From the NCBI GenBank assembly GCA_025350145.1, contig JANXYH010000102.1:1-64000 (forward strand): a DNA stretch of 64,000 nt, read 5' to 3'. Each line of letters opens with the position of its first letter. Positions within the stretch are counted from its first letter, which is position 1. The stretch is from Burkholderiales bacterium. Its GTDB lineage: Bacteria; Pseudomonadota; Gammaproteobacteria; Burkholderiales; Burkholderiaceae_C. Of this stretch, positions 1-64,000 are shown piece after piece. The notes below the pieces were generated by a model. The model was not told the DNA's origin. It was given only the letters and a program-made list of their open reading frames with translations, and ran no database searches. Position numbers and translations under genes: made by a program.

Positions 1-138
1 ATGGTGATGCCCGGCGACAACGTCAGCATCACGGTCAAGCTGATCAACCCGATTGCGATGGAAGAAGGCCTGCGCTTTGCCATCCGTGAGGGCGGCCGCA
101 CCGTCGGTGCCGGCGTCGTGGCCAAGATCATTGAATAA
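1..138 (+). CDS. tuf: Elongation factor Tu, C-terminal 45 residues (5' end outside window)
   Basis: The reading frame is open from base 1 and ends with TAA at 136-138. The 45 codons match the end of EF-Tu domain III, including the MVMPGDN start of this segment, the [12 protein letters not shown] stretch and the terminal VAKIIE. EF-Tu delivers aminoacyl-tRNA to the ribosome as a GTP complex. Only the tRNA-binding beta-barrel end is visible, so the G domain cannot be checked. A tRNA-Trp gene follows 28 bases later, then secE and nusG, the usual proteobacterial order for the second tuf copy. Confidence 0.97.
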
Positions 139-166
139 GGCAATTTTTTCAGAGGTGTAGCGCCGC

Positions 167-242
167 AGGGGTGTAGCTCAATTGGTAGAGCGCCGGTTTC
201 CAAAACCGAAGGTCGGGGGTTCGATTCCCTCCGCCCCTGCCA
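167..242 (+). tRNA. trpT: tRNA-Trp (anticodon CCA)
   Basis: A 76-nt cloverleaf with encoded CCA. The acceptor stem pairs AGGGGTG with CGCCCCT, the D stem is GCTC/GAGC, the T stem is GGGGG/CCCTC with loop TTCGATT, and the discriminator is G. The anticodon loop TTCCAAA places CCA at 34-36. The anticodon stem CCGGT/ACCGA has four good pairs and a C27-A43 mismatch at its outer end. The gene lies between tuf and secE and is probably co-transcribed with tuf. Confidence 0.97.
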
Positions 243-290
243 CCCGCCGGCGCTGACCGCTGCCGACACCGTTACCCCGCAGCGTTCCGC

Positions 291-320
291 AACAGTCCAC
301 AACAGTCCACAACAGTCCGC
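291..320 (+). repeat. Three tandem 10-bp units before secE
   Basis: Two copies of AACAGTCCAC are followed by AACAGTCCGC, with no spacer. They sit between the tRNA and secE in a spacer that should contain a promoter or leader. No function is evident. Confidence 0.8.
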
Positions 321-410
321 ATCGATTCGCCCTGATCCGGCGCGGCCCGCAGGCTAAGGCACAGCCCGGCGGGCCGTGGCGCTTAACGAGAAAGGGCAGG
401 CTTACCCACC

Positions 411-797
411 ATGGCTGTCAACACCCAAGTCCAAACCGTCTCGACCAGCGCCGACAAGGCCAAGCTGACCGCCGCTGCCGCGCTGCTGCTGGCGGCGGTG
501 GTGGTGTTCTACGTGCTGTCCAAGCAGGATCTGTGGCTGCGTGTGCTCGCCTTGCTGGCGTTGATGGCGGCGGCGGTGGCCACCTTCTTCACCTCCGAGC
601 CAGGCAAGCAACTGATCGGCTTTGGCCGTGAATCGATCAAAGAGACCCGCAAGGTGGTCTGGCCCGAGCGCAAAGAAGCGACGCAGATGACGGGCTACGT
701 GTTCGCCTTCGTCGTCGTCATGGCCTTGTTCTTGTTCCTGACCGACAAGACGCTGGAGTGGGTGTTGTACGACCTGGTCCTGGGCTGGAAGCGTTAA
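411..797 (+). CDS. secE: Preprotein translocase subunit SecE
   Basis: SecE is the small clamp subunit of the SecYEG protein-conducting channel in the inner membrane. The 128-residue product has the long three-helix form found in E. coli: hydrophobic segments at about 20-37, 43-60 and 95-115. Before the last helix lies the conserved amphipathic/cytosolic signature ending KVVWPxRxEATQMT. The start is chosen at ATG 411, preceded by an AAAGGG-type ribosome site. nusG begins 16 bases after the stop, so the two form the standard secE-nusG operon. Confidence 0.97.
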
Positions 798-813
798 GGA
801 GGAGCGTAGAACC

Positions 814-1392
814 ATGAGCGAAGCACCCACAGCCGCCGCCCCAGTCGCCTCTGCCGGCCCGCCCCTGCGCTGGTACGTGGTGCATGCCTATTCGGGCATG
901 GAGAAGGCGGTCGAGCGCAACATCCGCGAGCGGATTGAGCGCGCCGCAATGCACGACAAGTTCGGCCGCATCCTGGTCCCGACCGAGGAAGTGATCGAGC
1001 TCAAGAACGGCAAGAAATCGGTCACCGAGCGGCGCTTCTTCCCGGGCTATGTGCTGGTCGAGATGCTGATGGACGACGAGTCCTGGCACCTGGTCAAGCA
1101 CACCAGCAAGGTCACTGGCTTCGTCGGTGGGGCGAAGAATCGGCCCTCGCCGATCTCCGACGCCGAGGTCATGAAGATCGTCAACCAGATGCAGGAAGGC
1201 GCCGAGAAGCCGCGCCCGAAGGTCGAATGGATGATCGGCGAACTGGTGCGCGTCAAGGAAGGCCCGTTCACCGACTTCAATGGTGCGGTCGAGGACGTCA
1301 ATTACGAGAAGTCCAAGGTCAAGGTCTCGGTCACGATCTTTGGTCGCGCCACTGGGGTCGAGCTGGACTTTGCCCAGGTCGAAAAGGTGTGA
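814..1392 (+). CDS. nusG: Transcription termination/antitermination factor NusG
   Basis: NusG binds the RNA polymerase clamp and links it to Rho or to ribosomal S10. The 192-residue product has the NGN domain (about 24-130, beginning [12 protein letters not shown]) and a C-terminal KOW domain (from about 140, [16 protein letters not shown]). Length and domain order are normal for the family. The start has a GGAGG-like site in AAGGAGGAGCGTAGAACC just upstream. The stop is followed within a few bases by a strong terminator hairpin, so secE-nusG and rplK appear to be separate units, at least partly. Confidence 0.98.
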
Positions 1393-1397
1393 TGGCG

Positions 1398-1436
1398 GCA
1401 GCCCCGGACCTGCCGTCCTGGGGCTGCGGTTTTTTT
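1398..1436 (+). terminator. Rho-independent terminator after nusG
   Basis: GCAGCCCC (1398-1405) pairs with GGGGCTGC (1420-1427). The stem is extended by GGAC/GTCC across one bulged T and closed by a five-base loop. A run of seven T (1430-1436) follows. This is the clearest intrinsic terminator in the window and separates secE-nusG from the ribosomal protein genes. Confidence 0.92.
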
Positions 1437-1559
1437 GCTGATGTTTGCCCGCAGGCGCGCCTGACCCGGCGCCTGCGGTGTGTTCACCCCGGGTCATGGA
1501 ACGAGGAGCTGTTCGGGGCTGCTGCCCGCGTCAGCGCTTGAACTCGATAAGGAGCCTTC
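1437..1559 (+). promoter_or_regulatory. rplK leader with 9-bp hairpin
   Basis: The spacer before rplK contains a perfect inverted repeat, CGCAGGCGC (1450-1458) and GCGCCTGCG (1469-1477), with a 10-base loop. In many bacteria the rplKA mRNA leader mimics the 23S rRNA site of L1 and mediates autogenous repression. Whether this leader carries such a site was not established by eye. A promoter is expected here because of the terminator upstream. AAGGAG precedes the rplK start. Confidence 0.5.
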
Positions 1560-1991
1560 ATGGCAAAGAAAATCGTCGGCTTTATCAAGCTGCAAGTACC
1601 GGCGGGCAAGGCCAATCCTTCGCCCCCGATTGGTCCGGCGCTGGGTCAGCGCGGCCTGAACATCATGGAGTTCTGCAAGGCGTTCAACGCCCAGACCCAG
1701 GGCATCGAGCCGGGTCTGAAGCTGCCCGTGGTGATCACCGCCTACGCCGACAAGTCCTTCACCTTTGTGCTCAAGTCGCCACCGGCGTCGGTGCTGATCA
1801 AGAAGGCGGTCAAGATCGACAAGGGCTCGGGCAAGGCGCACCTGGACAAGGTCGGCAAGATCAGCCGCGAGCAGCTTGAGGAGATCGCCAAGATCAAGGT
1901 CAAAGATCTGACCGCGGCCAACCTGGACGCGGCGGTGCGCACCATCGCCGGCTCGGCCCGCTCGATGGGCATTGTTGTGGAAGGGGTCTGA
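1560..1991 (+). CDS. rplK: 50S ribosomal protein L11
   Basis: L11 forms the GTPase-associated centre with 23S rRNA and L10/L12. The 143-residue product starts [12 protein letters not shown] and has the proline-rich hinge [16 protein letters not shown] (about 20-35) of the N-terminal domain. The C-terminal RNA-binding domain ends [11 protein letters not shown]. The start is supported by AAGGAG eight bases upstream. rplA starts four bases after the stop, the usual L11-L1 pairing. Confidence 0.98.
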
Positions 1992-1995
1992 CACC

Positions 1996-2697
1996 ATGAC
2001 CAAACTCACCAAGCGTGAAAAGTCCGTCGCCGGCAAGATCGACACGGTCAAGCTGTATGCGTTTGACGCGGCCATCGGGCTGGTCAAGGAATGCGCCACC
2101 GCCAAGTTCGACGAATCGATCGATGTGGCCGTGCAACTCGGCATCGACGCCAAAAAGTCCGACCAGGTCGTGCGCGGCGCGGTGGTGATGCCGCATGGCA
2201 CCGGCAAGACCAAGCGTGTGGCGGTCTTCGCTCAGGGCGCCAAGGCCGAAGAGGCCCGCGCCGCAGGTGCCGACATCGTTGGTATGGACGACCTGGCGGC
2301 CGAGATCAAGGCCGGCAACCTCAACTTTGATGTTGTCATCGCCTCGCCCGACACCATGCGTGTGGTCGGCACCCTGGGCCAGATCCTCGGCCCGCGCGGC
2401 CTGATGCCCAACCCCAAGGTCGGCACGGTCACGCCCGACGTGGCGACGGCGGTGCGCAATGCCAAGGCCGGCCAGGTGCAGTTCCGCGTCGACAAGGGCG
2501 GCATCATCCACGGCACGATCGGTCGCCGTTCGTTCGACAACGACAAGCTCAAGGGCAACCTGGCCGCACTGCTGGACGCGCTGACCAAGGCCAAGCCGGC
2601 GTCGAGCAAGGGCATCTACCTGCGCAAAGTGGCGCTGTCGTCAACCATGGGCGTGGGCGTGCGCCTGGACATGCAGTCGCTGACCGCGACGGCCTGA
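1996..2697 (+). CDS. rplA: 50S ribosomal protein L1
   Basis: L1 builds the mobile stalk at the ribosomal E site and in other bacteria represses its own rplKA mRNA. The product is 233 residues when started at ATG 1996 (MTKLTKREK). The same frame is open to an earlier ATG at 1972, but that would overlap rplK and adds nonconserved residues, while AAGGGG precedes 1996. Conserved L1 stretches are seen: [27 protein letters not shown], and the C-terminal [15 protein letters not shown]. Confidence 0.98.
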
Positions 2698-2998
2698 GTT
2701 TCAAACTGAACCCGGCCGCTTGCCTGTCACCAGGCGGGCGGCCTAGCGTGGTGGGCCGGTGGCTGAAGTCTTCAGCCACCGGGCCATCCAAGACCGCTGG
2801 CGGGGATTGATCCCCCTTAATCGACGGGGGCCCATGGGCCGGTTCGGTCAGCGCAGATGGCGGTCCCGCCGGAAGGCCCTGGGATGCCGCGTCGCAAGAC
2901 TCGGCAATTCTGAGGATAGATGGCATGGTCGCTGCAACCCTGGTGCGCCTTGGGGGCTGGCAACAGCCGCTGTGGTGCGTTGATGTGAGGAGCAGACC
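2698..2998 (+). promoter_or_regulatory. L10-type leader of rplJL-rpoBC
   Basis: A 301-bp non-coding spacer precedes rplJ, the position where the L10(L12)4 autoregulatory leader lies in proteobacteria. It holds a long near-perfect hairpin, CCGGTGGCTGA (2756-2766) with TCAGCCACCGG (2772-2782), plus smaller GC-rich inverted repeats. No T-run follows, so it is not a terminator. Assignment as an L10 leader rests on position and structure; a covariance-model search would settle it. Confidence 0.7.
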
Positions 2999-3529
2999 TT
3001 GAGTCTCAATCGAAACGAGAAAGCAGCCGTGATCTCGGATGTGGCCGCGCAAGTGGCCCTTTCGCAGACGCTCGCACTGGCCGAGTACCGTGGTCTCACC
3101 GTGGAACACCTGAACAAGCTGCGCAAAGACGCGCGCGAGAAGGGCGTTTATCTTCACGTGCTGAAGAATTCGCTGGCTCGTCGCGCCGTCAATGGCACGC
3201 CGTTCGAGGTGGCGTCGGAGGCCATGACCGGCCCGCTGATTTACGGTTTTTCAGCCGATGCGGTCGCCGCAGCCAAAGTCGTCACTGACTTTGCCAAGGG
3301 CAACGACAAGCTGGTGATCAAGGGCGGCGCCTATGCCGGCAAGGCCCTGGATGCCGACGGAGTCAAGGCCCTGGCGGCGATCCCCAGCCGTGAGGTGCTG
3401 ATCGCCCAGATCGCCGGTTTGCTGAAGTCACCGATCCAGCGCCTGGCGGGCGTGATCGCGGCACTGGCCGCAGCGCGTGCCGAACCGGCCCCGACCGAAG
3501 CGCTTGCCGAGGCCCCGGCCGCCGCCTGA
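2999..3529 (+). CDS. rplJ: 50S ribosomal protein L10 (TTG start)
   Basis: L10 anchors L7/L12 dimers on the ribosome stalk and binds its own mRNA leader. The 176-residue product starts at TTG 2999 ([15 protein letters not shown]), preceded by GAGGAG. No ATG fits because conserved residues begin immediately. Family stretches include [31 protein letters not shown] and TGPLIYGFS. It is about ten residues longer than the E. coli protein, with an alanine/proline/glutamate tail after residue 160. The rare TTG start may help tune L10 synthesis (inference). Confidence 0.97.
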
Positions 3530-3580
3530 TAAACCCATCTATTCCCTATCCCAATTCATTCCTGAAACGAGGAAATCCAA

Positions 3581-3961
3581 ATGGCATTCGACAAAGACGC
3601 ATTCCTGACCGCCGTGGACAGCATGTCCGTGATGGAACTCAACGACCTGGTGCAGGCGATTGAAACCAAGTTCGGCGTGTCCGCCGCATCCATGGCCGCT
3701 CCGGCTGCCGGCGGCGGCGCGGGCGCTGCTGCCGCCGTGGTCGAGGAAAAGACCGAATTCAACGTGATGCTGCTCGAGGCCGGCGCCAACAAGGTGCAGG
3801 TCATCAAGGCGGTGCGCGAGTTGACCGGCCTGGGCCTGAAGGAAGCCAAGGACTTGGTCGACGGCGCGCCGAAGGCGGTCAAGGAAGCGATCCCCAAGGC
3901 CGACGCTGAGGCCGCGCTGAAGAAGCTGCTCGACGTCGGTGCGAAGGCGGAAATCAAGTAA
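3581..3961 (+). CDS. rplL: 50S ribosomal protein L7/L12
   Basis: L7/L12 is the multicopy stalk protein that recruits translation factors. The 126-residue product has the N-terminal dimerisation segment (1-32), an Ala/Gly-rich flexible hinge (about 37-52) and the globular C-terminal domain ([37 protein letters not shown]). GAGGAAAT precedes ATG 3581. Length is normal. It lies 51 bases after rplJ and heads a hairpin-rich spacer before rpoB. Confidence 0.98.
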
Positions 3962-4276
3962 TTCGCCGTCCAGGCCGCCGCAGTACTGCGGCGGCGCCAG
4001 GGCAGGTTCAAGGCCCTGGCGAACAGTTGAAAAAGCCGCGCAGGTTATCCTGTGAGGCTTTTTCAAGTGTTCTCTGAACCGACTGCAGAGAACCGGTTTG
4101 GTCGGGCCCCGGTGCAACGCCGGGGTTGTCCGCCAGCGGCTGGTAGTGGCCAGCCACCAAGCTTTGGGTCACCCGCCTGGACTGCTCAACGGTCCGGCGG
4201 GGCCGCACCCGACGCCAGTCGTCGACCAGACCTACCGCCAGTGGCCCCTTGGCGAAGGTGATCGACCGGAGTATCC
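3962..4276 (+). promoter_or_regulatory. rplL-rpoB spacer with two perfect hairpins
   Basis: This 315-bp stretch has no gene. It carries a perfect 22-bp palindrome centred on AGTACT (3974-3995) and a long hairpin at 4027-4066. The second pairs TTGAAAAAGCC with GGCTTTTTCAA (11 bp) and then CGCAGG with CCTGTG around a TTAT loop. In E. coli this spacer contains a partial attenuator and an RNase III site that adjust L12:RNA polymerase ratios. The long stem here is a plausible counterpart by position and shape. Confidence 0.7.
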
Positions 4277-8413
<4,137 letters not shown>

Positions 8414-8444
8414 TCCGCTCGTTCAACGCACACTGGAGATTCAC

Positions 8445-12686
<4,242 letters not shown>

Positions 12687-12719
12687 ACCGCGGCCGCCCG
12701 CCGGCCCGCCTTCGGCACT

Positions 12720-12737
12720 GTGACATTGGCATGTCAC
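12720..12737. other. Perfect 7-bp dyad after rpoC
   Basis: GTGACAT and ATGTCAC flank a four-base TGGC loop, 34 bases after the rpoC stop and 23 before the next start. There is no T-run, so it is a weak terminator candidate. It could equally be an operator for the exported-protein/phosphatase pair. Confidence 0.45.
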
Positions 12738-12759
12738 GCCGCCGTGGCAGGATGCGCGG

Positions 12760-13293
12760 ATGCGTCTTGACCCGCTGAAACACGCCAAGCGCTCCAGTTC
12801 ACGCTGGAGCGCTTGGCTGCTTCTGGCGGGTGCTTTCCTGCCTGCCCTGGCCGCCGAGCCGCTGCTGCTGCGCTTTGCCGACTTCTTCGCCCACCCGGTC
12901 GGCCGGCATGGCCTGGCGCCGGGGCCGCGTTTGCTCGCCGCCGATGGCCAGCGGGTGCGCATCGTCGGCTACATGGTCGCGACTGAAGATCCGCAACCGG
13001 GCCGATTCCTGCTGACGCCGCTGCCGCTGCGCATGAGCGAGCATGCCGACGGCGACGCCGATGATCTGCCGCCGGCCACGCTGGCGGTCTGGCTGCACTC
13101 GACACAGCAAGCCCTGGCCCTGCCGCACCGCAGCGGCCCGATTGCCCTGACCGGCGTGCTGCGCTACGGCCGCCATGCCGAGCCCGATGGCCGCATCGTC
13201 TGGGTCGGCCTGCAGCTCGATGCCGATGCGGTGCTGCCACCATCCCAGCCTGCGGCCTTGCCCGCCACCTTCAACCCGCCCACAACGCCATGA
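12760..13293 (+). CDS. Exported protein of unknown function, co-transcribed with alkaline phosphatase
   Basis: The 177-residue product has a basic N-terminus (KHAKRSSSR), a hydrophobic core (WLLLAGAFLPAL) and an AxA-like cleavage site near residue 32, so it is probably secreted. The mature part reads like a small beta-barrel: VRIVGYMVATEDPQPGRFLLTPLPL and ALTGVLRYGRHAEPDGRIVWVGLQL. This pattern resembles OB-fold proteins of the DUF3299 type, but the similarity is weak and no function is claimed. Its TGA overlaps the ATG of the phosphatase gene, so the two are translationally coupled and may act together in the periplasm. Confidence 0.75.
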   Translation: MRLDPLKHAKRSSSRWSAWLLLAGAFLPALAAEPLLLRFADFFAHPVGRHGLAPGPRLLAADGQRVRIVGYMVATEDPQPGRFLLTPLPLRMSEHADGDADDLPPATLAVWLHSTQQALALPHRSGPIALTGVLRYGRHAEPDGRIVWVGLQLDADAVLPPSQPAALPATFNPPTTP

Positions 13294-15365
13294 GCCTTGC
13301 CGCCTTGAACCGGATCAGACTTTGCCGCGCGATCTTCGCCGCAGCGGCCGCAGCAACCGCTGCGGTCGGAATTGCGCCGGTCGAGGCCGCGCCAAGCGTC
13401 AGCCGGCTGACACCGCCGTCGGAGCTGTTTGCCAGCGGCCGAGATGCCGACAGCGCCCCCGTCGTCGCCCGCTTCCTGCCCGGCCAGCGCTTTGACCTGC
13501 AGGCCACGCTCAGGCCCGACGACGGCCGCCAAATCGTCTCGGCGCGCTTCGAGATCGACGGCCGCCCGGTCGAGCTGAGCCACGCCCTGCGCGACTGCGC
13601 CAGCGGCTGTCGCAAGGGGCTGCCGGCGCTGACCGCGATCGCCACCGTCCGCGCCGTGGCGGTCGACAAACCTGGCCTGCACCGCTTTGCCGTGCGCGCG
13701 ACGCAGGACGACGGCCAGAGCGTGAGCGCCAGCGGCAACTTCCTGGTCGTGCCGCTGGCTGCGGCGGTCGGGCCCAAGGTCAAGAACATCATCATCTTGC
13801 TCGGCGACGGCATGGGCATCGCCCAGCGCAGCGCTGCCCGTTTGATGCGTGGCGGCTATGCCCAGGGCAAGGTAGTCACGCCGCTGGCGATGGACAGCTT
13901 TCCGGCCACTGCCCTGGTCAAGACCGCATCGCTGAATTCGGTGGTGACCGACTCCTCGCCCGGCATGACGGCCTATGTGCTGGGCAACAAGAACGACAAC
14001 AACGAGGAGGGCGTGTTCCCCGACGACACCCTCGACGCGTTCGACAACCCGCGGATCGAATACCTGAGCGAGTACCTGCACCGCACCCAGGGCAAGGCGC
14101 TGGGCATCGTCACCACCGCCGATGTGTTCGACGCCACCCCCGCCGGCAACGCCGTGCACAGCAGCAACCGTGGCGCCGGCACCGGCGTCGTCGACCAGTT
14201 CTTCGACGACCGCAGCCGCACCGGCTTGCAGGTCTTGATGGGCGGCGGCCGCAAGTGGTTCCTGCCGGCCAGCGTGCCCGGCTCGGCACGCGACGCCAAA
14301 AGCGACTACGCCTTCTCGGCCACCGACCCGCACACCGCCGAGATCGTCAAGCGCTGGGGCGCCTCGCCCGGTGCGCTTGACGCCGGCCGCGACCTGATCG
14401 CCGATTTCCAGTCGGCCGGCTTCGCCTACGCCGCCAACCGCAGCGAGCTCGACGCCTTCGATGCCCGCCGCGGCGACAAGCTGCTCGGCCTGTTCGCCCT
14501 GTCGAACATGAACGTGGCGCTGGACAAGATCGATGGCCGCCGCGCCAAGGCCGCCGGCCAGACCACCCCGACCGTGGTCGACGACTACGGCTTCCCCGAC
14601 CAGCCCATGCTCGACGAGATGGCTGCCAAGGCGCTGGCGGTGCTGGGCCGGGCGCCCAAGGGATTTGTGCTGATGGTCGAGGGCGCGTCGATCGACAAGC
14701 AGGCCCATGCCATGGACACCGAGCGCTGGCTGCTCGACACGCTTGAGTTCGACCGGGCGGTCGCCGTCGCCCGCGACTTTGCCGCCCAGCGCGGCGACAC
14801 CCTGGTGATCGTCACCGCCGACCATGAATGCTCGGGCGTGGCGCTGATCGGCGCATCGCGCGTCAGCGACGCCAAGCTGCAGGAACTGGCCGCTGCCGGC
14901 GGCGCCGCCAACTTGCGTGACCCGGTCGTCGGCATCTACGAGCAGGCCGGCTTTCCGCAATACCGCTTTGCCGCCGACGGCTACCCCGTCAGCACCAACA
15001 TCGACGGCCGGGTGCTGATCGGCTACGGCGCCAACGCCGACCGCTACGAGGATTGGCGGACCAACCCCAAGCCCCTGCTGGACAGCCAGCAGCCCTTCGC
15101 CAAGAGCGAGCCGCTGGCCAGCTACCCCGCCAGCCCGCTGGCGCGCGACGCCGATGGCCGTTTCCTGGTCACTGGCCAGGTCCCCGGCAGCTCGGCGGTA
15201 CACACCGGCAGCGACGTGCCGCTGTCGGCCTTCGGCCCCGCCTCCTGGTCTTTCAGCGGCGTGATCGACAACACCGACGTGTTCTTCATCCTCGCCCAGG
15301 CAGCGCTGCGCGGCCCGGTGGCGCCGGCCAGTTGGCCCAAGCCGGGCAAGGCCACAGCGCGCTGA
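13290..15365 (+). CDS. phoA: Alkaline phosphatase, PhoA family, long form
   Basis: The enzyme hydrolyses phosphomonoesters in the periplasm. The 691-residue product starts with a signal peptide (hydrophobic 13-30, cleavage near VEAAP). An extra N-terminal beta-rich region of about 130 residues precedes the catalytic domain, which begins near residue 165 (NIIILLGDGMG). The nucleophile segment is VTDSSPGMTAY, with a DSS in place of the common DSA. Metal ligands are recognisable in EGASIDKQAHAMD, TADHE and VHTGSDVPLSAFGP. At 691 residues it is much longer than E. coli PhoA (471). No Pho box was identified. Confidence 0.93.
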   Translation: MSLAALNRIRLCRAIFAAAAAATAAVGIAPVEAAPSVSRLTPPSELFASGRDADSAPVVARFLPGQRFDLQATLRPDDGRQIVSARFEIDGRPVELSHALRDCASGCRKGLPALTAIATVRAVAVDKPGLHRFAVRATQDDGQSVSASGNFLVVPLAAAVGPKVKNIIILLGDGMGIAQRSAARLMRGGYAQGKVVTPLAMDSFPATALVKTASLNSVVTDSSPGMTAYVLGNKNDNNEEGVFPDDTLDAFDNPRIEYLSEYLHRTQGKALGIVTTADVFDATPAGNAVHSSNRGAGTGVVDQFFDDRSRTGLQVLMGGGRKWFLPASVPGSARDAKSDYAFSATDPHTAEIVKRWGASPGALDAGRDLIADFQSAGFAYAANRSELDAFDARRGDKLLGLFALSNMNVALDKIDGRRAKAAGQTTPTVVDDYGFPDQPMLDEMAAKALAVLGRAPKGFVLMVEGASIDKQAHAMDTERWLLDTLEFDRAVAVARDFAAQRGDTLVIVTADHECSGVALIGASRVSDAKLQELAAAGGAANLRDPVVGIYEQAGFPQYRFAADGYPVSTNIDGRVLIGYGANADRYEDWRTNPKPLLDSQQPFAKSEPLASYPASPLARDADGRFLVTGQVPGSSAVHTGSDVPLSAFGPASWSFSGVIDNTDVFFILAQAALRGPVAPASWPKPGKATAR

Positions 15366-15492
15366 GTGCGGGTTCGCCTCAACTCCCGATTGCTGCCGGC
15401 GATACCCGACCGGCGGGGGCGTTGGCTTGGCACTCTGGCCGAGCATTTGGGAGCATCGCCTGTACTGGTAGCGCGTACTGCGCCCAACACGG

Positions 15493-15762
15493 CTAAGGCT
15501 TGATCCGCCTGATTTCGGCTTCGATTTCCATCAAGATGTCTATTGGGCAGGCCCTGTCCCTGCCGATCATCGGAACGATGAACGAGAAGCCCCAGGCAGT
15601 GATCCACACCTGGTGATAGTCGTCCATGTCACAACCCCAATAGCAGTTCAGCGCATTGAGGCGCGACTGCACTTCCGCAGAAGGGACAAGATCGTCGGAC
15701 GGCTGCAACGGGTCAATGCGTTCAGCAACGCAAAACGGCAAGCCGTTCGGGTCTGGCGCCAT
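15493..15762 (-). CDS. Small unknown protein overlapping a DUF1902-like gene
   Basis: An 89-residue frame starting at ATG 15762 (MAPDPNGLPFC). The same frame is open up to an ATG at 15894, but that would run deep into the gene upstream. The product contains a Cys/Trp-rich middle (NALNCYWGCDMDD, VWITAWGFSF) and ends in an acidic/basic helix (ILMEIEAEIRRIKP). I do not recognise the family. It overlaps the upstream DUF1902-like gene by 41 bases in another frame, an arrangement seen in toxin-antitoxin pairs. Codon use is less G/C-rich than the surroundings. Confidence 0.5.
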   Translation of the reverse strand: MAPDPNGLPFCVAERIDPLQPSDDLVPSAEVQSRLNALNCYWGCDMDDYHQVWITAWGFSFIVPMIGRDRACPIDILMEIEAEIRRIKP

Positions 15763-15985
15763 CCATCGGGAAGGTATCCAACGACTCTGCAACGGGGCGA
15801 ACCTGAACATCCAGCGCACGGTTTCTCTTGAACAGTGTCTTGATGGCGAGAACCAGGCTCGCGTGAAGACCCTCTTCGGTCGCACCGCAGACATGGAGGC
15901 CGGGAAGCTCGGGGCTGGCGGCGTACAGGTAGCCAGACCGCGACTGAACGCGGATGTTCACAATGAAAACGGCTCCGTCTTGCAT
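15722..15985 (-). CDS. DUF1902/HicB-like small protein
   Basis: An 87-residue product from ATG 15985 (MQDGAVFIVNIRVQS); an ATG at 16057 in the same frame gives a longer variant. The motif SGYLYAASPELPGLHVCG matches the beta-hairpin core of DUF1902/HicB-type partial RNase H folds, which are often antitoxins. An amphipathic helix (TEEGLHASLVLAIKTLFKRN) follows. No DNA-binding tail is obvious. The next gene on the strand overlaps it by 41 bases. Antitoxin function is an inference from the fold and context. Confidence 0.65.
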   Translation of the reverse strand: MQDGAVFIVNIRVQSRSGYLYAASPELPGLHVCGATEEGLHASLVLAIKTLFKRNRALDVQVRPVAESLDTFPMDGARPERLAVLRC

Positions 15986-16201
15986 ATCTTCTTCGGGTAA
16001 AAAGTGACAATGGATTGCGCGCGAAGTATGCGCGTGCCGCGATTTTCTGTGTTGCAAAAAAGCATGGTGTCAACAACGGGCAATTCGTGGGCGCGTGACG
16101 GACTTTGTGCCCTGCCGCTCCGGCCGTCTCAAGACCGGGTCGCTGAAAACCGCGAGGCGACAAAACCACGCTTGGCGTGACGCTGCCAGACCACCCACCC
16201 C

Positions 16202-16975
16202 ATGCCCTTGCGCGTCATTGTCTGGAACGAGTTCCGCCACGAGCGGGAGAGTGCGGCCATCGCTGCGGTCTACCCCGAGGGCATCCACCGCGCCATCGCC
16301 GACGGCCTGGCCTTGGTTCAGCCGCAGGGCCAGCAGCGCCAGGCGCTGGAGATTGGCACGGCCACACTCGACGAGCCCGAGCACGGCCTGAGCGAGCAGC
16401 GCCTGGCCGATTGCGATGTGCTGCTGTGGTGGGGCCACCGCGCCCACGACGCGGTCAGCGACGCCGTGGTGGAGCGGGTGCAGCGCCGGGTGCTGGCCGG
16501 CATGGGCCTGATCGTGCTGCATTCGGGCCATTACTCGAAGATATTTCGCCGCCTGATGGGCACGCATTGCTCGCTGAAATGGCGGGTCGCCGACGAGCGC
16601 GAGCGGCTCTGGGTGGTTGAGCGCTCGCACCCCATCGCCGCCGGTCTGGGCGAGTACTTCGAGCTGCCGCAGGAGGAGATGTACGGCGAGCGCTTCGACA
16701 TCCCCAGACCCGACGCGACCGTATTCATCTCCTGGTTCGAGGGCGGTGAAGTCTTTCGCTCGGGCTGCTGCTGGGAGCGCGGCCATGGCCGGGTGTTTTA
16801 TTTCCGGCCCGGCCACGAGTCCTACCCGACCTACCGCGACGCCAACGTCCAGTTGGTGCTGGCCAACGCCGTGCAATGGGCGGCGCCAACGGTCGCGCTG
16901 GGCGACGCCGCGCCGATGCGTGCGCCGCTGGAGCGGATCGGCGACAAGCCGCAGGCAGACGCCGCCGCCGGCTGA
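16202..16975 (+). CDS. ThuA-like domain protein (trehalose utilisation family)
   Basis: The 257-residue cytosolic product has the ThuA glutamine-amidotransferase-like fold: [10 protein letters not shown] at the start, [12 protein letters not shown], then [19 protein letters not shown]. Later come [21 protein letters not shown] and [16 protein letters not shown]. Rhizobial ThuA takes part in trehalose/maltitol catabolism through 3-keto intermediates. No ThuB dehydrogenase or sugar transporter lies next to it, so the substrate is unknown. It stands alone, with 143 bp before the next gene. Confidence 0.88.
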
Positions 16976-17118
16976 CCGCGCGATTCGGCTGCGGGACAAG
17001 TTCGGACACCGCGCCCCAACCGCCAAGGCCCCGGGGCCCAGCCGATAATCCGGGTTATCCCTGAATTCGGCTGGCCCGTGGAATCGGGCTCGGCCGCCCC
17101 CACCACCCACCCCATCGC

Positions 17119-17400
17119 ATGGACCTCACCGACACCCAATGGCTGGGCTACAGCGCCGCCGTGCTGACCACCGGCTCGTTTGTACCGCAGGCCTGGCTGA
17201 CCTTGCGCACCCGCGATGTCCGCGGCATTTCGCTGACGATGTACGCCGCCTTCACCGTCGGGGTGGGCCTGTGGCTGCTGTACGGGCTGTGGGTGCGCGA
17301 GGCGCCGATCATCGTCGCCAACCTGGTCACGCTGGTGCTGTCGGCCAGCATCCTCACGGTCAAGGCGGTGGATAGCTGGCGCCAGCATCGCCGGCCCTGA
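17119..17400 (+). CDS. SemiSWEET-type sugar transporter
   Basis: A 93-residue protein with three hydrophobic segments (about 10-28, 39-58 and 64-82), the triple-helix bundle of SemiSWEETs that dimerise into a transport pore. The PQ-loop signature is visible as GSFVPQAWLTLRTRDVRGIS. SemiSWEETs allow facilitated passage of small sugars. Proximity to the ThuA-like gene on the same strand, 143 bases away, fits a carbohydrate role but does not prove it. Confidence 0.88.
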   Translation: MDLTDTQWLGYSAAVLTTGSFVPQAWLTLRTRDVRGISLTMYAAFTVGVGLWLLYGLWVREAPIIVANLVTLVLSASILTVKAVDSWRQHRRP

Positions 17401-17445
17401 GCCGGCAGGCCCGCGCGCCGGGCCGGCGCCGCAGCGGCAACTTCG

Positions 17446-17754
17446 TCAGGCCTTCTTGGCCCAGGCCGAGCACCAGCCCGTGCTGGCGACATGCTTGGCA
17501 CCGAACAGCGGGCAGGCAGCGGCGGTGTCGCCCGGTTTGCCCTGGTACAGCACGCAATTGGCGCAGGTCTGGCCGGCGGCGTACTGCTTGTACTTGGCCT
17601 TGTCGGCCTTGCCGGCATCGGCGACGTAGCCCAGCGCCGCCGCCTGCGGATCCTTGTCGTCGACCAGGGTGGCAGCGGCAGCGTGGCGGACGCCCAGCAG
17701 GGCTGTGCCGGCGACGGGCAGGATCTGGATGAAGGCGCGGCGTGAAGTTGACAT
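17446..17754 (-). CDS. High-potential iron-sulfur protein (HiPIP), Tat-exported
   Basis: HiPIPs are small periplasmic [4Fe-4S]3+/2+ electron carriers that feed photosynthetic reaction centres or terminal oxidases. The 102-residue product begins MSTSRRAFIQ, a Tat motif, followed by a hydrophobic stretch and cleavage near HAAAA. Four cluster cysteines appear in CANC, a single C before PLFG, and GWC near the end. The frame is open far upstream, but ATG 17754 is the only start that places the Tat signal correctly. It is transcribed divergently from the acyl-CoA synthetase gene. Confidence 0.93.
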   Translation of the reverse strand: MSTSRRAFIQILPVAGTALLGVRHAAAATLVDDKDPQAAALGYVADAGKADKAKYKQYAAGQTCANCVLYQGKPGDTAAACPLFGAKHVASTGWCSAWAKKA

Positions 17755-18018
17755 GGGTGGGTGCTCCAAGTGGGGGTGTGCAGGGCAGAACGATTGACTG
17801 CGCGTCGGGCCGCAGCCGCAGTCAGGGCCAGGGGTGGGCGGCGCGTCTGACGCCAAGACTGACGCCAAGACTGGCGCCCATTTTGGCAGGCTCGGACAGG
17901 GCGCAGTGTCGGCGCGGCACAGCAGAATCCACGATTGGCGATTGCGCCGCAGCGCAAGGTTCAGGCTCGCCGCCACGCCACCCCAAACCACCCCAAACCA
18001 CCCCGACCAGCACCCGCC
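17755..18018. other. Divergent spacer with two short tandem repeats
   Basis: This 264-bp region between the HiPIP and ligase starts must hold both promoters; none was called by eye. It contains two perfect copies of CTGACGCCAAGA (17847-17870) followed by a partial third. Next to the ligase start are two and a half copies of CCACCCCAAA (17978-18007). Confidence 0.6.
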
Positions 18019-19635
18019 ATGAGCCGCATCCTCAGCGCCACCGACCTGCATCCCTTTACCGGCATGGACATGCCGACGCTGCTGGCGCAGCGGGCGCAGT
18101 CGCGCCGCGACCACCCCTTCATCGTCTGGGAGCCTTTCCAGGGCCAGGCCGACAGTTGGAGCTACGGCCAGTTCCATGACCAGGTCGGGCGGATCGCCGC
18201 CGGCCTGCGCAAACGCGGCGTGGTGGCCGGCGAGCGGGTGCTGATTCACCTCGACAACTGCCCCGAGGCGCTGCTGGCCTGGCATGCCTGTGTCTGGATC
18301 GGCGCGGTGGCCGTGACCACCAACGCCCGTGCCGCCGATGATGAGTTGGCCTACTACGCCAGCCACAGCCGGGCGGTGGCGGCGATCACGCAGCCAAAGT
18401 TTGCGCAGGCGGTGGCGCGCAACTGCCCCGGCCTGCGCTGGCAGGTGGTGACCGAAACCGACAACGGTGACGCCCCTGCCGCCCCGGTCGAGGCCGGCCA
18501 GCGCTTTGACAGCCTGTTGCTCGCCCAGGCCGCGCCGCGCCGCGCACCCGACCCGCTGGCGCCGTGCAGCGTGCAGTACACCTCGGGCACCACCAGCCGG
18601 CCCAAGGCGGTGCTCTGGACCCACGCCAATGCGCTCTGGGGCGCGCGCATCAACGCCGCCCACCAGGATCTGCGGCCCAGCGACGTGCACCTGATCCACA
18701 TGCCGCTGTTCCACACCAATGCGCTGGCCTACTCGGCGCTGGCCACGCTCTGGGCCGGTGGCACGGCGGTGCTGCTGCCGCGCTTCTCGGCCAGCCGCTT
18801 CTGGCCGCTGTCGCTCAAGCATGGCTGCACCTGGGGCTCGATGATCCCGTTCTGCATCCGCGCGCTGATGGCCCACGAGGTGCCCGCCGCCCACCCCTAC
18901 CGGCTCTGGGGCGCCGCCGCCACCGGCCTGCCCACCGACGCGCATTTCCGCGTCCGCAGCATCGGCTGGTGGGGCATGACCGAGACCATCAGCCACGGCA
19001 TCGTCACCGACCTGCACCTGCCCAGCCCGGCGCTGAGCATTGGCCGGCCGGCGCCGGAGTACGGCATCGCCATCGTCGAGGACGACAGCCTGCCACTGGC
19101 CCAGGCACGCCATGTAGCGCCCGGCGGCCAGGGCCAGTTGCTGGTCCGCGGCCGGCGTGGGCTGTCGCTGTTCCAGGAGTACCTGGACGCGCCCGAGGCC
19201 ACCGCCGACAGCTTCACCGAAGACGGCTGGTTCCGCACCGGCGACCAGGTAGAGCTGCTGGAAGAAGGCTCGATCCGCTTCGGCGACCGCAGCAAGGACA
19301 TGCTCAAGGTCGGCGGCGAGAACGTCGCCGCCTCCGAGGTCGAGCGCGTCATTGCCGCCGTGCCCGGGGTGCAGGAGTGCGCCGTGGTGGCCCGCCCCCA
19401 CCGCATGCTCGACGAGGTGCCGGTGGCCTTCGTGCTGCCGGTACCGGGGCTGGACGCCGTCGCCAGGGCTGCGCTGAGCCAGCGCATCGACGCTGCCTGC
19501 CTGGGCCAGTTGGCCGACTTCAAGCGCCCACGGGCGCTGCGCCTGGTGGACAGCCTGCCGCGCTCGACGCTGGAGAAGGTGGCCAAGGCCGAACTGCGCA
19601 GGCTGCTGGCGGCCGAGCCCGAGGCCGCGCCCTGA
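18019..19635 (+). CDS. AMP-dependent acyl-CoA synthetase (carnitine/crotonobetaine-CoA ligase-like)
   Basis: ANL-superfamily ligase that activates a carboxylic acid with ATP and CoA. The 538-residue product starts at ATG 18019; an open extension upstream is not conserved. Motifs in order are the P-loop YTSGTTSRPKAV (about 190), GWWGMTET (about 317), WFRTGDQVEL (about 405), GDRSKDMLKVGGENV (about 425) and the C-terminal catalytic-lysine region STLEKVAKAEL. No targeting signal is seen. The similarity pattern suggests CaiC-like or medium-chain ligases, but the substrate cannot be read from sequence. Confidence 0.88.
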   Translation: MSRILSATDLHPFTGMDMPTLLAQRAQSRRDHPFIVWEPFQGQADSWSYGQFHDQVGRIAAGLRKRGVVAGERVLIHLDNCPEALLAWHACVWIGAVAVTTNARAADDELAYYASHSRAVAAITQPKFAQAVARNCPGLRWQVVTETDNGDAPAAPVEAGQRFDSLLLAQAAPRRAPDPLAPCSVQYTSGTTSRPKAVLWTHANALWGARINAAHQDLRPSDVHLIHMPLFHTNALAYSALATLWAGGTAVLLPRFSASRFWPLSLKHGCTWGSMIPFCIRALMAHEVPAAHPYRLWGAAATGLPTDAHFRVRSIGWWGMTETISHGIVTDLHLPSPALSIGRPAPEYGIAIVEDDSLPLAQARHVAPGGQGQLLVRGRRGLSLFQEYLDAPEATADSFTEDGWFRTGDQVELLEEGSIRFGDRSKDMLKVGGENVAASEVERVIAAVPGVQECAVVARPHRMLDEVPVAFVLPVPGLDAVARAALSQRIDAACLGQLADFKRPRALRLVDSLPRSTLEKVAKAELRRLLAAEPEAAP

Positions 19636-19668
19636 GTAAGCGCCGACCGGCCCGCCGGCCGGTGCGGC

Positions 19669-21216
19669 TCAGGCCGCCCAGTTCGATTCGCACCAGGCCG
19701 CCACCGCAGCGCGCTGCGCCGGCTCCAGGTGCAGGCCGAGCTTGCTGCGTCGCCACAGCACGTCGTCGGCGGTCAGCGCCCATTCATGGCGGTGCAGGTA
19801 GTGCAACTCGGCCTCGTGCAGGCCGGGGGCGACCTGCGGGCCGAGGCTGTCGTCGGCCGCGCCCTGCAGCAGCAGGCTGATGCGCCCGCCATAGGCGCGG
19901 GCCAGGCGCCGGGTCAGCGCGGCGGGCCACTGCGGGTGCTGCTGGCCGAGCGCGGCGACGAAGCGCTCGAAGTCGGCGTCGGGTCGGTTTGGCCGGCCGA
20001 TCCAGGCCTGCAGGTCAGCGCCGGGCAACAGGGCCGTGCCGGTCCAGGCCGACCGGCTCTGCGCCGCCGCGCCGCCGCCGCCAGGCAGGCTGGGCAGCAG
20101 CAGGTCGGCGGCTTCCTCGGCGAGCTTGCGGAAGGTGGTGATCTTGCCGCCCCAGACCGACAGCAGCGGCGCGGCGCTGGTGTCGAGTTCGAGCGCATAG
20201 TCGCGCGTCAACGCGGCGGCGCTGCCCGATTCGTCGTCGAGCAGCGGTCGGACGCCGGCATACGACCAGACCACATCGGCCGGCCGCACCGGCTTGGCGA
20301 AATAGCGGCTGGCCTGGGCGCAGAGGTAGTCGGTCTCCTCGGGGCTGATGCGGGCCGCGCCGATCCGGCCCTGGACTTCGACATCGGTGGTGCCGATCAG
20401 GGTGAAGCGGCCCTCGTAGGGGATGGCGAAGGTGATGCGCTGGTCGGCGTTCTGGAAGATGTAGGCGTGGGCATGCTCGAACAGTGCCGGCACGACGATG
20501 TGGCTGCCCTTGACCAGGCGCAAGGTCCGGGCCTGCGGCAGGTGGGCGCATTCGCTGAGGAACTGCGCCGCCCACGGTCCGGCGGCGTTGACCAGGGCCC
20601 TGGCGCGCAGGTCCAGACGCCGTCCGCCGGCCTGCGCCAGGCTGACCTGCCAGCCGTCGCTGCCGCGCTGGGCATCGACGCAGGCCCAGCGCGTCAGCAC
20701 GCTGGCGCCGCGCGCGGCGGCATCGACCGCGTTCAGCACCACCAGCCGGGCGTCGTCGACCCAGCCGTCGGAATAGACGAAACCCTTGCGGAAGATCTTC
20801 TGCAGCGGCCCGCCGGCAGCATGGCGCCGCAGGTCGATGGTGCGCGAGCCCGGCAGCAGCTCGCGCCGTGCCAGGTGGTCATAGAGGAACAATCCGATGC
20901 GCACCATCCACACCGGCCGCATGCCCGGGTCGTGCGGCATCACGAAGCGCAGCGGGCGGATCAGGTGCGGGGCGCTGCGCAGCAGCACCTCGCGTTCGCC
21001 CAGCGCCTTGCGCACCAGCGCGAACTCGAAATGCTCCAGGTAGCGCAGCCCGCCATGGATCAGTTTGGTCGAGGCCGACGAGGTGTGCGAGGCCAGGTCG
21101 TCCTGCTCGCACAGCACCACCTTCAGCCCGCGCCCGGCCAGGTCGCGGGCAATGCCGGTGCCGTTGATGCCGCCGCCGACGACCAGCACATCGCAGTCGC
21201 TGGGCAGGGTGTTCAC
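19669..21216 (-). CDS. glpD: Aerobic glycerol-3-phosphate dehydrogenase
   Basis: Membrane-associated flavoenzyme oxidising glycerol-3-phosphate to dihydroxyacetone phosphate with electrons to quinone. The 515-residue product starts at GTG 21216 (read as Met, then NTLPSD). Motifs are the FAD-binding VVGGGINGTGIARDL, the GlpD signature SSASTKLIHGGLRYLEH, and the C-terminal domain from about residue 390. The start overlaps the stop of the upstream small gene in a GTGA, implying translational coupling. No glpK or glpF lies in the window. Confidence 0.96.
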   Translation of the reverse strand: MNTLPSDCDVLVVGGGINGTGIARDLAGRGLKVVLCEQDDLASHTSSASTKLIHGGLRYLEHFEFALVRKALGEREVLLRSAPHLIRPLRFVMPHDPGMRPVWMVRIGLFLYDHLARRELLPGSRTIDLRRHAAGGPLQKIFRKGFVYSDGWVDDARLVVLNAVDAAARGASVLTRWACVDAQRGSDGWQVSLAQAGGRRLDLRARALVNAAGPWAAQFLSECAHLPQARTLRLVKGSHIVVPALFEHAHAYIFQNADQRITFAIPYEGRFTLIGTTDVEVQGRIGAARISPEETDYLCAQASRYFAKPVRPADVVWSYAGVRPLLDDESGSAAALTRDYALELDTSAAPLLSVWGGKITTFRKLAEEAADLLLPSLPGGGGAAAQSRSAWTGTALLPGADLQAWIGRPNRPDADFERFVAALGQQHPQWPAALTRRLARAYGGRISLLLQGAADDSLGPQVAPGLHEAELHYLHRHEWALTADDVLWRRSKLGLHLEPAQRAAVAAWCESNWAA

Positions 21217-21653
21217 GGCGGCAGCGCCTCTTCGGCCTCGATCAGCAGGGCCAGCCGCGCTGCCCCGCCCAGGCCACTGAGGGCGCGGATGCGCAGCCCC
21301 TGGCCTGGCGCCAGCTCACGCCGGCAGTGGTAATCCAGGCTGTCGCTGGCGCCCGGGCAGGCGGCGGCCACGCGCCGTGACCATTCGCGCACGCCGTCCA
21401 GTTCCACCGTCAGGGCCAGCCACGGCGCAGGCGCAGCCGCACTGGCGCGGACCAGCAGTCGGACATCGATCTCGAACACCCGCCGCCCGTCCAGACAGGC
21501 GGGGATGTGCAGGCTGGCGATGTCGGCATGGGCCGATTCGGCGCGCCAGCGTTCGGGCCGCGGTGTGCCGGCCACAGCCGCAGGGGCGGCCTTGGTTTCA
21601 AGCCTGGCCCGCGATCCAGCGCGGCTAAGGCCAGGGCGTGGCGATCTGGCCAT
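21213..21653 (-). CDS. Hypothetical protein coupled to glpD
   Basis: A 146-residue product from ATG 21653. The first 40 residues are Arg/Ala-rich and low in conservation character. From about residue 45 there is alternating hydrophobic/charged sequence (SLHIPACLDGRRVFEIDVRLLV, PWLALTVELDGVREW, LRIRALSGLGGAARLALLIEAEEAL) typical of a compact beta sandwich. No family was recognised. It ends inside the glpD start codon, so the pair is one transcript. A true start further inside the frame cannot be excluded. Confidence 0.55.
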   Translation of the reverse strand: MARSPRPGLSRAGSRARLETKAAPAAVAGTPRPERWRAESAHADIASLHIPACLDGRRVFEIDVRLLVRASAAAPAPWLALTVELDGVREWSRRVAAACPGASDSLDYHCRRELAPGQGLRIRALSGLGGAARLALLIEAEEALPP

Positions 21654-21778
21654 GGGCTAGCTCGGCAGCGGCGCGGCCAGGCCCGACCCACCGGGCGAGC
21701 TGAGGACGGCGTTGGCCTGGGGCATGGCGGCGATTGTCCGGCGGCGGCCAGGGCAGGGTGTCGCCTGCGCGTCCCGGC

Positions 21779-22675
21779 TCAGCCCCTGCCCGGCCGGATC
21801 AGGGCCAGGCTGAGGGCGCTGACGCAGCAGGCCATCGCCGCCCACTGGTGGGGCCCCAACGGCTCGGCGTGGACGATGGCGCCGGCGACCATGGCCACCA
21901 CCGGCACCAGGATCGACGACAGGCCGGCAAGGTTGGTCGGCAGCAGGCCGACGATAGAGAACCAGCACAGGTTGCCCAGGCACATCGGCACCAGCATGAT
22001 GTAGGCGATCACGGCGATCGAACCGGCGCTGGGCACAAACCATTGGTGGTCGCCGAGCAGCCAGGCGCCGACAACCACCGGGACCGATCCCAGCAGCAGT
22101 TGCCAGCCGGCCAGCACGGCGGCCGGCACGGCGATAGGCCGGTGTTTGAGGACCAGCGTGCCCACCGCCCAGCCCAGGCCCGAGAGCAGCCCCAGCGCCA
22201 GCCCGGCCGGGGCATGGGCGTAGGTGCCCAGGTTCTGCCATGCCAGCAGCAGCACGCCGACGCCAGCCAGCGCAATCGCCAGCCACAGCCGGGTGCCCAG
22301 GCGTTGGCGCAGCACCGCCCAGCTCAGCAGGGCGGCCCACAGCGGCATGGTGAAGCCCAACACCGCCGACTGACCCGACGGGATCAGCACCGCAGCGTAG
22401 GTGCTGGCGACGTTCCAGACAGAGAGGTAGGCGAAGGTGGCCAGGGCGACGCGCCGCCAGTGCCGGCGCGGGATCGTCAGCGCCTGGCCGCGGCGCCAGG
22501 CATAGAACAGCAGCACCGCGCCGGCGGAGGGCATGGCGATGGCGCGGAAGGTCCAGACCGAGACCTCACGCACCGCGTAGGCAAACAGCGGCCAGTTGGT
22601 GCCCCAGACCAGGGTTAGCACTGCCAGCAGCACCAGGGCGCGGCGGGGAATTGTGGCCTCGGCGGGCAGGTTCAT
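21779..22675 (-). CDS. EamA/DMT-family transporter
   Basis: A 298-residue inner-membrane protein with ten hydrophobic segments in two EamA repeats. The first starts LVLLAVLTLVWGTNWPLF, the second at about 150 (GLALGLLSGLGWAVGTLVLK). Drug/metabolite transporters of this class usually export amino acids or metabolites. LVWGTNW near the N-terminus and the C-terminal LVPVVAMVAG are family hallmarks. Substrate is unknown. It lies alone, 125 bp from the glpD operon head. Confidence 0.88.
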   Translation of the reverse strand: MNLPAEATIPRRALVLLAVLTLVWGTNWPLFAYAVREVSVWTFRAIAMPSAGAVLLFYAWRRGQALTIPRRHWRRVALATFAYLSVWNVASTYAAVLIPSGQSAVLGFTMPLWAALLSWAVLRQRLGTRLWLAIALAGVGVLLLAWQNLGTYAHAPAGLALGLLSGLGWAVGTLVLKHRPIAVPAAVLAGWQLLLGSVPVVVGAWLLGDHQWFVPSAGSIAVIAYIMLVPMCLGNLCWFSIVGLLPTNLAGLSSILVPVVAMVAGAIVHAEPLGPHQWAAMACCVSALSLALIRPGRG

Positions 22676-23083
22676 GGCAGGCGGGGCAAGGTTGGCGGGA
22701 CAGCGTGCGGGGGTTCAGCGGCGGGTTCGGTGGACGTGGCAGGCACATCCCAGCGCGGTCCCTGCAAACCGGGCAGCCACCGGGACGCGCCCGGCCACAA
22801 GACGAGGATGTCGCGCATCAAGCGGCTGCCGGTGTTGTGGTCCAACGCGAATGAGAAGCCCGTTATGCGCTGCGCAGCAGCTTCGAGCTGATTGTCCCAA
22901 TATTCGCAACAAGCTTTTCAGAATCGATTTTCCACCTGCGGTAGCGCACCACCTTGGCCGGCTGAGGCTCGTCCCTGCTGAAGACGCCCGAAGACAGCGC
23001 GACGTTCACGGTTTCGCACTGAGGCGCAGGATTTTCCTTGAGCGGGGCGGCACAAAAGGGTATTCTGGTCATGCTGACTAGAA
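22676..23083. other. Lower-GC spacer with probable VapBC promoter
   Basis: No convincing gene in 408 bp; short frames here have no coding character. GC content drops from about 22,850 onward. A sigma70-like promoter is visible: TTGAGC (23038-23043), a 17-bp spacer and TATTCT (23061-23066), placed to start transcription about ten to twenty bases before the antitoxin gene. Confidence 0.55.
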
Positions 23084-23092
23084 ATGAGGACT

Positions 23093-23383
23093 ATGGACAA
23101 GATCACCAAATCACCGACGACGGGCCTTGCGGGGCATTGGGCGTTGCAGGACGCCAAGGCGCGGTTCAGCGAGCTGGTTCGCCGCGTTCGCAGCGAAGGC
23201 CCTCAACACGTCACCGTACACGGGCGCGACGAAGTCGTTGTGATCGCGGCGCAGGAGTTTCGGCGCTTGCGGGGCGATCAGAGCGGGCTCTGTCTCGTGG
23301 AGGCGATGCAGTCATCGCCGCACCGCGACATCGAGCTTGCGGTGCCACGCGCACCGATGCCAGTGCGGGACGTGGCGCTGTGA
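23093..23383 (+). CDS. vapB: Phd/YefM- or VapB-type antitoxin
   Basis: A 96-residue product from ATG 23093 (MDKITKSP); ATG 23084 in the same frame adds MRT. The Phd/YefM pattern is clear: GHWALQDAKARFSELVRRV, then PQHVTVHGRDEVVVIAAQEFRRL, a DNA-binding/dimer half. The C-terminal tail (EAMQSSPHRDIEL and onward) would neutralise the toxin. The stop overlaps the GTG start of the PIN toxin. Such antitoxins repress their own promoter; the likely promoter is at 23038-23066. Confidence 0.88.
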   Translation: MDKITKSPTTGLAGHWALQDAKARFSELVRRVRSEGPQHVTVHGRDEVVVIAAQEFRRLRGDQSGLCLVEAMQSSPHRDIELAVPRAPMPVRDVAL

Positions 23384-23820
23384 CCGGCTGGCTTCTCGAC
23401 ACCAACGTCATTTCGGAACTGCGTCGCCCGCATGCGGACAGGAGCGTGGTGGCATTCGTCGCGTCGCAGGCGCTGGAATCGCTGTTCATCAGCGCGGTAA
23501 CGCTGGCCGAAATTCGATTCGGCATCGAACTCGTCGCAGACGCGACCCGGCGCGCCGACCTGAGGGACTGGTTGACGAACAAGGTTCGGCCGATGTTCGA
23601 GCAGCGCGTGCTGCCAGTCTCTGAAGATGTCATGCTGAAGTGGCGGCTGATGGTCGAAGAGGGCCGCAAAGCCGGCCACACTTTTTCGCAACCTGACCTC
23701 ATCATCGCCGCCACAGGCGCCCACCATGGGCTGATCGTCGTGACACGCGATGTGTCGGACTTTGAGCGCGCCAGGGTTCCAATCCTGAATCCCTGGACCT
23801 TCGCGGCGGGCCGGAGCTGA
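23380..23820 (+). CDS. vapC: VapC-type PIN-domain toxin
   Basis: A 146-residue PIN-domain ribonuclease. It starts at GTG 23380, overlapping the antitoxin TGA (GTGA). The acidic active-site residues are all visible: D in LLDTN near the start, E in SAVTLAEIRFGIE, D in FSQPDLIIAATG and D in VVTRDVSDFE. VapC toxins cleave tRNA or rRNA loops; the target here is unknown. Length and domain are complete, so the toxin appears functional. Confidence 0.9.
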   Translation: MTGWLLDTNVISELRRPHADRSVVAFVASQALESLFISAVTLAEIRFGIELVADATRRADLRDWLTNKVRPMFEQRVLPVSEDVMLKWRLMVEEGRKAGHTFSQPDLIIAATGAHHGLIVVTRDVSDFERARVPILNPWTFAAGRS

Positions 23821-23825
23821 GCAGA

Positions 23826-23844
23826 ATTTCTGTCACGCAGAAAT
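23826..23844. other. Hairpin after the toxin gene
   Basis: ATTTCTG and CAGAAAT form a perfect 7-bp stem around TCACG, six bases after the vapC stop. There is no T-run, so terminator function is uncertain. The 120 bp to the next gene hold nothing else. Confidence 0.4.
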
Positions 23845-23941
23845 GGCGCCGCAAATCTGCACGGCGCGACAAGTAGCGACTCCGGCCGTCAAGCCTGGCC
23901 GAGGAAGGCTGGGCGAATAAGCGTTTTCGACGGTCAGGAAG

Positions 23942-25327
23942 TCAGTGCGCCGCAGCCGCTGAGGCCGCGTTTGCCATCAACGCCCTCAGGTCCGCCGCCC
24001 CGGCCACGCCCCACAGCGCGGCGATCAGGCTGGTGCTGCGTTCGGTGCCCAGCACCGGGTCGGCCAGGCCGTGGAATTTGGCCTCGAGGTCGGTGTCGCG
24101 CATCGGCCGTTGCAGCGAGCCGATGGCGTGTTCGACGTGGACATGTTCGCGGCGGCCGTCGTGCAGCACGGCGGTCATGTCGACGGCGGCCTCGTCGATG
24201 CTGGGGTCGACGCTGGCGACGACCTGGCGGCGCAGGGCGACGAGGTCGGGGCGGGTGACGATGGCGTCGGCGAATTCGGCTTCGCCGGCCTGGCCGAAGA
24301 CCAGGCCGGCGGCGCAGCCGTGGTAGACGCTGAATTTGGCCGCCAGGCCGTCGGCGGGCTCTTTTTTGCCGGTGAGTTCGAGCACCAGCGAGTGCACTTT
24401 GAGCTCGATCCGTTCGACCTGCTCGGGCCGCACGCCTCGCGCGCGCAACTGGGTGGCGGCGTCAATCGCCGGGTGGATGACGATGCCGCAGGCGAAGGGT
24501 TTGTAGGTGTTGGCGCTGATCTCGAATTGCTGGCCCAGGTTGACGGTGGCCTGCGCCCAGTCGACCTTGGTCGAGAAGACCTGGAGCAGGCCACGCGGGG
24601 CTTCCAGGGCGCGGGCGCTGGCGGTGTAACCGTGGCGGGCCATCAGCGCCGCCATCAGCCCGGCGCGGGCGGCTGCGCCGGGGTGCAGCGGCTTGGTCAT
24701 GGTGCCGAACTGCTCGCGCAGCCCGACCGGCTGCGATGCGGCGATGCCCAACGCCATGGTCGATTGCTGCACGTCCAGGCCGAGCAGCCGGGCGCAGGCG
24801 GCGGCGGCGCCGAGCATGCCGGTCGAGCCGGTGATGTGCCAGCCGCGGTCGTAATGCTCGGGGTAGACGGCGTTGCCGATGCGGCAGGACACGTCCACCC
24901 CCAGCACCAGCGCGTCCATCAGTTGCCGGCCGCTGGCGCCGCAGTGCTCGGCCAGTGCCAGCGCCGCGCTGGCGACCGGGCCGGCGGGGTGGATGATGGT
25001 GCGCAAATGGGTGTCGTCGAAGTCGAAGGTGTGCGAGGCGATGCCGTTGAGCAGCGCGGCGCTGGCCATGTCGACCCGCTCGGCGCGGCCCAGCAGTTGC
25101 GCCTGCGGCGCCGGCTGCAGCATTTGCACCGCCGCCAGCGCGGCCTCGACCGCCTCATGCCGGGCCGCACCGACGGCGCAGCCGAACCAGTTCAGGAAGG
25201 TGCGGTGGGCTTCATGTTCGACCGCGTCGCTCCAGCCTCGGCTGGGGTGCTGGGCGACGAATTCGGCCAGGGCACGGGTGATGGCGGGGGCGTCGGTGAC
25301 GGCATTGACGGCGGTGTTGTGGGCCAT
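23942..25327 (-). CDS. MmgE/PrpD family protein
   Basis: The family includes 2-methylcitrate dehydratase and cis-aconitate decarboxylase, which act on tricarboxylic acids without Fe-S clusters. The product is 461 residues from ATG 25327 (MAHNTAVNAV), the usual length. Conserved stretches are LNWFGCAVGAARHE, NGIASHTFDFDDTH, HPAGPVASAALALAE, and YKPFACGIVIHPAIDA. The gene ends a minus-strand operon with a Bug protein 25 bases upstream. Its substrate is probably a compound imported or produced by that operon, not methylcitrate itself. Confidence 0.9.
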   Translation of the reverse strand: MAHNTAVNAVTDAPAITRALAEFVAQHPSRGWSDAVEHEAHRTFLNWFGCAVGAARHEAVEAALAAVQMLQPAPQAQLLGRAERVDMASAALLNGIASHTFDFDDTHLRTIIHPAGPVASAALALAEHCGASGRQLMDALVLGVDVSCRIGNAVYPEHYDRGWHITGSTGMLGAAAACARLLGLDVQQSTMALGIAASQPVGLREQFGTMTKPLHPGAAARAGLMAALMARHGYTASARALEAPRGLLQVFSTKVDWAQATVNLGQQFEISANTYKPFACGIVIHPAIDAATQLRARGVRPEQVERIELKVHSLVLELTGKKEPADGLAAKFSVYHGCAAGLVFGQAGEAEFADAIVTRPDLVALRRQVVASVDPSIDEAAVDMTAVLHDGRREHVHVEHAIGSLQRPMRDTDLEAKFHGLADPVLGTERSTSLIAALWGVAGAADLRALMANAASAAAAH

Positions 25328-25352
25328 GTTTGAGCGCAGGGGCTGGGTGGGG

Positions 25353-26327
25353 TCAGGTGTCGAGATCGATCTTGCGGGCGCGGGCAATCTGGGTCCAGCG
25401 TGCGATGTCGCGGCGGATGAAGGCGGCAAAGGCCTCGGGCGTCATGGCCTGTGGTTCGACCGCCTCGGCCGCCAGACGTTCGCGCAGGTCGGGCCCGGTC
25501 AGGACCGCGTTCAAGCTGTCGTTGAGCGTCTTGAGCACCGGCGCGGGCAGCCCGGCCGGGCCGACCACGCCGTACCACTGGACCGCGTCGAAACCGGCGT
25601 AGCCGGATTCGACCAGGGTCGGCACCTCTTTGAGCAGCGGGTGCCGCGCCGTGCCCGTGACCGCCAGCGCCCGCACCCGGCCCGAGCGCAGGTGCGGCAG
25701 CGCCGCCGCCAGGCCCGGGCACATCGCCTGAGTCTGGCCGCCGAGCAGGTCGTTGAAGGCCGGGGCGATGCCACGGTAGGGGATGTGCACGGCGAAGCTG
25801 TCGCTGGCCTGCTTGAACAGCTCCATCGTCAGGTGGGTCAACGAGCCCTGGCCGGCCGAGCCATAGCTGACCTTGCCGGGATTGCGCCGCAGGTAGTCGA
25901 CAAATTGCGCCAGCGTCTGCACCGGCAGGCCGGCGTTGACGACCAGCACATTGGGCGTGGCGCCGATCATGCCCACAGGCGTGAAGTCTTTCAGCGCGTC
26001 GTAGGGCAGCTTGCTGCGCGTGGCCGGGCTGGTGCCATGGGTGGCGACGTAGCCCTGCAGCAGGGTGTAGCCGTCGGCCGGCGCCTTGGCGGTGGTCTGG
26101 CAGGCAATCGCGCCGCCGCCGCCGCCGAGGTTGTCGACCACAAAGACCTGGCCGAGCTGGCGCGACCAGCGCTCGGTGACGGTGCGCCCGATCAGGTCGC
26201 TGCCACCACCGGCGGCCACCGGCACGATGTAGCGCAAGGGGCGGCTGGGGAAGGCGGACTGGGCCTGGACGTCGGCCGCCAGCCAGGGCGCCAGCGGCAG
26301 GGCGGTGAGTAGGGCGCGGCGTTGCAT
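25353..26327 (-). CDS. Bug/TctC-family periplasmic solute-binding protein
   Basis: A 324-residue protein with a signal peptide (LLTALPLAPWLAADVQA) and the Bug architecture: FPSRPLRYIVPVAAGGGSDLIGR, KAPADGYTLL and HIPYRGIAPAFNDLLGGQ. Bug proteins bind carboxylates such as citrate or nicotinate for tripartite carriers. Most Burkholderiales copies, including this one, have no TctA/B permease next door. It sits between the ModA-like gene (93 bp upstream) and MmgE/PrpD. Confidence 0.92.
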   Translation of the reverse strand: MQRRALLTALPLAPWLAADVQAQSAFPSRPLRYIVPVAAGGGSDLIGRTVTERWSRQLGQVFVVDNLGGGGGAIACQTTAKAPADGYTLLQGYVATHGTSPATRSKLPYDALKDFTPVGMIGATPNVLVVNAGLPVQTLAQFVDYLRRNPGKVSYGSAGQGSLTHLTMELFKQASDSFAVHIPYRGIAPAFNDLLGGQTQAMCPGLAAALPHLRSGRVRALAVTGTARHPLLKEVPTLVESGYAGFDAVQWYGVVGPAGLPAPVLKTLNDSLNAVLTGPDLRERLAAEAVEPQAMTPEAFAAFIRRDIARWTQIARARKIDLDT

Positions 26328-26420
26328 GGGGTGCTGGAGGATGGCGGTAGGCGCTGTGGCTTGGGGTTGCGGTCGGGTGTTGCGATCAGGAGGCGCGGAC
26401 TGACGACGACCAATCGCCGC

Positions 26421-27155
26421 TCAGTCCAGCGCCTCGAACCCGGCGTCGGCGCGCAGCCCGGCCGAGGCTGGCCCGCAGAGCAGTGCGACCACCTGCGCCG
26501 CCAGGGCCGGGTCGCTGGCGTCGCGGCCGACGGCGGCACTGTAGAGCGTGGCCAGTTCGAACGCTGCGGGCAGCGCGCCGGCCAGGGCCACGCCGGGGCT
26601 GTAGAGAATCTCGCTGACCTGGGTGCAGCCGATGGCGCCCGGCGCGCCCGCTGCCGCCATGGCCTGCATCGCGGCGGCGCCGTTGGGGTGGCTGCGAAAG
26701 CGTGGCGCCAGCGTGTCGTGGATGCCGAGCCGGCGCAGCACCTGGACGAAGTGGATGCCGGCGGTGGCGCGCTCGGGGTCGGGGAAGTAGATCGCCTCGG
26801 CCGCCAGCAGGGCCGCCTTCAGCGCCTCGGGCGTGGCCAGGTCGGGCAGCGGCTGAGCGGCCAGCACCGCCACCCCGGTCTTGACCCGGCCCAGCGGCGC
26901 GCACCGGTCGGCCCGTACCTGTCCGCCGTCGGCCAAGGTCTGGAGCATGGCCTGGGTGCTGACCATCAGGTCGCAGGCGGCGCCGGCCAGCAGCCATTCG
27001 CGGACCGCACCGACGGCGCCGAAGCGGCCCTCGACGCGCGCGCCACAGTCGCTGGCGATGCGCTGCGCCAGCGCCGCGAACAGGCCCTTGGCGGCGCCAG
27101 CGCTCAGCACCTGCAGCGGTTGCAGCGGCTTCAGCAGCAGCGGCGGCGCGGTCAT
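26421..27155 (-). CDS. ModA-like substrate-binding domain protein without signal peptide
   Basis: A 244-residue product with the type II periplasmic-binding fold of ModA/SBP_bac_11: QVLSAGAAKGLFAALAQRI, GRFGAVGAVREWLLAGAACDLMVST, VKTGVAVLAAQPLPDL and PGAIGCTQVSEILYSPGV. ATG 27155 overlaps the Mo-hydroxylase stop (ATGA), and no hydrophobic export signal precedes the domain. It is therefore predicted to be cytosolic, unlike molybdate-transport ModA. Location behind a molybdenum hydroxylase suggests a role in cofactor supply, enzyme maturation or ligand sensing (inference). Confidence 0.8.
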   Translation of the reverse strand: MTAPPLLLKPLQPLQVLSAGAAKGLFAALAQRIASDCGARVEGRFGAVGAVREWLLAGAACDLMVSTQAMLQTLADGGQVRADRCAPLGRVKTGVAVLAAQPLPDLATPEALKAALLAAEAIYFPDPERATAGIHFVQVLRRLGIHDTLAPRFRSHPNGAAAMQAMAAAGAPGAIGCTQVSEILYSPGVALAGALPAAFELATLYSAAVGRDASDPALAAQVVALLCGPASAGLRADAGFEALD

Positions 27156-29107
27156 GCCATCGCCGCCACGATCCGCTGCGGCGTCAGCGGCAGGTCGCGG
27201 ACGCGGATGCCGAGCGCGTCGAACAGGGCATTGGCGATCGCCGCAGCGGTCGGGCCCATCGAGGCCTCGCCGGCACCGAGCGAGGGCTCGTTCGATGGCA
27301 TCAGCAGCACCTCGACCGCCGGCACCTCGCTGAAACGCAGGATCGGGTAATCGGCCCAGCCCTCGTGGCTGCGGGCAGCGGCTTCGAGCAGTGTCCAACT
27401 GGTGGCCTGGATCGCTCCGCCCTCGATCTGGTTGACGACGCCGTCGGGGTTCACCGCCAGGCCGACATCGACCGCGATCGTCAGCCGCCGTACCCGCAGG
27501 CGCTCGCCGGCATGGACCTCGGCCACCACCGCGCACCAGGCGCCGCTGCCCTTGTAGCGGGCGACCGCGATGCCCTGGCCCACGCCTTCAGCGGCGGCGC
27601 TGGCCCGGCCGCCGTGGTAGCCGGCGCGGGCCGCCGCCGCGTCCAGCACCGCCAGCGCGCGCGGGTCATGCTGCAAGTGGGCGCGGCGCAGCGCCAACGG
27701 GTTCAGGCCGCCGGCATGGGCGATCTCGTCGATGAAGCTCTCGGCGGCAAAGGTGTTGGCGAAGGCGCCCAGCGAGCGCAGCGCCGAACTGCGGCGGGTG
27801 CCCACGACCGAATGGGCATGGACCTGCCACTGCGCGAAGTCGTAGCCCGGCAGGGCGTTGCGCGCCGCTCCGCCACCCTGGGCCAGGCCGACATCGATGG
27901 ACGCCGGCACCGCGTGCGCACGCGAGGCCAGTTGCCAGGCGCCGAGCAGCGCCGGGCTGGGGCTGCGGCCGGGCCGGCGGCTGTGGCCGGCGCTCCAGAG
28001 ATCGTGCTGCCAGCCGTGAATGCGGCCGTCGCCACCCAGCCTGGCCTGGAGCTCGATCCGCATCGTCGGGCCGAACGGCCCATGGCTCAGCTCGTCGCTG
28101 CGCCGCCAGACCAGGCGCACGGTTTGGCCGGGCACGGTGCGGGCGGCCCAGGCGGCATCGAAAGCGGCATCGTCGGCGCCGTTGTGGCCGTAGCAGCCGG
28201 CGCCGCGGACATGGCTGACGCGCAGCGCCTGGGGCGCCAGGTCGAACGCCAGGCCCAGGTCGCGCCGCAGGTTGAAGATGCCCTGGCTGTGCGACCAGAC
28301 GCGCAGGCTGGACAGGTCGGCGCTCCAGCAGGCCAGGGCGCAGGATGGCGCCAGACTGGCGTGGGCGATCCAGGGCTTGGTGTAGCGGGCGGTGACTTGG
28401 CGTCCGTCGGTGAGGGCGTTGTCGCTGTGACCGCCCTGCGCTGGGGCGGCGCCGCCGCTGATGTGGGTGGTCGTGCTCGGCAGTTGCGGCAGGTCGTCGG
28501 CCTCGTCGGCCAGGCAGTCGGGCAGGCTCCAGCGCAGCGAGGCGGCCAGCCGCGCAAGCGCCGCGTCCGCCAGCGCACTGCCGCTGGCGACCAGGCCGAA
28601 CAGGTTGCCGTCGCGGTGCAGTTGCAGCAGGCCGGGGCTGGCGCGGGCGGCGGCTTCGTCCCAGGCCGCCACCGTGGCGCCGATCAGCGGCGGGTGCAGC
28701 ACCCGGCCATGGACCGTGCCGGGCGGCAGCAGGTCGTGGATGAAGTGCGCCTGGCCGGCGAACAGGCCGGGCAGTTCGGGGCGCGCCACCGATTCGCCGA
28801 GCCGCGCCGCGGGCAGGGCCGGATCACGTTTCAGCCTGGCCAGGCTGGCGGCGTCCAGCGCCGCGCAGGCCTGGCGCAGCGCCTGGCCGGCCTCCTGCAC
28901 CGACAGGCTGCCCGAGGTCACGCCCTGGTCGGGGCTCCAGTCGGTATCGACCGCCAGCATTTGCACCTGCGCCAGCGCCACGCCCAGGGCCTCGGCCACG
29001 ATCTGCGCCAGCGCGGTGTGCAGGCCCTGGCCAAGCTCGACCTTGCCGGTGCGCACCCGCAGCCGACCCTCGGCGTCGACCTCCACCGCCGCCATCGCCT
29101 GGCTCAT
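27152..29107 (-). CDS. Molybdenum hydroxylase large subunit (xanthine dehydrogenase/IorB-NicB type)
   Basis: Binds the molybdopterin cofactor and hydroxylates an aromatic N-heterocycle or aldehyde. The 651-residue product starts at ATG 29107, overlapping the small-subunit stop. It has a cofactor-binding segment first (KVELGQGLHTALAQIVAEAL, SGSLSVQEAGQA), an a/b hammerhead near 120-220, then the main cofactor domain. The catalytic Glu is in LGAGEASMGP near the C-terminus. This order matches the IorB/NicB branch. It is shorter than typical IorB and lacks a Tat signal. Neither haem nor FAD domains are present, so the electron acceptor is unknown. Confidence 0.88.
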   Translation of the reverse strand: MSQAMAAVEVDAEGRLRVRTGKVELGQGLHTALAQIVAEALGVALAQVQMLAVDTDWSPDQGVTSGSLSVQEAGQALRQACAALDAASLARLKRDPALPAARLGESVARPELPGLFAGQAHFIHDLLPPGTVHGRVLHPPLIGATVAAWDEAAARASPGLLQLHRDGNLFGLVASGSALADAALARLAASLRWSLPDCLADEADDLPQLPSTTTHISGGAAPAQGGHSDNALTDGRQVTARYTKPWIAHASLAPSCALACWSADLSSLRVWSHSQGIFNLRRDLGLAFDLAPQALRVSHVRGAGCYGHNGADDAAFDAAWAARTVPGQTVRLVWRRSDELSHGPFGPTMRIELQARLGGDGRIHGWQHDLWSAGHSRRPGRSPSPALLGAWQLASRAHAVPASIDVGLAQGGGAARNALPGYDFAQWQVHAHSVVGTRRSSALRSLGAFANTFAAESFIDEIAHAGGLNPLALRRAHLQHDPRALAVLDAAAARAGYHGGRASAAAEGVGQGIAVARYKGSGAWCAVVAEVHAGERLRVRRLTIAVDVGLAVNPDGVVNQIEGGAIQATSWTLLEAAARSHEGWADYPILRFSEVPAVEVLLMPSNEPSLGAGEASMGPTAAAIANALFDALGIRVRDLPLTPQRIVAAMA

Positions 29108-29565
29108 GCCGTGGCCCTGTGCGCGGCCGCCCGCAGCACCGCGCGGACGATGAGGTTGTGCGCGCCGCAGCGGCAGAGGTGGCCGTCCAGCGCCTGGCGC
29201 ACGCGGGCCTCGTCGGGGTCGGGCTCGGCCGCCAGCAGGGCGGCGGCGGCCACCAGCATGCCGCTGCTGCAATAGCCGCACTGCGCTGCCTGCTCGTCAA
29301 CGAAGGCCTGGCGCAGCCGCGCCGGCAGGCCCTCGACGGTGGTGATGGCCTTGCCCTGAACCGCCCACAGCGGCGTGTCGCAGGCCGCCACGCTCCTGCC
29401 GTCGACCAGCACATGGCAGGCGCCGCAGGCGTTGGCGCCGCAGCCCTCGCGGCTGCCGACCAGGCGCAGCCCGTCGCGCAGCAGGTCAAGCAAACGGGTG
29501 TTCGCGGGCGGGTCGCCGAGCGCCGCCAGCGCGTGGACGCTGCCGTTGATGTTCAGCGTGCTCAT
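29104..29565 (-). CDS. [2Fe-2S] small subunit of molybdenum hydroxylase (IorA-like)
   Basis: A 153-residue electron-transfer subunit carrying two [2Fe-2S] clusters. The N-terminal plant-ferredoxin type has GCGANACGACHVLVDG plus a later Cys. The C-terminal four-helix type has CGYCSSGM and HLCRCGAHN. Length is standard. ATG 29565 overlaps the stop of the Bug gene (ATGA), and its own stop overlaps the large subunit start, so three genes are translationally chained. Isoquinoline 1-oxidoreductase and nicotinate dehydrogenase share this two-subunit form. Confidence 0.94.
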   Translation of the reverse strand: MSTLNINGSVHALAALGDPPANTRLLDLLRDGLRLVGSREGCGANACGACHVLVDGRSVAACDTPLWAVQGKAITTVEGLPARLRQAFVDEQAAQCGYCSSGMLVAAAALLAAEPDPDEARVRQALDGHLCRCGAHNLIVRAVLRAAAHRATA

Positions 29566-30617
29566 TCGACCTTGGCGCCCGAGATTTTGACGATCTGGGC
29601 CCATTTGGCGATGTCGGCGCTGATGTAGCGGCCGAACTCGTCCACCCCCATCGTCAGTGGCGCACTGCCCTGGGCCGCCCAGGCGCGGCGCACCTCGGGG
29701 TTGGCGGTGATCCTGGACAGCTCGGCGTTGAGTTTGTTCACCACCGCAGCCGGCGTGCCCTTGGGCGCCATCAGGCCGAGCCAGATCGTCGCCTCGTAGC
29801 CCGGCACGCCCGCCTCGGCCATGGTCGGCACCTCGGGCAGGGTGGCCGAGCGCGACTTGCCGGTGGTCGCCAGCGCCACCACCTTGCCCGAGCGGATGTG
29901 CTCGCTCATCGTCGGGATGGCGTCGAACATCATCTCCAATTGCCCGCCCAGCACGTCGGTGCGCGCGCCCGAACTGCCCTTGTATGGGATGTGGACGATT
30001 GAAATCCCGGCCATGGCCTTGAACAGCTCGCCGGCCATGTGGTACGGCGTGCCCGGCCCGCTGGAGGCGTAGGACAGGCTGCCGGGCTTGCGCTTGGCCG
30101 CCTGGATCAGCCCGGCGACGTTGCTGAACGGCAGGCCGGTCTTGGTCACCAGCACCAGGTCGGAGGCGTTGATGGGCGCCACCGCAACGAAATCGCGCAG
30201 CAGCGCGAACGGCTTGTTCGGGATCAGCGACTCGTTGACGGTGTGGGTGTTCGACATCAACAGCAGCGTGTAGCCGTCGGCCGGGCTCTTGGCGACCGCG
30301 TCGGTGCCGATCACCGAGCCTCCGCCGGGCCGGTTCTCGACCACGAAGCTCTGGCCCATGGCCTCGTGCAGCCGCTGGGCGATGAACCGGCCAAACACAT
30401 CGGCCGATCCGCCCGGGGCGAACGGCACGATGATGCGCACCGGCTTGCTGGGGTAGTCCTGCGCACGCGCCGGATTCGCCAGCAGCGCTGCGGCGGCCAG
30501 CGCCACCAAGCCGGCCTGGGCCACGTGCCGCCAGCACCCGGCCAGCACCGTGACGACGCGCAGCGCGACCGTGGTTGAACCGCTTTGGTTTGAATTGGTT
30601 GGGTTTGGCGCGGGCAT
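29562..30617 (-). CDS. Bug/TctC-family solute-binding protein
   Basis: Product of 351 residues from ATG 30617 (MPAPNPTNSNQ); longer starts are possible but nonconserved. A long N-region precedes the hydrophobic core and the cleavage site near ANPARAQ. Bug motifs are YPSKPVRIIVPFAPGGSAD, NRPGGGSVIGTDAVAKSPADGYTLL, and HIPYKGSSGARTDVLGGQ. It is the first structural gene after gntR (88 bp) and overlaps the [2Fe-2S] gene, so it probably binds the hydroxylase substrate (inference). Confidence 0.92.
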   Translation of the reverse strand: MPAPNPTNSNQSGSTTVALRVVTVLAGCWRHVAQAGLVALAAAALLANPARAQDYPSKPVRIIVPFAPGGSADVFGRFIAQRLHEAMGQSFVVENRPGGGSVIGTDAVAKSPADGYTLLLMSNTHTVNESLIPNKPFALLRDFVAVAPINASDLVLVTKTGLPFSNVAGLIQAAKRKPGSLSYASSGPGTPYHMAGELFKAMAGISIVHIPYKGSSGARTDVLGGQLEMMFDAIPTMSEHIRSGKVVALATTGKSRSATLPEVPTMAEAGVPGYEATIWLGLMAPKGTPAAVVNKLNAELSRITANPEVRRAWAAQGSAPLTMGVDEFGRYISADIAKWAQIVKISGAKVE

Positions 30618-30705
30618 CGCTTCACTGTAGCCAGTGGCCTGGGGTGGGTCAATGTGGATCACACTTAGGCAGCGGCGCAGCCGCCCGCAACCGGCATCAA
30701 CTGCA

Positions 30706-31386
30706 TCAACTTCCCAGCAGGTGGATCCGCACCTGCACCAGGTGGGCCAGGCACAGCGCACGCGCCCGCGCCGCGTCGCGGTCCTTGACGGCGGCGACGA
30801 TCTCGCGGTGCTGCTGCTGGTATTGCAGGCGCCGCTCGGGCGTGAGGCTGCGGCGCTTGAGCGCGCCCCATTCGTTGTGTGCCCGTGCCGCGTTCAGCAG
30901 GCGCAGGATGCCGGCAATGAAGACGTTGTGCGCCGCGTCGGCCAGGGCCTGGTGCAGGGCGCTGTCCCAGTGCTCGAAGTCTGGCAGCGTCGCGGCGGCC
31001 TCGGCGCGGTCGTTGCACTCGTCCATGCGGGCGAAGTCGGCGCTGCCGGCATTGCCCACCACCAGGTCGATCAAGGCCGGCTCCAGCACCATCCGCGCGG
31101 CCATCAGTTCGGCCGGGCTGGCGGTCTGCACCGCGTCCAGGTCGGCGCCCGGCGACAGCAGGGCCAGAGCGGATTGGGCCTGCGGGCTGACATAGGTGCC
31201 GCTGCCGACGGTCTGCGTGATCAGGCCCTGGCGCTTGAAGTCTTGCAGCACCCGCCGCACGGTCGAGCGCGACAGGCCGAATTCAAGGCCCAGCGCCCGC
31301 TCGGTCGGGATGCGGTGGCCGGCGCGCCACTGGCGGCTGCGCAGGTTTTCGACAATCGCTTCTCGCAACACCGCGCTGGCGTCCAT
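30706..31386 (-). CDS. GntR-family regulator, FCD subgroup
   Basis: A 226-residue transcription factor. Residues 1-70 form the winged helix (GHRIPTERALGLEFGLSRSTVRRVLQDF, then the wing LITQTVGSGTYV). The rest is an all-helical FCD ligand domain with metal-ligand-type His residues (DSALHQALADAAHNVF, QQQHREIVAAVKDRD). It starts the leftward operon and is divergent from the thioesterase gene. A 33-bp dyad at 31464-31496 in the shared spacer, repeated before the FAH gene, is its likely operator. FCD regulators usually respond to an acid from the pathway they control. Confidence 0.93.
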   Translation of the reverse strand: MDASAVLREAIVENLRSRQWRAGHRIPTERALGLEFGLSRSTVRRVLQDFKRQGLITQTVGSGTYVSPQAQSALALLSPGADLDAVQTASPAELMAARMVLEPALIDLVVGNAGSADFARMDECNDRAEAAATLPDFEHWDSALHQALADAAHNVFIAGILRLLNAARAHNEWGALKRRSLTPERRLQYQQQHREIVAAVKDRDAARARALCLAHLVQVRIHLLGS

Positions 31387-31463
31387 GGCTGAGCCTTGGC
31401 TGGTGGTTGGGCCCCGGCTGGCGGCTTGCTGCCGGCCTGCGCAAAACTGAAGTTCGCACCGGC

Positions 31464-31496
31464 GACCAAAATGGGCTCAAATGGTAGCATTTGGTC
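31464..31496. promoter_or_regulatory. Probable GntR operator, copy 1
   Basis: Nested dyads: GACCAAA (31464-31470) with TTTGGTC (31490-31496), and inside it CAAAT (31478-31482) with ATTTG (31489-31493). The core AAATGGTAG.ATTTGGT recurs almost unchanged at 31961-31978. It lies between the divergent gntR and thioesterase genes. Its own ATG at 31481 opens the thioesterase frame but is part of the site, so it is not taken as the start. Confidence 0.72.
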
Positions 31497-31516
31497 AAAT
31501 TTTCCCGGTCCGCCGC

Positions 31517-31930
31517 ATGCCGAACACCGCCGAAATCGCTGCCTTCCTGGCGCAGATCTTTCCCCAGGCCAAGTACCGCATCGAGGCCGTCGGCGGGCGC
31601 GGCGCGACCATCCGCCACCCGATCGGCGAGGCCGAGTTGCGCCCGGGCGGCACGGTCGCCGGGCCGGTGCTGATGGCTGTGGCGGACGTGGCCTTGTATG
31701 TGGCGCTGCTGGGCGAGATCGGCATCGTGCCGCTGGCGGTGACCACCCAGTTGAGCATCAACTTCATGCGCAAACCCTCGGGCAGCGCCGATGTACTGGG
31801 CGTGTGCCGGCTGCTCAAGCTGGGCCGCACGCTGGCGGTGGGCGAGGTGACGCTGTACTCCGACGGCGACCCCGAGCCGGTCGCCCATGCGGTGGGCACC
31901 TACGCCATTCCGCGCCGGCCACCGGCCTGA
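31517..31930 (+). CDS. PaaI-like hotdog-fold thioesterase
   Basis: A 137-residue hotdog protein from ATG 31517 (MPNTAEIAAFL). The upstream ATG 31481 is rejected because it sits within the operator dyad. Typical stretches are GGRGATIRHPIGEAELRPGGTVAGPVLMAVADVALYVALL and VTTQLSINFMRKPSG, where PaaI/4-hydroxybenzoyl-CoA thioesterases place the active-site Asp on the long helix. It would hydrolyse a CoA thioester in the catabolic route encoded around it. Confidence 0.87.
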   Translation: MPNTAEIAAFLAQIFPQAKYRIEAVGGRGATIRHPIGEAELRPGGTVAGPVLMAVADVALYVALLGEIGIVPLAVTTQLSINFMRKPSGSADVLGVCRLLKLGRTLAVGEVTLYSDGDPEPVAHAVGTYAIPRRPPA

Positions 31931-31948
31931 GCCCGGGCCAGGGGCCGG

Positions 31949-31980
31949 CCAAAATGGGCCTAAATGGTAGGATTTGGTTC
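31949..31980. promoter_or_regulatory. Probable GntR operator, copy 2
   Basis: Begins CCAAAATGGGC and continues with TAAATGGTAGGATTTGGTTC. It aligns with copy 1 at nearly every base over about 30 positions, keeping the CCAAA...TTTGG arms. It lies 19 bases past the thioesterase stop and 36 before the FAH gene start. This suggests a second regulated promoter inside the rightward gene row. Confidence 0.72.
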
Positions 31981-32015
31981 GAAATCGCCCCACAACCCCG
32001 CCAGAAAGCCGCAAC

Positions 32016-32912
32016 ATGCGCATCGCCGCCTTCCAACACCAGGGCCAGCGTCAGGTCGGCCGGGTCAGCGCCGATGGCGCGAACGTCACGCCCTACCTGC
32101 CCGGCCAGTTCGACGCCAGCCGCGGTGCGCAGGCGTTGATTGAGCACAGCGTGGCCAGCGGCGCGCTGCCGCAGCCCGGCGGCCAGAGCCTGGCCTTGTC
32201 GCTGGTTCGTCTGCTGGCGCCGCTGCCGCTGCCACGGCGCAACATCTTCTGCGTCGGCCGCAATTACCACGCCCATGCGCGGGAACTGGCGGCCTCGGTG
32301 TTCGTCGGCAACGCGCCCGAGTCCTGGCCGATCATTTTCAGCAAGGTGCCCGAGACCGTGGTCGGCCCGGACGCGGTGGTGCGCCTGCCCGGCGCGGCCA
32401 TCTCGGCGCAGATCGACTACGAGGCCGAGCTGACCCTGGTGATCGGCCGGGGCGGGCGCAACATCGCCCGCGCCGATGCCCTCAGCCATGTCTTTGGTTA
32501 CACCATCGTCAACGACGTGACCGCGCGCGACGTGCAGATGCGCCACGCCCAGTGGCACCTGGGCAAGAGCTTCGACAGCTTCTGCCCGATGGGGCCGTGG
32601 ATCGTCACCGCCGACGCCCTGGACGGCGCCGACACCCGGGTGCGCTGCTGGGTGACGCCGGCCGGCGGCGCCGAGGAGTTGCGCCAGGACGCCCAGACCC
32701 GCGACCTGATCTTTGACATCCCGGCCATCATCGAGGCCTGCTCGCGCGGCATCACCCTGTACCCGGGCGACATCATCGCCACCGGCACCGCCGCCGGGGT
32801 CGGCATGGGCATGAGCCCGCCGCGCTGGTTGGGCCACGGTGACCGGGTGCGCATCGCCATCGACGGTCTGGGCGAGTTGAGCAACCGCTTCGAGCTTGAG
32901 GACGCGGCGTGA
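32016..32912 (+). CDS. Fumarylacetoacetate hydrolase (FAH) family protein
   Basis: A 298-residue product from ATG 32016 (MRIAAFQHQGQRQ). FAH enzymes cleave or decarboxylate beta-keto and oxo acids using a divalent metal. Family marks are NIFCVGRNYHAHARELA, the metal-binding DYEAELTLVIG, YTIVNDVTARDVQMRHAQW, KSFDSFCPMGPWIV and LYPGDIIATGTAAGVGMG. It overlaps the following Bug gene by four bases. It probably handles a ring-cleavage or oxo-acid intermediate. Confidence 0.92.
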   Translation: MRIAAFQHQGQRQVGRVSADGANVTPYLPGQFDASRGAQALIEHSVASGALPQPGGQSLALSLVRLLAPLPLPRRNIFCVGRNYHAHARELAASVFVGNAPESWPIIFSKVPETVVGPDAVVRLPGAAISAQIDYEAELTLVIGRGGRNIARADALSHVFGYTIVNDVTARDVQMRHAQWHLGKSFDSFCPMGPWIVTADALDGADTRVRCWVTPAGGAEELRQDAQTRDLIFDIPAIIEACSRGITLYPGDIIATGTAAGVGMGMSPPRWLGHGDRVRIAIDGLGELSNRFELEDAA

Positions 32913-32984
32913 GCGCGCCGCGCCCGGCCCGCCTCGGCCTGGTCACCTGGGCGGCGCTGGCGCTGGGCCTGGGCCCGCTGGGCG

Positions 32985-33050
<66 letters not shown>

Positions 33051-33583
33051 CGGCAACCACAAGCTGGCCGGACAAGGCCATCACCCTGATCGTGCCCTTT
33101 CCGCCCGGCGGCGTGGCCGACACCGTGGCGCGGCCGGTGGCCGAGGCGTTCAGCCGCGAGCTCAGGCAGACCGTGATCGGCGACAACCGGGTCGGGGCCG
33201 GCGGCGCGGCCGGCATAGGTCCGGCCGCGCGGGCGCCGGCCGACGGCTACACCCTGCTGCTGAGCCTGTCGTCGATCAGCATCCTGCCCGAGGCCGACGC
33301 GATCCTGGCGCGCAAGCCGGCCTATGCGCTCAAGCAGTTCGTCCCCATCGCCCGTTTCACCGCCGATCCGACCGTGCTGGTGGTGCGCGCCGACGCCCCC
33401 TGGGCGAATGCCGCCGCCCTCATCGCCGACGCCCGCCAGCACCCGGCCAGGTACAACTACGGCAGCTCGGGCAACTACGGCACGATGCATGTGCCGATGG
33501 AGATGCTCAAGGCCAAGGCCGGCTTTCGCATGGTCCACATCCCCTACACCGGGGCCGGCCCGGCGGTGCTGGCGCTGATGAGC

Positions 33584-33666
33584 GCCCCCAGGCGGCGGCA
33601 AAGGCCCGCCGCCGCCCCCCGAGGGGCATGAGTCAACTCGGGAGCGGCCCTTCGTTGACTCAGAGC
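33584..33666. mobile_element. REP-like palindromic insertion
   Basis: Two adjacent inverted repeats: a GC hairpin beginning GCCCCCAGGCGGCGG and closing CCGCCGCC...GAGGGGC (33584-33627), then TGAGTCAAC (33629-33637) with GTTGACTCA (33654-33662). GAGC occurs at both borders (33580-33583 and 33663-33666), consistent with a 4-bp target duplication. The double-hairpin shape with CCCC/GGGG tips resembles the short repeats scattered through Burkholderiales genomes, usually between genes. No transposase is encoded. Confidence 0.75.
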
Positions 33667-34240
33667 GGGCAGGTCGACGCCGTCGCCAGTGGCCCGGCCA
33701 GCGTGCTGCAGTTCATCCAGTCCGGCAAGCTGCGGGCGCTGGCGCATTGGGGCGACAGGCCGCTGCAGGCGCTGCCCGACGTGCCCAGCCTGGCCCAGCT
33801 CGGCTACCCGGTCCAGTTCGCCCAGTGGGCGGCACTGTTTGTCCCGGCCGCCACGCCCCTGCCGATCATTGCCCGGTTGCGCGCGGCCGCCGCGAAGGCC
33901 GCCAGCGACGCCCAAGTCGTCGCCACCGTGGTCCGCGCCGGCAGCCCCATCGAGTACCTGGACGCGCCCGAATTCCAGGCCTACTGGGACGCCGACGCCA
34001 AGCGCATGACCGAGGTCGTGCGGCTGATCGGCAAGGTCGAGTAGCGCGGCGGCGGGCCGGGGCGGAAGTCCCAGGCTGGCACTGCGGCATGGGCCTGCTC
34101 CGACAGTCGGCTCGACCACCCGGACGCCTGCTGCAGCGCTGCCATGACCGGGCGACACAGGATCGAGACAGGATTGGAGCCGCCCATGGCGGTGACTGAG
34201 ACCCCACCCAACCCCAAGACCGGCAAGACCGCCAATTGGC

Positions 34241-34254
34241 GGATGGCGGATGGC
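34241..34254 (+). repeat. 7-bp tandem duplication at the start of the ferredoxin gene
   Basis: GGATGGC occurs twice without spacer. Deleting one copy joins the frame from ATG 34186 (MAVTETPPNPKTGKTANWRMA) to LDIERCIDCHAC. The duplication therefore shifts the frame and separates an N-terminal leader of about 20 residues from the ferredoxin body. Confidence 0.8.
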
Positions 34255-34924
34255 GCTGGACATCGAGCGCTGCATAGACTGCCATGCCTGCAGCGTGGCC
34301 TGCAAGGTCGAGAACAGCGTCCCGCTGGGCCGCTTTCGGACCAAGGTCTACTACCTCGACGAGGGCCAGTTCCCGAAGATGAAGCGGCATTTCTTGCCGA
34401 CGCTGTGCATGCAGTGCGAGGACACGCCCTGCCTCAAGGCCTGCGACCGGATCGCCATCGTCAAGGGCGCCGACGGCATCGTCCGTATCGATCCCGACCG
34501 CTGCGAGCATGTCGGCGCCTGTGAGGCCGCCTGCCCCTATGGCGCGATCGGCTGCGACGACAACGACGTCGCCGACAAGTGCGACTTCTGCTCGCACCGG
34601 CTCGAGGTCGGGATGGAGCCGGCCTGCGTCGAGACCTGCCCCGGCGAGGTGTTCCATTTCGGCGACGCCAATGACGCCGACTCGCCCTATGCCCAGTTTG
34701 TGGCCAAGCGCGGGCCGGAGCTGAAGGTGCTCAAGCCCGAGGAGAAGACCCGGCCGCGGGTGAGTTACCGCGGCCACCATGTGCCGATGGAGGCCAAGGT
34801 TCCCAAGGGCCGGGTGCATGACCGGTATTCCTACGAGATCGAGACCTGGTCGCAGCTCAAGAGCCAGTTTCCGCCCGAGCAGCGGGTGGTGTGGATGAAG
34901 CCCGCCGGCCAGGGCAAGGGTTGA
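34250..34924 (+). CDS. Four-cluster ferredoxin subunit of a molybdopterin oxidoreductase
   Basis: Electron-transfer beta subunit of the DMSO-reductase family (DmsB/PhsB/PadC-like). The 224-residue product has four Cys groups: CIDCHACSVACK, CMQCEDTPCLKAC, CEHVGACEAACP and CDFC...CVETCP, enough for four [4Fe-4S] clusters. The start used is ATG 34250, which has no good ribosome site. A better-placed ATG at 34186 with TTGGAG upstream is out of frame because of the 7-bp duplication, so expression may be reduced. It overlaps the catalytic subunit gene (TGATG) and has no own Tat signal, so it is probably exported with its partner. Confidence 0.85.
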   Translation: MALDIERCIDCHACSVACKVENSVPLGRFRTKVYYLDEGQFPKMKRHFLPTLCMQCEDTPCLKACDRIAIVKGADGIVRIDPDRCEHVGACEAACPYGAIGCDDNDVADKCDFCSHRLEVGMEPACVETCPGEVFHFGDANDADSPYAQFVAKRGPELKVLKPEEKTRPRVSYRGHHVPMEAKVPKGRVHDRYSYEIETWSQLKSQFPPEQRVVWMKPAGQGKG

Positions 34925-37599
34925 TGGCCATGACCAAGACGACATCCGATCTCGATCCGACCCGCCGTGGCTTCATGCGCCAGGGCGGCCTGGGGGCGCT
35001 CAGCAGCCTGGCGCTGGGCCAGACGATTGCCCTGACGCCGACCGAGGCCTCCGCCGCGACCGAGTTGATCGGCCAGCGCAAGGCCGCACGCCGGGCCAAC
35101 GGCCGCGGCCGGCTGAAGAACGACTACCGCCGCGCCAAGATCATCAAGAGCGTCTGCCTGAACTGCTCGACCGTCTGCGGCATCCAGGGCTATGTGATCG
35201 ACGGCCAGTTGGTCAAGGTCAGCGGCAACCCCGAGGACCCGAACAACGGCAAGAGCCTGTGCGCCAAGGGCCAGAGCGGCCCCAGCATCAACACCTATGC
35301 CGACAGGCTGCTGTACCCGCTGGAGCGGGTTGGCCCGCGCGGCAGCGGGCAATGGCGGCGCATCAGTTGGGAGGACGCCTACGCCCGGATAGCGCCGCGC
35401 ATCAAGCAGGCGATGGACCAGGGCCGACCCGAGGAGGTGGCGATCCACATCGGCCGCTCGCGCATCGCCGAGGAGATGACGCGGTTCCTCAACGCGATCG
35501 GCACGCCCTCGCTGTTCAACCACCGCGCGCTGTGCTCAAGCAACAAGCGCGCGGCCAACTATGTCTGCCTGGGCGACACCGACTGGGAGTCGCCCGACGC
35601 CGAGCGGACCAAGTACATCCTCAACTTCGGCGCCAATTTCTACGAGGCCCACCAGGGCGCGATCCACGTCGCCAAGCGGGTCATCAAGGGCCGCTTTGAC
35701 AACGGCGCCAAGCTGGTGACCTTCGACGTGCGCCTGTCCAACACCGCCGGGCGCAGCGACGAATGGTGGGCGCCCAACCCGGCCAGCGAGGGCGCGATTG
35801 CCCTGGGCATGGCCCACGCGATCATGGCCGCGGGCCAGGCCGACAGGGCGTTTCTCGACGACTGGTGCAATGTCGGCGCGGCCGCCCTGCAGGACTGGCT
35901 CAAACCCTACACGCCCGAGTGGGCCGAGCAGCTCTCGGGCATCCCGGCGGCCGACATCCGGCGCATGGCGCTGGAATTTGCCGCCGTCCGGCCGGCCTGC
36001 GTGGCCTTCACCAACCGCGGCTCGTCGGCGCACTACAACGGCTTCAACAACGACCGCGCGGTGATCCTGCTCAACGCCATCGTCGGCAGCATCGGCAAAC
36101 CCGGCGGCTACTGCTATGGCGAGGAGCCGACACGGGTGCCGCCGCGGGTCTTTCCGCAGCCCGCGCCGCAGCCGCCCGCAGCCACGGCCAAGAGCGCGAT
36201 CGAGAACCCGCCGGAGTGGCCGCTGGCCAACAAGTGGCAGCGCATGAAGGTCGGCCAGATCGTCTACGACTACCTCAAGCAGGGTCGCGGCAAGCTGCAG
36301 GTCTACTTCAGCTACACCCTGGCCTCGCCGCAGACCTGGCCCGAGGGGCGCAGCCTGGCGGTCGAGGTGCTCAAGGACGAGAAGCTGATCCCGCTGCATG
36401 TCTGCTCCGACGTGGTCTACAGCGAGACCGCGCACTACGCCGACATCATCCTGCCCGACGCCAGCTACATGGAGCGCTGGGGCTTCGACACCCGCAACAA
36501 CATGGAGCTGCGCGACTACGTCACGCTGCGCCAGCCCATCGTCGCGCCGCCGGGGCAGTGCAAGAGCTTTGTCGACGTGATGATCGACCTGGCCCAGCGC
36601 ATCTCGCCCGAGACCGCCCGCTTCCTGCCCTTCAAGGACCACGAGGACTGGGTCCGCCAGCGCTGCCAGGCGCTGACCGCCCGAGTCGGCGAGGACGGCT
36701 TCGAGTACATGAAGAAGCACGGCGTCTGGCAGGACACCAGCAAGCCCAAGTACTACGAGTTGTACAACTGGGCCTTGAGCGCCGCAGAGCTGCGCAACAC
36801 CCGTGTCGACGCGGCCAGCGGCCAAGTCTGGCGCAAGGCCGCCGACGGCCGCGAGAGCCTGGTCGGGCTGGTGCAGGACGGCCAGGCGCGGCGCGGATTT
36901 GCCACGCCGTCGCGCAAGTTCCAGGTCTTCAGCCAGGACGTGGCCGATGCCGCGCGCGAGCTGAAATTCCCTGAACCCTATGGCGCCGGCATGCCGGGCT
37001 GGTTTGGCGTGCCGTCGCTGCAATCGATGGGGCCGGATCACCTGCACCTGGTCACGTTCAAGTGGAACGTCCACACCCAGGGCCGCACCGCCTCGCAAAA
37101 GTACCTGACCGAGATCGTCCACCACAACCCGCTGTGGATGCACCCGCAGGCGGCCGTGGCGCGGGGCCTGAAGACCGGCGATCTGGTCGAGCTCACCACC
37201 TGGCGCGGGGCGGCCCATGCCTACAAGCACAGCAGCGGCCAGGCCGGCGATGTGGTCGGCAAGGCGGTGGTGCCGGTGTTCGTCACCGAGGGCATACACC
37301 CCCGCGTGATCGCCATGTCCAACAGCCTGGGCAACATCTTCCATGGCCGCGCCGGCAATGGCAGGCGCGGGCCGCGGGCGGATTTTCCGGGCTTTGACGA
37401 GCGGGTCATCGCCGAGGACCAGGACCTGTCGCAGGACCTGTGGTGGGGCGAGGGCAGCAGCCTCTGGTCGCGCCTGACCGGCTCGGGCAACGGCCTGGGC
37501 TCGGGCTACAACATCAACGCCATCCTGCCGATCTACCCGGCGCCGCTGGTGGGCATGCAAGGCTGGTTCGACAACAGTTGCACGGTGCGCAAGGTTTGA
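34924..37599 (+). CDS. Tat-exported molybdopterin oxidoreductase, DMSO reductase family
   Basis: An 891-residue catalytic subunit from ATG 34924. The Tat motif TRRGFMRQGG is followed by a hydrophobic stretch to about residue 40. The N-terminal [4Fe-4S] motif is CLNCSTVC...SLCAKG. HRALCSSNK offers a Cys as possible Mo/W ligand, as in polysulfide/thiosulfate or tetrathionate reductases and phenylacetyl-CoA:acceptor oxidoreductase. The C-terminal molydopterin-binding domain is present (FKWNVHTQGRTASQKYL). No NrfD-like membrane subunit follows. The substrate cannot be assigned; an organic acid or sulfur compound is possible. Confidence 0.87.
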   Translation: MAMTKTTSDLDPTRRGFMRQGGLGALSSLALGQTIALTPTEASAATELIGQRKAARRANGRGRLKNDYRRAKIIKSVCLNCSTVCGIQGYVIDGQLVKVSGNPEDPNNGKSLCAKGQSGPSINTYADRLLYPLERVGPRGSGQWRRISWEDAYARIAPRIKQAMDQGRPEEVAIHIGRSRIAEEMTRFLNAIGTPSLFNHRALCSSNKRAANYVCLGDTDWESPDAERTKYILNFGANFYEAHQGAIHVAKRVIKGRFDNGAKLVTFDVRLSNTAGRSDEWWAPNPASEGAIALGMAHAIMAAGQADRAFLDDWCNVGAAALQDWLKPYTPEWAEQLSGIPAADIRRMALEFAAVRPACVAFTNRGSSAHYNGFNNDRAVILLNAIVGSIGKPGGYCYGEEPTRVPPRVFPQPAPQPPAATAKSAIENPPEWPLANKWQRMKVGQIVYDYLKQGRGKLQVYFSYTLASPQTWPEGRSLAVEVLKDEKLIPLHVCSDVVYSETAHYADIILPDASYMERWGFDTRNNMELRDYVTLRQPIVAPPGQCKSFVDVMIDLAQRISPETARFLPFKDHEDWVRQRCQALTARVGEDGFEYMKKHGVWQDTSKPKYYELYNWALSAAELRNTRVDAASGQVWRKAADGRESLVGLVQDGQARRGFATPSRKFQVFSQDVADAARELKFPEPYGAGMPGWFGVPSLQSMGPDHLHLVTFKWNVHTQGRTASQKYLTEIVHHNPLWMHPQAAVARGLKTGDLVELTTWRGAAHAYKHSSGQAGDVVGKAVVPVFVTEGIHPRVIAMSNSLGNIFHGRAGNGRRGPRADFPGFDERVIAEDQDLSQDLWWGEGSSLWSRLTGSGNGLGSGYNINAILPIYPAPLVGMQGWFDNSCTVRKV

Positions 37600-37659
37600 G
37601 CTGGCCTGCGGCCGCGGGCCGGACAATGCGCCGCCATTGACCCCCTCCGGAGCAGCAGG

Positions 37660-38556
37660 ATGCAACAGCTCAGCGACCGTGTCGCCGTCATCACCGGCGC
37701 CGCCAGCGGCATCGGCCTGGGCCTGGCCAAACGCTTGGCCCAGGAAGGCATGCGCCTGGTGCTGGCCGACATCGAGCCGGCGCGGCTGGCCCAGGCCCTG
37801 GCCGAGGTCCAGGCGCTGGGCGCGCAGGCGATTGGCGTGGCCACCGATGTCGGCGTCGAGGCCCAGGTCAACGCCCTGGCCGACGCCGCCTTCGCGCGCT
37901 TTGGCGCGGTCCACCTGCTGTGCAACAACGCCGGGGTTTCGTCACCGGCACTGACCAGCGCCGGCTGGCAGTCGCCGCTGGGCGATTGGCAGTGGATCCT
38001 GCAGGTCAACCTGATGGGCGTGCTCTACGGCCTGCGTGCCTTCTTGCCGCGGATGGCCGAGGGCGGCGATGAAGGGCACATCGTCAACACCGCCTCGGTC
38101 GCCGGCCTGCTGACGGCGGCGCACCCCTACCACGTCTCCAAGCACGCCGTGGTCTGCATCACCGAGGGGCTGTACAAGGACTTCAAGCGCAGCGGCGCCA
38201 GGCTGTCGGCCTCGGTGCTGTGCCCGGGTCTGATCCGCACCGAGATCCTCGACGCCGAGCGCAACCGCCCGGCCGAATTCGGCCCGCCGACCGATCTGAG
38301 CCAGGCCTCGGCCAGCGTGCAGGCGGCCAACGCGGTGTTTGCCAAGGCCTTGGATGCCGGCTATGAGCCCGCCGAGGTGGCCGACGCGGTGGTCGAGGGC
38401 GTGCGCGGCGACCGGTTCTACATCATCCCGGCGCAGCCGGCGCTGCAGGAACTGGTGACGCTGCGGATGCAAGACATCGCCCAGCGACGCAACCCCAGCC
38501 TGCCGCCCACTGGGCTGCAGCTTGCCGCCCAGGCGCCACCGTCGCCCGCAGGCTGA
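37660..38556 (+). CDS. Short-chain dehydrogenase/reductase
   Basis: A 298-residue classical SDR. The cofactor motif TGAASGIG lies at residues 13-20, and an Asp follows beta-2 (VLADIEPARL), favouring NAD(H). NNAG is near 89. The active site is Ser in NTASVAG and Tyr/Lys in YHVSKHA. It follows the oxidoreductase by 60 bases on the same strand and may oxidise an alcohol intermediate. Substrate unknown. Confidence 0.9.
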   Translation: MQQLSDRVAVITGAASGIGLGLAKRLAQEGMRLVLADIEPARLAQALAEVQALGAQAIGVATDVGVEAQVNALADAAFARFGAVHLLCNNAGVSSPALTSAGWQSPLGDWQWILQVNLMGVLYGLRAFLPRMAEGGDEGHIVNTASVAGLLTAAHPYHVSKHAVVCITEGLYKDFKRSGARLSASVLCPGLIRTEILDAERNRPAEFGPPTDLSQASASVQAANAVFAKALDAGYEPAEVADAVVEGVRGDRFYIIPAQPALQELVTLRMQDIAQRRNPSLPPTGLQLAAQAPPSPAG

Positions 38557-38742
38557 TCGGCGCACGGAGCGATGCATGGATCGCACACGCTGTCCGGCGC
38601 CGCGCCCTGCAGAGCCTCAAACGGGAATGCCCGTACCTTGCCGGCCAAGGGGCGGGCTATGCTGGCAGCAGCGCGGGCGGGGCTGGCATTGCAGCGACCG
38701 TTGCAGCGCGCGCATCCACGAGCTGACCAGGAGATTTCGCCG

Positions 38743-40026
38743 ATGAGGTTTTGTCCCGCCCTGATGGCTGCGGCCCTGGTGCTGGCCGTTGGCCTGAACC
38801 CTGGTGCCCGCGCGCAGACGCCTGCGGCGGTGCAGGCGCAGGTGGCTGAACAGGTGCAACCCGTGCTGCAATCGTTGAAGGAGATGGTGTCCATCGAGTC
38901 GGGCAGCCGCGACCTGGAAGGCCTGTCGCAGATCGCCGGCCTCGTGGCCAGGCGGCTGCAGGCGGCAGGCATGCAGGTGCAGGTGCTGCCGGCCAAGGCG
39001 CCGGACTTCCATCCGCAGCTCAAGGGCGCTGCCGTGGGTTCGATGGTCTATGCCACGCGCAGCGGTACGGGCAAGCGCAAGGTGCTGCTGATTGCCCACA
39101 TGGACACGGTCTACACCAAGGGCATGGGCGCCAGGCAGCCGTTCCGCGTGGAAGGCGACAAGGCCTGGGGCCTGGGCATCTCAGACGACAAGGCCGGCGT
39201 GGCTCTGGCGCTGCACACGGCGCAGTTGCTGGATCAGATGGGCTTTCAGAACTACGCGCAGTTCGGCGTTCTGATCAATGCCGACGAGGAAATCGGCTCG
39301 CCGGGCTCGGGGGCCTACATCACCCAGTTGGGCGCGGAGTACGACGCGGTCTTCAGTTTCGAAGGCGCCGGCTTTGAGGAAGATTACGTGCGCCTGGCCA
39401 CCAGCAGCATCGCCATCGTGGAGATGAAGATCACCGGCAAGGCCAGCCATGCCGGCAGCAGCCCGGAGCGTGGCCGCAATGCCTTGTACGAGATGGCGCA
39501 CCAGATCCTCAAGACCCGCGAATTTGGCAATGCCGAGAAGGGTCTGAAGATCAACTGGACCGTGGCCAATAGCGGCCAGACGCGCAACGTCATTCCTGCC
39601 AGCGCCACCGCCGTTGCCGATGTGCGTGCGCTGGCCAATGAGGACATGGACGCGCTGGAAGCGCGCCTGCGCGAGGCCATCAAAGACAAGCTGATCCCCG
39701 AAACCGGCATCGAGCTCAGCTTCTACCGCAGCCGGCCGGCCTTCGTGTCCAACGCCGCGTCGCGTGTACTGGCCCAGCACGCGCAGAAGATCTACCAGGA
39801 GATCGGCAAAAAGCTCGACCTGCGCGAGCGGGCCACCGGCGGCGGCACCGATGCCGCTTTTGCCGGCTTGCGCCCGCGGGGTGGCGTGCTGGAGAGCTTC
39901 GGCCTGCGCGGCTTTGGGGCGCACTCCAACGACGACGAGTACATCTTCGTCAGCTCGATTGCGCCCCGCCTGTACCTCAGCACGCGCATGGTCATGGACG
40001 TGGGGCGCGGCGCTGTGAGTTGGTGA
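38743..40026 (+). CDS. M20 family peptidase, carboxypeptidase G2-like, secreted
   Basis: Zinc exopeptidase that in characterised relatives removes C-terminal glutamate from folate-like compounds. The product is 427 residues from ATG 38743, preceded by AGGAG; the frame extends upstream without support. The signal peptide cleaves near GARAQ (24-25). Metal ligands are His119/Asp121 (AHMDTVY), Asp148-149 (SDDKAG), the catalytic/ligand Glu pair at 182-183 (NADEEIG), Glu207 (FEGAG) and a C-terminal His (FGAHSNDD). A dimerisation domain lies around 220-330. It is the last gene of the plus-strand row. Confidence 0.92.
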   Translation: MRFCPALMAAALVLAVGLNPGARAQTPAAVQAQVAEQVQPVLQSLKEMVSIESGSRDLEGLSQIAGLVARRLQAAGMQVQVLPAKAPDFHPQLKGAAVGSMVYATRSGTGKRKVLLIAHMDTVYTKGMGARQPFRVEGDKAWGLGISDDKAGVALALHTAQLLDQMGFQNYAQFGVLINADEEIGSPGSGAYITQLGAEYDAVFSFEGAGFEEDYVRLATSSIAIVEMKITGKASHAGSSPERGRNALYEMAHQILKTREFGNAEKGLKINWTVANSGQTRNVIPASATAVADVRALANEDMDALEARLREAIKDKLIPETGIELSFYRSRPAFVSNAASRVLAQHAQKIYQEIGKKLDLRERATGGGTDAAFAGLRPRGGVLESFGLRGFGAHSNDDEYIFVSSIAPRLYLSTRMVMDVGRGAVSW

Positions 40027-40450
40027 GTGCCTGACAGCGGCACGGCCGGCTTGAGGACGCTCCCTGCTGCCAAAGCCAGGGCGTCAACGCTGCGCTGTGC
40101 ATGGCGCAGGCGCGCAGGAAGCTGTTCGAGGCGCAGCAATTCAACGCCAGCCTGATCGCCGGCCACGCGGTGGCGCTTATCGCCAAGCTCAGCACGCCGC
40201 AATCAGCGGCGCAAGGGTGTCGTTCGCGGAACGCTTACGCAAGTAGCGACCGCCTGGGCCTTGAATTCGGCGCTGTGCCGGCGGCGGCGGCGCCAACGAC
40301 CGTCGGCAAGCAATGGGTTCGAGACAGTGTTCACCTGTCCACCAAGAGTTGAGGTGGACACAGCGTTGCTATGCGCCAGTCACGGGCTCAAGATTGGGAG
40401 GCTGGACGCTTACTTGCGACCTGGCAGGATGCTGCTGGCAATGTAGGGAT
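40027..40450. other. Non-coding or degenerate spacer
   Basis: No gene is supported in 424 bp. An 83-codon frame at 40101-40352 starts with a coding-like ARRKLFEAQQFNASLIAGHAV and then degenerates, suggesting an unidentified remnant. GC content is below that of the flanking catabolic genes. Confidence 0.5.
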
Positions 40451-41391
40451 TCAGCTGGTCGGTCTCAGCGCAACCAACACAGGGCGTAGGCGCATCTGCT
40501 GACTGCCGTCGCCAAGCTCGCCCGCAGCGTTGTGACCCCAGGCCCAGAGCGTGCCGTCGCGCTTGAGCGCCAGCGCATGGGCCTCCCTTGCGGCGACCTC
40601 GCTGAAGTCGCTGCCCACCTTGACGAAGCGTTCAAAAATTGCCGCCTCGCTGCTGCCGTTGCCCAACAGGCCAGAGCTGTTGTCGCCGCGCGTCCACAGG
40701 CTGCCGTCGCGTTTGATGCCGTAGGACTGGTTGCCAGCGCTGACGAAGCGGATGAAATCGAGGCCCACCAGCCGCGGTACCTCTGCGCAGTAGTAACCCA
40801 GTTTCCAGACCGAGCCGTCCTGCCGGACTGCCACGCCTGTTGGCGTTGATGTAAATCCGCGTCTCTTCGCTGACGAGGTGGCGGATTTGCATGCCGGCGC
40901 TGACTTGCGGTGATATCGCTGCTGCTGCCCAACGGCATCAGGACCTGCGCGGAGATCCTGATGGGGTGGGTCTGGGTGTGTGGCCGACGCGGTTGGGCAT
41001 GGCCGGTGCGATGGGTCAGAACGGGTCGTCTGGATCGAACGCAGGCGGCGTGCACCCTTGGGATCGGTCCAGTCGCCGGTCAGGCGGTAGTCCACACCGC
41101 TGGGCTGCCAACGGCCGGTGGTGGCGCCGTCGACCGACTCGACCCAGCCGTCGGCGCCATCGCCAGATCTAGGCTCTGGGCGCGCCCGGCGTAGCGGTAG
41201 CGGCTGCGCTCGGCCTCGACGCATAGGTGGACCCTCTTGTGGCCCAACAGTCCCTGAAAGACGCCCTCGCTGGGGCGGGCAGCGGCCACGGCATCGCTCG
41301 CCTGGGCCTCCTGGGCAATGACTTGGGCGAAAATCAACAGCGTTGCCATGGCCGCGAGTCGCGCGGGCGCGATCCATTCCTGAATGCTCAT
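40451..41391 (-). pseudogene. RCC1-repeat secreted protein, multiply frameshifted
   Basis: The C-terminal part (frame of 40451-40860) has recognisable RCC1-type repeats: VAVRQDGSVWKLGYY, YGIKRDGSLWTRGDN and ALALKRDGTLWAWGHNAAGELGDGS. The N-terminus, in another frame from ATG 41391, has a signal peptide (MATLLIFAQVIAQEAQA). Between them the plausible sequence switches frame at least four times: signal part, then GATTGRWQPSGVDYRLTGDW, then IRISAQVLMPLGSSSDIT, then MQIRHLVSEETRIYINA, then the repeats. This pattern of scattered indels marks an old pseudogene. Confidence 0.75.
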
Positions 41392-41560
41392 GCCTGTCCT
41401 TGCTCGTTGGCCGCGGCACTATGGGTAGCGCCCGGTGCGGGAATCCCGGCCTGCATCCTCTGCGAGCCCCCGGACGCTCCGACAATCGCTGCGGCCCGTC
41501 TCCGGGACTGAAAGCGGCGCTGATGGAGGGCCGCTCCTGGCGTTTACTCTTCTCGGGCGT

Positions 41561-42058
41561 CTACGTGGCCGTGCCCACCAGCCAATCGAAGGGAACACAC
41601 GCCCAGGATGCGACGGCATAGCTGGCCTTTTGCCTCGGGTCCAGCAGGACGTTGTGGTCCGTCGTGCTGATGACCGATGGCACCCGCAGCCCGCAAACCT
41701 GCCGGCCCGCCGCCACCTCGCGGTCAACCGCTGCGCGGAACTCACCGCCGATACGCTGGGCATTCGGGCCAGCCGGCCGCAGATTCCAGTTCGACGGCAG
41801 GACGATTCCAAGGTCATCCAGGTCGACAACGGTGCCGTCGGGCACCTGGATCGCCGCAATCGTCAGCTCTGACACGGTGTCCCAGCCAGGTCGCGCGGCG
41901 ACTTCGAGAATCGCCAGCGACTGCAGCTCGGAGGTGTAAAGAATCTCGCTGCGCTTGTCGTTGAAGCGCCAGCCATCCCGGGCGACCGAGGCGCGCGAAT
42001 CGAGTGGATCAAACCCGGCACGCGGACGCCGACTGGCGCGAAATACCAGCATCGGCAA
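41561..42058 (-). CDS. RES-domain toxin
   Basis: RES toxins are NAD+-degrading or ADP-ribosylating enzymes of type II toxin-antitoxin systems. The 165-residue product shows the family residues: Arg7 in VFRAS, Tyr41 and Glu52 in LYTSELQSLAILEVAAR, and Ser128 in LRVPSVI. ATG 42058 lies three bases after the antitoxin stop, so the pair is one operon. The domain is complete and probably active. The genes lie in a lower-GC scar beside a pseudogene, consistent with acquisition by transfer. Confidence 0.9.
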   Translation of the reverse strand: MPMLVFRASRRPRAGFDPLDSRASVARDGWRFNDKRSEILYTSELQSLAILEVAARPGWDTVSELTIAAIQVPDGTVVDLDDLGIVLPSNWNLRPAGPNAQRIGGEFRAAVDREVAAGRQVCGLRVPSVISTTDHNVLLDPRQKASYAVASWACVPFDWLVGTAT

Positions 42059-42061
42059 TAT

Positions 42062-42655
42062 TCAGAGCGGCCCGCCCTCGGCCTGTGTGTGCAACTCATT
42101 GAGCACGATGCGCTCGCCGTCAGATGTCTTGATCAAGTCTGCCGGCGTAGCGCCACCGAGCGCGAAATTTCGGGTGTGCATGTAGCTACGGGCGGCGTCG
42201 TAGCTCCCCAGCACGTCGGCAGCCGTCATCGTCGCCCTCGCGGCACGCATCGCCCGCTCGCTTGCGGCTGTGTCGAGGGATCCACCCAGGCGGGACTTGA
42301 TGGTCTTGAAACTCAGGTCGAAGAATTTCTCGGCATCGGCCAGGGTGCTCAAGAACATCGCCGACGAGACCAGCAGCGTCTCGCCGGCCAGGCCGTCCAC
42401 CATGCGCTGGTGGACTTCAATCGGGCTGAGCGGCTCCGCAATGCTCGCGGTCTTGCGCGAAAGCACCGACAGCGTCAAACGCCAGACGCTGGCCAGTTCG
42501 ACCTTATCGAGCTTGCGAACATGGCTTCGCAGCGTCGTGTCGTCGAACAGCGCGATCACCTTGGCGTCGACTGCAGCACGATCAATGTCAAGTGCGGCGT
42601 CCGCAGTGCCAGGACCGCGAGAGATTCGGGTCGAAGCGATGTCGGCAATCGGCAT
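42062..42655 (-). CDS. Xre/ParS-family antitoxin (DUF2384 type)
   Basis: A 197-residue antitoxin partner. It has an N-terminal helical region, then a helix-turn-helix-like part (SFKTIKSRLGGSLDTAASERAMRAARA). The C-terminal DUF2384 stretch includes LGGATPADLIKTSDGERIVLNELHTQAEGG. This is the standard order antitoxin-toxin with RES. The start ATG 42655 is preceded by GGAGT, which is also the arm of a perfect dyad, so binding there would cover promoter and ribosome site. Confidence 0.9.
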   Translation of the reverse strand: MPIADIASTRISRGPGTADAALDIDRAAVDAKVIALFDDTTLRSHVRKLDKVELASVWRLTLSVLSRKTASIAEPLSPIEVHQRMVDGLAGETLLVSSAMFLSTLADAEKFFDLSFKTIKSRLGGSLDTAASERAMRAARATMTAADVLGSYDAARSYMHTRNFALGGATPADLIKTSDGERIVLNELHTQAEGGPL

Positions 42656-42661
42656 TGGAAT

Positions 42662-42683
42662 ACTCCAATTAATGTTTTGGAGT
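42662..42683. promoter_or_regulatory. Probable autoregulatory operator of the RES/Xre pair
   Basis: ACTCCAA (42662-42668) and TTGGAGT (42677-42683) form a perfect 7-bp dyad with an 8-bp AT-rich spacer. It ends six bases before the antitoxin start on the minus strand, the expected place for an Xre-antitoxin binding site. Confidence 0.65.
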
Positions 42684-42768
42684 TTGCCATAAAGCGAGCC
42701 ATGGTGCGGGCTCTGTCCTCTCAGTAAGCCGACATTTGCCGCACTGGCCTAGCCGCTGTCTTCGAGGC

Positions 42769-43674
42769 TCAATTCGGTGATGGGGTGTCAGCGCCTGCGC
42801 TGCTCGCGGGGTCGTAGCGCTGCCCCGCCGCCAGCAATTGCGGCGTGCCGATCAGCCGGTTCAGACCGTCGAAATCGAGCATCTGGGCGGCAAACGCGGC
42901 GGTGCTGCCGTGGCTGCGCAGGCTGGCGTAGTAGGCCTGCAGGGCATGGCCGACGGCGCGCGCCGCGCCGCCCGGGAAGATCACGATCTTGAAGCCGATG
43001 GCGCCGAGTTCGCTGGCGCTGAAGGCAGGCGAGAGGCCACCTTCGACCATGTTGGCCAGCAAGGGCGCGCGGCCGGCAAAGCGGGTGCAGGCGGCGGCCA
43101 TCTGCGCGGGGCTGCGCAGCGCCTCGATGAACAGCGCGTCGACGCCGCAGGCCAGGTAGGCCTCGGCGCGGTCGAGTGCGGCGTCCAGGCCTTCGACCGC
43201 CAGCGCGTCGGTGCGGGCCAGGATCAACGTGCGCTGGCTGGCCCGGGCGTCGAGCGCGGCGCGCAGCTTGCCGCACATCTCGGCGCTGCTGACCACCGAC
43301 TTGCCGCTCAAATGGCCGCAGCGCTTGGGAAAGGTCTGGTCCTCAAGCTGGACCATCGCCGCCCCGGCGCGCTCCAGGCCGCGCACCGTGCGCTGTACGT
43401 TCAGGGCGTTGCCGAAACCGGTGTCGGCGTCGACGATCAGCGGCAGGCTGACCCGTTCGTGGATGTGCGCCAGGCTGTCGGCGACCTCGCTGTAGGTGGT
43501 CAGGCCGATGTCGGAGCGGCCCAGCCGGGTGTAAGCGATGGCCGCGCCCGAGAGGTACAGCGCCTCGAACCCGGCCTGCTCGGCGATCAGCGCCGACAGG
43601 GCGTCGTAGACCCCGGCGGCGAGCAGCGGCTGGGCCGCGGCCAATCGGGCCTTGAGCGGGTTGGGCAGGGTCAT
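42769..43674 (-). CDS. Isocitrate lyase/PEP mutase superfamily C-C lyase
   Basis: A 301-residue (beta/alpha)8 enzyme from ATG 43674. Metal-binding VDADTGFGN and the active-site loop FPKRCGH are intact; Cys119 is the general acid found in isocitrate, methylisocitrate and 2,3-dimethylmalate lyases but absent from PEP mutase and oxaloacetate decarboxylase. It therefore most likely cleaves a 2-hydroxy dicarboxylate into an oxo acid and a carboxylate. It is the final gene of the ten-gene operon, overlapping the flavoprotein stop (ATGA). The exact substrate is inferred only as malate- or isocitrate-like. Confidence 0.88.
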   Translation of the reverse strand: MTLPNPLKARLAAAQPLLAAGVYDALSALIAEQAGFEALYLSGAAIAYTRLGRSDIGLTTYSEVADSLAHIHERVSLPLIVDADTGFGNALNVQRTVRGLERAGAAMVQLEDQTFPKRCGHLSGKSVVSSAEMCGKLRAALDARASQRTLILARTDALAVEGLDAALDRAEAYLACGVDALFIEALRSPAQMAAACTRFAGRAPLLANMVEGGLSPAFSASELGAIGFKIVIFPGGAARAVGHALQAYYASLRSHGSTAAFAAQMLDFDGLNRLIGTPQLLAAGQRYDPASSAGADTPSPN

Positions 43675-45056
43675 GGTTGATTCCCCAGTTGGTTGCGCAC
43701 GCTGCGGGCCGCAATCGCACCGCCGGCCATGGCGCTGAGCAGGCCGTTGCCCGAGAGGTAGCCCCAGACCGCGTTGCCCGACACGCCGCGCGCCGCGCCG
43801 CCGGCGGCCCAGAGGTTGGGCAGGGCGCTGCCGTCGGGCCGCAGCACCCGGCAGTCGGCATCGATGTCCAGCCCGCCCTGGGTATGGAACAGCGCGCCGC
43901 TGACGCGGATGGCGTGCCACGGCGGCGCCAGGCCGCTGCCCGCCAGGGTCTCGGTCAGGGGCGCTGGCGGGCAGCCGATCAGGTCCGCCAGCGCGGCCGC
44001 ATCGGCGGCACTGCGGACCGCCCCGGCGGCCTGCGCGGCGACAAAGTCGGGAAAGCCCTGGCCCAGCGCCAGCAGCGGCGCGTCGAACACCATCCAGGCC
44101 AGCCCGCCGGGCTGGGCCAGCACCTGCACGGCAGCCTCGGAGTAGCCGGCGGTCTCGTCGTGAAATCGCCGGCCCGCGGCATTGACCTGGATGCCGCCGT
44201 TGACCATCAGCGCCCAGGTGATGAGCGCGCCTTGCGGCACCGCCCAGCCGCCATGGCCCTGGTAGCCGCCCAGATCGGCCAGTGCCGCGCCCAACTGCTG
44301 GCCCCAGGTGATGGCCGCGCCGTCGTTGCCGGCGTGGCCGGCGTAGACCGCGTCGACCATCTCGGGCAGGTGCTGGCGGACCATCGCCGGGTTGCCGCCA
44401 AAGCCGTTGCAGGCCAGGATCAGCGCCTGGCAGCCCAGTTGCTCCAGGCTGCCGTCGGGCCGGCGGCAGGCCAGGCCAATCACCCGGTCGGTGCGGTCGC
44501 ACCAGAGTTCTTCCACCCGCGCCTGGGTCAGCACGCTGGCGCCGGCCCGCTCGGCGGCTGCGGCCAGCGCCGCGACCAGGGCCGCGCCGCTGCGCTGCGC
44601 CAGGCTGTGCATGCGGCGGCGGCTGTGGCCGGGGTAGAGAAAACCGTCCAGCAGCTCGAAGTCCAGGCCATGCCGGGCCTGCAGGTCGTCGATCACCCCG
44701 CCTATCGCCCGGCTGTAGGCCGCCACCAGCGCCGGCGCCGCCCGGCCCCTGGCCTTGGCCTGGATCTCTGCGGCGAACCGCTCGGCCGAATCGTCCAGCA
44801 CCCCGGCGGCGGCCTGCACCCGGGTGCAGGCGGCGGGGATGAAGCCCGAGGACAGCGCGGTCGAGCCCTGCGCTTGGGCGTCGCGCTCCAGCAGCAGCGC
44901 CTCTACCCCGGCGTCGCGCAGGCCCAGCGCGGCGACCAGGCCGCAGGCGCCGGCACCGACGATCGCCACCGCCACGGCGGGCGTGCCGGCGGGCATGCAC
45001 TCGGCGCGGACAACCCGGGCTGCGGCCGGCATCAGGCCGTCGGCCGGTGCCGGCAT
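43671..45056 (-). CDS. FAD-dependent dehydrogenase, fumarate reductase flavoprotein type
   Basis: A 461-residue flavoprotein resembling tricarballylate dehydrogenase, fumarate reductase and ketosteroid dehydrogenase. FAD motif VAIVGAGACGLVAALGL is followed by LLERDAQAQGSTALSSGF. A capping domain contains RRFHDETAGYSE, and the C-terminal FAD-binding end reads LWAAGGAARGVSGNAVWGYLSGNGL. ATG 45056 overlaps the amidohydrolase stop (TGATG). It lies in a 24-bp tandem repeat that supplies a second in-frame ATG at 45032. In context it would desaturate a dicarboxylic acid. No signal peptide is seen. Confidence 0.87.
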   Translation of the reverse strand: MPAPADGLMPAAARVVRAECMPAGTPAVAVAIVGAGACGLVAALGLRDAGVEALLLERDAQAQGSTALSSGFIPAACTRVQAAAGVLDDSAERFAAEIQAKARGRAAPALVAAYSRAIGGVIDDLQARHGLDFELLDGFLYPGHSRRRMHSLAQRSGAALVAALAAAAERAGASVLTQARVEELWCDRTDRVIGLACRRPDGSLEQLGCQALILACNGFGGNPAMVRQHLPEMVDAVYAGHAGNDGAAITWGQQLGAALADLGGYQGHGGWAVPQGALITWALMVNGGIQVNAAGRRFHDETAGYSEAAVQVLAQPGGLAWMVFDAPLLALGQGFPDFVAAQAAGAVRSAADAAALADLIGCPPAPLTETLAGSGLAPPWHAIRVSGALFHTQGGLDIDADCRVLRPDGSALPNLWAAGGAARGVSGNAVWGYLSGNGLLSAMAGGAIAARSVRNQLGNQP

Positions 45057-45072
45057 CAGGCCGTCGGCCGGT
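45025..45072 (-). repeat. 24-bp tandem duplication at a stop/start junction
   Basis: Two perfect copies (45025-45048 and 45049-45072) span the amidohydrolase stop and flavoprotein start. In the flavoprotein frame each unit encodes eight residues of the type PADGLMPA. Each copy contains a TGATG, so the duplication creates two possible flavoprotein starts. Confidence 0.9.
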
Positions 45073-46528
45073 GCAGGTACTGGCCGCGCGGTTTGCCGAT
45101 GATCCGCCCGCCTTCGTGCACCAGCATGCCGCGCAGGAAGGTGGCGTCGACCCGGGCCGACAATTCCAGCCCCTCGAACGGGGTGTAACCCTGGGTCGAC
45201 GGCGAATCCTTGGCGGCAATCGTCCAGGTTTTGGCCGGGTCGACCAGCGCGATGTCGGCGTCGAAACCCTCGGCGAGGTCGCCCTTTTGGTTCAGGCCAA
45301 AGCGCTGCGCGGGGTTCCAACTGGTGACCCGCGCGATCTGGTTGAAGGCCATCCCGCGTTTCATGCCTTCGCTCACCAGGGCCGGCAGCAGATATTCTGT
45401 GCCGCCGAACCCGCTCTTCGCCATCCAGATATTTCCGAAATAATGTTTTGGAACCTTCGTCTCGTGCCGGCAGCAGGCATGGTCGCTGACCACCCAATCC
45501 ACTTCGCCGGCCAGCAGCGCCTGCCACAGGTATTCGACATCGGCGCGCGGCCGGATCGGCGGATTGACTTTCGCCAACTCGCCCGCCGGGCTCGTGATGT
45601 CGAGCATCAAATGGCCGATCGTGACCTCGCGGCGGAAATCGATGTGGGGAAAAGTTTCGGCCATCATCAGCGCCGCCTGCAGCGCCTTGCGCGACGACAG
45701 GTGGAGCAGGTTGATGTTCGGCAGGGCGGTTTCGTGGGCGAGGTAGCTGGCGATGAACACAGCCAGCCCTTCGGAGTGCGGTGGCCGCGACGCGCTGTAC
45801 GCCGCGAGGCCCTGCAGCGATTTGTCGCGGGCCACCCTGTGGGTATAGGCGGTCATGATCTCGGCGGTTTCGCAGTGGAGCGACAGCGAGATCTGCGCGG
45901 CCCGCTCCGGGAAGCGCTCGCGGGCCGCCTGGACGCCACGCATGACAAACTCGAAATGGGCGTAGTCGTAGCGCTCGTCGGCGCCTATCATGAGAAATTC
46001 GCGCTGCGCGTCGCTGGCCCCGTGGAGACCATGCGAGCCGTAGAACATGAATATCTTGAAGCTCGCCACGCCGTGCTTTTCAATCAACTCCGGGATTTCG
46101 TCGATGTGCTCCCCGTTCATCGGCGCAAGGTGGTAGCCGTAATCGACATGGAAGCGTTTTTGGCTCAGCTTCAATACTTTTGGAAAAAATTTTGCATATG
46201 GCCCGCCCTGGTTCAGGTAATACTGGCCGGTGCGGAAGTAGTTGAGGCTGGAGGTGACCCCGCCGAGTGCCGCCGCCTGGCTCTCGCTGACCGCGTCTTC
46301 GGCCAGCGGGGCGTAGATGCCGGCGTGCATGTGGGCGTCGACCACGCCCGGAAACGCCAATCGGCCGGCACCGTCATAGACCTGCTTGGCCAGCGCCACA
46401 TCGATGCCCGGCGCGACCCGGGCGATCTTGCCGCCGCTGACCGCGATGTCGGCCTCGTGGACCACGTTGCCATGCGGGCGCACCACCCGCACGCGCTTGA
46501 GCAGCAGGTCGAATGCAGGGGCGGTCAT
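45056..46528 (-). CDS. Hydantoinase/dihydropyrimidinase-type amidohydrolase
   Basis: A 490-residue cyclic amidase. Metal ligands are all visible: HxH in DAHMHAG, the carbamylatable Lys in SFKIFMFYGSHG, His in LHCETAE, His in NLLHLSS and Asp in VVSDHACC. Such enzymes open hydantoin, dihydropyrimidine, allantoin or enamide rings. It overlaps the LeuD-like gene upstream (ATGA) and the flavoprotein downstream. Context suggests it yields an acid that is then dehydrogenated, hydrated and cleaved. Enamidase of nicotinate fermentation belongs to this superfamily, a useful comparison but not an assignment. Confidence 0.9.
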   Translation of the reverse strand: MTAPAFDLLLKRVRVVRPHGNVVHEADIAVSGGKIARVAPGIDVALAKQVYDGAGRLAFPGVVDAHMHAGIYAPLAEDAVSESQAAALGGVTSSLNYFRTGQYYLNQGGPYAKFFPKVLKLSQKRFHVDYGYHLAPMNGEHIDEIPELIEKHGVASFKIFMFYGSHGLHGASDAQREFLMIGADERYDYAHFEFVMRGVQAARERFPERAAQISLSLHCETAEIMTAYTHRVARDKSLQGLAAYSASRPPHSEGLAVFIASYLAHETALPNINLLHLSSRKALQAALMMAETFPHIDFRREVTIGHLMLDITSPAGELAKVNPPIRPRADVEYLWQALLAGEVDWVVSDHACCRHETKVPKHYFGNIWMAKSGFGGTEYLLPALVSEGMKRGMAFNQIARVTSWNPAQRFGLNQKGDLAEGFDADIALVDPAKTWTIAAKDSPSTQGYTPFEGLELSARVDATFLRGMLVHEGGRIIGKPRGQYLHRPTA

Positions 46529-47136
46529 CGGCGCTTCTCCGGGTGCGGGTTGGCAAGTTTGGAAGTCTGGCGCTTGAGCAGCGGCAACAGGCCGCCGGCA
46601 TCGACCATGTCGAGCAAGAAGCCGGGGATGGGCTCGCAGGCCAGCCTGCGGCCGTCGGCCAGGCCGATGCGGCCGGCGCGGGCGTCGATGGTGATGGCCT
46701 GGCCCTCGCCGATCTCATCGGCCTGCGGGCAGGTCAGCAGCAGCAAGCCGACGTTGAAGGCATTGCGGAAATACAGCCCGGCAAAGCCCGGCGCGATCAC
46801 CGCCGCCAGCCCCAGGTAGACCAGGGCGCTGGCGGCCTGCTCGCGCGACGAGCCGATGCCGAAGTCGGCGCCGGCCACGATCCAGTCGCCGCGCTGCACG
46901 CCTGCGGCAAAGTCCGGCCGCAGGCTGTGCAGGCACTGCGCGGCGGTGACGGCGATGCCGTGCTGCATGGTCGGGCCGGGCGCCAGTTGGTCGGTGTCGA
47001 CGTCGGCCGGCAGGCGCCAGACGCGGTTGCCGCGCGGCGTGGCGGGGGTGCGCCGCGCCAGCAATCGCCCGGCGGGCGTGGTCAGGGGCGCGGCGGGCGT
47101 GGTCAGCGGCGCCGCCGCAGATCCGTCGCGGCTCAT
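46525..47136 (-). CDS. Aconitase-family hydratase small subunit (LeuD-like)
   Basis: A 203-residue swivel-domain subunit. The N-terminal 30 residues carry a short repeat (two LTTPA units). The body shows DVDTDQLAPG and the substrate-binding GSSREQAASALVYLGLAAVIAPGFAG, then LYFRNAFNVGLLLL. It overlaps the large-subunit stop (TGATG) and the amidohydrolase start (ATGA). With the large subunit it makes an isopropylmalate-isomerase/homoaconitase-type enzyme. Placement between an importer and degradative enzymes argues against leucine synthesis. Confidence 0.88.
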   Translation of the reverse strand: MSRDGSAAAPLTTPAAPLTTPAGRLLARRTPATPRGNRVWRLPADVDTDQLAPGPTMQHGIAVTAAQCLHSLRPDFAAGVQRGDWIVAGADFGIGSSREQAASALVYLGLAAVIAPGFAGLYFRNAFNVGLLLLTCPQADEIGEGQAITIDARAGRIGLADGRRLACEPIPGFLLDMVDAGGLLPLLKRQTSKLANPHPEKRR

Positions 47137-48431
47137 CAAAGCAGCTCGCGGGCGTCGCAGATCGCCCCGCGCAGGGCCGAGGCGGCGACGGTGTAGGGTG
47201 AGCCGAGGTAGACCTGGGCGGTGTCGGCGCCCATCCGGCCCTTGAAGTTGCGCGCGGTCGACGAGACCACGGTCGCGCCCTCGGCGATCCGGCTGCCGTA
47301 GCCGGCACAGGCGCCGCAACTGCTGGGCAGGACGCTGGCGCCGGCCTCGACCAACTGGGCGAGCACGATCTGGCCGCGGGCTGAGGTCGCCTCGCGCACG
47401 CTGGCCGGCGCGACCAGCAGTTGCACGCCGCGGGCGATGCGCCGTCCGGCCAGCACCCGGGCGGCGGCCTCCAGGTCGTCGAGCTTGGCACCGGTGCAGG
47501 CGCCGAGGTAGGCGATGTCGATGGGGGTGTGGGGCAGGGCGTCGACGGCGCAGACATTGGCCGGGCTGTGCGGCCTGGCCACCTGCGGCGCCAGCCTGGC
47601 GGCGTCGAAACTGTGGCGGCTGCCGGCGGCGCCGCTGTCGCTGTGCCAGGGCTGGGTTTGGAAGCTGGCCGCGCCATGGCCGTGCAGCCAGCCGGCGGTG
47701 GTCGCGTCGGGGGCGATCAGCCCGGCCTGGGCGCCCAACTCGGCGCTCATGTTGCACAGCGTCATGCGCTCGGCCATTGACAACGCCGTCACTGCCTCGC
47801 CGCAGAACTCCAGCGCGCCGTACTGGCCGCCGTTCATGCCATGTTGGCCGAGCATGTGCAGCACCATGTCCTTGGCGGTCACGCCCTCGGCCAGCCGGCC
47901 GCGCCAGTCCATGAAGATCGTCTGCGGCACCTTCAGCCAGATCTCGCCGCGCACCACCACGCCGAGCATCTCGGTGGCGCCGATGCCGAACATGAAGGCG
48001 CCGAACGCCCCGCCGGTCGGCGAATGCGAATCGCCGCCGACGCAGAACATGCCCGGCCGGATGTGGCCATGCTGGGGCACGACCACATGGCAGATCCCCT
48101 GGCTGTCGTAGACATGCGGCAGGCCCTGCGCGGCGGCGAATTCGCGGGCGATGCGCACGATCTGGCGCGAGGCTGCGTCGGCCTCGGGCACGTAGTGGTC
48201 GATCACCAGCACGACCTTGCGCTTGTCCCAGATGGTGGCGCCGAGTTCGGCCAGCATCGGTTGCAGCCGGCGCGGGCCGCCGGAGTCGTGGAACATCGCC
48301 AGATCGACCTTGCAGGTGACGATCTCGCCCGGCTTGACCTGGGAGCGGCCGGCGGCGCGGGCGATCAGCTTCTGCGCCAGCGTGGCGGGGGCGAAGGGCC
48401 AGTTCGAGTTCATCAGCGCCGCAGTGTGCAC
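47136..48431 (-). CDS. Aconitase-family hydratase large subunit (LeuC-like)
   Basis: A 431-residue [4Fe-4S] subunit. The start is taken at GTG 48431; ATG 48413 (MNSNWPFAPATLAQK) is an alternative. Motifs are GGDSHSPTGGAFGAFMFGIGATE, the first cluster Cys in LGACTGAKLDD and the CxxC in SSCGACAGYGS. It adds or removes water from a hydroxy dicarboxylic acid. Relatives with split subunits include LeuCD, homoaconitase and dimethylmaleate hydratase DmdAB. It starts three bases after the livF stop, so it belongs to the liv operon. Confidence 0.9.
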   Translation of the reverse strand: MHTAALMNSNWPFAPATLAQKLIARAAGRSQVKPGEIVTCKVDLAMFHDSGGPRRLQPMLAELGATIWDKRKVVLVIDHYVPEADAASRQIVRIAREFAAAQGLPHVYDSQGICHVVVPQHGHIRPGMFCVGGDSHSPTGGAFGAFMFGIGATEMLGVVVRGEIWLKVPQTIFMDWRGRLAEGVTAKDMVLHMLGQHGMNGGQYGALEFCGEAVTALSMAERMTLCNMSAELGAQAGLIAPDATTAGWLHGHGAASFQTQPWHSDSGAAGSRHSFDAARLAPQVARPHSPANVCAVDALPHTPIDIAYLGACTGAKLDDLEAAARVLAGRRIARGVQLLVAPASVREATSARGQIVLAQLVEAGASVLPSSCGACAGYGSRIAEGATVVSSTARNFKGRMGADTAQVYLGSPYTVAASALRGAICDARELL

Positions 48432-48434
48432 CCG

Positions 48435-49148
48435 TCACAGGCCGAGGTAGGCCTGCCGCAGGCTGTCGCTGGCCAACAGCTCGGCCGGCCTGCCGCTGAA
48501 GCGGATGCTGCCGTTTTCCATCACATAGGCCCGGTCGGCGATCTCCAGCGACTGGGCCACGTTCTGCTCGACCAGGAGCAGCGCCAGGCCATCGCGGTGG
48601 AGCCGCTGGATCAGCGCGAACAGCTCCTCGACCAGCAGCGGCGACAACCCCAGCGAGGGTTCGTCGAGGATCAGCAGCCGCGGCTCGGCCATCAGCCCGC
48701 GGCCAATCGCCAGCATCTGCTGCTCGCCGCCGCTGAGCGAGCCGGCCAGTTGCGCCCGGCGCTGCGCCAGCCTGGGGAAGGTGGCGAAGGCCTGGTCGAG
48801 GTTGCGTCCGCGCCTGGCCTGGGCTCGGGCATGGCTGCCGAGCAGCAGGTTGTCGAGCACGCTCAGATTGGGAAATATCCTGCGCCCCTCGGGCACCTGG
48901 ATCAGGCCGGCGCGGACGATCTCGCGGTAGTGCAGGCGGCTGATCTCGCGGCCATCGAAGCGGATCTGGCCCGACCAGGCCGGCACGATCCCGCAGACGG
49001 TGTTGTTCAGCGTCGATTTGCCGGCGCCGTTGCTGCCCAGCAGGGCGACGATCTCGCCGGGCCCGACCTGCAGGTCGATGCCGCGCAGCACCTGGCTGCG
49101 GCCATGGCCGCCGTGCAGCGCCTGGATGGCCAGCAGCGCAGTGGTCAT
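48435..49148 (-). CDS. livF: Branched-chain-type ABC transporter ATPase LivF
   Basis: A 237-residue ATPase. Walker A GSNGAGKST, signature LSGGEQQ, Walker B LLILDEPSLGL and the H-loop region are present, and GLIQVPEGRRIFPNLSV is typical of LivF. ATG 49148 overlaps the livG stop. Together with LivG it powers import through LivHM. The operon's enzymes suggest an amide or dicarboxylate-like substrate instead of leucine. Confidence 0.95.
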   Translation of the reverse strand: MTTALLAIQALHGGHGRSQVLRGIDLQVGPGEIVALLGSNGAGKSTLNNTVCGIVPAWSGQIRFDGREISRLHYREIVRAGLIQVPEGRRIFPNLSVLDNLLLGSHARAQARRGRNLDQAFATFPRLAQRRAQLAGSLSGGEQQMLAIGRGLMAEPRLLILDEPSLGLSPLLVEELFALIQRLHRDGLALLLVEQNVAQSLEIADRAYVMENGSIRFSGRPAELLASDSLRQAYLGL

Positions 49149-49918
49149 CTCGGTGACCTGCGGTTCAGCCGCGCGGCCGTGCCCCGGCCGAGGTAGGCCT
49201 CGATCACCCGCTCATCGCGCGTCACCTGCTCCGGCGTGCCGCTGGCGATCAGCTCGCCCTGGGCCAGCACCCAGACCTGCCCGGCGAGGTGCATCACCGC
49301 CTGCATCACATGCTCGATCATCAGCACCGTGACGCCGCTGTCGGCGATGCCACGCACCACCGGCAGCATCTCGGCGATCTCCTGCGGGTTCAGGCCGGCC
49401 AGAACCTCGTCGAGCAGCAGCAGCTTAGGGCTGGTGGCCAGCGCCCGGGCCAGCTCCAGCCGCTTGCGGCCGGCCACGGTCAGCTCACCGGCGGGCTGCT
49501 CCAGCAGCGCCCCCAGGCCGACCCGCTGCGCCACGCCTTCAGCCGCGGCCAGCGCCGCCTGGCGCTCGGCCAGGCGCAGGTGGGCGCCGACGGCGATGTT
49601 CTCGCGCACCGTCTGGGCGGCAAAGGGCTGGACGATCTGGAAGGTCCGCGCCAGCCCGGCGCGGGCATTGCGGTGCGGCGCCTGGCCGGTGATGTCGCGG
49701 CCGTCGAAATGCACCCGCCCGCTGTCGGGCCTGAGAAAGCCCGACATCAGGGCAAACAGGGTGGTCTTGCCGGCGCCGTTGGGGCCGATCAGCGCGCTCA
49801 GGCTGCCGGCCGGCACCGTCAGGCTGACGTTATGCACCGCGCGCAGACCGCCAAAGGCGATGCCGACGCCGTCCAGCCGCAGCAGCGGTTGCTGTGGCTG
49901 TGGGGCCGTGTCAGCCAC
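49145..49918 (-). CDS. livG: Branched-chain-type ABC transporter ATPase LivG
   Basis: A 257-residue ATPase started at GTG 49918, where GTGGCTGA overlaps the livM stop; an earlier ATG at 49954 is possible. Walker A IGPNGAGKTT and Walker B LLLLDEVLAGLNP are present. The signature region reads LTVAGRKRLELARAL, the LivG-type variant lacking the classic LSGGQ. GLARTFQIVQPF is a LivG hallmark. The C-terminus matches the family. Confidence 0.94.
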   Translation of the reverse strand: MADTAPQPQQPLLRLDGVGIAFGGLRAVHNVSLTVPAGSLSALIGPNGAGKTTLFALMSGFLRPDSGRVHFDGRDITGQAPHRNARAGLARTFQIVQPFAAQTVRENIAVGAHLRLAERQAALAAAEGVAQRVGLGALLEQPAGELTVAGRKRLELARALATSPKLLLLDEVLAGLNPQEIAEMLPVVRGIADSGVTVLMIEHVMQAVMHLAGQVWVLAQGELIASGTPEQVTRDERVIEAYLGRGTAARLNRRSPR

Positions 49919-50870
49919 GGCCGCGCCAGACTTCGGCCAGGCGCTGGCCGGCACCGGCCAGGCCGCGCGGCAGGAACAGCACGATCAGCACCAGCACGCT
50001 GCCATAGACCACCATGTTCAGCCCCGGCAACTGGCCGAACAGGTTGCGCGTGGCCTCGGCCAGCAGGTGCAGCAGCGCTGCGCCCAGGAGTGGCCCCCAG
50101 AGCGTGCCCAGGCCGCCGACGATGGCCGCGACCAGCGCCTCGACCGAGCTGGCCGGGCCGAAAGCGATGCCCGGGTCGATGTACTGGAACACCTGGGCGT
50201 AGAACGCCCCGCCACCGCCCATCAGCGCAGCCGAGAGCGTGATCGCGCCGAGCTTGACCGCGAACGGGTTGACGCCGACGGCCCGCGCCGCGTCCTCGTT
50301 GTCGCGCACCGCCTGGAGTTGCGCGCCGAAGCGCGAATGCCGCAGCCAGGCGCAGACCAGCAGCGCCAGCAGCAGCAGCGCCAGGGCCAGGCCGACGAAG
50401 CCGGCGCGTGACTCGAACTGCAGGTTGGCTGCGGCCGGGCGCAGTGGCAGCATCAAGCCCACCCCGGCACCGGTGAATGCCACCGACACCGCAGCGATGC
50501 GCAGCAACTCGGCGAAGGCCAGCGTCACCAGGGCGAAGTACGAGCCCTTGAGGCCGTAGCGAAAGCTCAGGGCACCGACCGCCGCGCCCATCGCCGCAGC
50601 CGCCAGCGCCGCCAGCCCCAGCGCCAGCCAGGCGTTGACGCCGCCGGCCGTCTGCGCCAGCACCTGGACATAGGCGCCGCTGCCGAAGAACAGGGCGTGG
50701 CCGAACGAGAACTGGCCACCGAAGCCGGCCAGGATGTTCCAGGCACTGGCCAGCAGTGCCACGTACAGCGTCATCATCAGCAGGTTGAGCCAGACGCCGG
50801 AGCCGCTGAGCGCGGCGGCGGCGGCGACGGCCAGGGCGAAGGCGGCGATGGCCGCCAGATCGCGCCTCAT
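49911..50870 (-). CDS. livM: Branched-chain-type ABC transporter permease LivM
   Basis: A 319-residue inner-membrane permease from ATG 50870 (MRRDLAAIAAF), which overlaps the livH stop; the frame continues upstream without meaning. Nine or so hydrophobic helices are seen. Family stretches are WNILAGFGGQFSFGHALFFGSGAY, RYGLKGSYFALVTLAFAE, QAVRDNEDAARAVGVN and ALVAAIVGGLGTLWGPLLGA. Confidence 0.94.
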   Translation of the reverse strand: MRRDLAAIAAFALAVAAAAALSGSGVWLNLLMMTLYVALLASAWNILAGFGGQFSFGHALFFGSGAYVQVLAQTAGGVNAWLALGLAALAAAAMGAAVGALSFRYGLKGSYFALVTLAFAELLRIAAVSVAFTGAGVGLMLPLRPAAANLQFESRAGFVGLALALLLLALLVCAWLRHSRFGAQLQAVRDNEDAARAVGVNPFAVKLGAITLSAALMGGGGAFYAQVFQYIDPGIAFGPASSVEALVAAIVGGLGTLWGPLLGAALLHLLAEATRNLFGQLPGLNMVVYGSVLVLIVLFLPRGLAGAGQRLAEVWRGRG

Positions 50871-51754
50871 CCCCGGGCCCCGAACAGGCCGGTGGGCCGG
50901 AACAGCAGCACCACGATGAAAATCGCGAAGATGCCGATCTGGCCCAGCGACTCGCCCAGCAGCAGCCCGCCCAGCGACTCGACCACACCGATCAGCAGGC
51001 CGCCCAGCAGCGCCCCGGCAAAGCTGCCCATGCCGCCGAGCACGACGATAGTGAAGGCCACCAGCACGAAGCCGCCACCGACCTGCGGGTTGACGTAGTA
51101 GGCCGGCAGCAGGAAGCAGGCGGCCGCGCCCAGACAGGCAAAGCCCAGGCCGAAGCTGACGGCGTAGACATGGTCGACATCGATGCCCATCAGCTTGGCG
51201 CCGTGCTTTTCCTTGGCCACCGCGCGGATCGCCCGGCCCAGGTCGGTGCGGTTCACCGCCCAGAGCATCGCCGCGCTGCACGCCAGGGCGCCGGCGAAGG
51301 CGATCAGCTTGGGCAGGGCGATCATCGCCGGGCCGAAGCTGTCGGGGCCGATCTGCACGGTCTTCAAGGTGTAGGCGGTGTCGATACTGCGGGTGTCGCT
51401 CTTGAACAGCAGCAGCGCCAGGTTCTCCAGCACGATCGCCAGGCCCAGCGTCACCAGCAGGATGTTCTCGTCCTTGCCGTGGCTGGCGCGGTTGATGACC
51501 AGGCGCTGCAGGGCATAGCCGAGTGCGTACATCCCGGGCACCACCGGGAGCAGCGCCAGATACGGGTCCAAACCGAACTGGGCATGCAGGAAGTAGACCG
51601 CGTACAGCGCCACCATCAACGCCGCGCCATGGGCGAAATTGATGATGTGCAGGACGCCATAGATCAGCGTCAGGCCGAGCGCGATCAGGGCGTAGACCGC
51701 GCCCGTGGTCAGGCCATTGAGGACCGACGGGAAGAGGATGCCGAGTTCAGCCAC
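50867..51754 (-). CDS. livH: Branched-chain-type ABC transporter permease LivH
   Basis: A 295-residue permease with eight hydrophobic helices. Motifs are NGLTTGAVYALIALGLTLIYGVLHIINFAHG, RAVAKEKHGAKLMGID and FTIVVLGGMGSFAGALLGGLLIG. It starts at GTG 51754 in GTGGCTGA, overlapping the livK stop by eight bases, the same junction sequence as livM/livG. Confidence 0.94.
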   Translation of the reverse strand: MAELGILFPSVLNGLTTGAVYALIALGLTLIYGVLHIINFAHGAALMVALYAVYFLHAQFGLDPYLALLPVVPGMYALGYALQRLVINRASHGKDENILLVTLGLAIVLENLALLLFKSDTRSIDTAYTLKTVQIGPDSFGPAMIALPKLIAFAGALACSAAMLWAVNRTDLGRAIRAVAKEKHGAKLMGIDVDHVYAVSFGLGFACLGAAACFLLPAYYVNPQVGGGFVLVAFTIVVLGGMGSFAGALLGGLLIGVVESLGGLLLGESLGQIGIFAIFIVVLLFRPTGLFGARG

Positions 51755-52946
51755 GCAGCGGAAAAATCGGCTCGGCCTCGCGGTACTCGCGCGGCACGAT
51801 CACCCGGATGTCGCCCTGTATCACCTGCGTCATCAGCGGCTGGGCGCCGGTGTTCTGGCCGTTCTCGAAGCGGGTCGTGCCGTAGGGCATGAAGTGGTCG
51901 GCGAACTTGCTGTTGGCCAGCGCCTCGGTGATCGCACCGCGGTCGGCACTCTTGGCGCGGCCGATCGCGTCGGCCAGCAGCCGCACCGCGGTGTAGGTGT
52001 TGAAGACCTCGTAGGTGAAGTACAGGCCCTTGGCCTCGACCCGTTTGCGCAGCGCGGCGGCGCGCTTGTCCTTGGGGTTGAACCAGTGGTTGCAGTCGAT
52101 GATGCCGTTGGCAGCGTCGGGAAATTCCTTCAAGAACTTGTAGCTCGACGCCGCGCCGCCCAGCACCGAGTAAATCGCCTTGGGCTGGAACTTCTGCTGC
52201 TGCATCGTCCGCACCAGCAGGGCGTACTCGTTGAAGTAGTTGGCCGGGATCACGATGTCGGGGTTGACCGCCTTCATCCGCAGCACGATGTTGTTGAAGT
52301 CGCGGGTCGGGTTGGCGTGCTTGAGCACCTCCTTGACCTCGAAGCCGTAGCCCGGCAGCTCGCGCGCCAGCAGCGCCGCCGTGCCGCTGCCGAACAGGCT
52401 CTCCTCGTGGATGATCATCACGCTCTTGGCGGGCTTGCCGGCGAGGGTGTTGAGGACATGCAGGTTGCTGACAGCGACCTGGGCGCAGGCCTTGTAGCCG
52501 GGGCCGAAGCGGAAGGTGTTCTTCAGGCCGCGCTCGACGATCTGGTCGGCCACGCCGACGTCGACGACGTGCGGCAGGTTGTACTTGGCCGCCGCCTGGG
52601 TCGTCGCCAGGCAGATCGCCGAGGCGTAGGCACCGACGATTGCCGAGCAGCCGGCCTCGTTCATGCGCTCGACCTCGGCGGCGCCGGCCTGCGGCGTGCT
52701 CTGGGCGTCGCCGAGCACGACCTCCAGCTTGGCCCCGCCCATGGTCGCGATGCCGCTGGCGTTGATGTCCTCGATCGCCAGCAGCGCGCCCTCGCGGCAC
52801 TGCTGGCCGGAGAACGCCAGCGCGCCCGTGACCGGGTGCAGGATGCCGACCTTGATGGTCTTGGGCTGGGCCCCGCCGACCAAGGGAAAGGCCAGCGCCG
52901 CAGCGGCGGCCGATTGCTGGGCGATGAAGTGGCGGCGGTTGCGCAT
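51747..52946 (-). CDS. livK: Branched-chain-type ABC transporter substrate-binding protein
   Basis: A 399-residue periplasmic binding protein from ATG 52946 (MRNRRHFIAQQ), with an RR-containing, Tat-like signal and cleavage near GGAQP. The fold is of the amide/urea-binding FmdD/UrtA-LivK group: IKVGILHPVTGALAFSGQQCREGALLAIEDIN, GAYASAICLATTQAAAKYNLPHVVD and NHWFNPKD. It is the first gene of the ten-gene operon and is divergent from the HSL esterase gene, with 153 bp of shared upstream DNA. That sequence group often binds small amides, fitting the downstream amidohydrolase. Confidence 0.93.
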   Translation of the reverse strand: MRNRRHFIAQQSAAAAALAFPLVGGAQPKTIKVGILHPVTGALAFSGQQCREGALLAIEDINASGIATMGGAKLEVVLGDAQSTPQAGAAEVERMNEAGCSAIVGAYASAICLATTQAAAKYNLPHVVDVGVADQIVERGLKNTFRFGPGYKACAQVAVSNLHVLNTLAGKPAKSVMIIHEESLFGSGTAALLARELPGYGFEVKEVLKHANPTRDFNNIVLRMKAVNPDIVIPANYFNEYALLVRTMQQQKFQPKAIYSVLGGAASSYKFLKEFPDAANGIIDCNHWFNPKDKRAAALRKRVEAKGLYFTYEVFNTYTAVRLLADAIGRAKSADRGAITEALANSKFADHFMPYGTTRFENGQNTGAQPLMTQVIQGDIRVIVPREYREAEPIFPLRG

Positions 52947-53099
52947 GGTCGGTGGGCTCGGGTTGGGCAGGCGGGGGTTGTACACCAAGCCGGTGGCGCG
53001 ATCCGGTCGTCGCAGCGCCGGCCGCAGCCCTGGCCGGGACTCGGTGCGGGGCTGTGCCAACATCAGCGCCAGGAACCAAACCGGGAGCACCACGCCGCC

Positions 53100-54074
53100 A
53101 TGCTGAGCCAACACCCGCCCAGCGGCATCGCCGAGGCCATCACCGCCCTGGTTTTGCGCCGGCTGCTGCAGACCCTGCTCAAGCCGGTGTTCTCGCCGCG
53201 CCGCAGCATCGCCCTGCAACGCCGCTGGCTGGCGGCACTGTCGCGCCTGAATCGGCTGCCACGCGCTGCGGTGCTGCAGGCCGGGGTGGTTGGCGGGGTT
53301 GCCGGCGAGTGGTCGCGACCGAGCGCGGCGGGCGCTGCCAGCGGCGCCGAGGCCGGCCAATGGCTGTACCTGCACGGCGGCGCCTACTGCATCGGCTCGC
53401 CGCGCAGCCACCGCAATCTCGGCACCCGGCTGGCGCTGGGCAGCGGCATGGCCTTGTTCATGCCCGACTACCGGCTCGCGCCCGAGGCGCCGTTTCCGGC
53501 GGCGCTGGACGACGTGCTGGCGGTCTACCGCGTGATGGCGGCCCAGGGGCCGGTGGTCGTGGCCGGTGATTCGGCCGGCGGCGGGCTGGCCTTGGCGCTG
53601 GCCCTGGCGGCGCGCGAGGCCGGCCTGCCCGCGCCAGCGGCGCTGGTCTTGCTCTCGCCCTGGGCCGACATGGTGCTCGATGGCCAGGCGCCCACGCCAC
53701 CGCCGGGCGAGGCCATGCTCAGCCTGGCCTGGGCGCAGGCCTGCGCGGCGCACTACCTGGGCCGGGACACGCCGCCCAGCCACCCCTGGGCCTCGCCGTT
53801 GCGAGCCGACCTGCGCGGCCTGCCGCCTACCCTGATCCAGGCCGGCACCGACGAAATGCTGCACGACCAGGCGCTGGCGCTGCACGCGGCGCTGGTGGCG
53901 GCCGGGGTAGCGGCGCAGTGCCAGATCACGCCGCGGCGCTGGCATGTCTTCCAGCTCCATGCCGGCAGCCTGGCCTCGGCCGACGCGGCGCTGGCGCGGA
54001 TGCTGGCCTTCGTCCGGGCGCTGCAACCGGCCGGGCCGCTGTCCGCGGCAGTACCGGCGGCGGTGGCCTCCTGA
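53100..54074 (+). CDS. Alpha/beta hydrolase, hormone-sensitive lipase (HSL) family
   Basis: A 324-residue esterase from ATG 53100. The oxyanion-hole motif appears as YLHGGAYCIGS, slightly divergent from HGGG. The nucleophile elbow is GDSAGGG; the Asp is in AGTDEMLHD and the His in RWHVFQLHAG. YRLAPEAPFPAALDD is the family signature. It would hydrolyse short or medium acyl esters. It lies 40 bases upstream of the first cyclase gene on the same strand, so it may be the first gene of that cluster. Confidence 0.93.
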   Translation: MLSQHPPSGIAEAITALVLRRLLQTLLKPVFSPRRSIALQRRWLAALSRLNRLPRAAVLQAGVVGGVAGEWSRPSAAGAASGAEAGQWLYLHGGAYCIGSPRSHRNLGTRLALGSGMALFMPDYRLAPEAPFPAALDDVLAVYRVMAAQGPVVVAGDSAGGGLALALALAAREAGLPAPAALVLLSPWADMVLDGQAPTPPPGEAMLSLAWAQACAAHYLGRDTPPSHPWASPLRADLRGLPPTLIQAGTDEMLHDQALALHAALVAAGVAAQCQITPRRWHVFQLHAGSLASADAALARMLAFVRALQPAGPLSAAVPAAVAS

Positions 54075-54114
54075 GATCGTGGCCACAACCACAACGCTGC
54101 TGGAGGCCGCCGCC

Positions 54115-57100
54115 GTGAGTGCCACCCCACCCGCCTCGGTGCCGGCCTGGCTGGATTCGCTGGGGCTGGCGCAGTACGCCGCCGGCTTCGAGCAGCAGGC
54201 GATTGCCCTGCACATGCTGCCGGAGTTGGGCGAGGCCGAGTTCCAGCAACTCGGGGTCAAGCCGCTGGGCCACCGGATCAAGCTGATGCAGGCCGCAGCG
54301 GCGCTGCGGTCGGCCGCGCCAGTCGCCGCCGCCGCCGCCCCGCGCGCTGCCCCGGCGGTCGCCGAGCGCCGCCAACTGACCGTGCTGTGCTGCGACATGG
54401 TCGGCTCGACAGCGCTGTCGCAGCGGCTGGATCCGGAGGACCTGCGCGCCCTGTTGCAGGCCTACCGGCAGGTCTGCGCCGAGGTGGTGGCGCGCCACCA
54501 GGGCATGGTCGCGCAGTACCTGGGCGACGGCCTGACGGTGTACTTCGGCCTGCCCCGGGCGCATGAGGACGACGCCCGGCGCGCGGTCGCCTGCGGCCTG
54601 CAACTGCTCGACGCGGTCAAGTCGATTGCCGCGCCCGAGCCGCTGCGGCTGCGGGTGGCGGTTGCCACCGGTGCGGTGGTGGTGGGCGCCGATGTCGGCG
54701 ACGGCGACGCCAGCCGGCCGCCGATGGCGGTGGGCCAGACCCCGACCCTGGCGGCGCAGTTGCAGCGCCATGCCGACCCCGACCAGGTGCTGGTCGCGAT
54801 CGGCACCCACCGCCTGCTGGGCGGACGCTTCGAATGCCTGGACCTGGGCGCACAGGCCCTGCCCGGGATTGCCGTGCCGCAGCGCTTGTGGCGGGTGCTG
54901 CGCGAGAGCCGGGCGGCCGACGACCACTTTGCCGCCGCCCATGCCGGCGCTCTGACGCCGCTGGTCAACCGCAGCCTCGAGATGTCGCTGCTGATGGACC
55001 GCTGGGCGCGGGCCTGCGACGGCCAGGGCCAGGTGGTGCTGCTGGCGGGTGAGGCGGGCATCGGCAAGAGCCGGGTGCTGGCCGAGTTGTGCCAGCGCGT
55101 GCCTGCCGGCAGCTTGCTGCTGCGCCTGCAGTGCTCGGGGCTGCACAGCAACTCGGCCTTCTATCCCATCACGTTGCAGATGCAGCGCGCCGCAGGGATA
55201 GAGCGCGCTGATCTGCCCGAGCAACGCCTGGACAAGCTGGAGGCGCTGCTGCAGCGCCTGGGCCCGCAGGCGCGGCACCATGCCCGCCAGTACGCGGCCC
55301 TGCTGTCGCTGCCGCTGGACCGCTATCCGGCGCTGCCGACCAGCCCGGCCAAGTCCCGGCAGGAGACGATTGCCGCCGTCATCAACAACATCCTCGATGT
55401 CGCCAGCCGGCAACCGGTGCTGGTGCTGGCCGAGGACCTGCATTGGATGGACCCCTCGTCGCTGGAGGCGCTGGACGCGCTGATCGGGGGCATGCGCCAG
55501 GCGCCGGTGCTGTTGCTGCTGACCGCCCGAGACCTGCTGGGCGGACGCTGGGCGGCGCAACCCCATGCCACTTCGCTGACCATGGTCGGCCTGAGCCGCA
55601 GCGACAGCCGGCGCCTGGTCTCGGCGCTGGCGCAGTCGCAGGCGCTGTCTGAGCTGGTCCTTGATCGCATCGTCGGCCGTGCCGACGGCGTACCGCTGGC
55701 GCTGGAGGAACTGACCCGGGCGCTGGCCGAGGCCGCCGACGCGCGCTCAGGCGCAGACGCCGAGTCAATCCAGATCCCGGCCACGCTGCAAGACTCGCTG
55801 ACGGCCCGGCTCGACCAGTTGGCGGGCGCCCGCCGCGCGGTCCAGTTGGGCGCGGTGCTGGGACGGCAGTTCCCGCTGGCGCTGGTCCAGGCACTGCATG
55901 GCGACGACCGCAGCGCGGCGGCGCTGGCGGCCGAGTTGGACCTGGCGGTGGCCGCCGGCCTGCTCAGCCGCAGCGGCAGCGCTGACGATCCGCACTACGG
56001 CTTTCACCACGCCCTGGTCCATGACGCGGCCTATGAAAGCCTGCTCAAGCGCGACCGCCGGGCCCTGCATGTGCGGGCCGCTGGCCTGCTCAAGGCCCAG
56101 ACCGGCGACGATGCCGCGCCCGAGCTGCTGGCCCGCCACTACACCGCCGGCCAGGCCTGGGCCGAGGCGGCGCAGTGCTGGCGCCAGGCCGGCCAGCGTG
56201 CCTCGGCAGCGGGCGCGGCCAAGGAGGCGATTGCGCACCTGGAGGCCGGCGTCGCGGCCGTCGCCCAGGTCCAAGACCCGGCCCGGCGCGACGAGCTCGA
56301 ACTGGCGCTGCAGGCGGCGCTGGGTGCGGTGTACTTTGCCGCTGTCAGCTACGCCGCGCCGCAGGCGCAGGCGGCCTACCAGCGCGCCGAGGCGCTGTGC
56401 GAGCACGTCGCCGACGGCGCGCTGAAGGCCCCGGTGCTCTTCGGCGTGGGCACGTTCCAGACCATGAAGGGCGACATCCGCGCCGGCCACCGCAGCTTCC
56501 AGCGCCTGGGTGCGGTGGCCGAGGCCGCCGCCGCACCGCGGCTGCAGCTCTATGCCAGCACGGTGTTGACCTGGTCGCATTGCCTGATCGGCCAGTACCC
56601 GCAGGCGATCGCCGCCTCGGACCGGGTGTACGCGCTCTGCCAGGCCGGCACGCCGCTGCTGCCGCGCATGGGCGCAACCGATCCGCGCATCCTCAGCGGG
56701 TACTTCCGCGCCGCCGCGCAGTGGGCGCTGGGCCAGGTCGACGATGCCAGCGCGACCAGCGATGGCGTGCTCACCCTGGCCCGCACGCTCGACCGCTACA
56801 GCCTGGCCTATGCCCTCAACACCGCCAGCGTGCTGGTGCCGGCACTCTGTGGCGACGATGCCACCGTCTGTGCCCGCTGCGAGGAAGGCGTGGCCCTGGC
56901 GCGGGCGCTGGGCTACCCGTTCCTGGCGATCGCCGGTCAGGCCCGCCTGAGCTTGGCGCAACGCCAGGCCAGCGGTCCGGCCCCTGCGCTGGCGGCGATC
57001 GACTCCGCACTGGCCAGCCTGGGCGCAATGGGCGTGGGTTACATGCGCTGCCGCTACCTGAGCTGGCGCAGCGAGCTGCTGCTGGCCTTGGGTGATACCG

Positions 57101-57444
57101 GCGCCGCGCAACTGGCGGCGACGCAGGCACAGGACGCGCTGGCGGTGTCGGGCGAAACGTCTCAGGCCATCGAGGTCGGCCTGGCCCTGGGCCGGGTGCA
57201 GCTCGCCCAGGGCGGCGCGCAGCGGGCGCAGGCCGGGTTGACCTTGCGCAGCGCGCTGGCGACGGCGCAGGGCGCGCCCTCCTGGCAGTTGCGCGCCGCC
57301 CTGGCGCTGGCCCCGCTGGTCGCCGAGGACGACGGCCCGGCCGCCGCCGCGGCGCTGCTGGCGCCTTTGCTCGCCGGACTGGCCCAAGGCCGGCACAGCG
57401 CCGACCAGCGCCAGGCGGCAGCGCTGCTGGCGCAGTGGCGCTGA
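54115..57444 (+). CDS. SAM - class III cyclase - AAA - TPR signalling protein, cyclase degenerate
   Basis: A 1109-residue protein from GTG 54115, chosen because GGAGG lies eight bases upstream and the N-terminus then matches its paralogue. Domains: SAM (about 9-65), class III nucleotide cyclase (about 83-250), AAA/STAND ATPase (P-loop GEAGIGKS at 312-319, Walker B VLAEDLHWMD) and a TPR-like tail (about 600-1109). Metal Asp94 and Asp138 are kept, but the transition-state Asn-x3-Arg is Thr211-x3-Gln215, so cyclase activity is probably lost. It could be a regulatory partner of the intact paralogue downstream. Confidence 0.9.
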   Translation: MSATPPASVPAWLDSLGLAQYAAGFEQQAIALHMLPELGEAEFQQLGVKPLGHRIKLMQAAAALRSAAPVAAAAAPRAAPAVAERRQLTVLCCDMVGSTALSQRLDPEDLRALLQAYRQVCAEVVARHQGMVAQYLGDGLTVYFGLPRAHEDDARRAVACGLQLLDAVKSIAAPEPLRLRVAVATGAVVVGADVGDGDASRPPMAVGQTPTLAAQLQRHADPDQVLVAIGTHRLLGGRFECLDLGAQALPGIAVPQRLWRVLRESRAADDHFAAAHAGALTPLVNRSLEMSLLMDRWARACDGQGQVVLLAGEAGIGKSRVLAELCQRVPAGSLLLRLQCSGLHSNSAFYPITLQMQRAAGIERADLPEQRLDKLEALLQRLGPQARHHARQYAALLSLPLDRYPALPTSPAKSRQETIAAVINNILDVASRQPVLVLAEDLHWMDPSSLEALDALIGGMRQAPVLLLLTARDLLGGRWAAQPHATSLTMVGLSRSDSRRLVSALAQSQALSELVLDRIVGRADGVPLALEELTRALAEAADARSGADAESIQIPATLQDSLTARLDQLAGARRAVQLGAVLGRQFPLALVQALHGDDRSAAALAAELDLAVAAGLLSRSGSADDPHYGFHHALVHDAAYESLLKRDRRALHVRAAGLLKAQTGDDAAPELLARHYTAGQAWAEAAQCWRQAGQRASAAGAAKEAIAHLEAGVAAVAQVQDPARRDELELALQAALGAVYFAAVSYAAPQAQAAYQRAEALCEHVADGALKAPVLFGVGTFQTMKGDIRAGHRSFQRLGAVAEAAAAPRLQLYASTVLTWSHCLIGQYPQAIAASDRVYALCQAGTPLLPRMGATDPRILSGYFRAAAQWALGQVDDASATSDGVLTLARTLDRYSLAYALNTASVLVPALCGDDATVCARCEEGVALARALGYPFLAIAGQARLSLAQRQASGPAPALAAIDSALASLGAMGVGYMRCRYLSWRSELLLALGDTGAAQLAATQAQDALAVSGETSQAIEVGLALGRVQLAQGGAQRAQAGLTLRSALATAQGAPSWQLRAALALAPLVAEDDGPAAAAALLAPLLAGLAQGRHSADQRQAAALLAQWR

Positions 57445-57660
57445 TTTGCGCCGCAGCGCAGCCCAGTCGGGCGCGCTTGTCAAGGCGGCAAATCCCACGC
57501 TCGCCCGGGCCGCAGCGCTGGCCCTGCCCTCCTAGAATGGCCCGCAGACAGGCGCTGCTGACCCTGCGCCGCAGGGCACGTGATCGGCATTGACGCCAGC
57601 CGACTGGCTGCCGGCATAGCCCCGGTCGCAACACTCAGAACCCGAAACCGCCCCCAGACC

Positions 57661-58101
57661 ATGACACCAGCCGATCCGTTCTCTGACGCCCTGCGGGCCT
57701 GGTCGGCGATCACCACCGCCCTGCCGGGCGCGGCCCCCAGCGGGCTGACGCCGCTGGATGCGCTGCTGGCCCAGGCGCACTGGCACAGCTCGGCGGCACT
57801 GGCGCGGTCCGGCCAGCGCGGCAGCCAGTCCTGGCTGGACTACGGCAAAGCGGTGGCGACCCAGCCCGAGCTGACCTACCGCGTCGACGCCGCCCGTGCC
57901 CACCTGCGGCGGCTGGCCGAGATCGCCGCCGACGAGGCGCGCCAGGCCGAGCAGCAGTTGCGCGGCCTGGACGCGCAGTTGCGCGGGCTGATCGAGCCTT
58001 CGCCTTCAACCTCAGCCGAATCCGCCGAGCCCGCCGGACCAGCTGAACCCGGACAAACGCCGCCGGCCGAGCCGCAGCGCTACGCCCGGGTCAAGCCTTG
58101 A
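57661..58101 (+). CDS. Small unknown protein between the two cyclases
   Basis: A 146-residue product from ATG 57661 (MTPADPFSDALRAW). The central region is helical and probably coiled (RVDAARAHLRRLAEIAADEARQAEQQLRGLDAQL). The tail is Pro/Glu/Ala-rich and disordered. No family was recognised. It is preceded by 216 bp without a gene, where TAGAAT at about 57,532 might be part of a promoter. It ends 25 bases before the second cyclase, so they are probably co-transcribed. Phasin-like or adaptor roles are possible but unsupported. Confidence 0.6.
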   Translation: MTPADPFSDALRAWSAITTALPGAAPSGLTPLDALLAQAHWHSSAALARSGQRGSQSWLDYGKAVATQPELTYRVDAARAHLRRLAEIAADEARQAEQQLRGLDAQLRGLIEPSPSTSAESAEPAGPAEPGQTPPAEPQRYARVKP

Positions 58102-58126
58102 GCCGCGGCCAGCGCAGGACGTGACG

Positions 58127-61100
58127 ATGAGCACGTCGCTCGCTGACTTTCTCGCCGGCCTGGGTCTGGGCCAATATGGCCGCCTGTTCGACGAGCAGGC
58201 GATCGACCTCGGCCTGCTGCCGGGCTTGAGCGACGCGCAACTGCAGCAGATCGGCGTCGGCCCGCTGGGCCATCGGATCACCCTGATGCGTGCGGCTGCG
58301 GCCCTGGCGGCGGCGCAGGCCGTGACCACGGCGATCCCGATGCTGGCCGAGCGGCGTCAACTGACGGTGATGTTCTGCGACCTGGTCGGCTCAACCGCGC
58401 TGTCGCAGCGCCTGGACCCTGAGGACCTGCGCGGCCTGATGCAGCGCTACCAACAGGTCTGCGGCGAGGTGGTGGCGCGCCACATGGGCACCGTCGCGCA
58501 ATACCTGGGCGATGGCCTGATGGTCTATTTCGGCTGGCCGGTGGCGCACGAGGACGACGCCCAGCGGGCCGTGGCCTGCGGCCTGCAACTGCTGGAGGTC
58601 GTCAAGGCCATCGCCGCTGCCGAGCCGCCGCAGGTGCGTATCGGCATCGCCACCGGCCCGGTCGTGGTCGGCCTGGGCGACGGCAGCGGCGACGCCAGCC
58701 AGCCGCGGATGGCCGTTGGCGAGACGCCCAACCTGGCGGCGCGGGTACAGGGCCAGGCCGAACCCGACCAGTTGCTGGTCGGCGCCAGTACCTGGCGGCT
58801 GCTGGGCAACTTGTTCGAGGGCCAGGATCTGGGCGAGTGCGGGTTGAAGGGCTTTGCCGCGCCGGTGCGGCTGTGGCGGGTGCTGCGCCAGGGCCGCTCG
58901 ATCGCCCGCTTTGCCGCTGCGCGCCGCGCCGGGTTGACGCCTATGGTCAACCGCGATCTGGAGTTGACCCTGCTGACCGACCGCTGGTCCCGCACTTGCG
59001 AAGGTCAGGGCCAGTCCGTGCTGCTGACGGGCGAGCCCGGCATCGGCAAGAGCCGCTTGCTGGCCGAGTTGGTCTCACGGGTGCCGGCTGGCAGCGTGCT
59101 GGTGCAGTTGCAGTGCTCGCAACTGCACAGCAATTCGGCCATGTACCCGCTGATGACCCAGGTCCTGCGCGGCGCCAGGATCGAGGCCGCCGACAACCCC
59201 GCGCGGCGCCTGGCCAAGCTCCAGGGCGTGCTCGAATGGATAGGGCCGATGGCGGTGCGGCATGCCCGCTACTTCGCGGCGCTGCTGTCGCTGCCGCTGG
59301 ACGGTTTTGCGCCGATCCAGGCCAGCCCGGCCAAGGCCAAGCTCGACATGATCGAGGCCTTCGTCCAGGTGATGCTGGCCGCAGCGCAGCAGCGCCCGGT
59401 GCTGATGCTGGCCGAAGATCTGCACTGGATGGACCCGTCGTCGCTGGAGGCGATGGACGCGCTGATAGCCGCGCTGCGCCAGGCGCCAGTGCTGATGGTG
59501 ATGACCGCGCGCACCGCCATGGGCGCGCGCTGGGCGACGCAGCCGCAACACACCACGCTGGCCATGGTCGGCCTGAACCGCAGCCACAGCCTGCAGTTGG
59601 CGACATCGGTGGCCGCTGCCCATGGCCTGACCGGGCGCATGGTCGCGCGCATCGTCGCCCACACCGACGGCGTGCCGCTGTTCCTGGAAGAGCTCACCCG
59701 CGCCCTGGCCGAGGGCGTGGCGCCGCGTGGCAGCGGCAGTGCTGGCCGCCCGGCCGATGGCAATGCCGATCACGCCGACGACACCATCACCATCCCGGCC
59801 ACGCTCAAGGATTCGCTCACCGCCCGGCTCGACCAGCTTGGCAGCACCCGCCGGGCGCTGCAGCTCGGCGCGCCGCTGGGCCGGCAGTTCCGCCAATGCA
59901 TGTTGCTGGCGCTGCACGGCGGCGAGGAGGCCGCGCTGGTCGCGCAGCTCGATGTGGCGATCGCTGCCGGCCTGCTCAGCCGCAACGGCGATGGCGCCGA
60001 GCCGAGCTATACCTTCCACCACGCGCTGATTCAGGACGCGGCCTATGAGTCGCTGCTCAAGAGCGACCGGCGCCTGCTGCATGCCCATGCCGGCGCGCTG
60101 CTGCAGGCGCAGTCGAGCGAGTTGGCAGAGACCGAGCCCGAGCTGCTGGCGCGCCACTACGGTGCCGGTGAGCTCTGGGACAAGGCCGTGCCGCTGTGGC
60201 TCAAGGCCGGGCAGCGGGCCTGGGCACGGGGGGCTGCCAAGGAGGCGATTGCCCACCTCGAAGCCGGCATCCATGCGGTCGACAAGGTGAGTTTGCCGGC
60301 GCTGCGCGATGGGCTGGAACTGGGCCTGCAATCGACCCTCGGGGTGGTCTACTTCGCGGCCGTCAGCTACGCCGCGCCGCAGGCCCAGGCGGCGTTCGAG
60401 CGCGCCGAGGCGCTGTGCGAGCGGCTCGCCGATCCGGCGATGAAGGTGCCGGTGCTGTACGGCGTCGGCGCGTTCCAGACCATGCGCGGCGACATCATCA
60501 CCGGCCACCGTGCGTTCGAGCGCCTGTGGGTCCAGGCTGAGGCCACCGGCCAGGCGCGGCTGCAGCTCTTTGCCCAGGCGGTGCTGGCCTGGTCTTACTG
60601 CAACGTTGGCGAGTTCGAGCGCGTGCTGGTCGCCGCCGCCGAGGTGCGCCGGCTGTGCGCGGCCGGCGCCCTGGTCGGCCCGCGGCTGGGCGCGGCCGAT
60701 CCGCGCATCCTGGCCGAATGCTTTCGCGCCGCCGCGCTGTGGGCGCTGGGCCGGGTCGATCAGGCGCGCCAGGTCAGCGACGATTTGCTGGCGCTGGCAC
60801 GCAGCCTGGATTCGTACAGCCTGGCCTATTCGCTGAACTTTGCCGCCCTGCTGGTGCCGACCTACAGCGGCGACGACGACACCGTGCTGGCGCTGAGCGA
60901 CGAGGGGATCGCACTGGCCACGGCGCTGGGCTACCCGCAGATGGTCTGCTCGGGCCAGATGTTCCGCCACAGCGTGCTGGGCCGGCGCAGCGCCGAGGCC
61001 GCGCGGACGGCCTTGCCGGCCCTGGATGCGGCGATGGCCGGTGTCGAAGCGATGGGCGTGGGCTACATGCGGTCGCAGTTCTTGGCCTGGCGTGCCAGGC

Positions 61101-61498
61101 TGCTGTTGCAGCTCGGCGATGTCGGTGCGGCGCAACTGGCGGTGGCCCAGGCGCTGGGCAAGGTCGAGCAGTCGGGCGGCTCGCTGATGGCCGAGGAGGT
61201 GTTGCTGGTCGAGGCCGAGGCCCTGCTGGCCCACGGCGGCGAGCAACGTGCCCTGGCCTGCGCCGCGCTGCAAACCGCCTGCGACGCGGCCCGCAGCCAG
61301 GGCGCGCTGTCGTGGCAGTTGCGGGCGACGCTGGCGCTGGCCCGGATCAGCGCCGAGGACGACGACCCCGCCGCCGCCTGCGCGCTGCTGGCGCCGCTGC
61401 TGGCCGAATTTAGCGAGGGCCATGACCGTGGCGACCTCAGGGACGCGGCGGCGCTGCTGGCGCAGTGCCGGCTGCAGCTTGAAACCACGGCCGCCTGA
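58127..61498 (+). CDS. SAM - class III cyclase - AAA - TPR signalling protein, cyclase intact
   Basis: A 1123-residue paralogue of the gene 3.5 kb upstream. ATG 58127 has AGGA at 58116-58119. Domains follow the same order: SAM (about 5-60), cyclase (about 74-240), P-loop GEPGIGKS at 302-309, Walker B MLAEDLHWMD, then TPR-like repeats. Catalytic Asp85, Asp129, Asn202 and Arg206 are all present. The position that selects the base in animal adenylyl cyclases is Met here, so ATP versus GTP preference is open. It is followed after 26 bases by the polyprenyl synthase gene. Confidence 0.92.
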   Translation: MSTSLADFLAGLGLGQYGRLFDEQAIDLGLLPGLSDAQLQQIGVGPLGHRITLMRAAAALAAAQAVTTAIPMLAERRQLTVMFCDLVGSTALSQRLDPEDLRGLMQRYQQVCGEVVARHMGTVAQYLGDGLMVYFGWPVAHEDDAQRAVACGLQLLEVVKAIAAAEPPQVRIGIATGPVVVGLGDGSGDASQPRMAVGETPNLAARVQGQAEPDQLLVGASTWRLLGNLFEGQDLGECGLKGFAAPVRLWRVLRQGRSIARFAAARRAGLTPMVNRDLELTLLTDRWSRTCEGQGQSVLLTGEPGIGKSRLLAELVSRVPAGSVLVQLQCSQLHSNSAMYPLMTQVLRGARIEAADNPARRLAKLQGVLEWIGPMAVRHARYFAALLSLPLDGFAPIQASPAKAKLDMIEAFVQVMLAAAQQRPVLMLAEDLHWMDPSSLEAMDALIAALRQAPVLMVMTARTAMGARWATQPQHTTLAMVGLNRSHSLQLATSVAAAHGLTGRMVARIVAHTDGVPLFLEELTRALAEGVAPRGSGSAGRPADGNADHADDTITIPATLKDSLTARLDQLGSTRRALQLGAPLGRQFRQCMLLALHGGEEAALVAQLDVAIAAGLLSRNGDGAEPSYTFHHALIQDAAYESLLKSDRRLLHAHAGALLQAQSSELAETEPELLARHYGAGELWDKAVPLWLKAGQRAWARGAAKEAIAHLEAGIHAVDKVSLPALRDGLELGLQSTLGVVYFAAVSYAAPQAQAAFERAEALCERLADPAMKVPVLYGVGAFQTMRGDIITGHRAFERLWVQAEATGQARLQLFAQAVLAWSYCNVGEFERVLVAAAEVRRLCAAGALVGPRLGAADPRILAECFRAAALWALGRVDQARQVSDDLLALARSLDSYSLAYSLNFAALLVPTYSGDDDTVLALSDEGIALATALGYPQMVCSGQMFRHSVLGRRSAEAARTALPALDAAMAGVEAMGVGYMRSQFLAWRARLLLQLGDVGAAQLAVAQALGKVEQSGGSLMAEEVLLVEAEALLAHGGEQRALACAALQTACDAARSQGALSWQLRATLALARISAEDDDPAAACALLAPLLAEFSEGHDRGDLRDAAALLAQCRLQLETTAA

Positions 61499-61524
61499 GC
61501 GGTCGCAGAGATGGTCTTGAAGCG

Positions 61525-62511
61525 ATGAACAACAACAACCCCAACCCCGACGCCACGCCATCGATGATCCAGGCGCTGGGCTTCGAGGCCGAGATGGCGC
61601 GGCTGCGCCAGGCCCTGCGCGACTGGAGCGGCAGCGCCGACCCGGAGATGCGCCCGTTCCTGGCCTGGCAGTTCGAGGCCGGCTCGAAGTACTTCCGGCC
61701 GCTGACGCTGTTTGCCTGCCACCGCGCGGTCGGCGGCGGGGCGATCAGCCGTGGCCTGATCCACGCCGCGATGGCGGTGGAGATCTTCCACAACATGACG
61801 CTGATCGTCGACGACATCCTCGACAAGAGCCCGGCCCGGCGCGGCAAGCCGACCATGCACACCCGCTTCGGCGAGCTGCAGGCGCTGATGTGCTCGGGCT
61901 GGATCGTCGCCGACGGCTACGACATCGTCACCGACCCGCGCGCCTACGAGCCGGGCGAGGCCAGCCCGGAACTGCTGCGCCTGAACGTCAAGCTGCTGTC
62001 CGAACTGGTCAAGCGCCTGGGCGTGGCCGAGGTGATGCAATGGCGATTGCGCCGCCAGCCGCTGGGGGTCGAGGACTGGCGCCGCATTGCCGGCGAGGAC
62101 ACCGGCTCGATGTTCGAGGTCTGCGCCTGCCTGGGCACCCGCAGCGAACAGTTGCGCCGCTTCGGCGCGCTGCTGGGCATGGTCTACCACGGCTGCGACG
62201 ACGTCGGCGACGTGCGTGGCGCGGTCGCGCTGGGCGGCGGCGGGGTCGAAGATCTGCGCGACGGCATCTTGACCCTGCCGGCAGCGCTGGCGATCCGCGA
62301 CCCGGCGATCCGCAGCCTGTTCTGCAAACCGCAGCCCAGCGACGCCGAGCTGCGCATCCTCGGCCAGGCCAACGCCGCCCAGCTCGACGAGGCTGAAGCG
62401 CTGCTCGACGAGTTCGCCGCGCAGGCGGTCGAGCAGGCCGAAAAATTCGCCGCCGACCCGGCCCCGTTGATCGCCCTGGTGCGCTACACCCGGGCACTCT
62501 CGCGGCAGTAA
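61525..62511 (+). CDS. Polyprenyl diphosphate synthase-like protein
   Basis: A 328-residue all-helical isoprenoid synthase. Both Asp-rich motifs are present: DDILD (then KSPARRGKP) and DDVGD. Residues before the first motif (HNMTLIV) lack a bulky aromatic at -4/-5, suggesting a product of C20 or longer. Deviations are GSKYFRPLT where most have GGKRLRP, and EDTGSMFEV where a Lys-Thr is usual. ATG 61525 begins an Asn-rich tail (MNNNNPNPD). It sits 26 bases after the cyclase and 39 before an FAD enzyme, so a dedicated terpenoid pathway is likely. Confidence 0.88.
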   Translation: MNNNNPNPDATPSMIQALGFEAEMARLRQALRDWSGSADPEMRPFLAWQFEAGSKYFRPLTLFACHRAVGGGAISRGLIHAAMAVEIFHNMTLIVDDILDKSPARRGKPTMHTRFGELQALMCSGWIVADGYDIVTDPRAYEPGEASPELLRLNVKLLSELVKRLGVAEVMQWRLRRQPLGVEDWRRIAGEDTGSMFEVCACLGTRSEQLRRFGALLGMVYHGCDDVGDVRGAVALGGGGVEDLRDGILTLPAALAIRDPAIRSLFCKPQPSDAELRILGQANAAQLDEAEALLDEFAAQAVEQAEKFAADPAPLIALVRYTRALSRQ

Positions 62512-62550
62512 GGCCGCAGCACCACCGCCCCGCCAAACCCCGGAGCCCAC

Positions 62551-64000
62551 ATGCCCAAGACCCGAAATGTTCCGCGCGTGGCCATCGCCGGTGGCGGCAT
62601 CTCCGGCATGGCTGCGGCGCTGCGCCTGGCCCAGCGCGGCTATGCGGTGACGCTGTACGAGGCCAAGCCCTGGCTGGGCGGCAACATGAGCTCGCAGAGA
62701 GATCCGGGCAGCGACGTCTACCACGACGTCTTCCCGCACATGTTCTCGAACTTCTACGTCAACTTCTGGGACATCGCCTGCCAGGACCTGGGCCTCAAGC
62801 GCGACCTCGGCCCGGACTCAGACTTTGCGCCGCGCAACAGCGTCAAGACCCTGGACCGGCAGCACGGCTACAGCGATTTCCGCAACATCAGCACGCTCGA
62901 TCCGCGCGTCCTGTGGGAGGACATGCGTGCCGGCGACGGCTCTATGAGCCTGCTCGACAAGTACCTCTACATGTACTCGCTGCTCGACCTGATCAACCAC
63001 CGCTTTGCCGAGCGTGGCCTGCTCGGGCTGGACCTCAACGCCTTCGTGCGCTCACGCCCGACCACCACCGACGCGGTCGCAAGCCTGCACGATTCGATCG
63101 TGATGTTCATCTGGTCGATCCATGCCGACGCCACCTCGGCCTCGTCCTACAAAAGCTTCTACCGCCACGCCTTCGGCAATGTCCAGCCGCTGCTCTGGTT
63201 GCTCAAGGGCAGCCTGCAGGAGAAGCTCATCGACCCGTTCGAGCAACGCCTGCTGGTGCTGGGGGTCAGCATCCACAAGAACACCAGCGTCGACCGGGTG
63301 GTGGTTGAAAACGGCCGGATCGCCGCGCTCCAGCTCAAGGACGCCGAGTTCGACTGGAGCACCCGCGACTTCAAGGTCAAGGGCGCGGCCAGGGCGGCGG
63401 CGCCACTCGACTACCTGATCCTGGCGGTCTCGCCCGGCACGCTCGGCCGGCTGGCCGACACCGGACCCACCGAGCAGCGCCTGAACACCCTGCTGCCCAA
63501 GCTGGCGCATGCCGCCAAACGCCTGCCCGCAGAGCCGATCGCGGTGATGAACGTGTACTTCAAGCGCAAGCTCAGTGGCATCCCGCCCGAGACCGTCTCG
63601 GTGCTGGATTCGAGCTGCTACTTCAGCTTCACCGACCTCTCCGACCTGTGGCCGCAGCCCCGGCGCGAGGGCGTCAGCGCGATCACCCTGGCGGCCTCGG
63701 ACTACTGGGCACTGCCGTCCAACAACGGCCGCGAGAACGCCCACGCCATGCTCCGCGAGTTCGCCTCCTACGTCAAAAATTTCGATCCCGGAACCCACTG
63801 GGGCGACCCCGACAGCGACATCGACTGGAACCGCAGCAACTACCAGTCGAACGAAGACCATGTGATCTTCGTCAACCAGGTCGGCAGTTGGCAGTACCGC
63901 CCCGAGACCGCCCCGCCCGAGGTCCACAACCTGTTCTTTGCCGGCGACTTCTGCCGCAACCACATCGACATGGCCACCGTCGAGGCCGCCGTCACCAGCG
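62551..64000 (+). CDS. FAD-dependent amine oxidase/desaturase-like protein (3' end outside window)
   Basis: The frame is open from ATG 62551 (preceded by CGGAG) to the window end, 483 codons. The FAD motif is VAIAGGGISGMAAAL with LYEAKPWLGGN, as in phytoene desaturase, squalene-associated desaturases and protoporphyrinogen oxidase. Near the end LFFAGDFCRNHIDMATVEAAV is the C-terminal FAD signature, so only a few dozen residues are missing. Next to a polyprenyl synthase it probably desaturates or oxidises an isoprenoid (inference). Carotenoid-type CrtI motifs were not matched in detail. Confidence 0.85.
   Translation, partial: MPKTRNVPRVAIAGGGISGMAAALRLAQRGYAVTLYEAKPWLGGNMSSQRDPGSDVYHDVFPHMFSNFYVNFWDIACQDLGLKRDLGPDSDFAPRNSVKTLDRQHGYSDFRNISTLDPRVLWEDMRAGDGSMSLLDKYLYMYSLLDLINHRFAERGLLGLDLNAFVRSRPTTTDAVASLHDSIVMFIWSIHADATSASSYKSFYRHAFGNVQPLLWLLKGSLQEKLIDPFEQRLLVLGVSIHKNTSVDRVVVENGRIAALQLKDAEFDWSTRDFKVKGAARAAAPLDYLILAVSPGTLGRLADTGPTEQRLNTLLPKLAHAAKRLPAEPIAVMNVYFKRKLSGIPPETVSVLDSSCYFSFTDLSDLWPQPRREGVSAITLAASDYWALPSNNGRENAHAMLREFASYVKNFDPGTHWGDPDSDIDWNRSNYQSNEDHVIFVNQVGSWQYRPETAPPEVHNLFFAGDFCRNHIDMATVEAAVTS

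Follow-up and report, generated by a model that had tools for sequence, protein, structure and literature searches.

Ten open reading frames on the minus strand, at positions 42769–52946 of the window (the whole 64,000-nucleotide stretch analysed here), are read by us as an operon serving the catabolism of a small cyclic imide or of some closely related cyclic amide, and the probability of this reading can be roughly estimated as 0.55. All ten frames are open and each junction is overlapping or nearly abutting: from the LivK-like gene to the lyase gene the distances are −8, −4, −44, −4, +3, −1, −4, −1 and −4, which corresponds to overlaps at eight of the nine junctions and a 3-base gap at the remaining one, as expected from the sequence-only reading, where this region was called a ten-gene overlapping operon. 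GC content at codon position 3 is 0.84–0.95 across the ten frames, and a promoter scan of the operon found 0 promoters with 0.7 expected from shuffling. Gene families were assigned with Pfam and NCBIfam profile models, and all those named earlier (LivKHMGF, LeuCD-like subunits, cyclic amidohydrolase, FAD protein and lyase) were recovered. The transport part comprises a LivK-like periplasmic binding protein of 399 aa (51747–52946; Peripla_BP_6, 157 bits), for which no LivK equivalog cut-off among NCBIfam models was reached, LivH-like (50867–51754; GTG start, 8-base overlap) and LivM-like (49911–50870) permeases, both with BPD_transp_2, and two ATPases, LivG-like (49145–49954; ABC_tran and BCA_ABC_TP_C) and LivF-like (48435–49148; ABC_tran), the top NCBIfam model of the latter being LivF with 235 bits, under its cut-off. 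They are followed by the LeuC-like aconitase-family large subunit of a putative cis-alkene diacid hydratase (47136–48431), its LeuD-like small subunit (46525–47136), a cyclic amidohydrolase, AH, as the putative ring opener (45056–46528), a FAD-dependent dehydrogenase-like flavoprotein (43671–45056; FAD_binding_2, 152 bits) and a C–C lyase of the ICL/PEP-mutase family (42769–43674).

From this gene set we infer the following order of events. LivKHMGF would import the cyclic imide or amide; AH, a predicted binuclear-metal cyclic amidohydrolase, would open the ring, and the amide nitrogen would be freed by a hydrolase encoded outside the operon. The flavoprotein may add or adjust a C=C bond beside a carbonyl, either before the ring is opened or afterwards. 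A cis-alkene diacid would be converted by the LeuCD-like pair into a malate-type hydroxy diacid, and the lyase would split the latter into a 2-oxo acid and a carboxylate. Import, cyclic-amide opening, hydration and C–C cleavage had all been suggested before, and this scheme is largely supported by related clusters, which swap analogous enzymes at several steps. It speaks against the scheme that the operon of the window has no half-amidase, while an isochorismatase is part of Hyu-type operons; the sole isochorismatase-family match of this genome lies apart from the operon. A literature search (titles and abstract starts, with subscription papers mostly outside coverage) revealed no description of such a cluster, and its genes are currently annotated as 3-isopropylmalate dehydratase, dihydroorotase-family and isocitrate lyase/PEP mutase family protein. 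If the proposed function is true, these interchangeable genes, which occur in several phyla, would represent a family of cassettes for the catabolism of cyclic imides or amides, and their re-annotation would touch many environmental genomes.

The order LeuC–LeuD–AH–FAD–lyase on one strand was registered in every AH locus possessing all four partners (33 of 33), and it is this uniformity of order and strand that argues against a chance arrangement. Altogether 80 AH loci were examined out of 222 AH relatives; the counts rest on tblastn, and layouts omit matches covering less than 35–50% of the query. Counting against the proposed scheme, ten of the 80 loci had none of the searched partners within 9 kb, and in five of these a contig end lies less than 3.4 kb away on one side. 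The number of loci with FAD (48) includes a distant match (26%) in the Bacteroidota locus L119, which is probably unrelated. A lyase ortholog was present in 15 of the 15 Burkholderiaceae genomes bearing an AH ortholog at 77–84% identity, and the lyase is carried by 46 of 398 genomes; for co-occurrence of AH and lyase the hypergeometric P is about 1e-15, with kinship ignored. In other genomes there were 53 lyase places; 40 of them were retrieved, and the remaining 13 belong to genomes that also have an AH ortholog.

Modularity provides the strongest new evidence. Between LeuD and FAD–lyase, 33 distinct loci, counting that of the window, have AH (34 rows, of which L056 and L182 represent a single locus), and 10 loci have HyuB–HyuA–isochorismatase in its place, with four more variants in L139, L142, L145 and L150. 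On the lyase tree at least 5 changes of the AH label and at least 4 of the Hyu label are forced by the starred branches, which implies that unrelated ring openers have repeatedly taken each other's place, and such exchange provides a comparative handle on the substrate. In B. plantarii an isochorismatase and two polysaccharide-deacetylase/PuuE-like proteins are linked with LeuCD–FAD–lyase, and homologs of this set occur in two gammaproteobacterial AH loci (isochorismatase and two PuuE-like proteins each, 53–65% identical) together with a further PuuE-like protein (34–35% identical). According to PMC9304392, a relation to PuuE exists for the imidase HxnM and for its homolog in P. putida, and HxnM/HxnN of Aspergillus nidulans perform imide ring opening followed by amide hydrolysis to the diacid. 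The proposed pathway resembles this system in imide opening and amide hydrolysis, as well as in the PuuE-like proteins of the linked clusters, and differs from it in having AH or HyuAB as opener and in the fate of the diacid, which would pass to a dedicated hydratase and lyase. In actinobacterial loci AH is combined with MmgE/PrpD in 11 cases, 7 of which also contain CoA transferase III and CoA-ester lyase, and in L119 it accompanies LeuCD, CoA transferase III and an HMG-CoA-lyase-type protein. In these partner sets the hydrate-then-cleave logic remains constant while the enzymes change. Nine TctC–LeuCD–lyase loci lack both opener and FAD; they carry a carboxylate receptor of the TctC type, and absence of these two components is what direct import of the acid would lead one to expect. 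Beside AH, a Rieske oxygenase is encoded in one locus (L106) and a luciferase-type monooxygenase in another (L099), which may mean other substrates. The operon is one member of a family of interchangeable cassettes spread across several bacterial phyla.

In line with its earlier designation as hydantoinase-type, AH has allantoinase, hydantoinase and dihydropyrimidinase as the nearest structures among the best 50 of 1511 Foldseek rows. Its metal ligands H66, H68, K158, H218, H276 and D349, invariant in 35 of 35 rows, are intact by comparison with the EcALLase residues given in PMC9863593, which also counts imidases among the hydantoinase family. AH remained below the cut-offs of all 25 models listed out of 55, the top-scoring one being allantoinase. 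This last affinity would suit a lactam, hydantoin or ureide as substrate instead of an imide, an option that we consider rather unlikely. Opening of such rings leaves an enamine or an N-carbamoyl group, so that no separate half-amidase would be needed with AH, and the window operon indeed lacks one. HyuAB combined with an isochorismatase-family hydrolase is the layout known for N-methylhydantoin degradation, which speaks for the same option, and HyuAB of the L139 sister operon scored best with caprolactamase subunit models, below cut-off, so that a lactam would fit too. The balance is shifted back to an imide by the PuuE-like pair of linked clusters, related, by family and not by direct comparison, to known cyclic imidases. 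It is also shifted by Tyr163 of AH, which, judged by its distance from the metal-bridging lysine, takes the place of hydantoinase Tyr155 and allantoinase Thr151 given in PMC9863593; confidence of the model is low in this loop.

In nicotinate fermentation of Eubacterium barkeri an enamidase, DmdAB and dimethylmalate lyase act in the pathway. Its enamidase step is described in PMC9304392. Common to this pathway and the operon are an amidohydrolase for the ring, an aconitase-family enzyme for hydrating an alkene diacid and an ICL-family C–C lyase; the differences are that AH is hydantoinase-like, a flavoprotein is added and import is of the ABC type. The parallel drawn in the sequence-only reading finds partial support: a close link of AH to enamidase was not seen, the latter being absent from the best 50 of 1511 Foldseek rows and from the best 60 of 90 phmmer rows for AH. 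An aerobic route of the E. barkeri type, with a nicotinate-derived lactam opened and processed via dimethylmaleate and dimethylmalate, looks very improbable, even though the LeuD-like subunit passes the TIGR02087 model for the LeuD/DmdB subfamily (134.6 bits, cut-off 108.95). The lyase, by its sequence, belongs to the ICL/PEP-mutase C–C lyase superfamily, which includes 2,3-dimethylmalate lyase and so favours this route; against PDB, however, it scores 204 bits with PrpB structures and 153 bits with dimethylmalate lyase 3fa3, a fungal enzyme. Moreover, neither nicotinate hydroxylase nor 6-hydroxynicotinate reductase is named in six annotated related loci. A literature search in titles and abstract starts found no link of such a cluster to dimethylmaleate or tetrapyrroles.

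The FPKRCGH motif ascribed to the lyase is present in its sequence. The protein keeps K121-R-C-G-H125 and equivalents of D58, D85, D87, E115 and R158; the KRCGH loop and catalytic aspartates are, as we take them, the working residues of ICL/PEP-mutase C–C lyases. The prpB equivalog model gave 286 bits at a cut-off of 354, and the specificity loop NITEFG of E. coli PrpB is replaced by NMVEGG, invariant in 40 type-A rows, and for both reasons PrpB of the methylcitrate cycle was rejected as its identity. An aconitase-type step followed by KRCGH lyase chemistry is shared with the 2-methylcitrate cycle, from which the operon is also distinguished by having no methylcitrate synthase.

The LeuC-like subunit reaches 499 bits with PRK00402 (cut-off 385) and only 203 bits with the true-leuC model TIGR00170 (cut-off 560), while a true LeuC with 747 bits on the latter is encoded elsewhere in the same genome. 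Fe–S cysteine motifs ACTGAK and CGAC are retained in the LeuC-like protein and GSSREQ in the LeuD-like one; three such cysteines with small-subunit GSSRE we take to be the signature of aconitase-family hydratases. The pair is thus assigned by its motifs and scores to these hydratases and not to leucine enzymes, as had been anticipated. A genuine leucine LeuCD without a second copy in the genome, named in the sequence-only reading as a refuting outcome, is not what these scores show. A role in leucine biosynthesis and branched-chain amino acid uptake, with the remaining enzymes as mere passengers, is suggested by the automatic annotation of related records, for example as 3-isopropylmalate dehydratase, and is hardly credible in view of these LeuC scores and the conserved linkage of LeuCD with AH, FAD and lyase. 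A lysine in the LeuD recognition loop was considered as a sign of a tricarboxylate substrate and dropped: both MK and MQ occur among type-A rows, and a lysine is found at this place in the genome's own LeuD too.

Within the cyclic imide reading, a narrower and doubtful variant is that the cassette mineralises maleimide end products of chlorophyll and heme, for instance hematinic acid. Opened hematinic acid is 2-methyl-cis-homoaconitate; homoaconitase-like hydration by LeuCD and methylisocitrate-lyase-like cleavage would yield pyruvate and glutarate, and the saturated ring-D analogue would enter through the flavoprotein. If so, tetrapyrrole fragments would have a bacterial sink here, and the literature search, in listings, abstract starts and text passages, found no description of such a step.

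The flavoprotein is nearest in structure to urocanate reductase and flavocytochrome c and stays below the cut-offs of 25 models listed out of 40. It shares the FAD_binding_2 fold with tricarballylate dehydrogenase TcuA, flavocytochrome c and KstD and is set apart from them by these scores and by its active site. Counted along the alignment, E378, R381, R402, H504 and R544 of flavocytochrome c3, which we take to be the active-site residues of fumarate reductase (the first three are named in PDB titles), correspond here to W281, M284, Y305, F390 and Y433, and W281, Y305, F390 and Y433 are invariant in 30 rows. Since all five catalytic residues are replaced, fumarate reductase was rejected as an identity, and desaturation of the fumarate-reductase type, proposed earlier, found no support. 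Six type-C loci and L178 contain FAD without AH or HyuAB, so that the flavoprotein is not strictly tied to those openers.

All ten minus-strand open reading frames that the sequence-only reading had assigned to one overlapping operon (42769-52946) are open: LivK, LivH, LivM, LivG, LivF, a LeuC-like and a LeuD-like hydratase subunit, the cyclic amidohydrolase AH, a putative ring opener (45056..46528), the FAD_binding_2 flavoprotein (FAD protein, 43671..45056) and a C-C lyase of the ICL/PEP-mutase family (42769..43674). Their junctions are overlaps of 1 to 44 bases, except for one gap of 3 bases. Pfam and NCBIfam agree with the broad family proposed for each gene; among the matches listed none of the five enzymes reached an equivalog cut-off, and subfamily models alone were exceeded (PRK00402 and hacA_fam by the LeuC-like protein, the LeuD/DmdB family by the LeuD-like one). 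The operon is to be regarded as a real, conserved catabolic cassette built from known enzyme families. No description of such a cassette was found in a literature search covering titles, abstract beginnings and passages of a few papers. The FAD gene has its start region in two copies, owing to a 24-base direct repeat (45027-45074, minus strand); the ATGs at 45056 and 45032 are each preceded by identical 18 bases, and either may be the start.

No AH ortholog was registered in 20 genomes of the same genus, some of them incomplete (best match E 1e-28, 31% identity), and 15 of 398 other family genomes carry one at 77–84% identity. One of these 15 turned up again among 398 genomes drawn from the phylum, where the other matches, apart from the window's own genome, were 30–35% identical. 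Searching 84,980 species genomes gave 222 relatives, the best 80 of which (63–86% identical) belong to Burkholderiales, Gammaproteobacteria, Actinomycetota, Bacteroidota and others. This patchiness suggests that AH was spread by transfer or lost in some lineages.

Within 9 kb of AH in these 80 loci, many of them on short contigs, LeuC was found in 50, LeuD in 52, the FAD protein in 48 (including one doubtful case, L119), the lyase in 42 and a Liv gene in 43. All four enzyme partners are present in 33 loci, invariably in the order LeuC-LeuD-AH-FAD-lyase and on the same strand as in the window, a Liv gene being present as well in 29. Of the 34 loci with both LivF and LeuC, 17 have a TctC-type carboxylate receptor between the two; it is absent from the window, where these genes are only 3 bases apart. 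Some AH loci miss a recognisable hydratase or lyase, and 10 of the 80 contain none of the searched partners. AH is accompanied by MmgE/PrpD in 11 loci whose record titles mark them as actinobacterial; 10 of these encode a cyclase-family hydrolase as well, and 7 both a CoA-ester lyase and a class III CoA transferase. On a Rhodococcus plasmid (L043) all these genes share one stretch with FAD, HyuA, HyuB and an amidase. LeuCD and CoA transferase III occur with AH in Bacteroidota (L118, L119) and in proteobacterial L113; L119 encodes a further protein exceeding the HMG-CoA lyase subfamily cut-off, with a homolog in L113. A hydratase or isomerase acting ahead of a C-C lyase is the logic common to these two groups of loci, whether or not CoA activation is involved. 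No such pair was found in gammaproteobacterial L107, which encodes isochorismatase, polysaccharide-deacetylase/PuuE-like and arylmalonate-decarboxylase-family proteins, or in L109, which has their homologs. Tandem AH genes, 70% and 39% identical to that of the window, were seen in L100 (9983-13571), and one betaproteobacterial contig (L106, 2597-4320) has Rieske ring-hydroxylating oxygenase alpha and beta genes upstream of lyase and AH.

The lyase has orthologs (E up to 1e-85) in 46 of the 398 family genomes besides the window's own. We fetched 40 of 53 lyase places and also read five plasmid loci; 37 of the 40 come from genomes in which AH has no ortholog, and 3 from genomes in which it has one (one of these places being the AH operon itself). 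The layout LeuD-HyuB-HyuA-isochorismatase-FAD-lyase, in which the Hyu set takes the place of AH, was exact in 10 cases, with L139, L142, L145 and L150 as variants or cut. Six loci have LeuD-FAD-lyase, and L178 unites PuuE-like, LeuCD, FAD, Liv and lyase genes; no FAD match was found in layouts with TctC and LeuD-lyase (9), TctC-lyase (10) or a luciferase-type oxidoreductase set (2). In the latter layout, on a Variovorax plasmid (L143) and in a family genome (L173), the genes next to lyase and LeuCD encode a luciferase-type oxidoreductase, an SDR, an isochorismatase and a flavin reductase, a set that may serve the same core by opening the ring oxidatively.

Of the 46 genomes 15 have AH and 12 a lyase-linked Hyu set, with an overlap of 0 against 3.9 expected (P 0.004, kinship ignored), which is partly built in, because most genomes have one such locus. 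On the lyase tree (88 rows; 18 of 85 inner branches open, bootstrap not fully settled) the AH label changes 12 times and the Hyu label 7 times, at least five and at least four of these changes, respectively, being forced by well-supported branches. Openers have thus replaced one another repeatedly in this slot, an argument for AH and HyuAB-isochorismatase supplying the same kind of intermediate.

The proposed role of LeuCD outside leucine synthesis is supported: the assembly (4.56 Mb, 98% complete), which to judge by its named relatives belongs to a burkholderial family, has a genuine leucine LeuC near asd on contig C36 (747 bits, cut-off 560), so the window pair, which retains the cysteines and the GSSRE motif, is surplus to leucine synthesis. 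AcnB and isocitrate lyase lie on C103 and C197. Two further LeuCD-like sets, adjoining a second PrpB-like lyase with TctC (C158) and an MmgE/PrpD-like protein (C4), are possibly other hydratase-lyase cassettes.

In AH, H66, H68, K158, H218, H276 and D349 are kept in 35 of 35 rows and correspond to the binuclear-metal ligands of allantoinase and its kin in passages of PMC9863593. Tyr163 occupies the position of hydantoinase Tyr155 and E. coli allantoinase Thr151, counted from the bridging lysine. Among the best 50 of 1511 Foldseek matches, those nearest to its AlphaFold model are allantoinases, hydantoinases and dihydropyrimidinases; mean pLDDT is 90, with residues 164–168 under 50. The lyase retains equivalents of the catalytic residues K121-R-C-G-H125, D58, D85, D87, E115 and R158, but has the loop NMVEGG versus NITEFG of E. 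coli PrpB.

For the FAD protein model (pLDDT 90) the nearest structures are urocanate reductase and flavocytochrome c3; dehydrogenases of ketosteroids and cyclohexanone rank lower. Flavocytochrome H365, T377 and H505 are retained in the alignment; E378, R381, R402, H504 and R544 are replaced by W281, M284, Y305, F390 and Y433, of which W281, Y305, F390 and Y433 are invariant in 30 rows. The proposed fumarate-reductase type therefore had to be rejected in its canonical form. Tyrosines at such positions are reminiscent of ketosteroid dehydrogenases, which desaturate next to a carbonyl, and action on an imide ring or half-amide would be as plausible as action on the free diacid. No gene for half-amide hydrolysis was found in the operon, and the one match to the isochorismatase family in this genome is not linked to it.

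Three unrelated opener types, AH, HyuAB and the PuuE-like pair, are linked to one LeuCD/FAD/lyase core, and a cyclic imide would fit best as the cassette substrate. According to passages of PMC9304392, the imidase HxnM of A. nidulans has a structural relationship to PuuE and shares 64% identity with a cyclic imide hydrolase homolog from P. putida; imidase is also among the hydantoinase-family members listed in PMC9863593. A lactam or hydantoin comes second, HyuAB of L139 scoring best, below cut-off, with caprolactamase subunits. For the cyclic imide, hematinic acid may be considered as a less likely candidate; once opened, it would match homoaconitase and methylisocitrate-lyase chemistry. Passages of PMC7318184 name it among leaf chlorophyll products and, for senescent leaves and lake sediments, cite both hematinic acid and maleimides, maleimides being undetected in that study itself.

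Just downstream of the operon (41561-42655, minus strand) lie genes for a RES-domain protein and an Xre/MbcA/ParS-type antitoxin, the usual toxin-antitoxin composition, and upstream of LivK (53100-57444, plus strand) a divergent alpha/beta hydrolase gene and one for a SAM-domain guanylate-cyclase/AAA protein.
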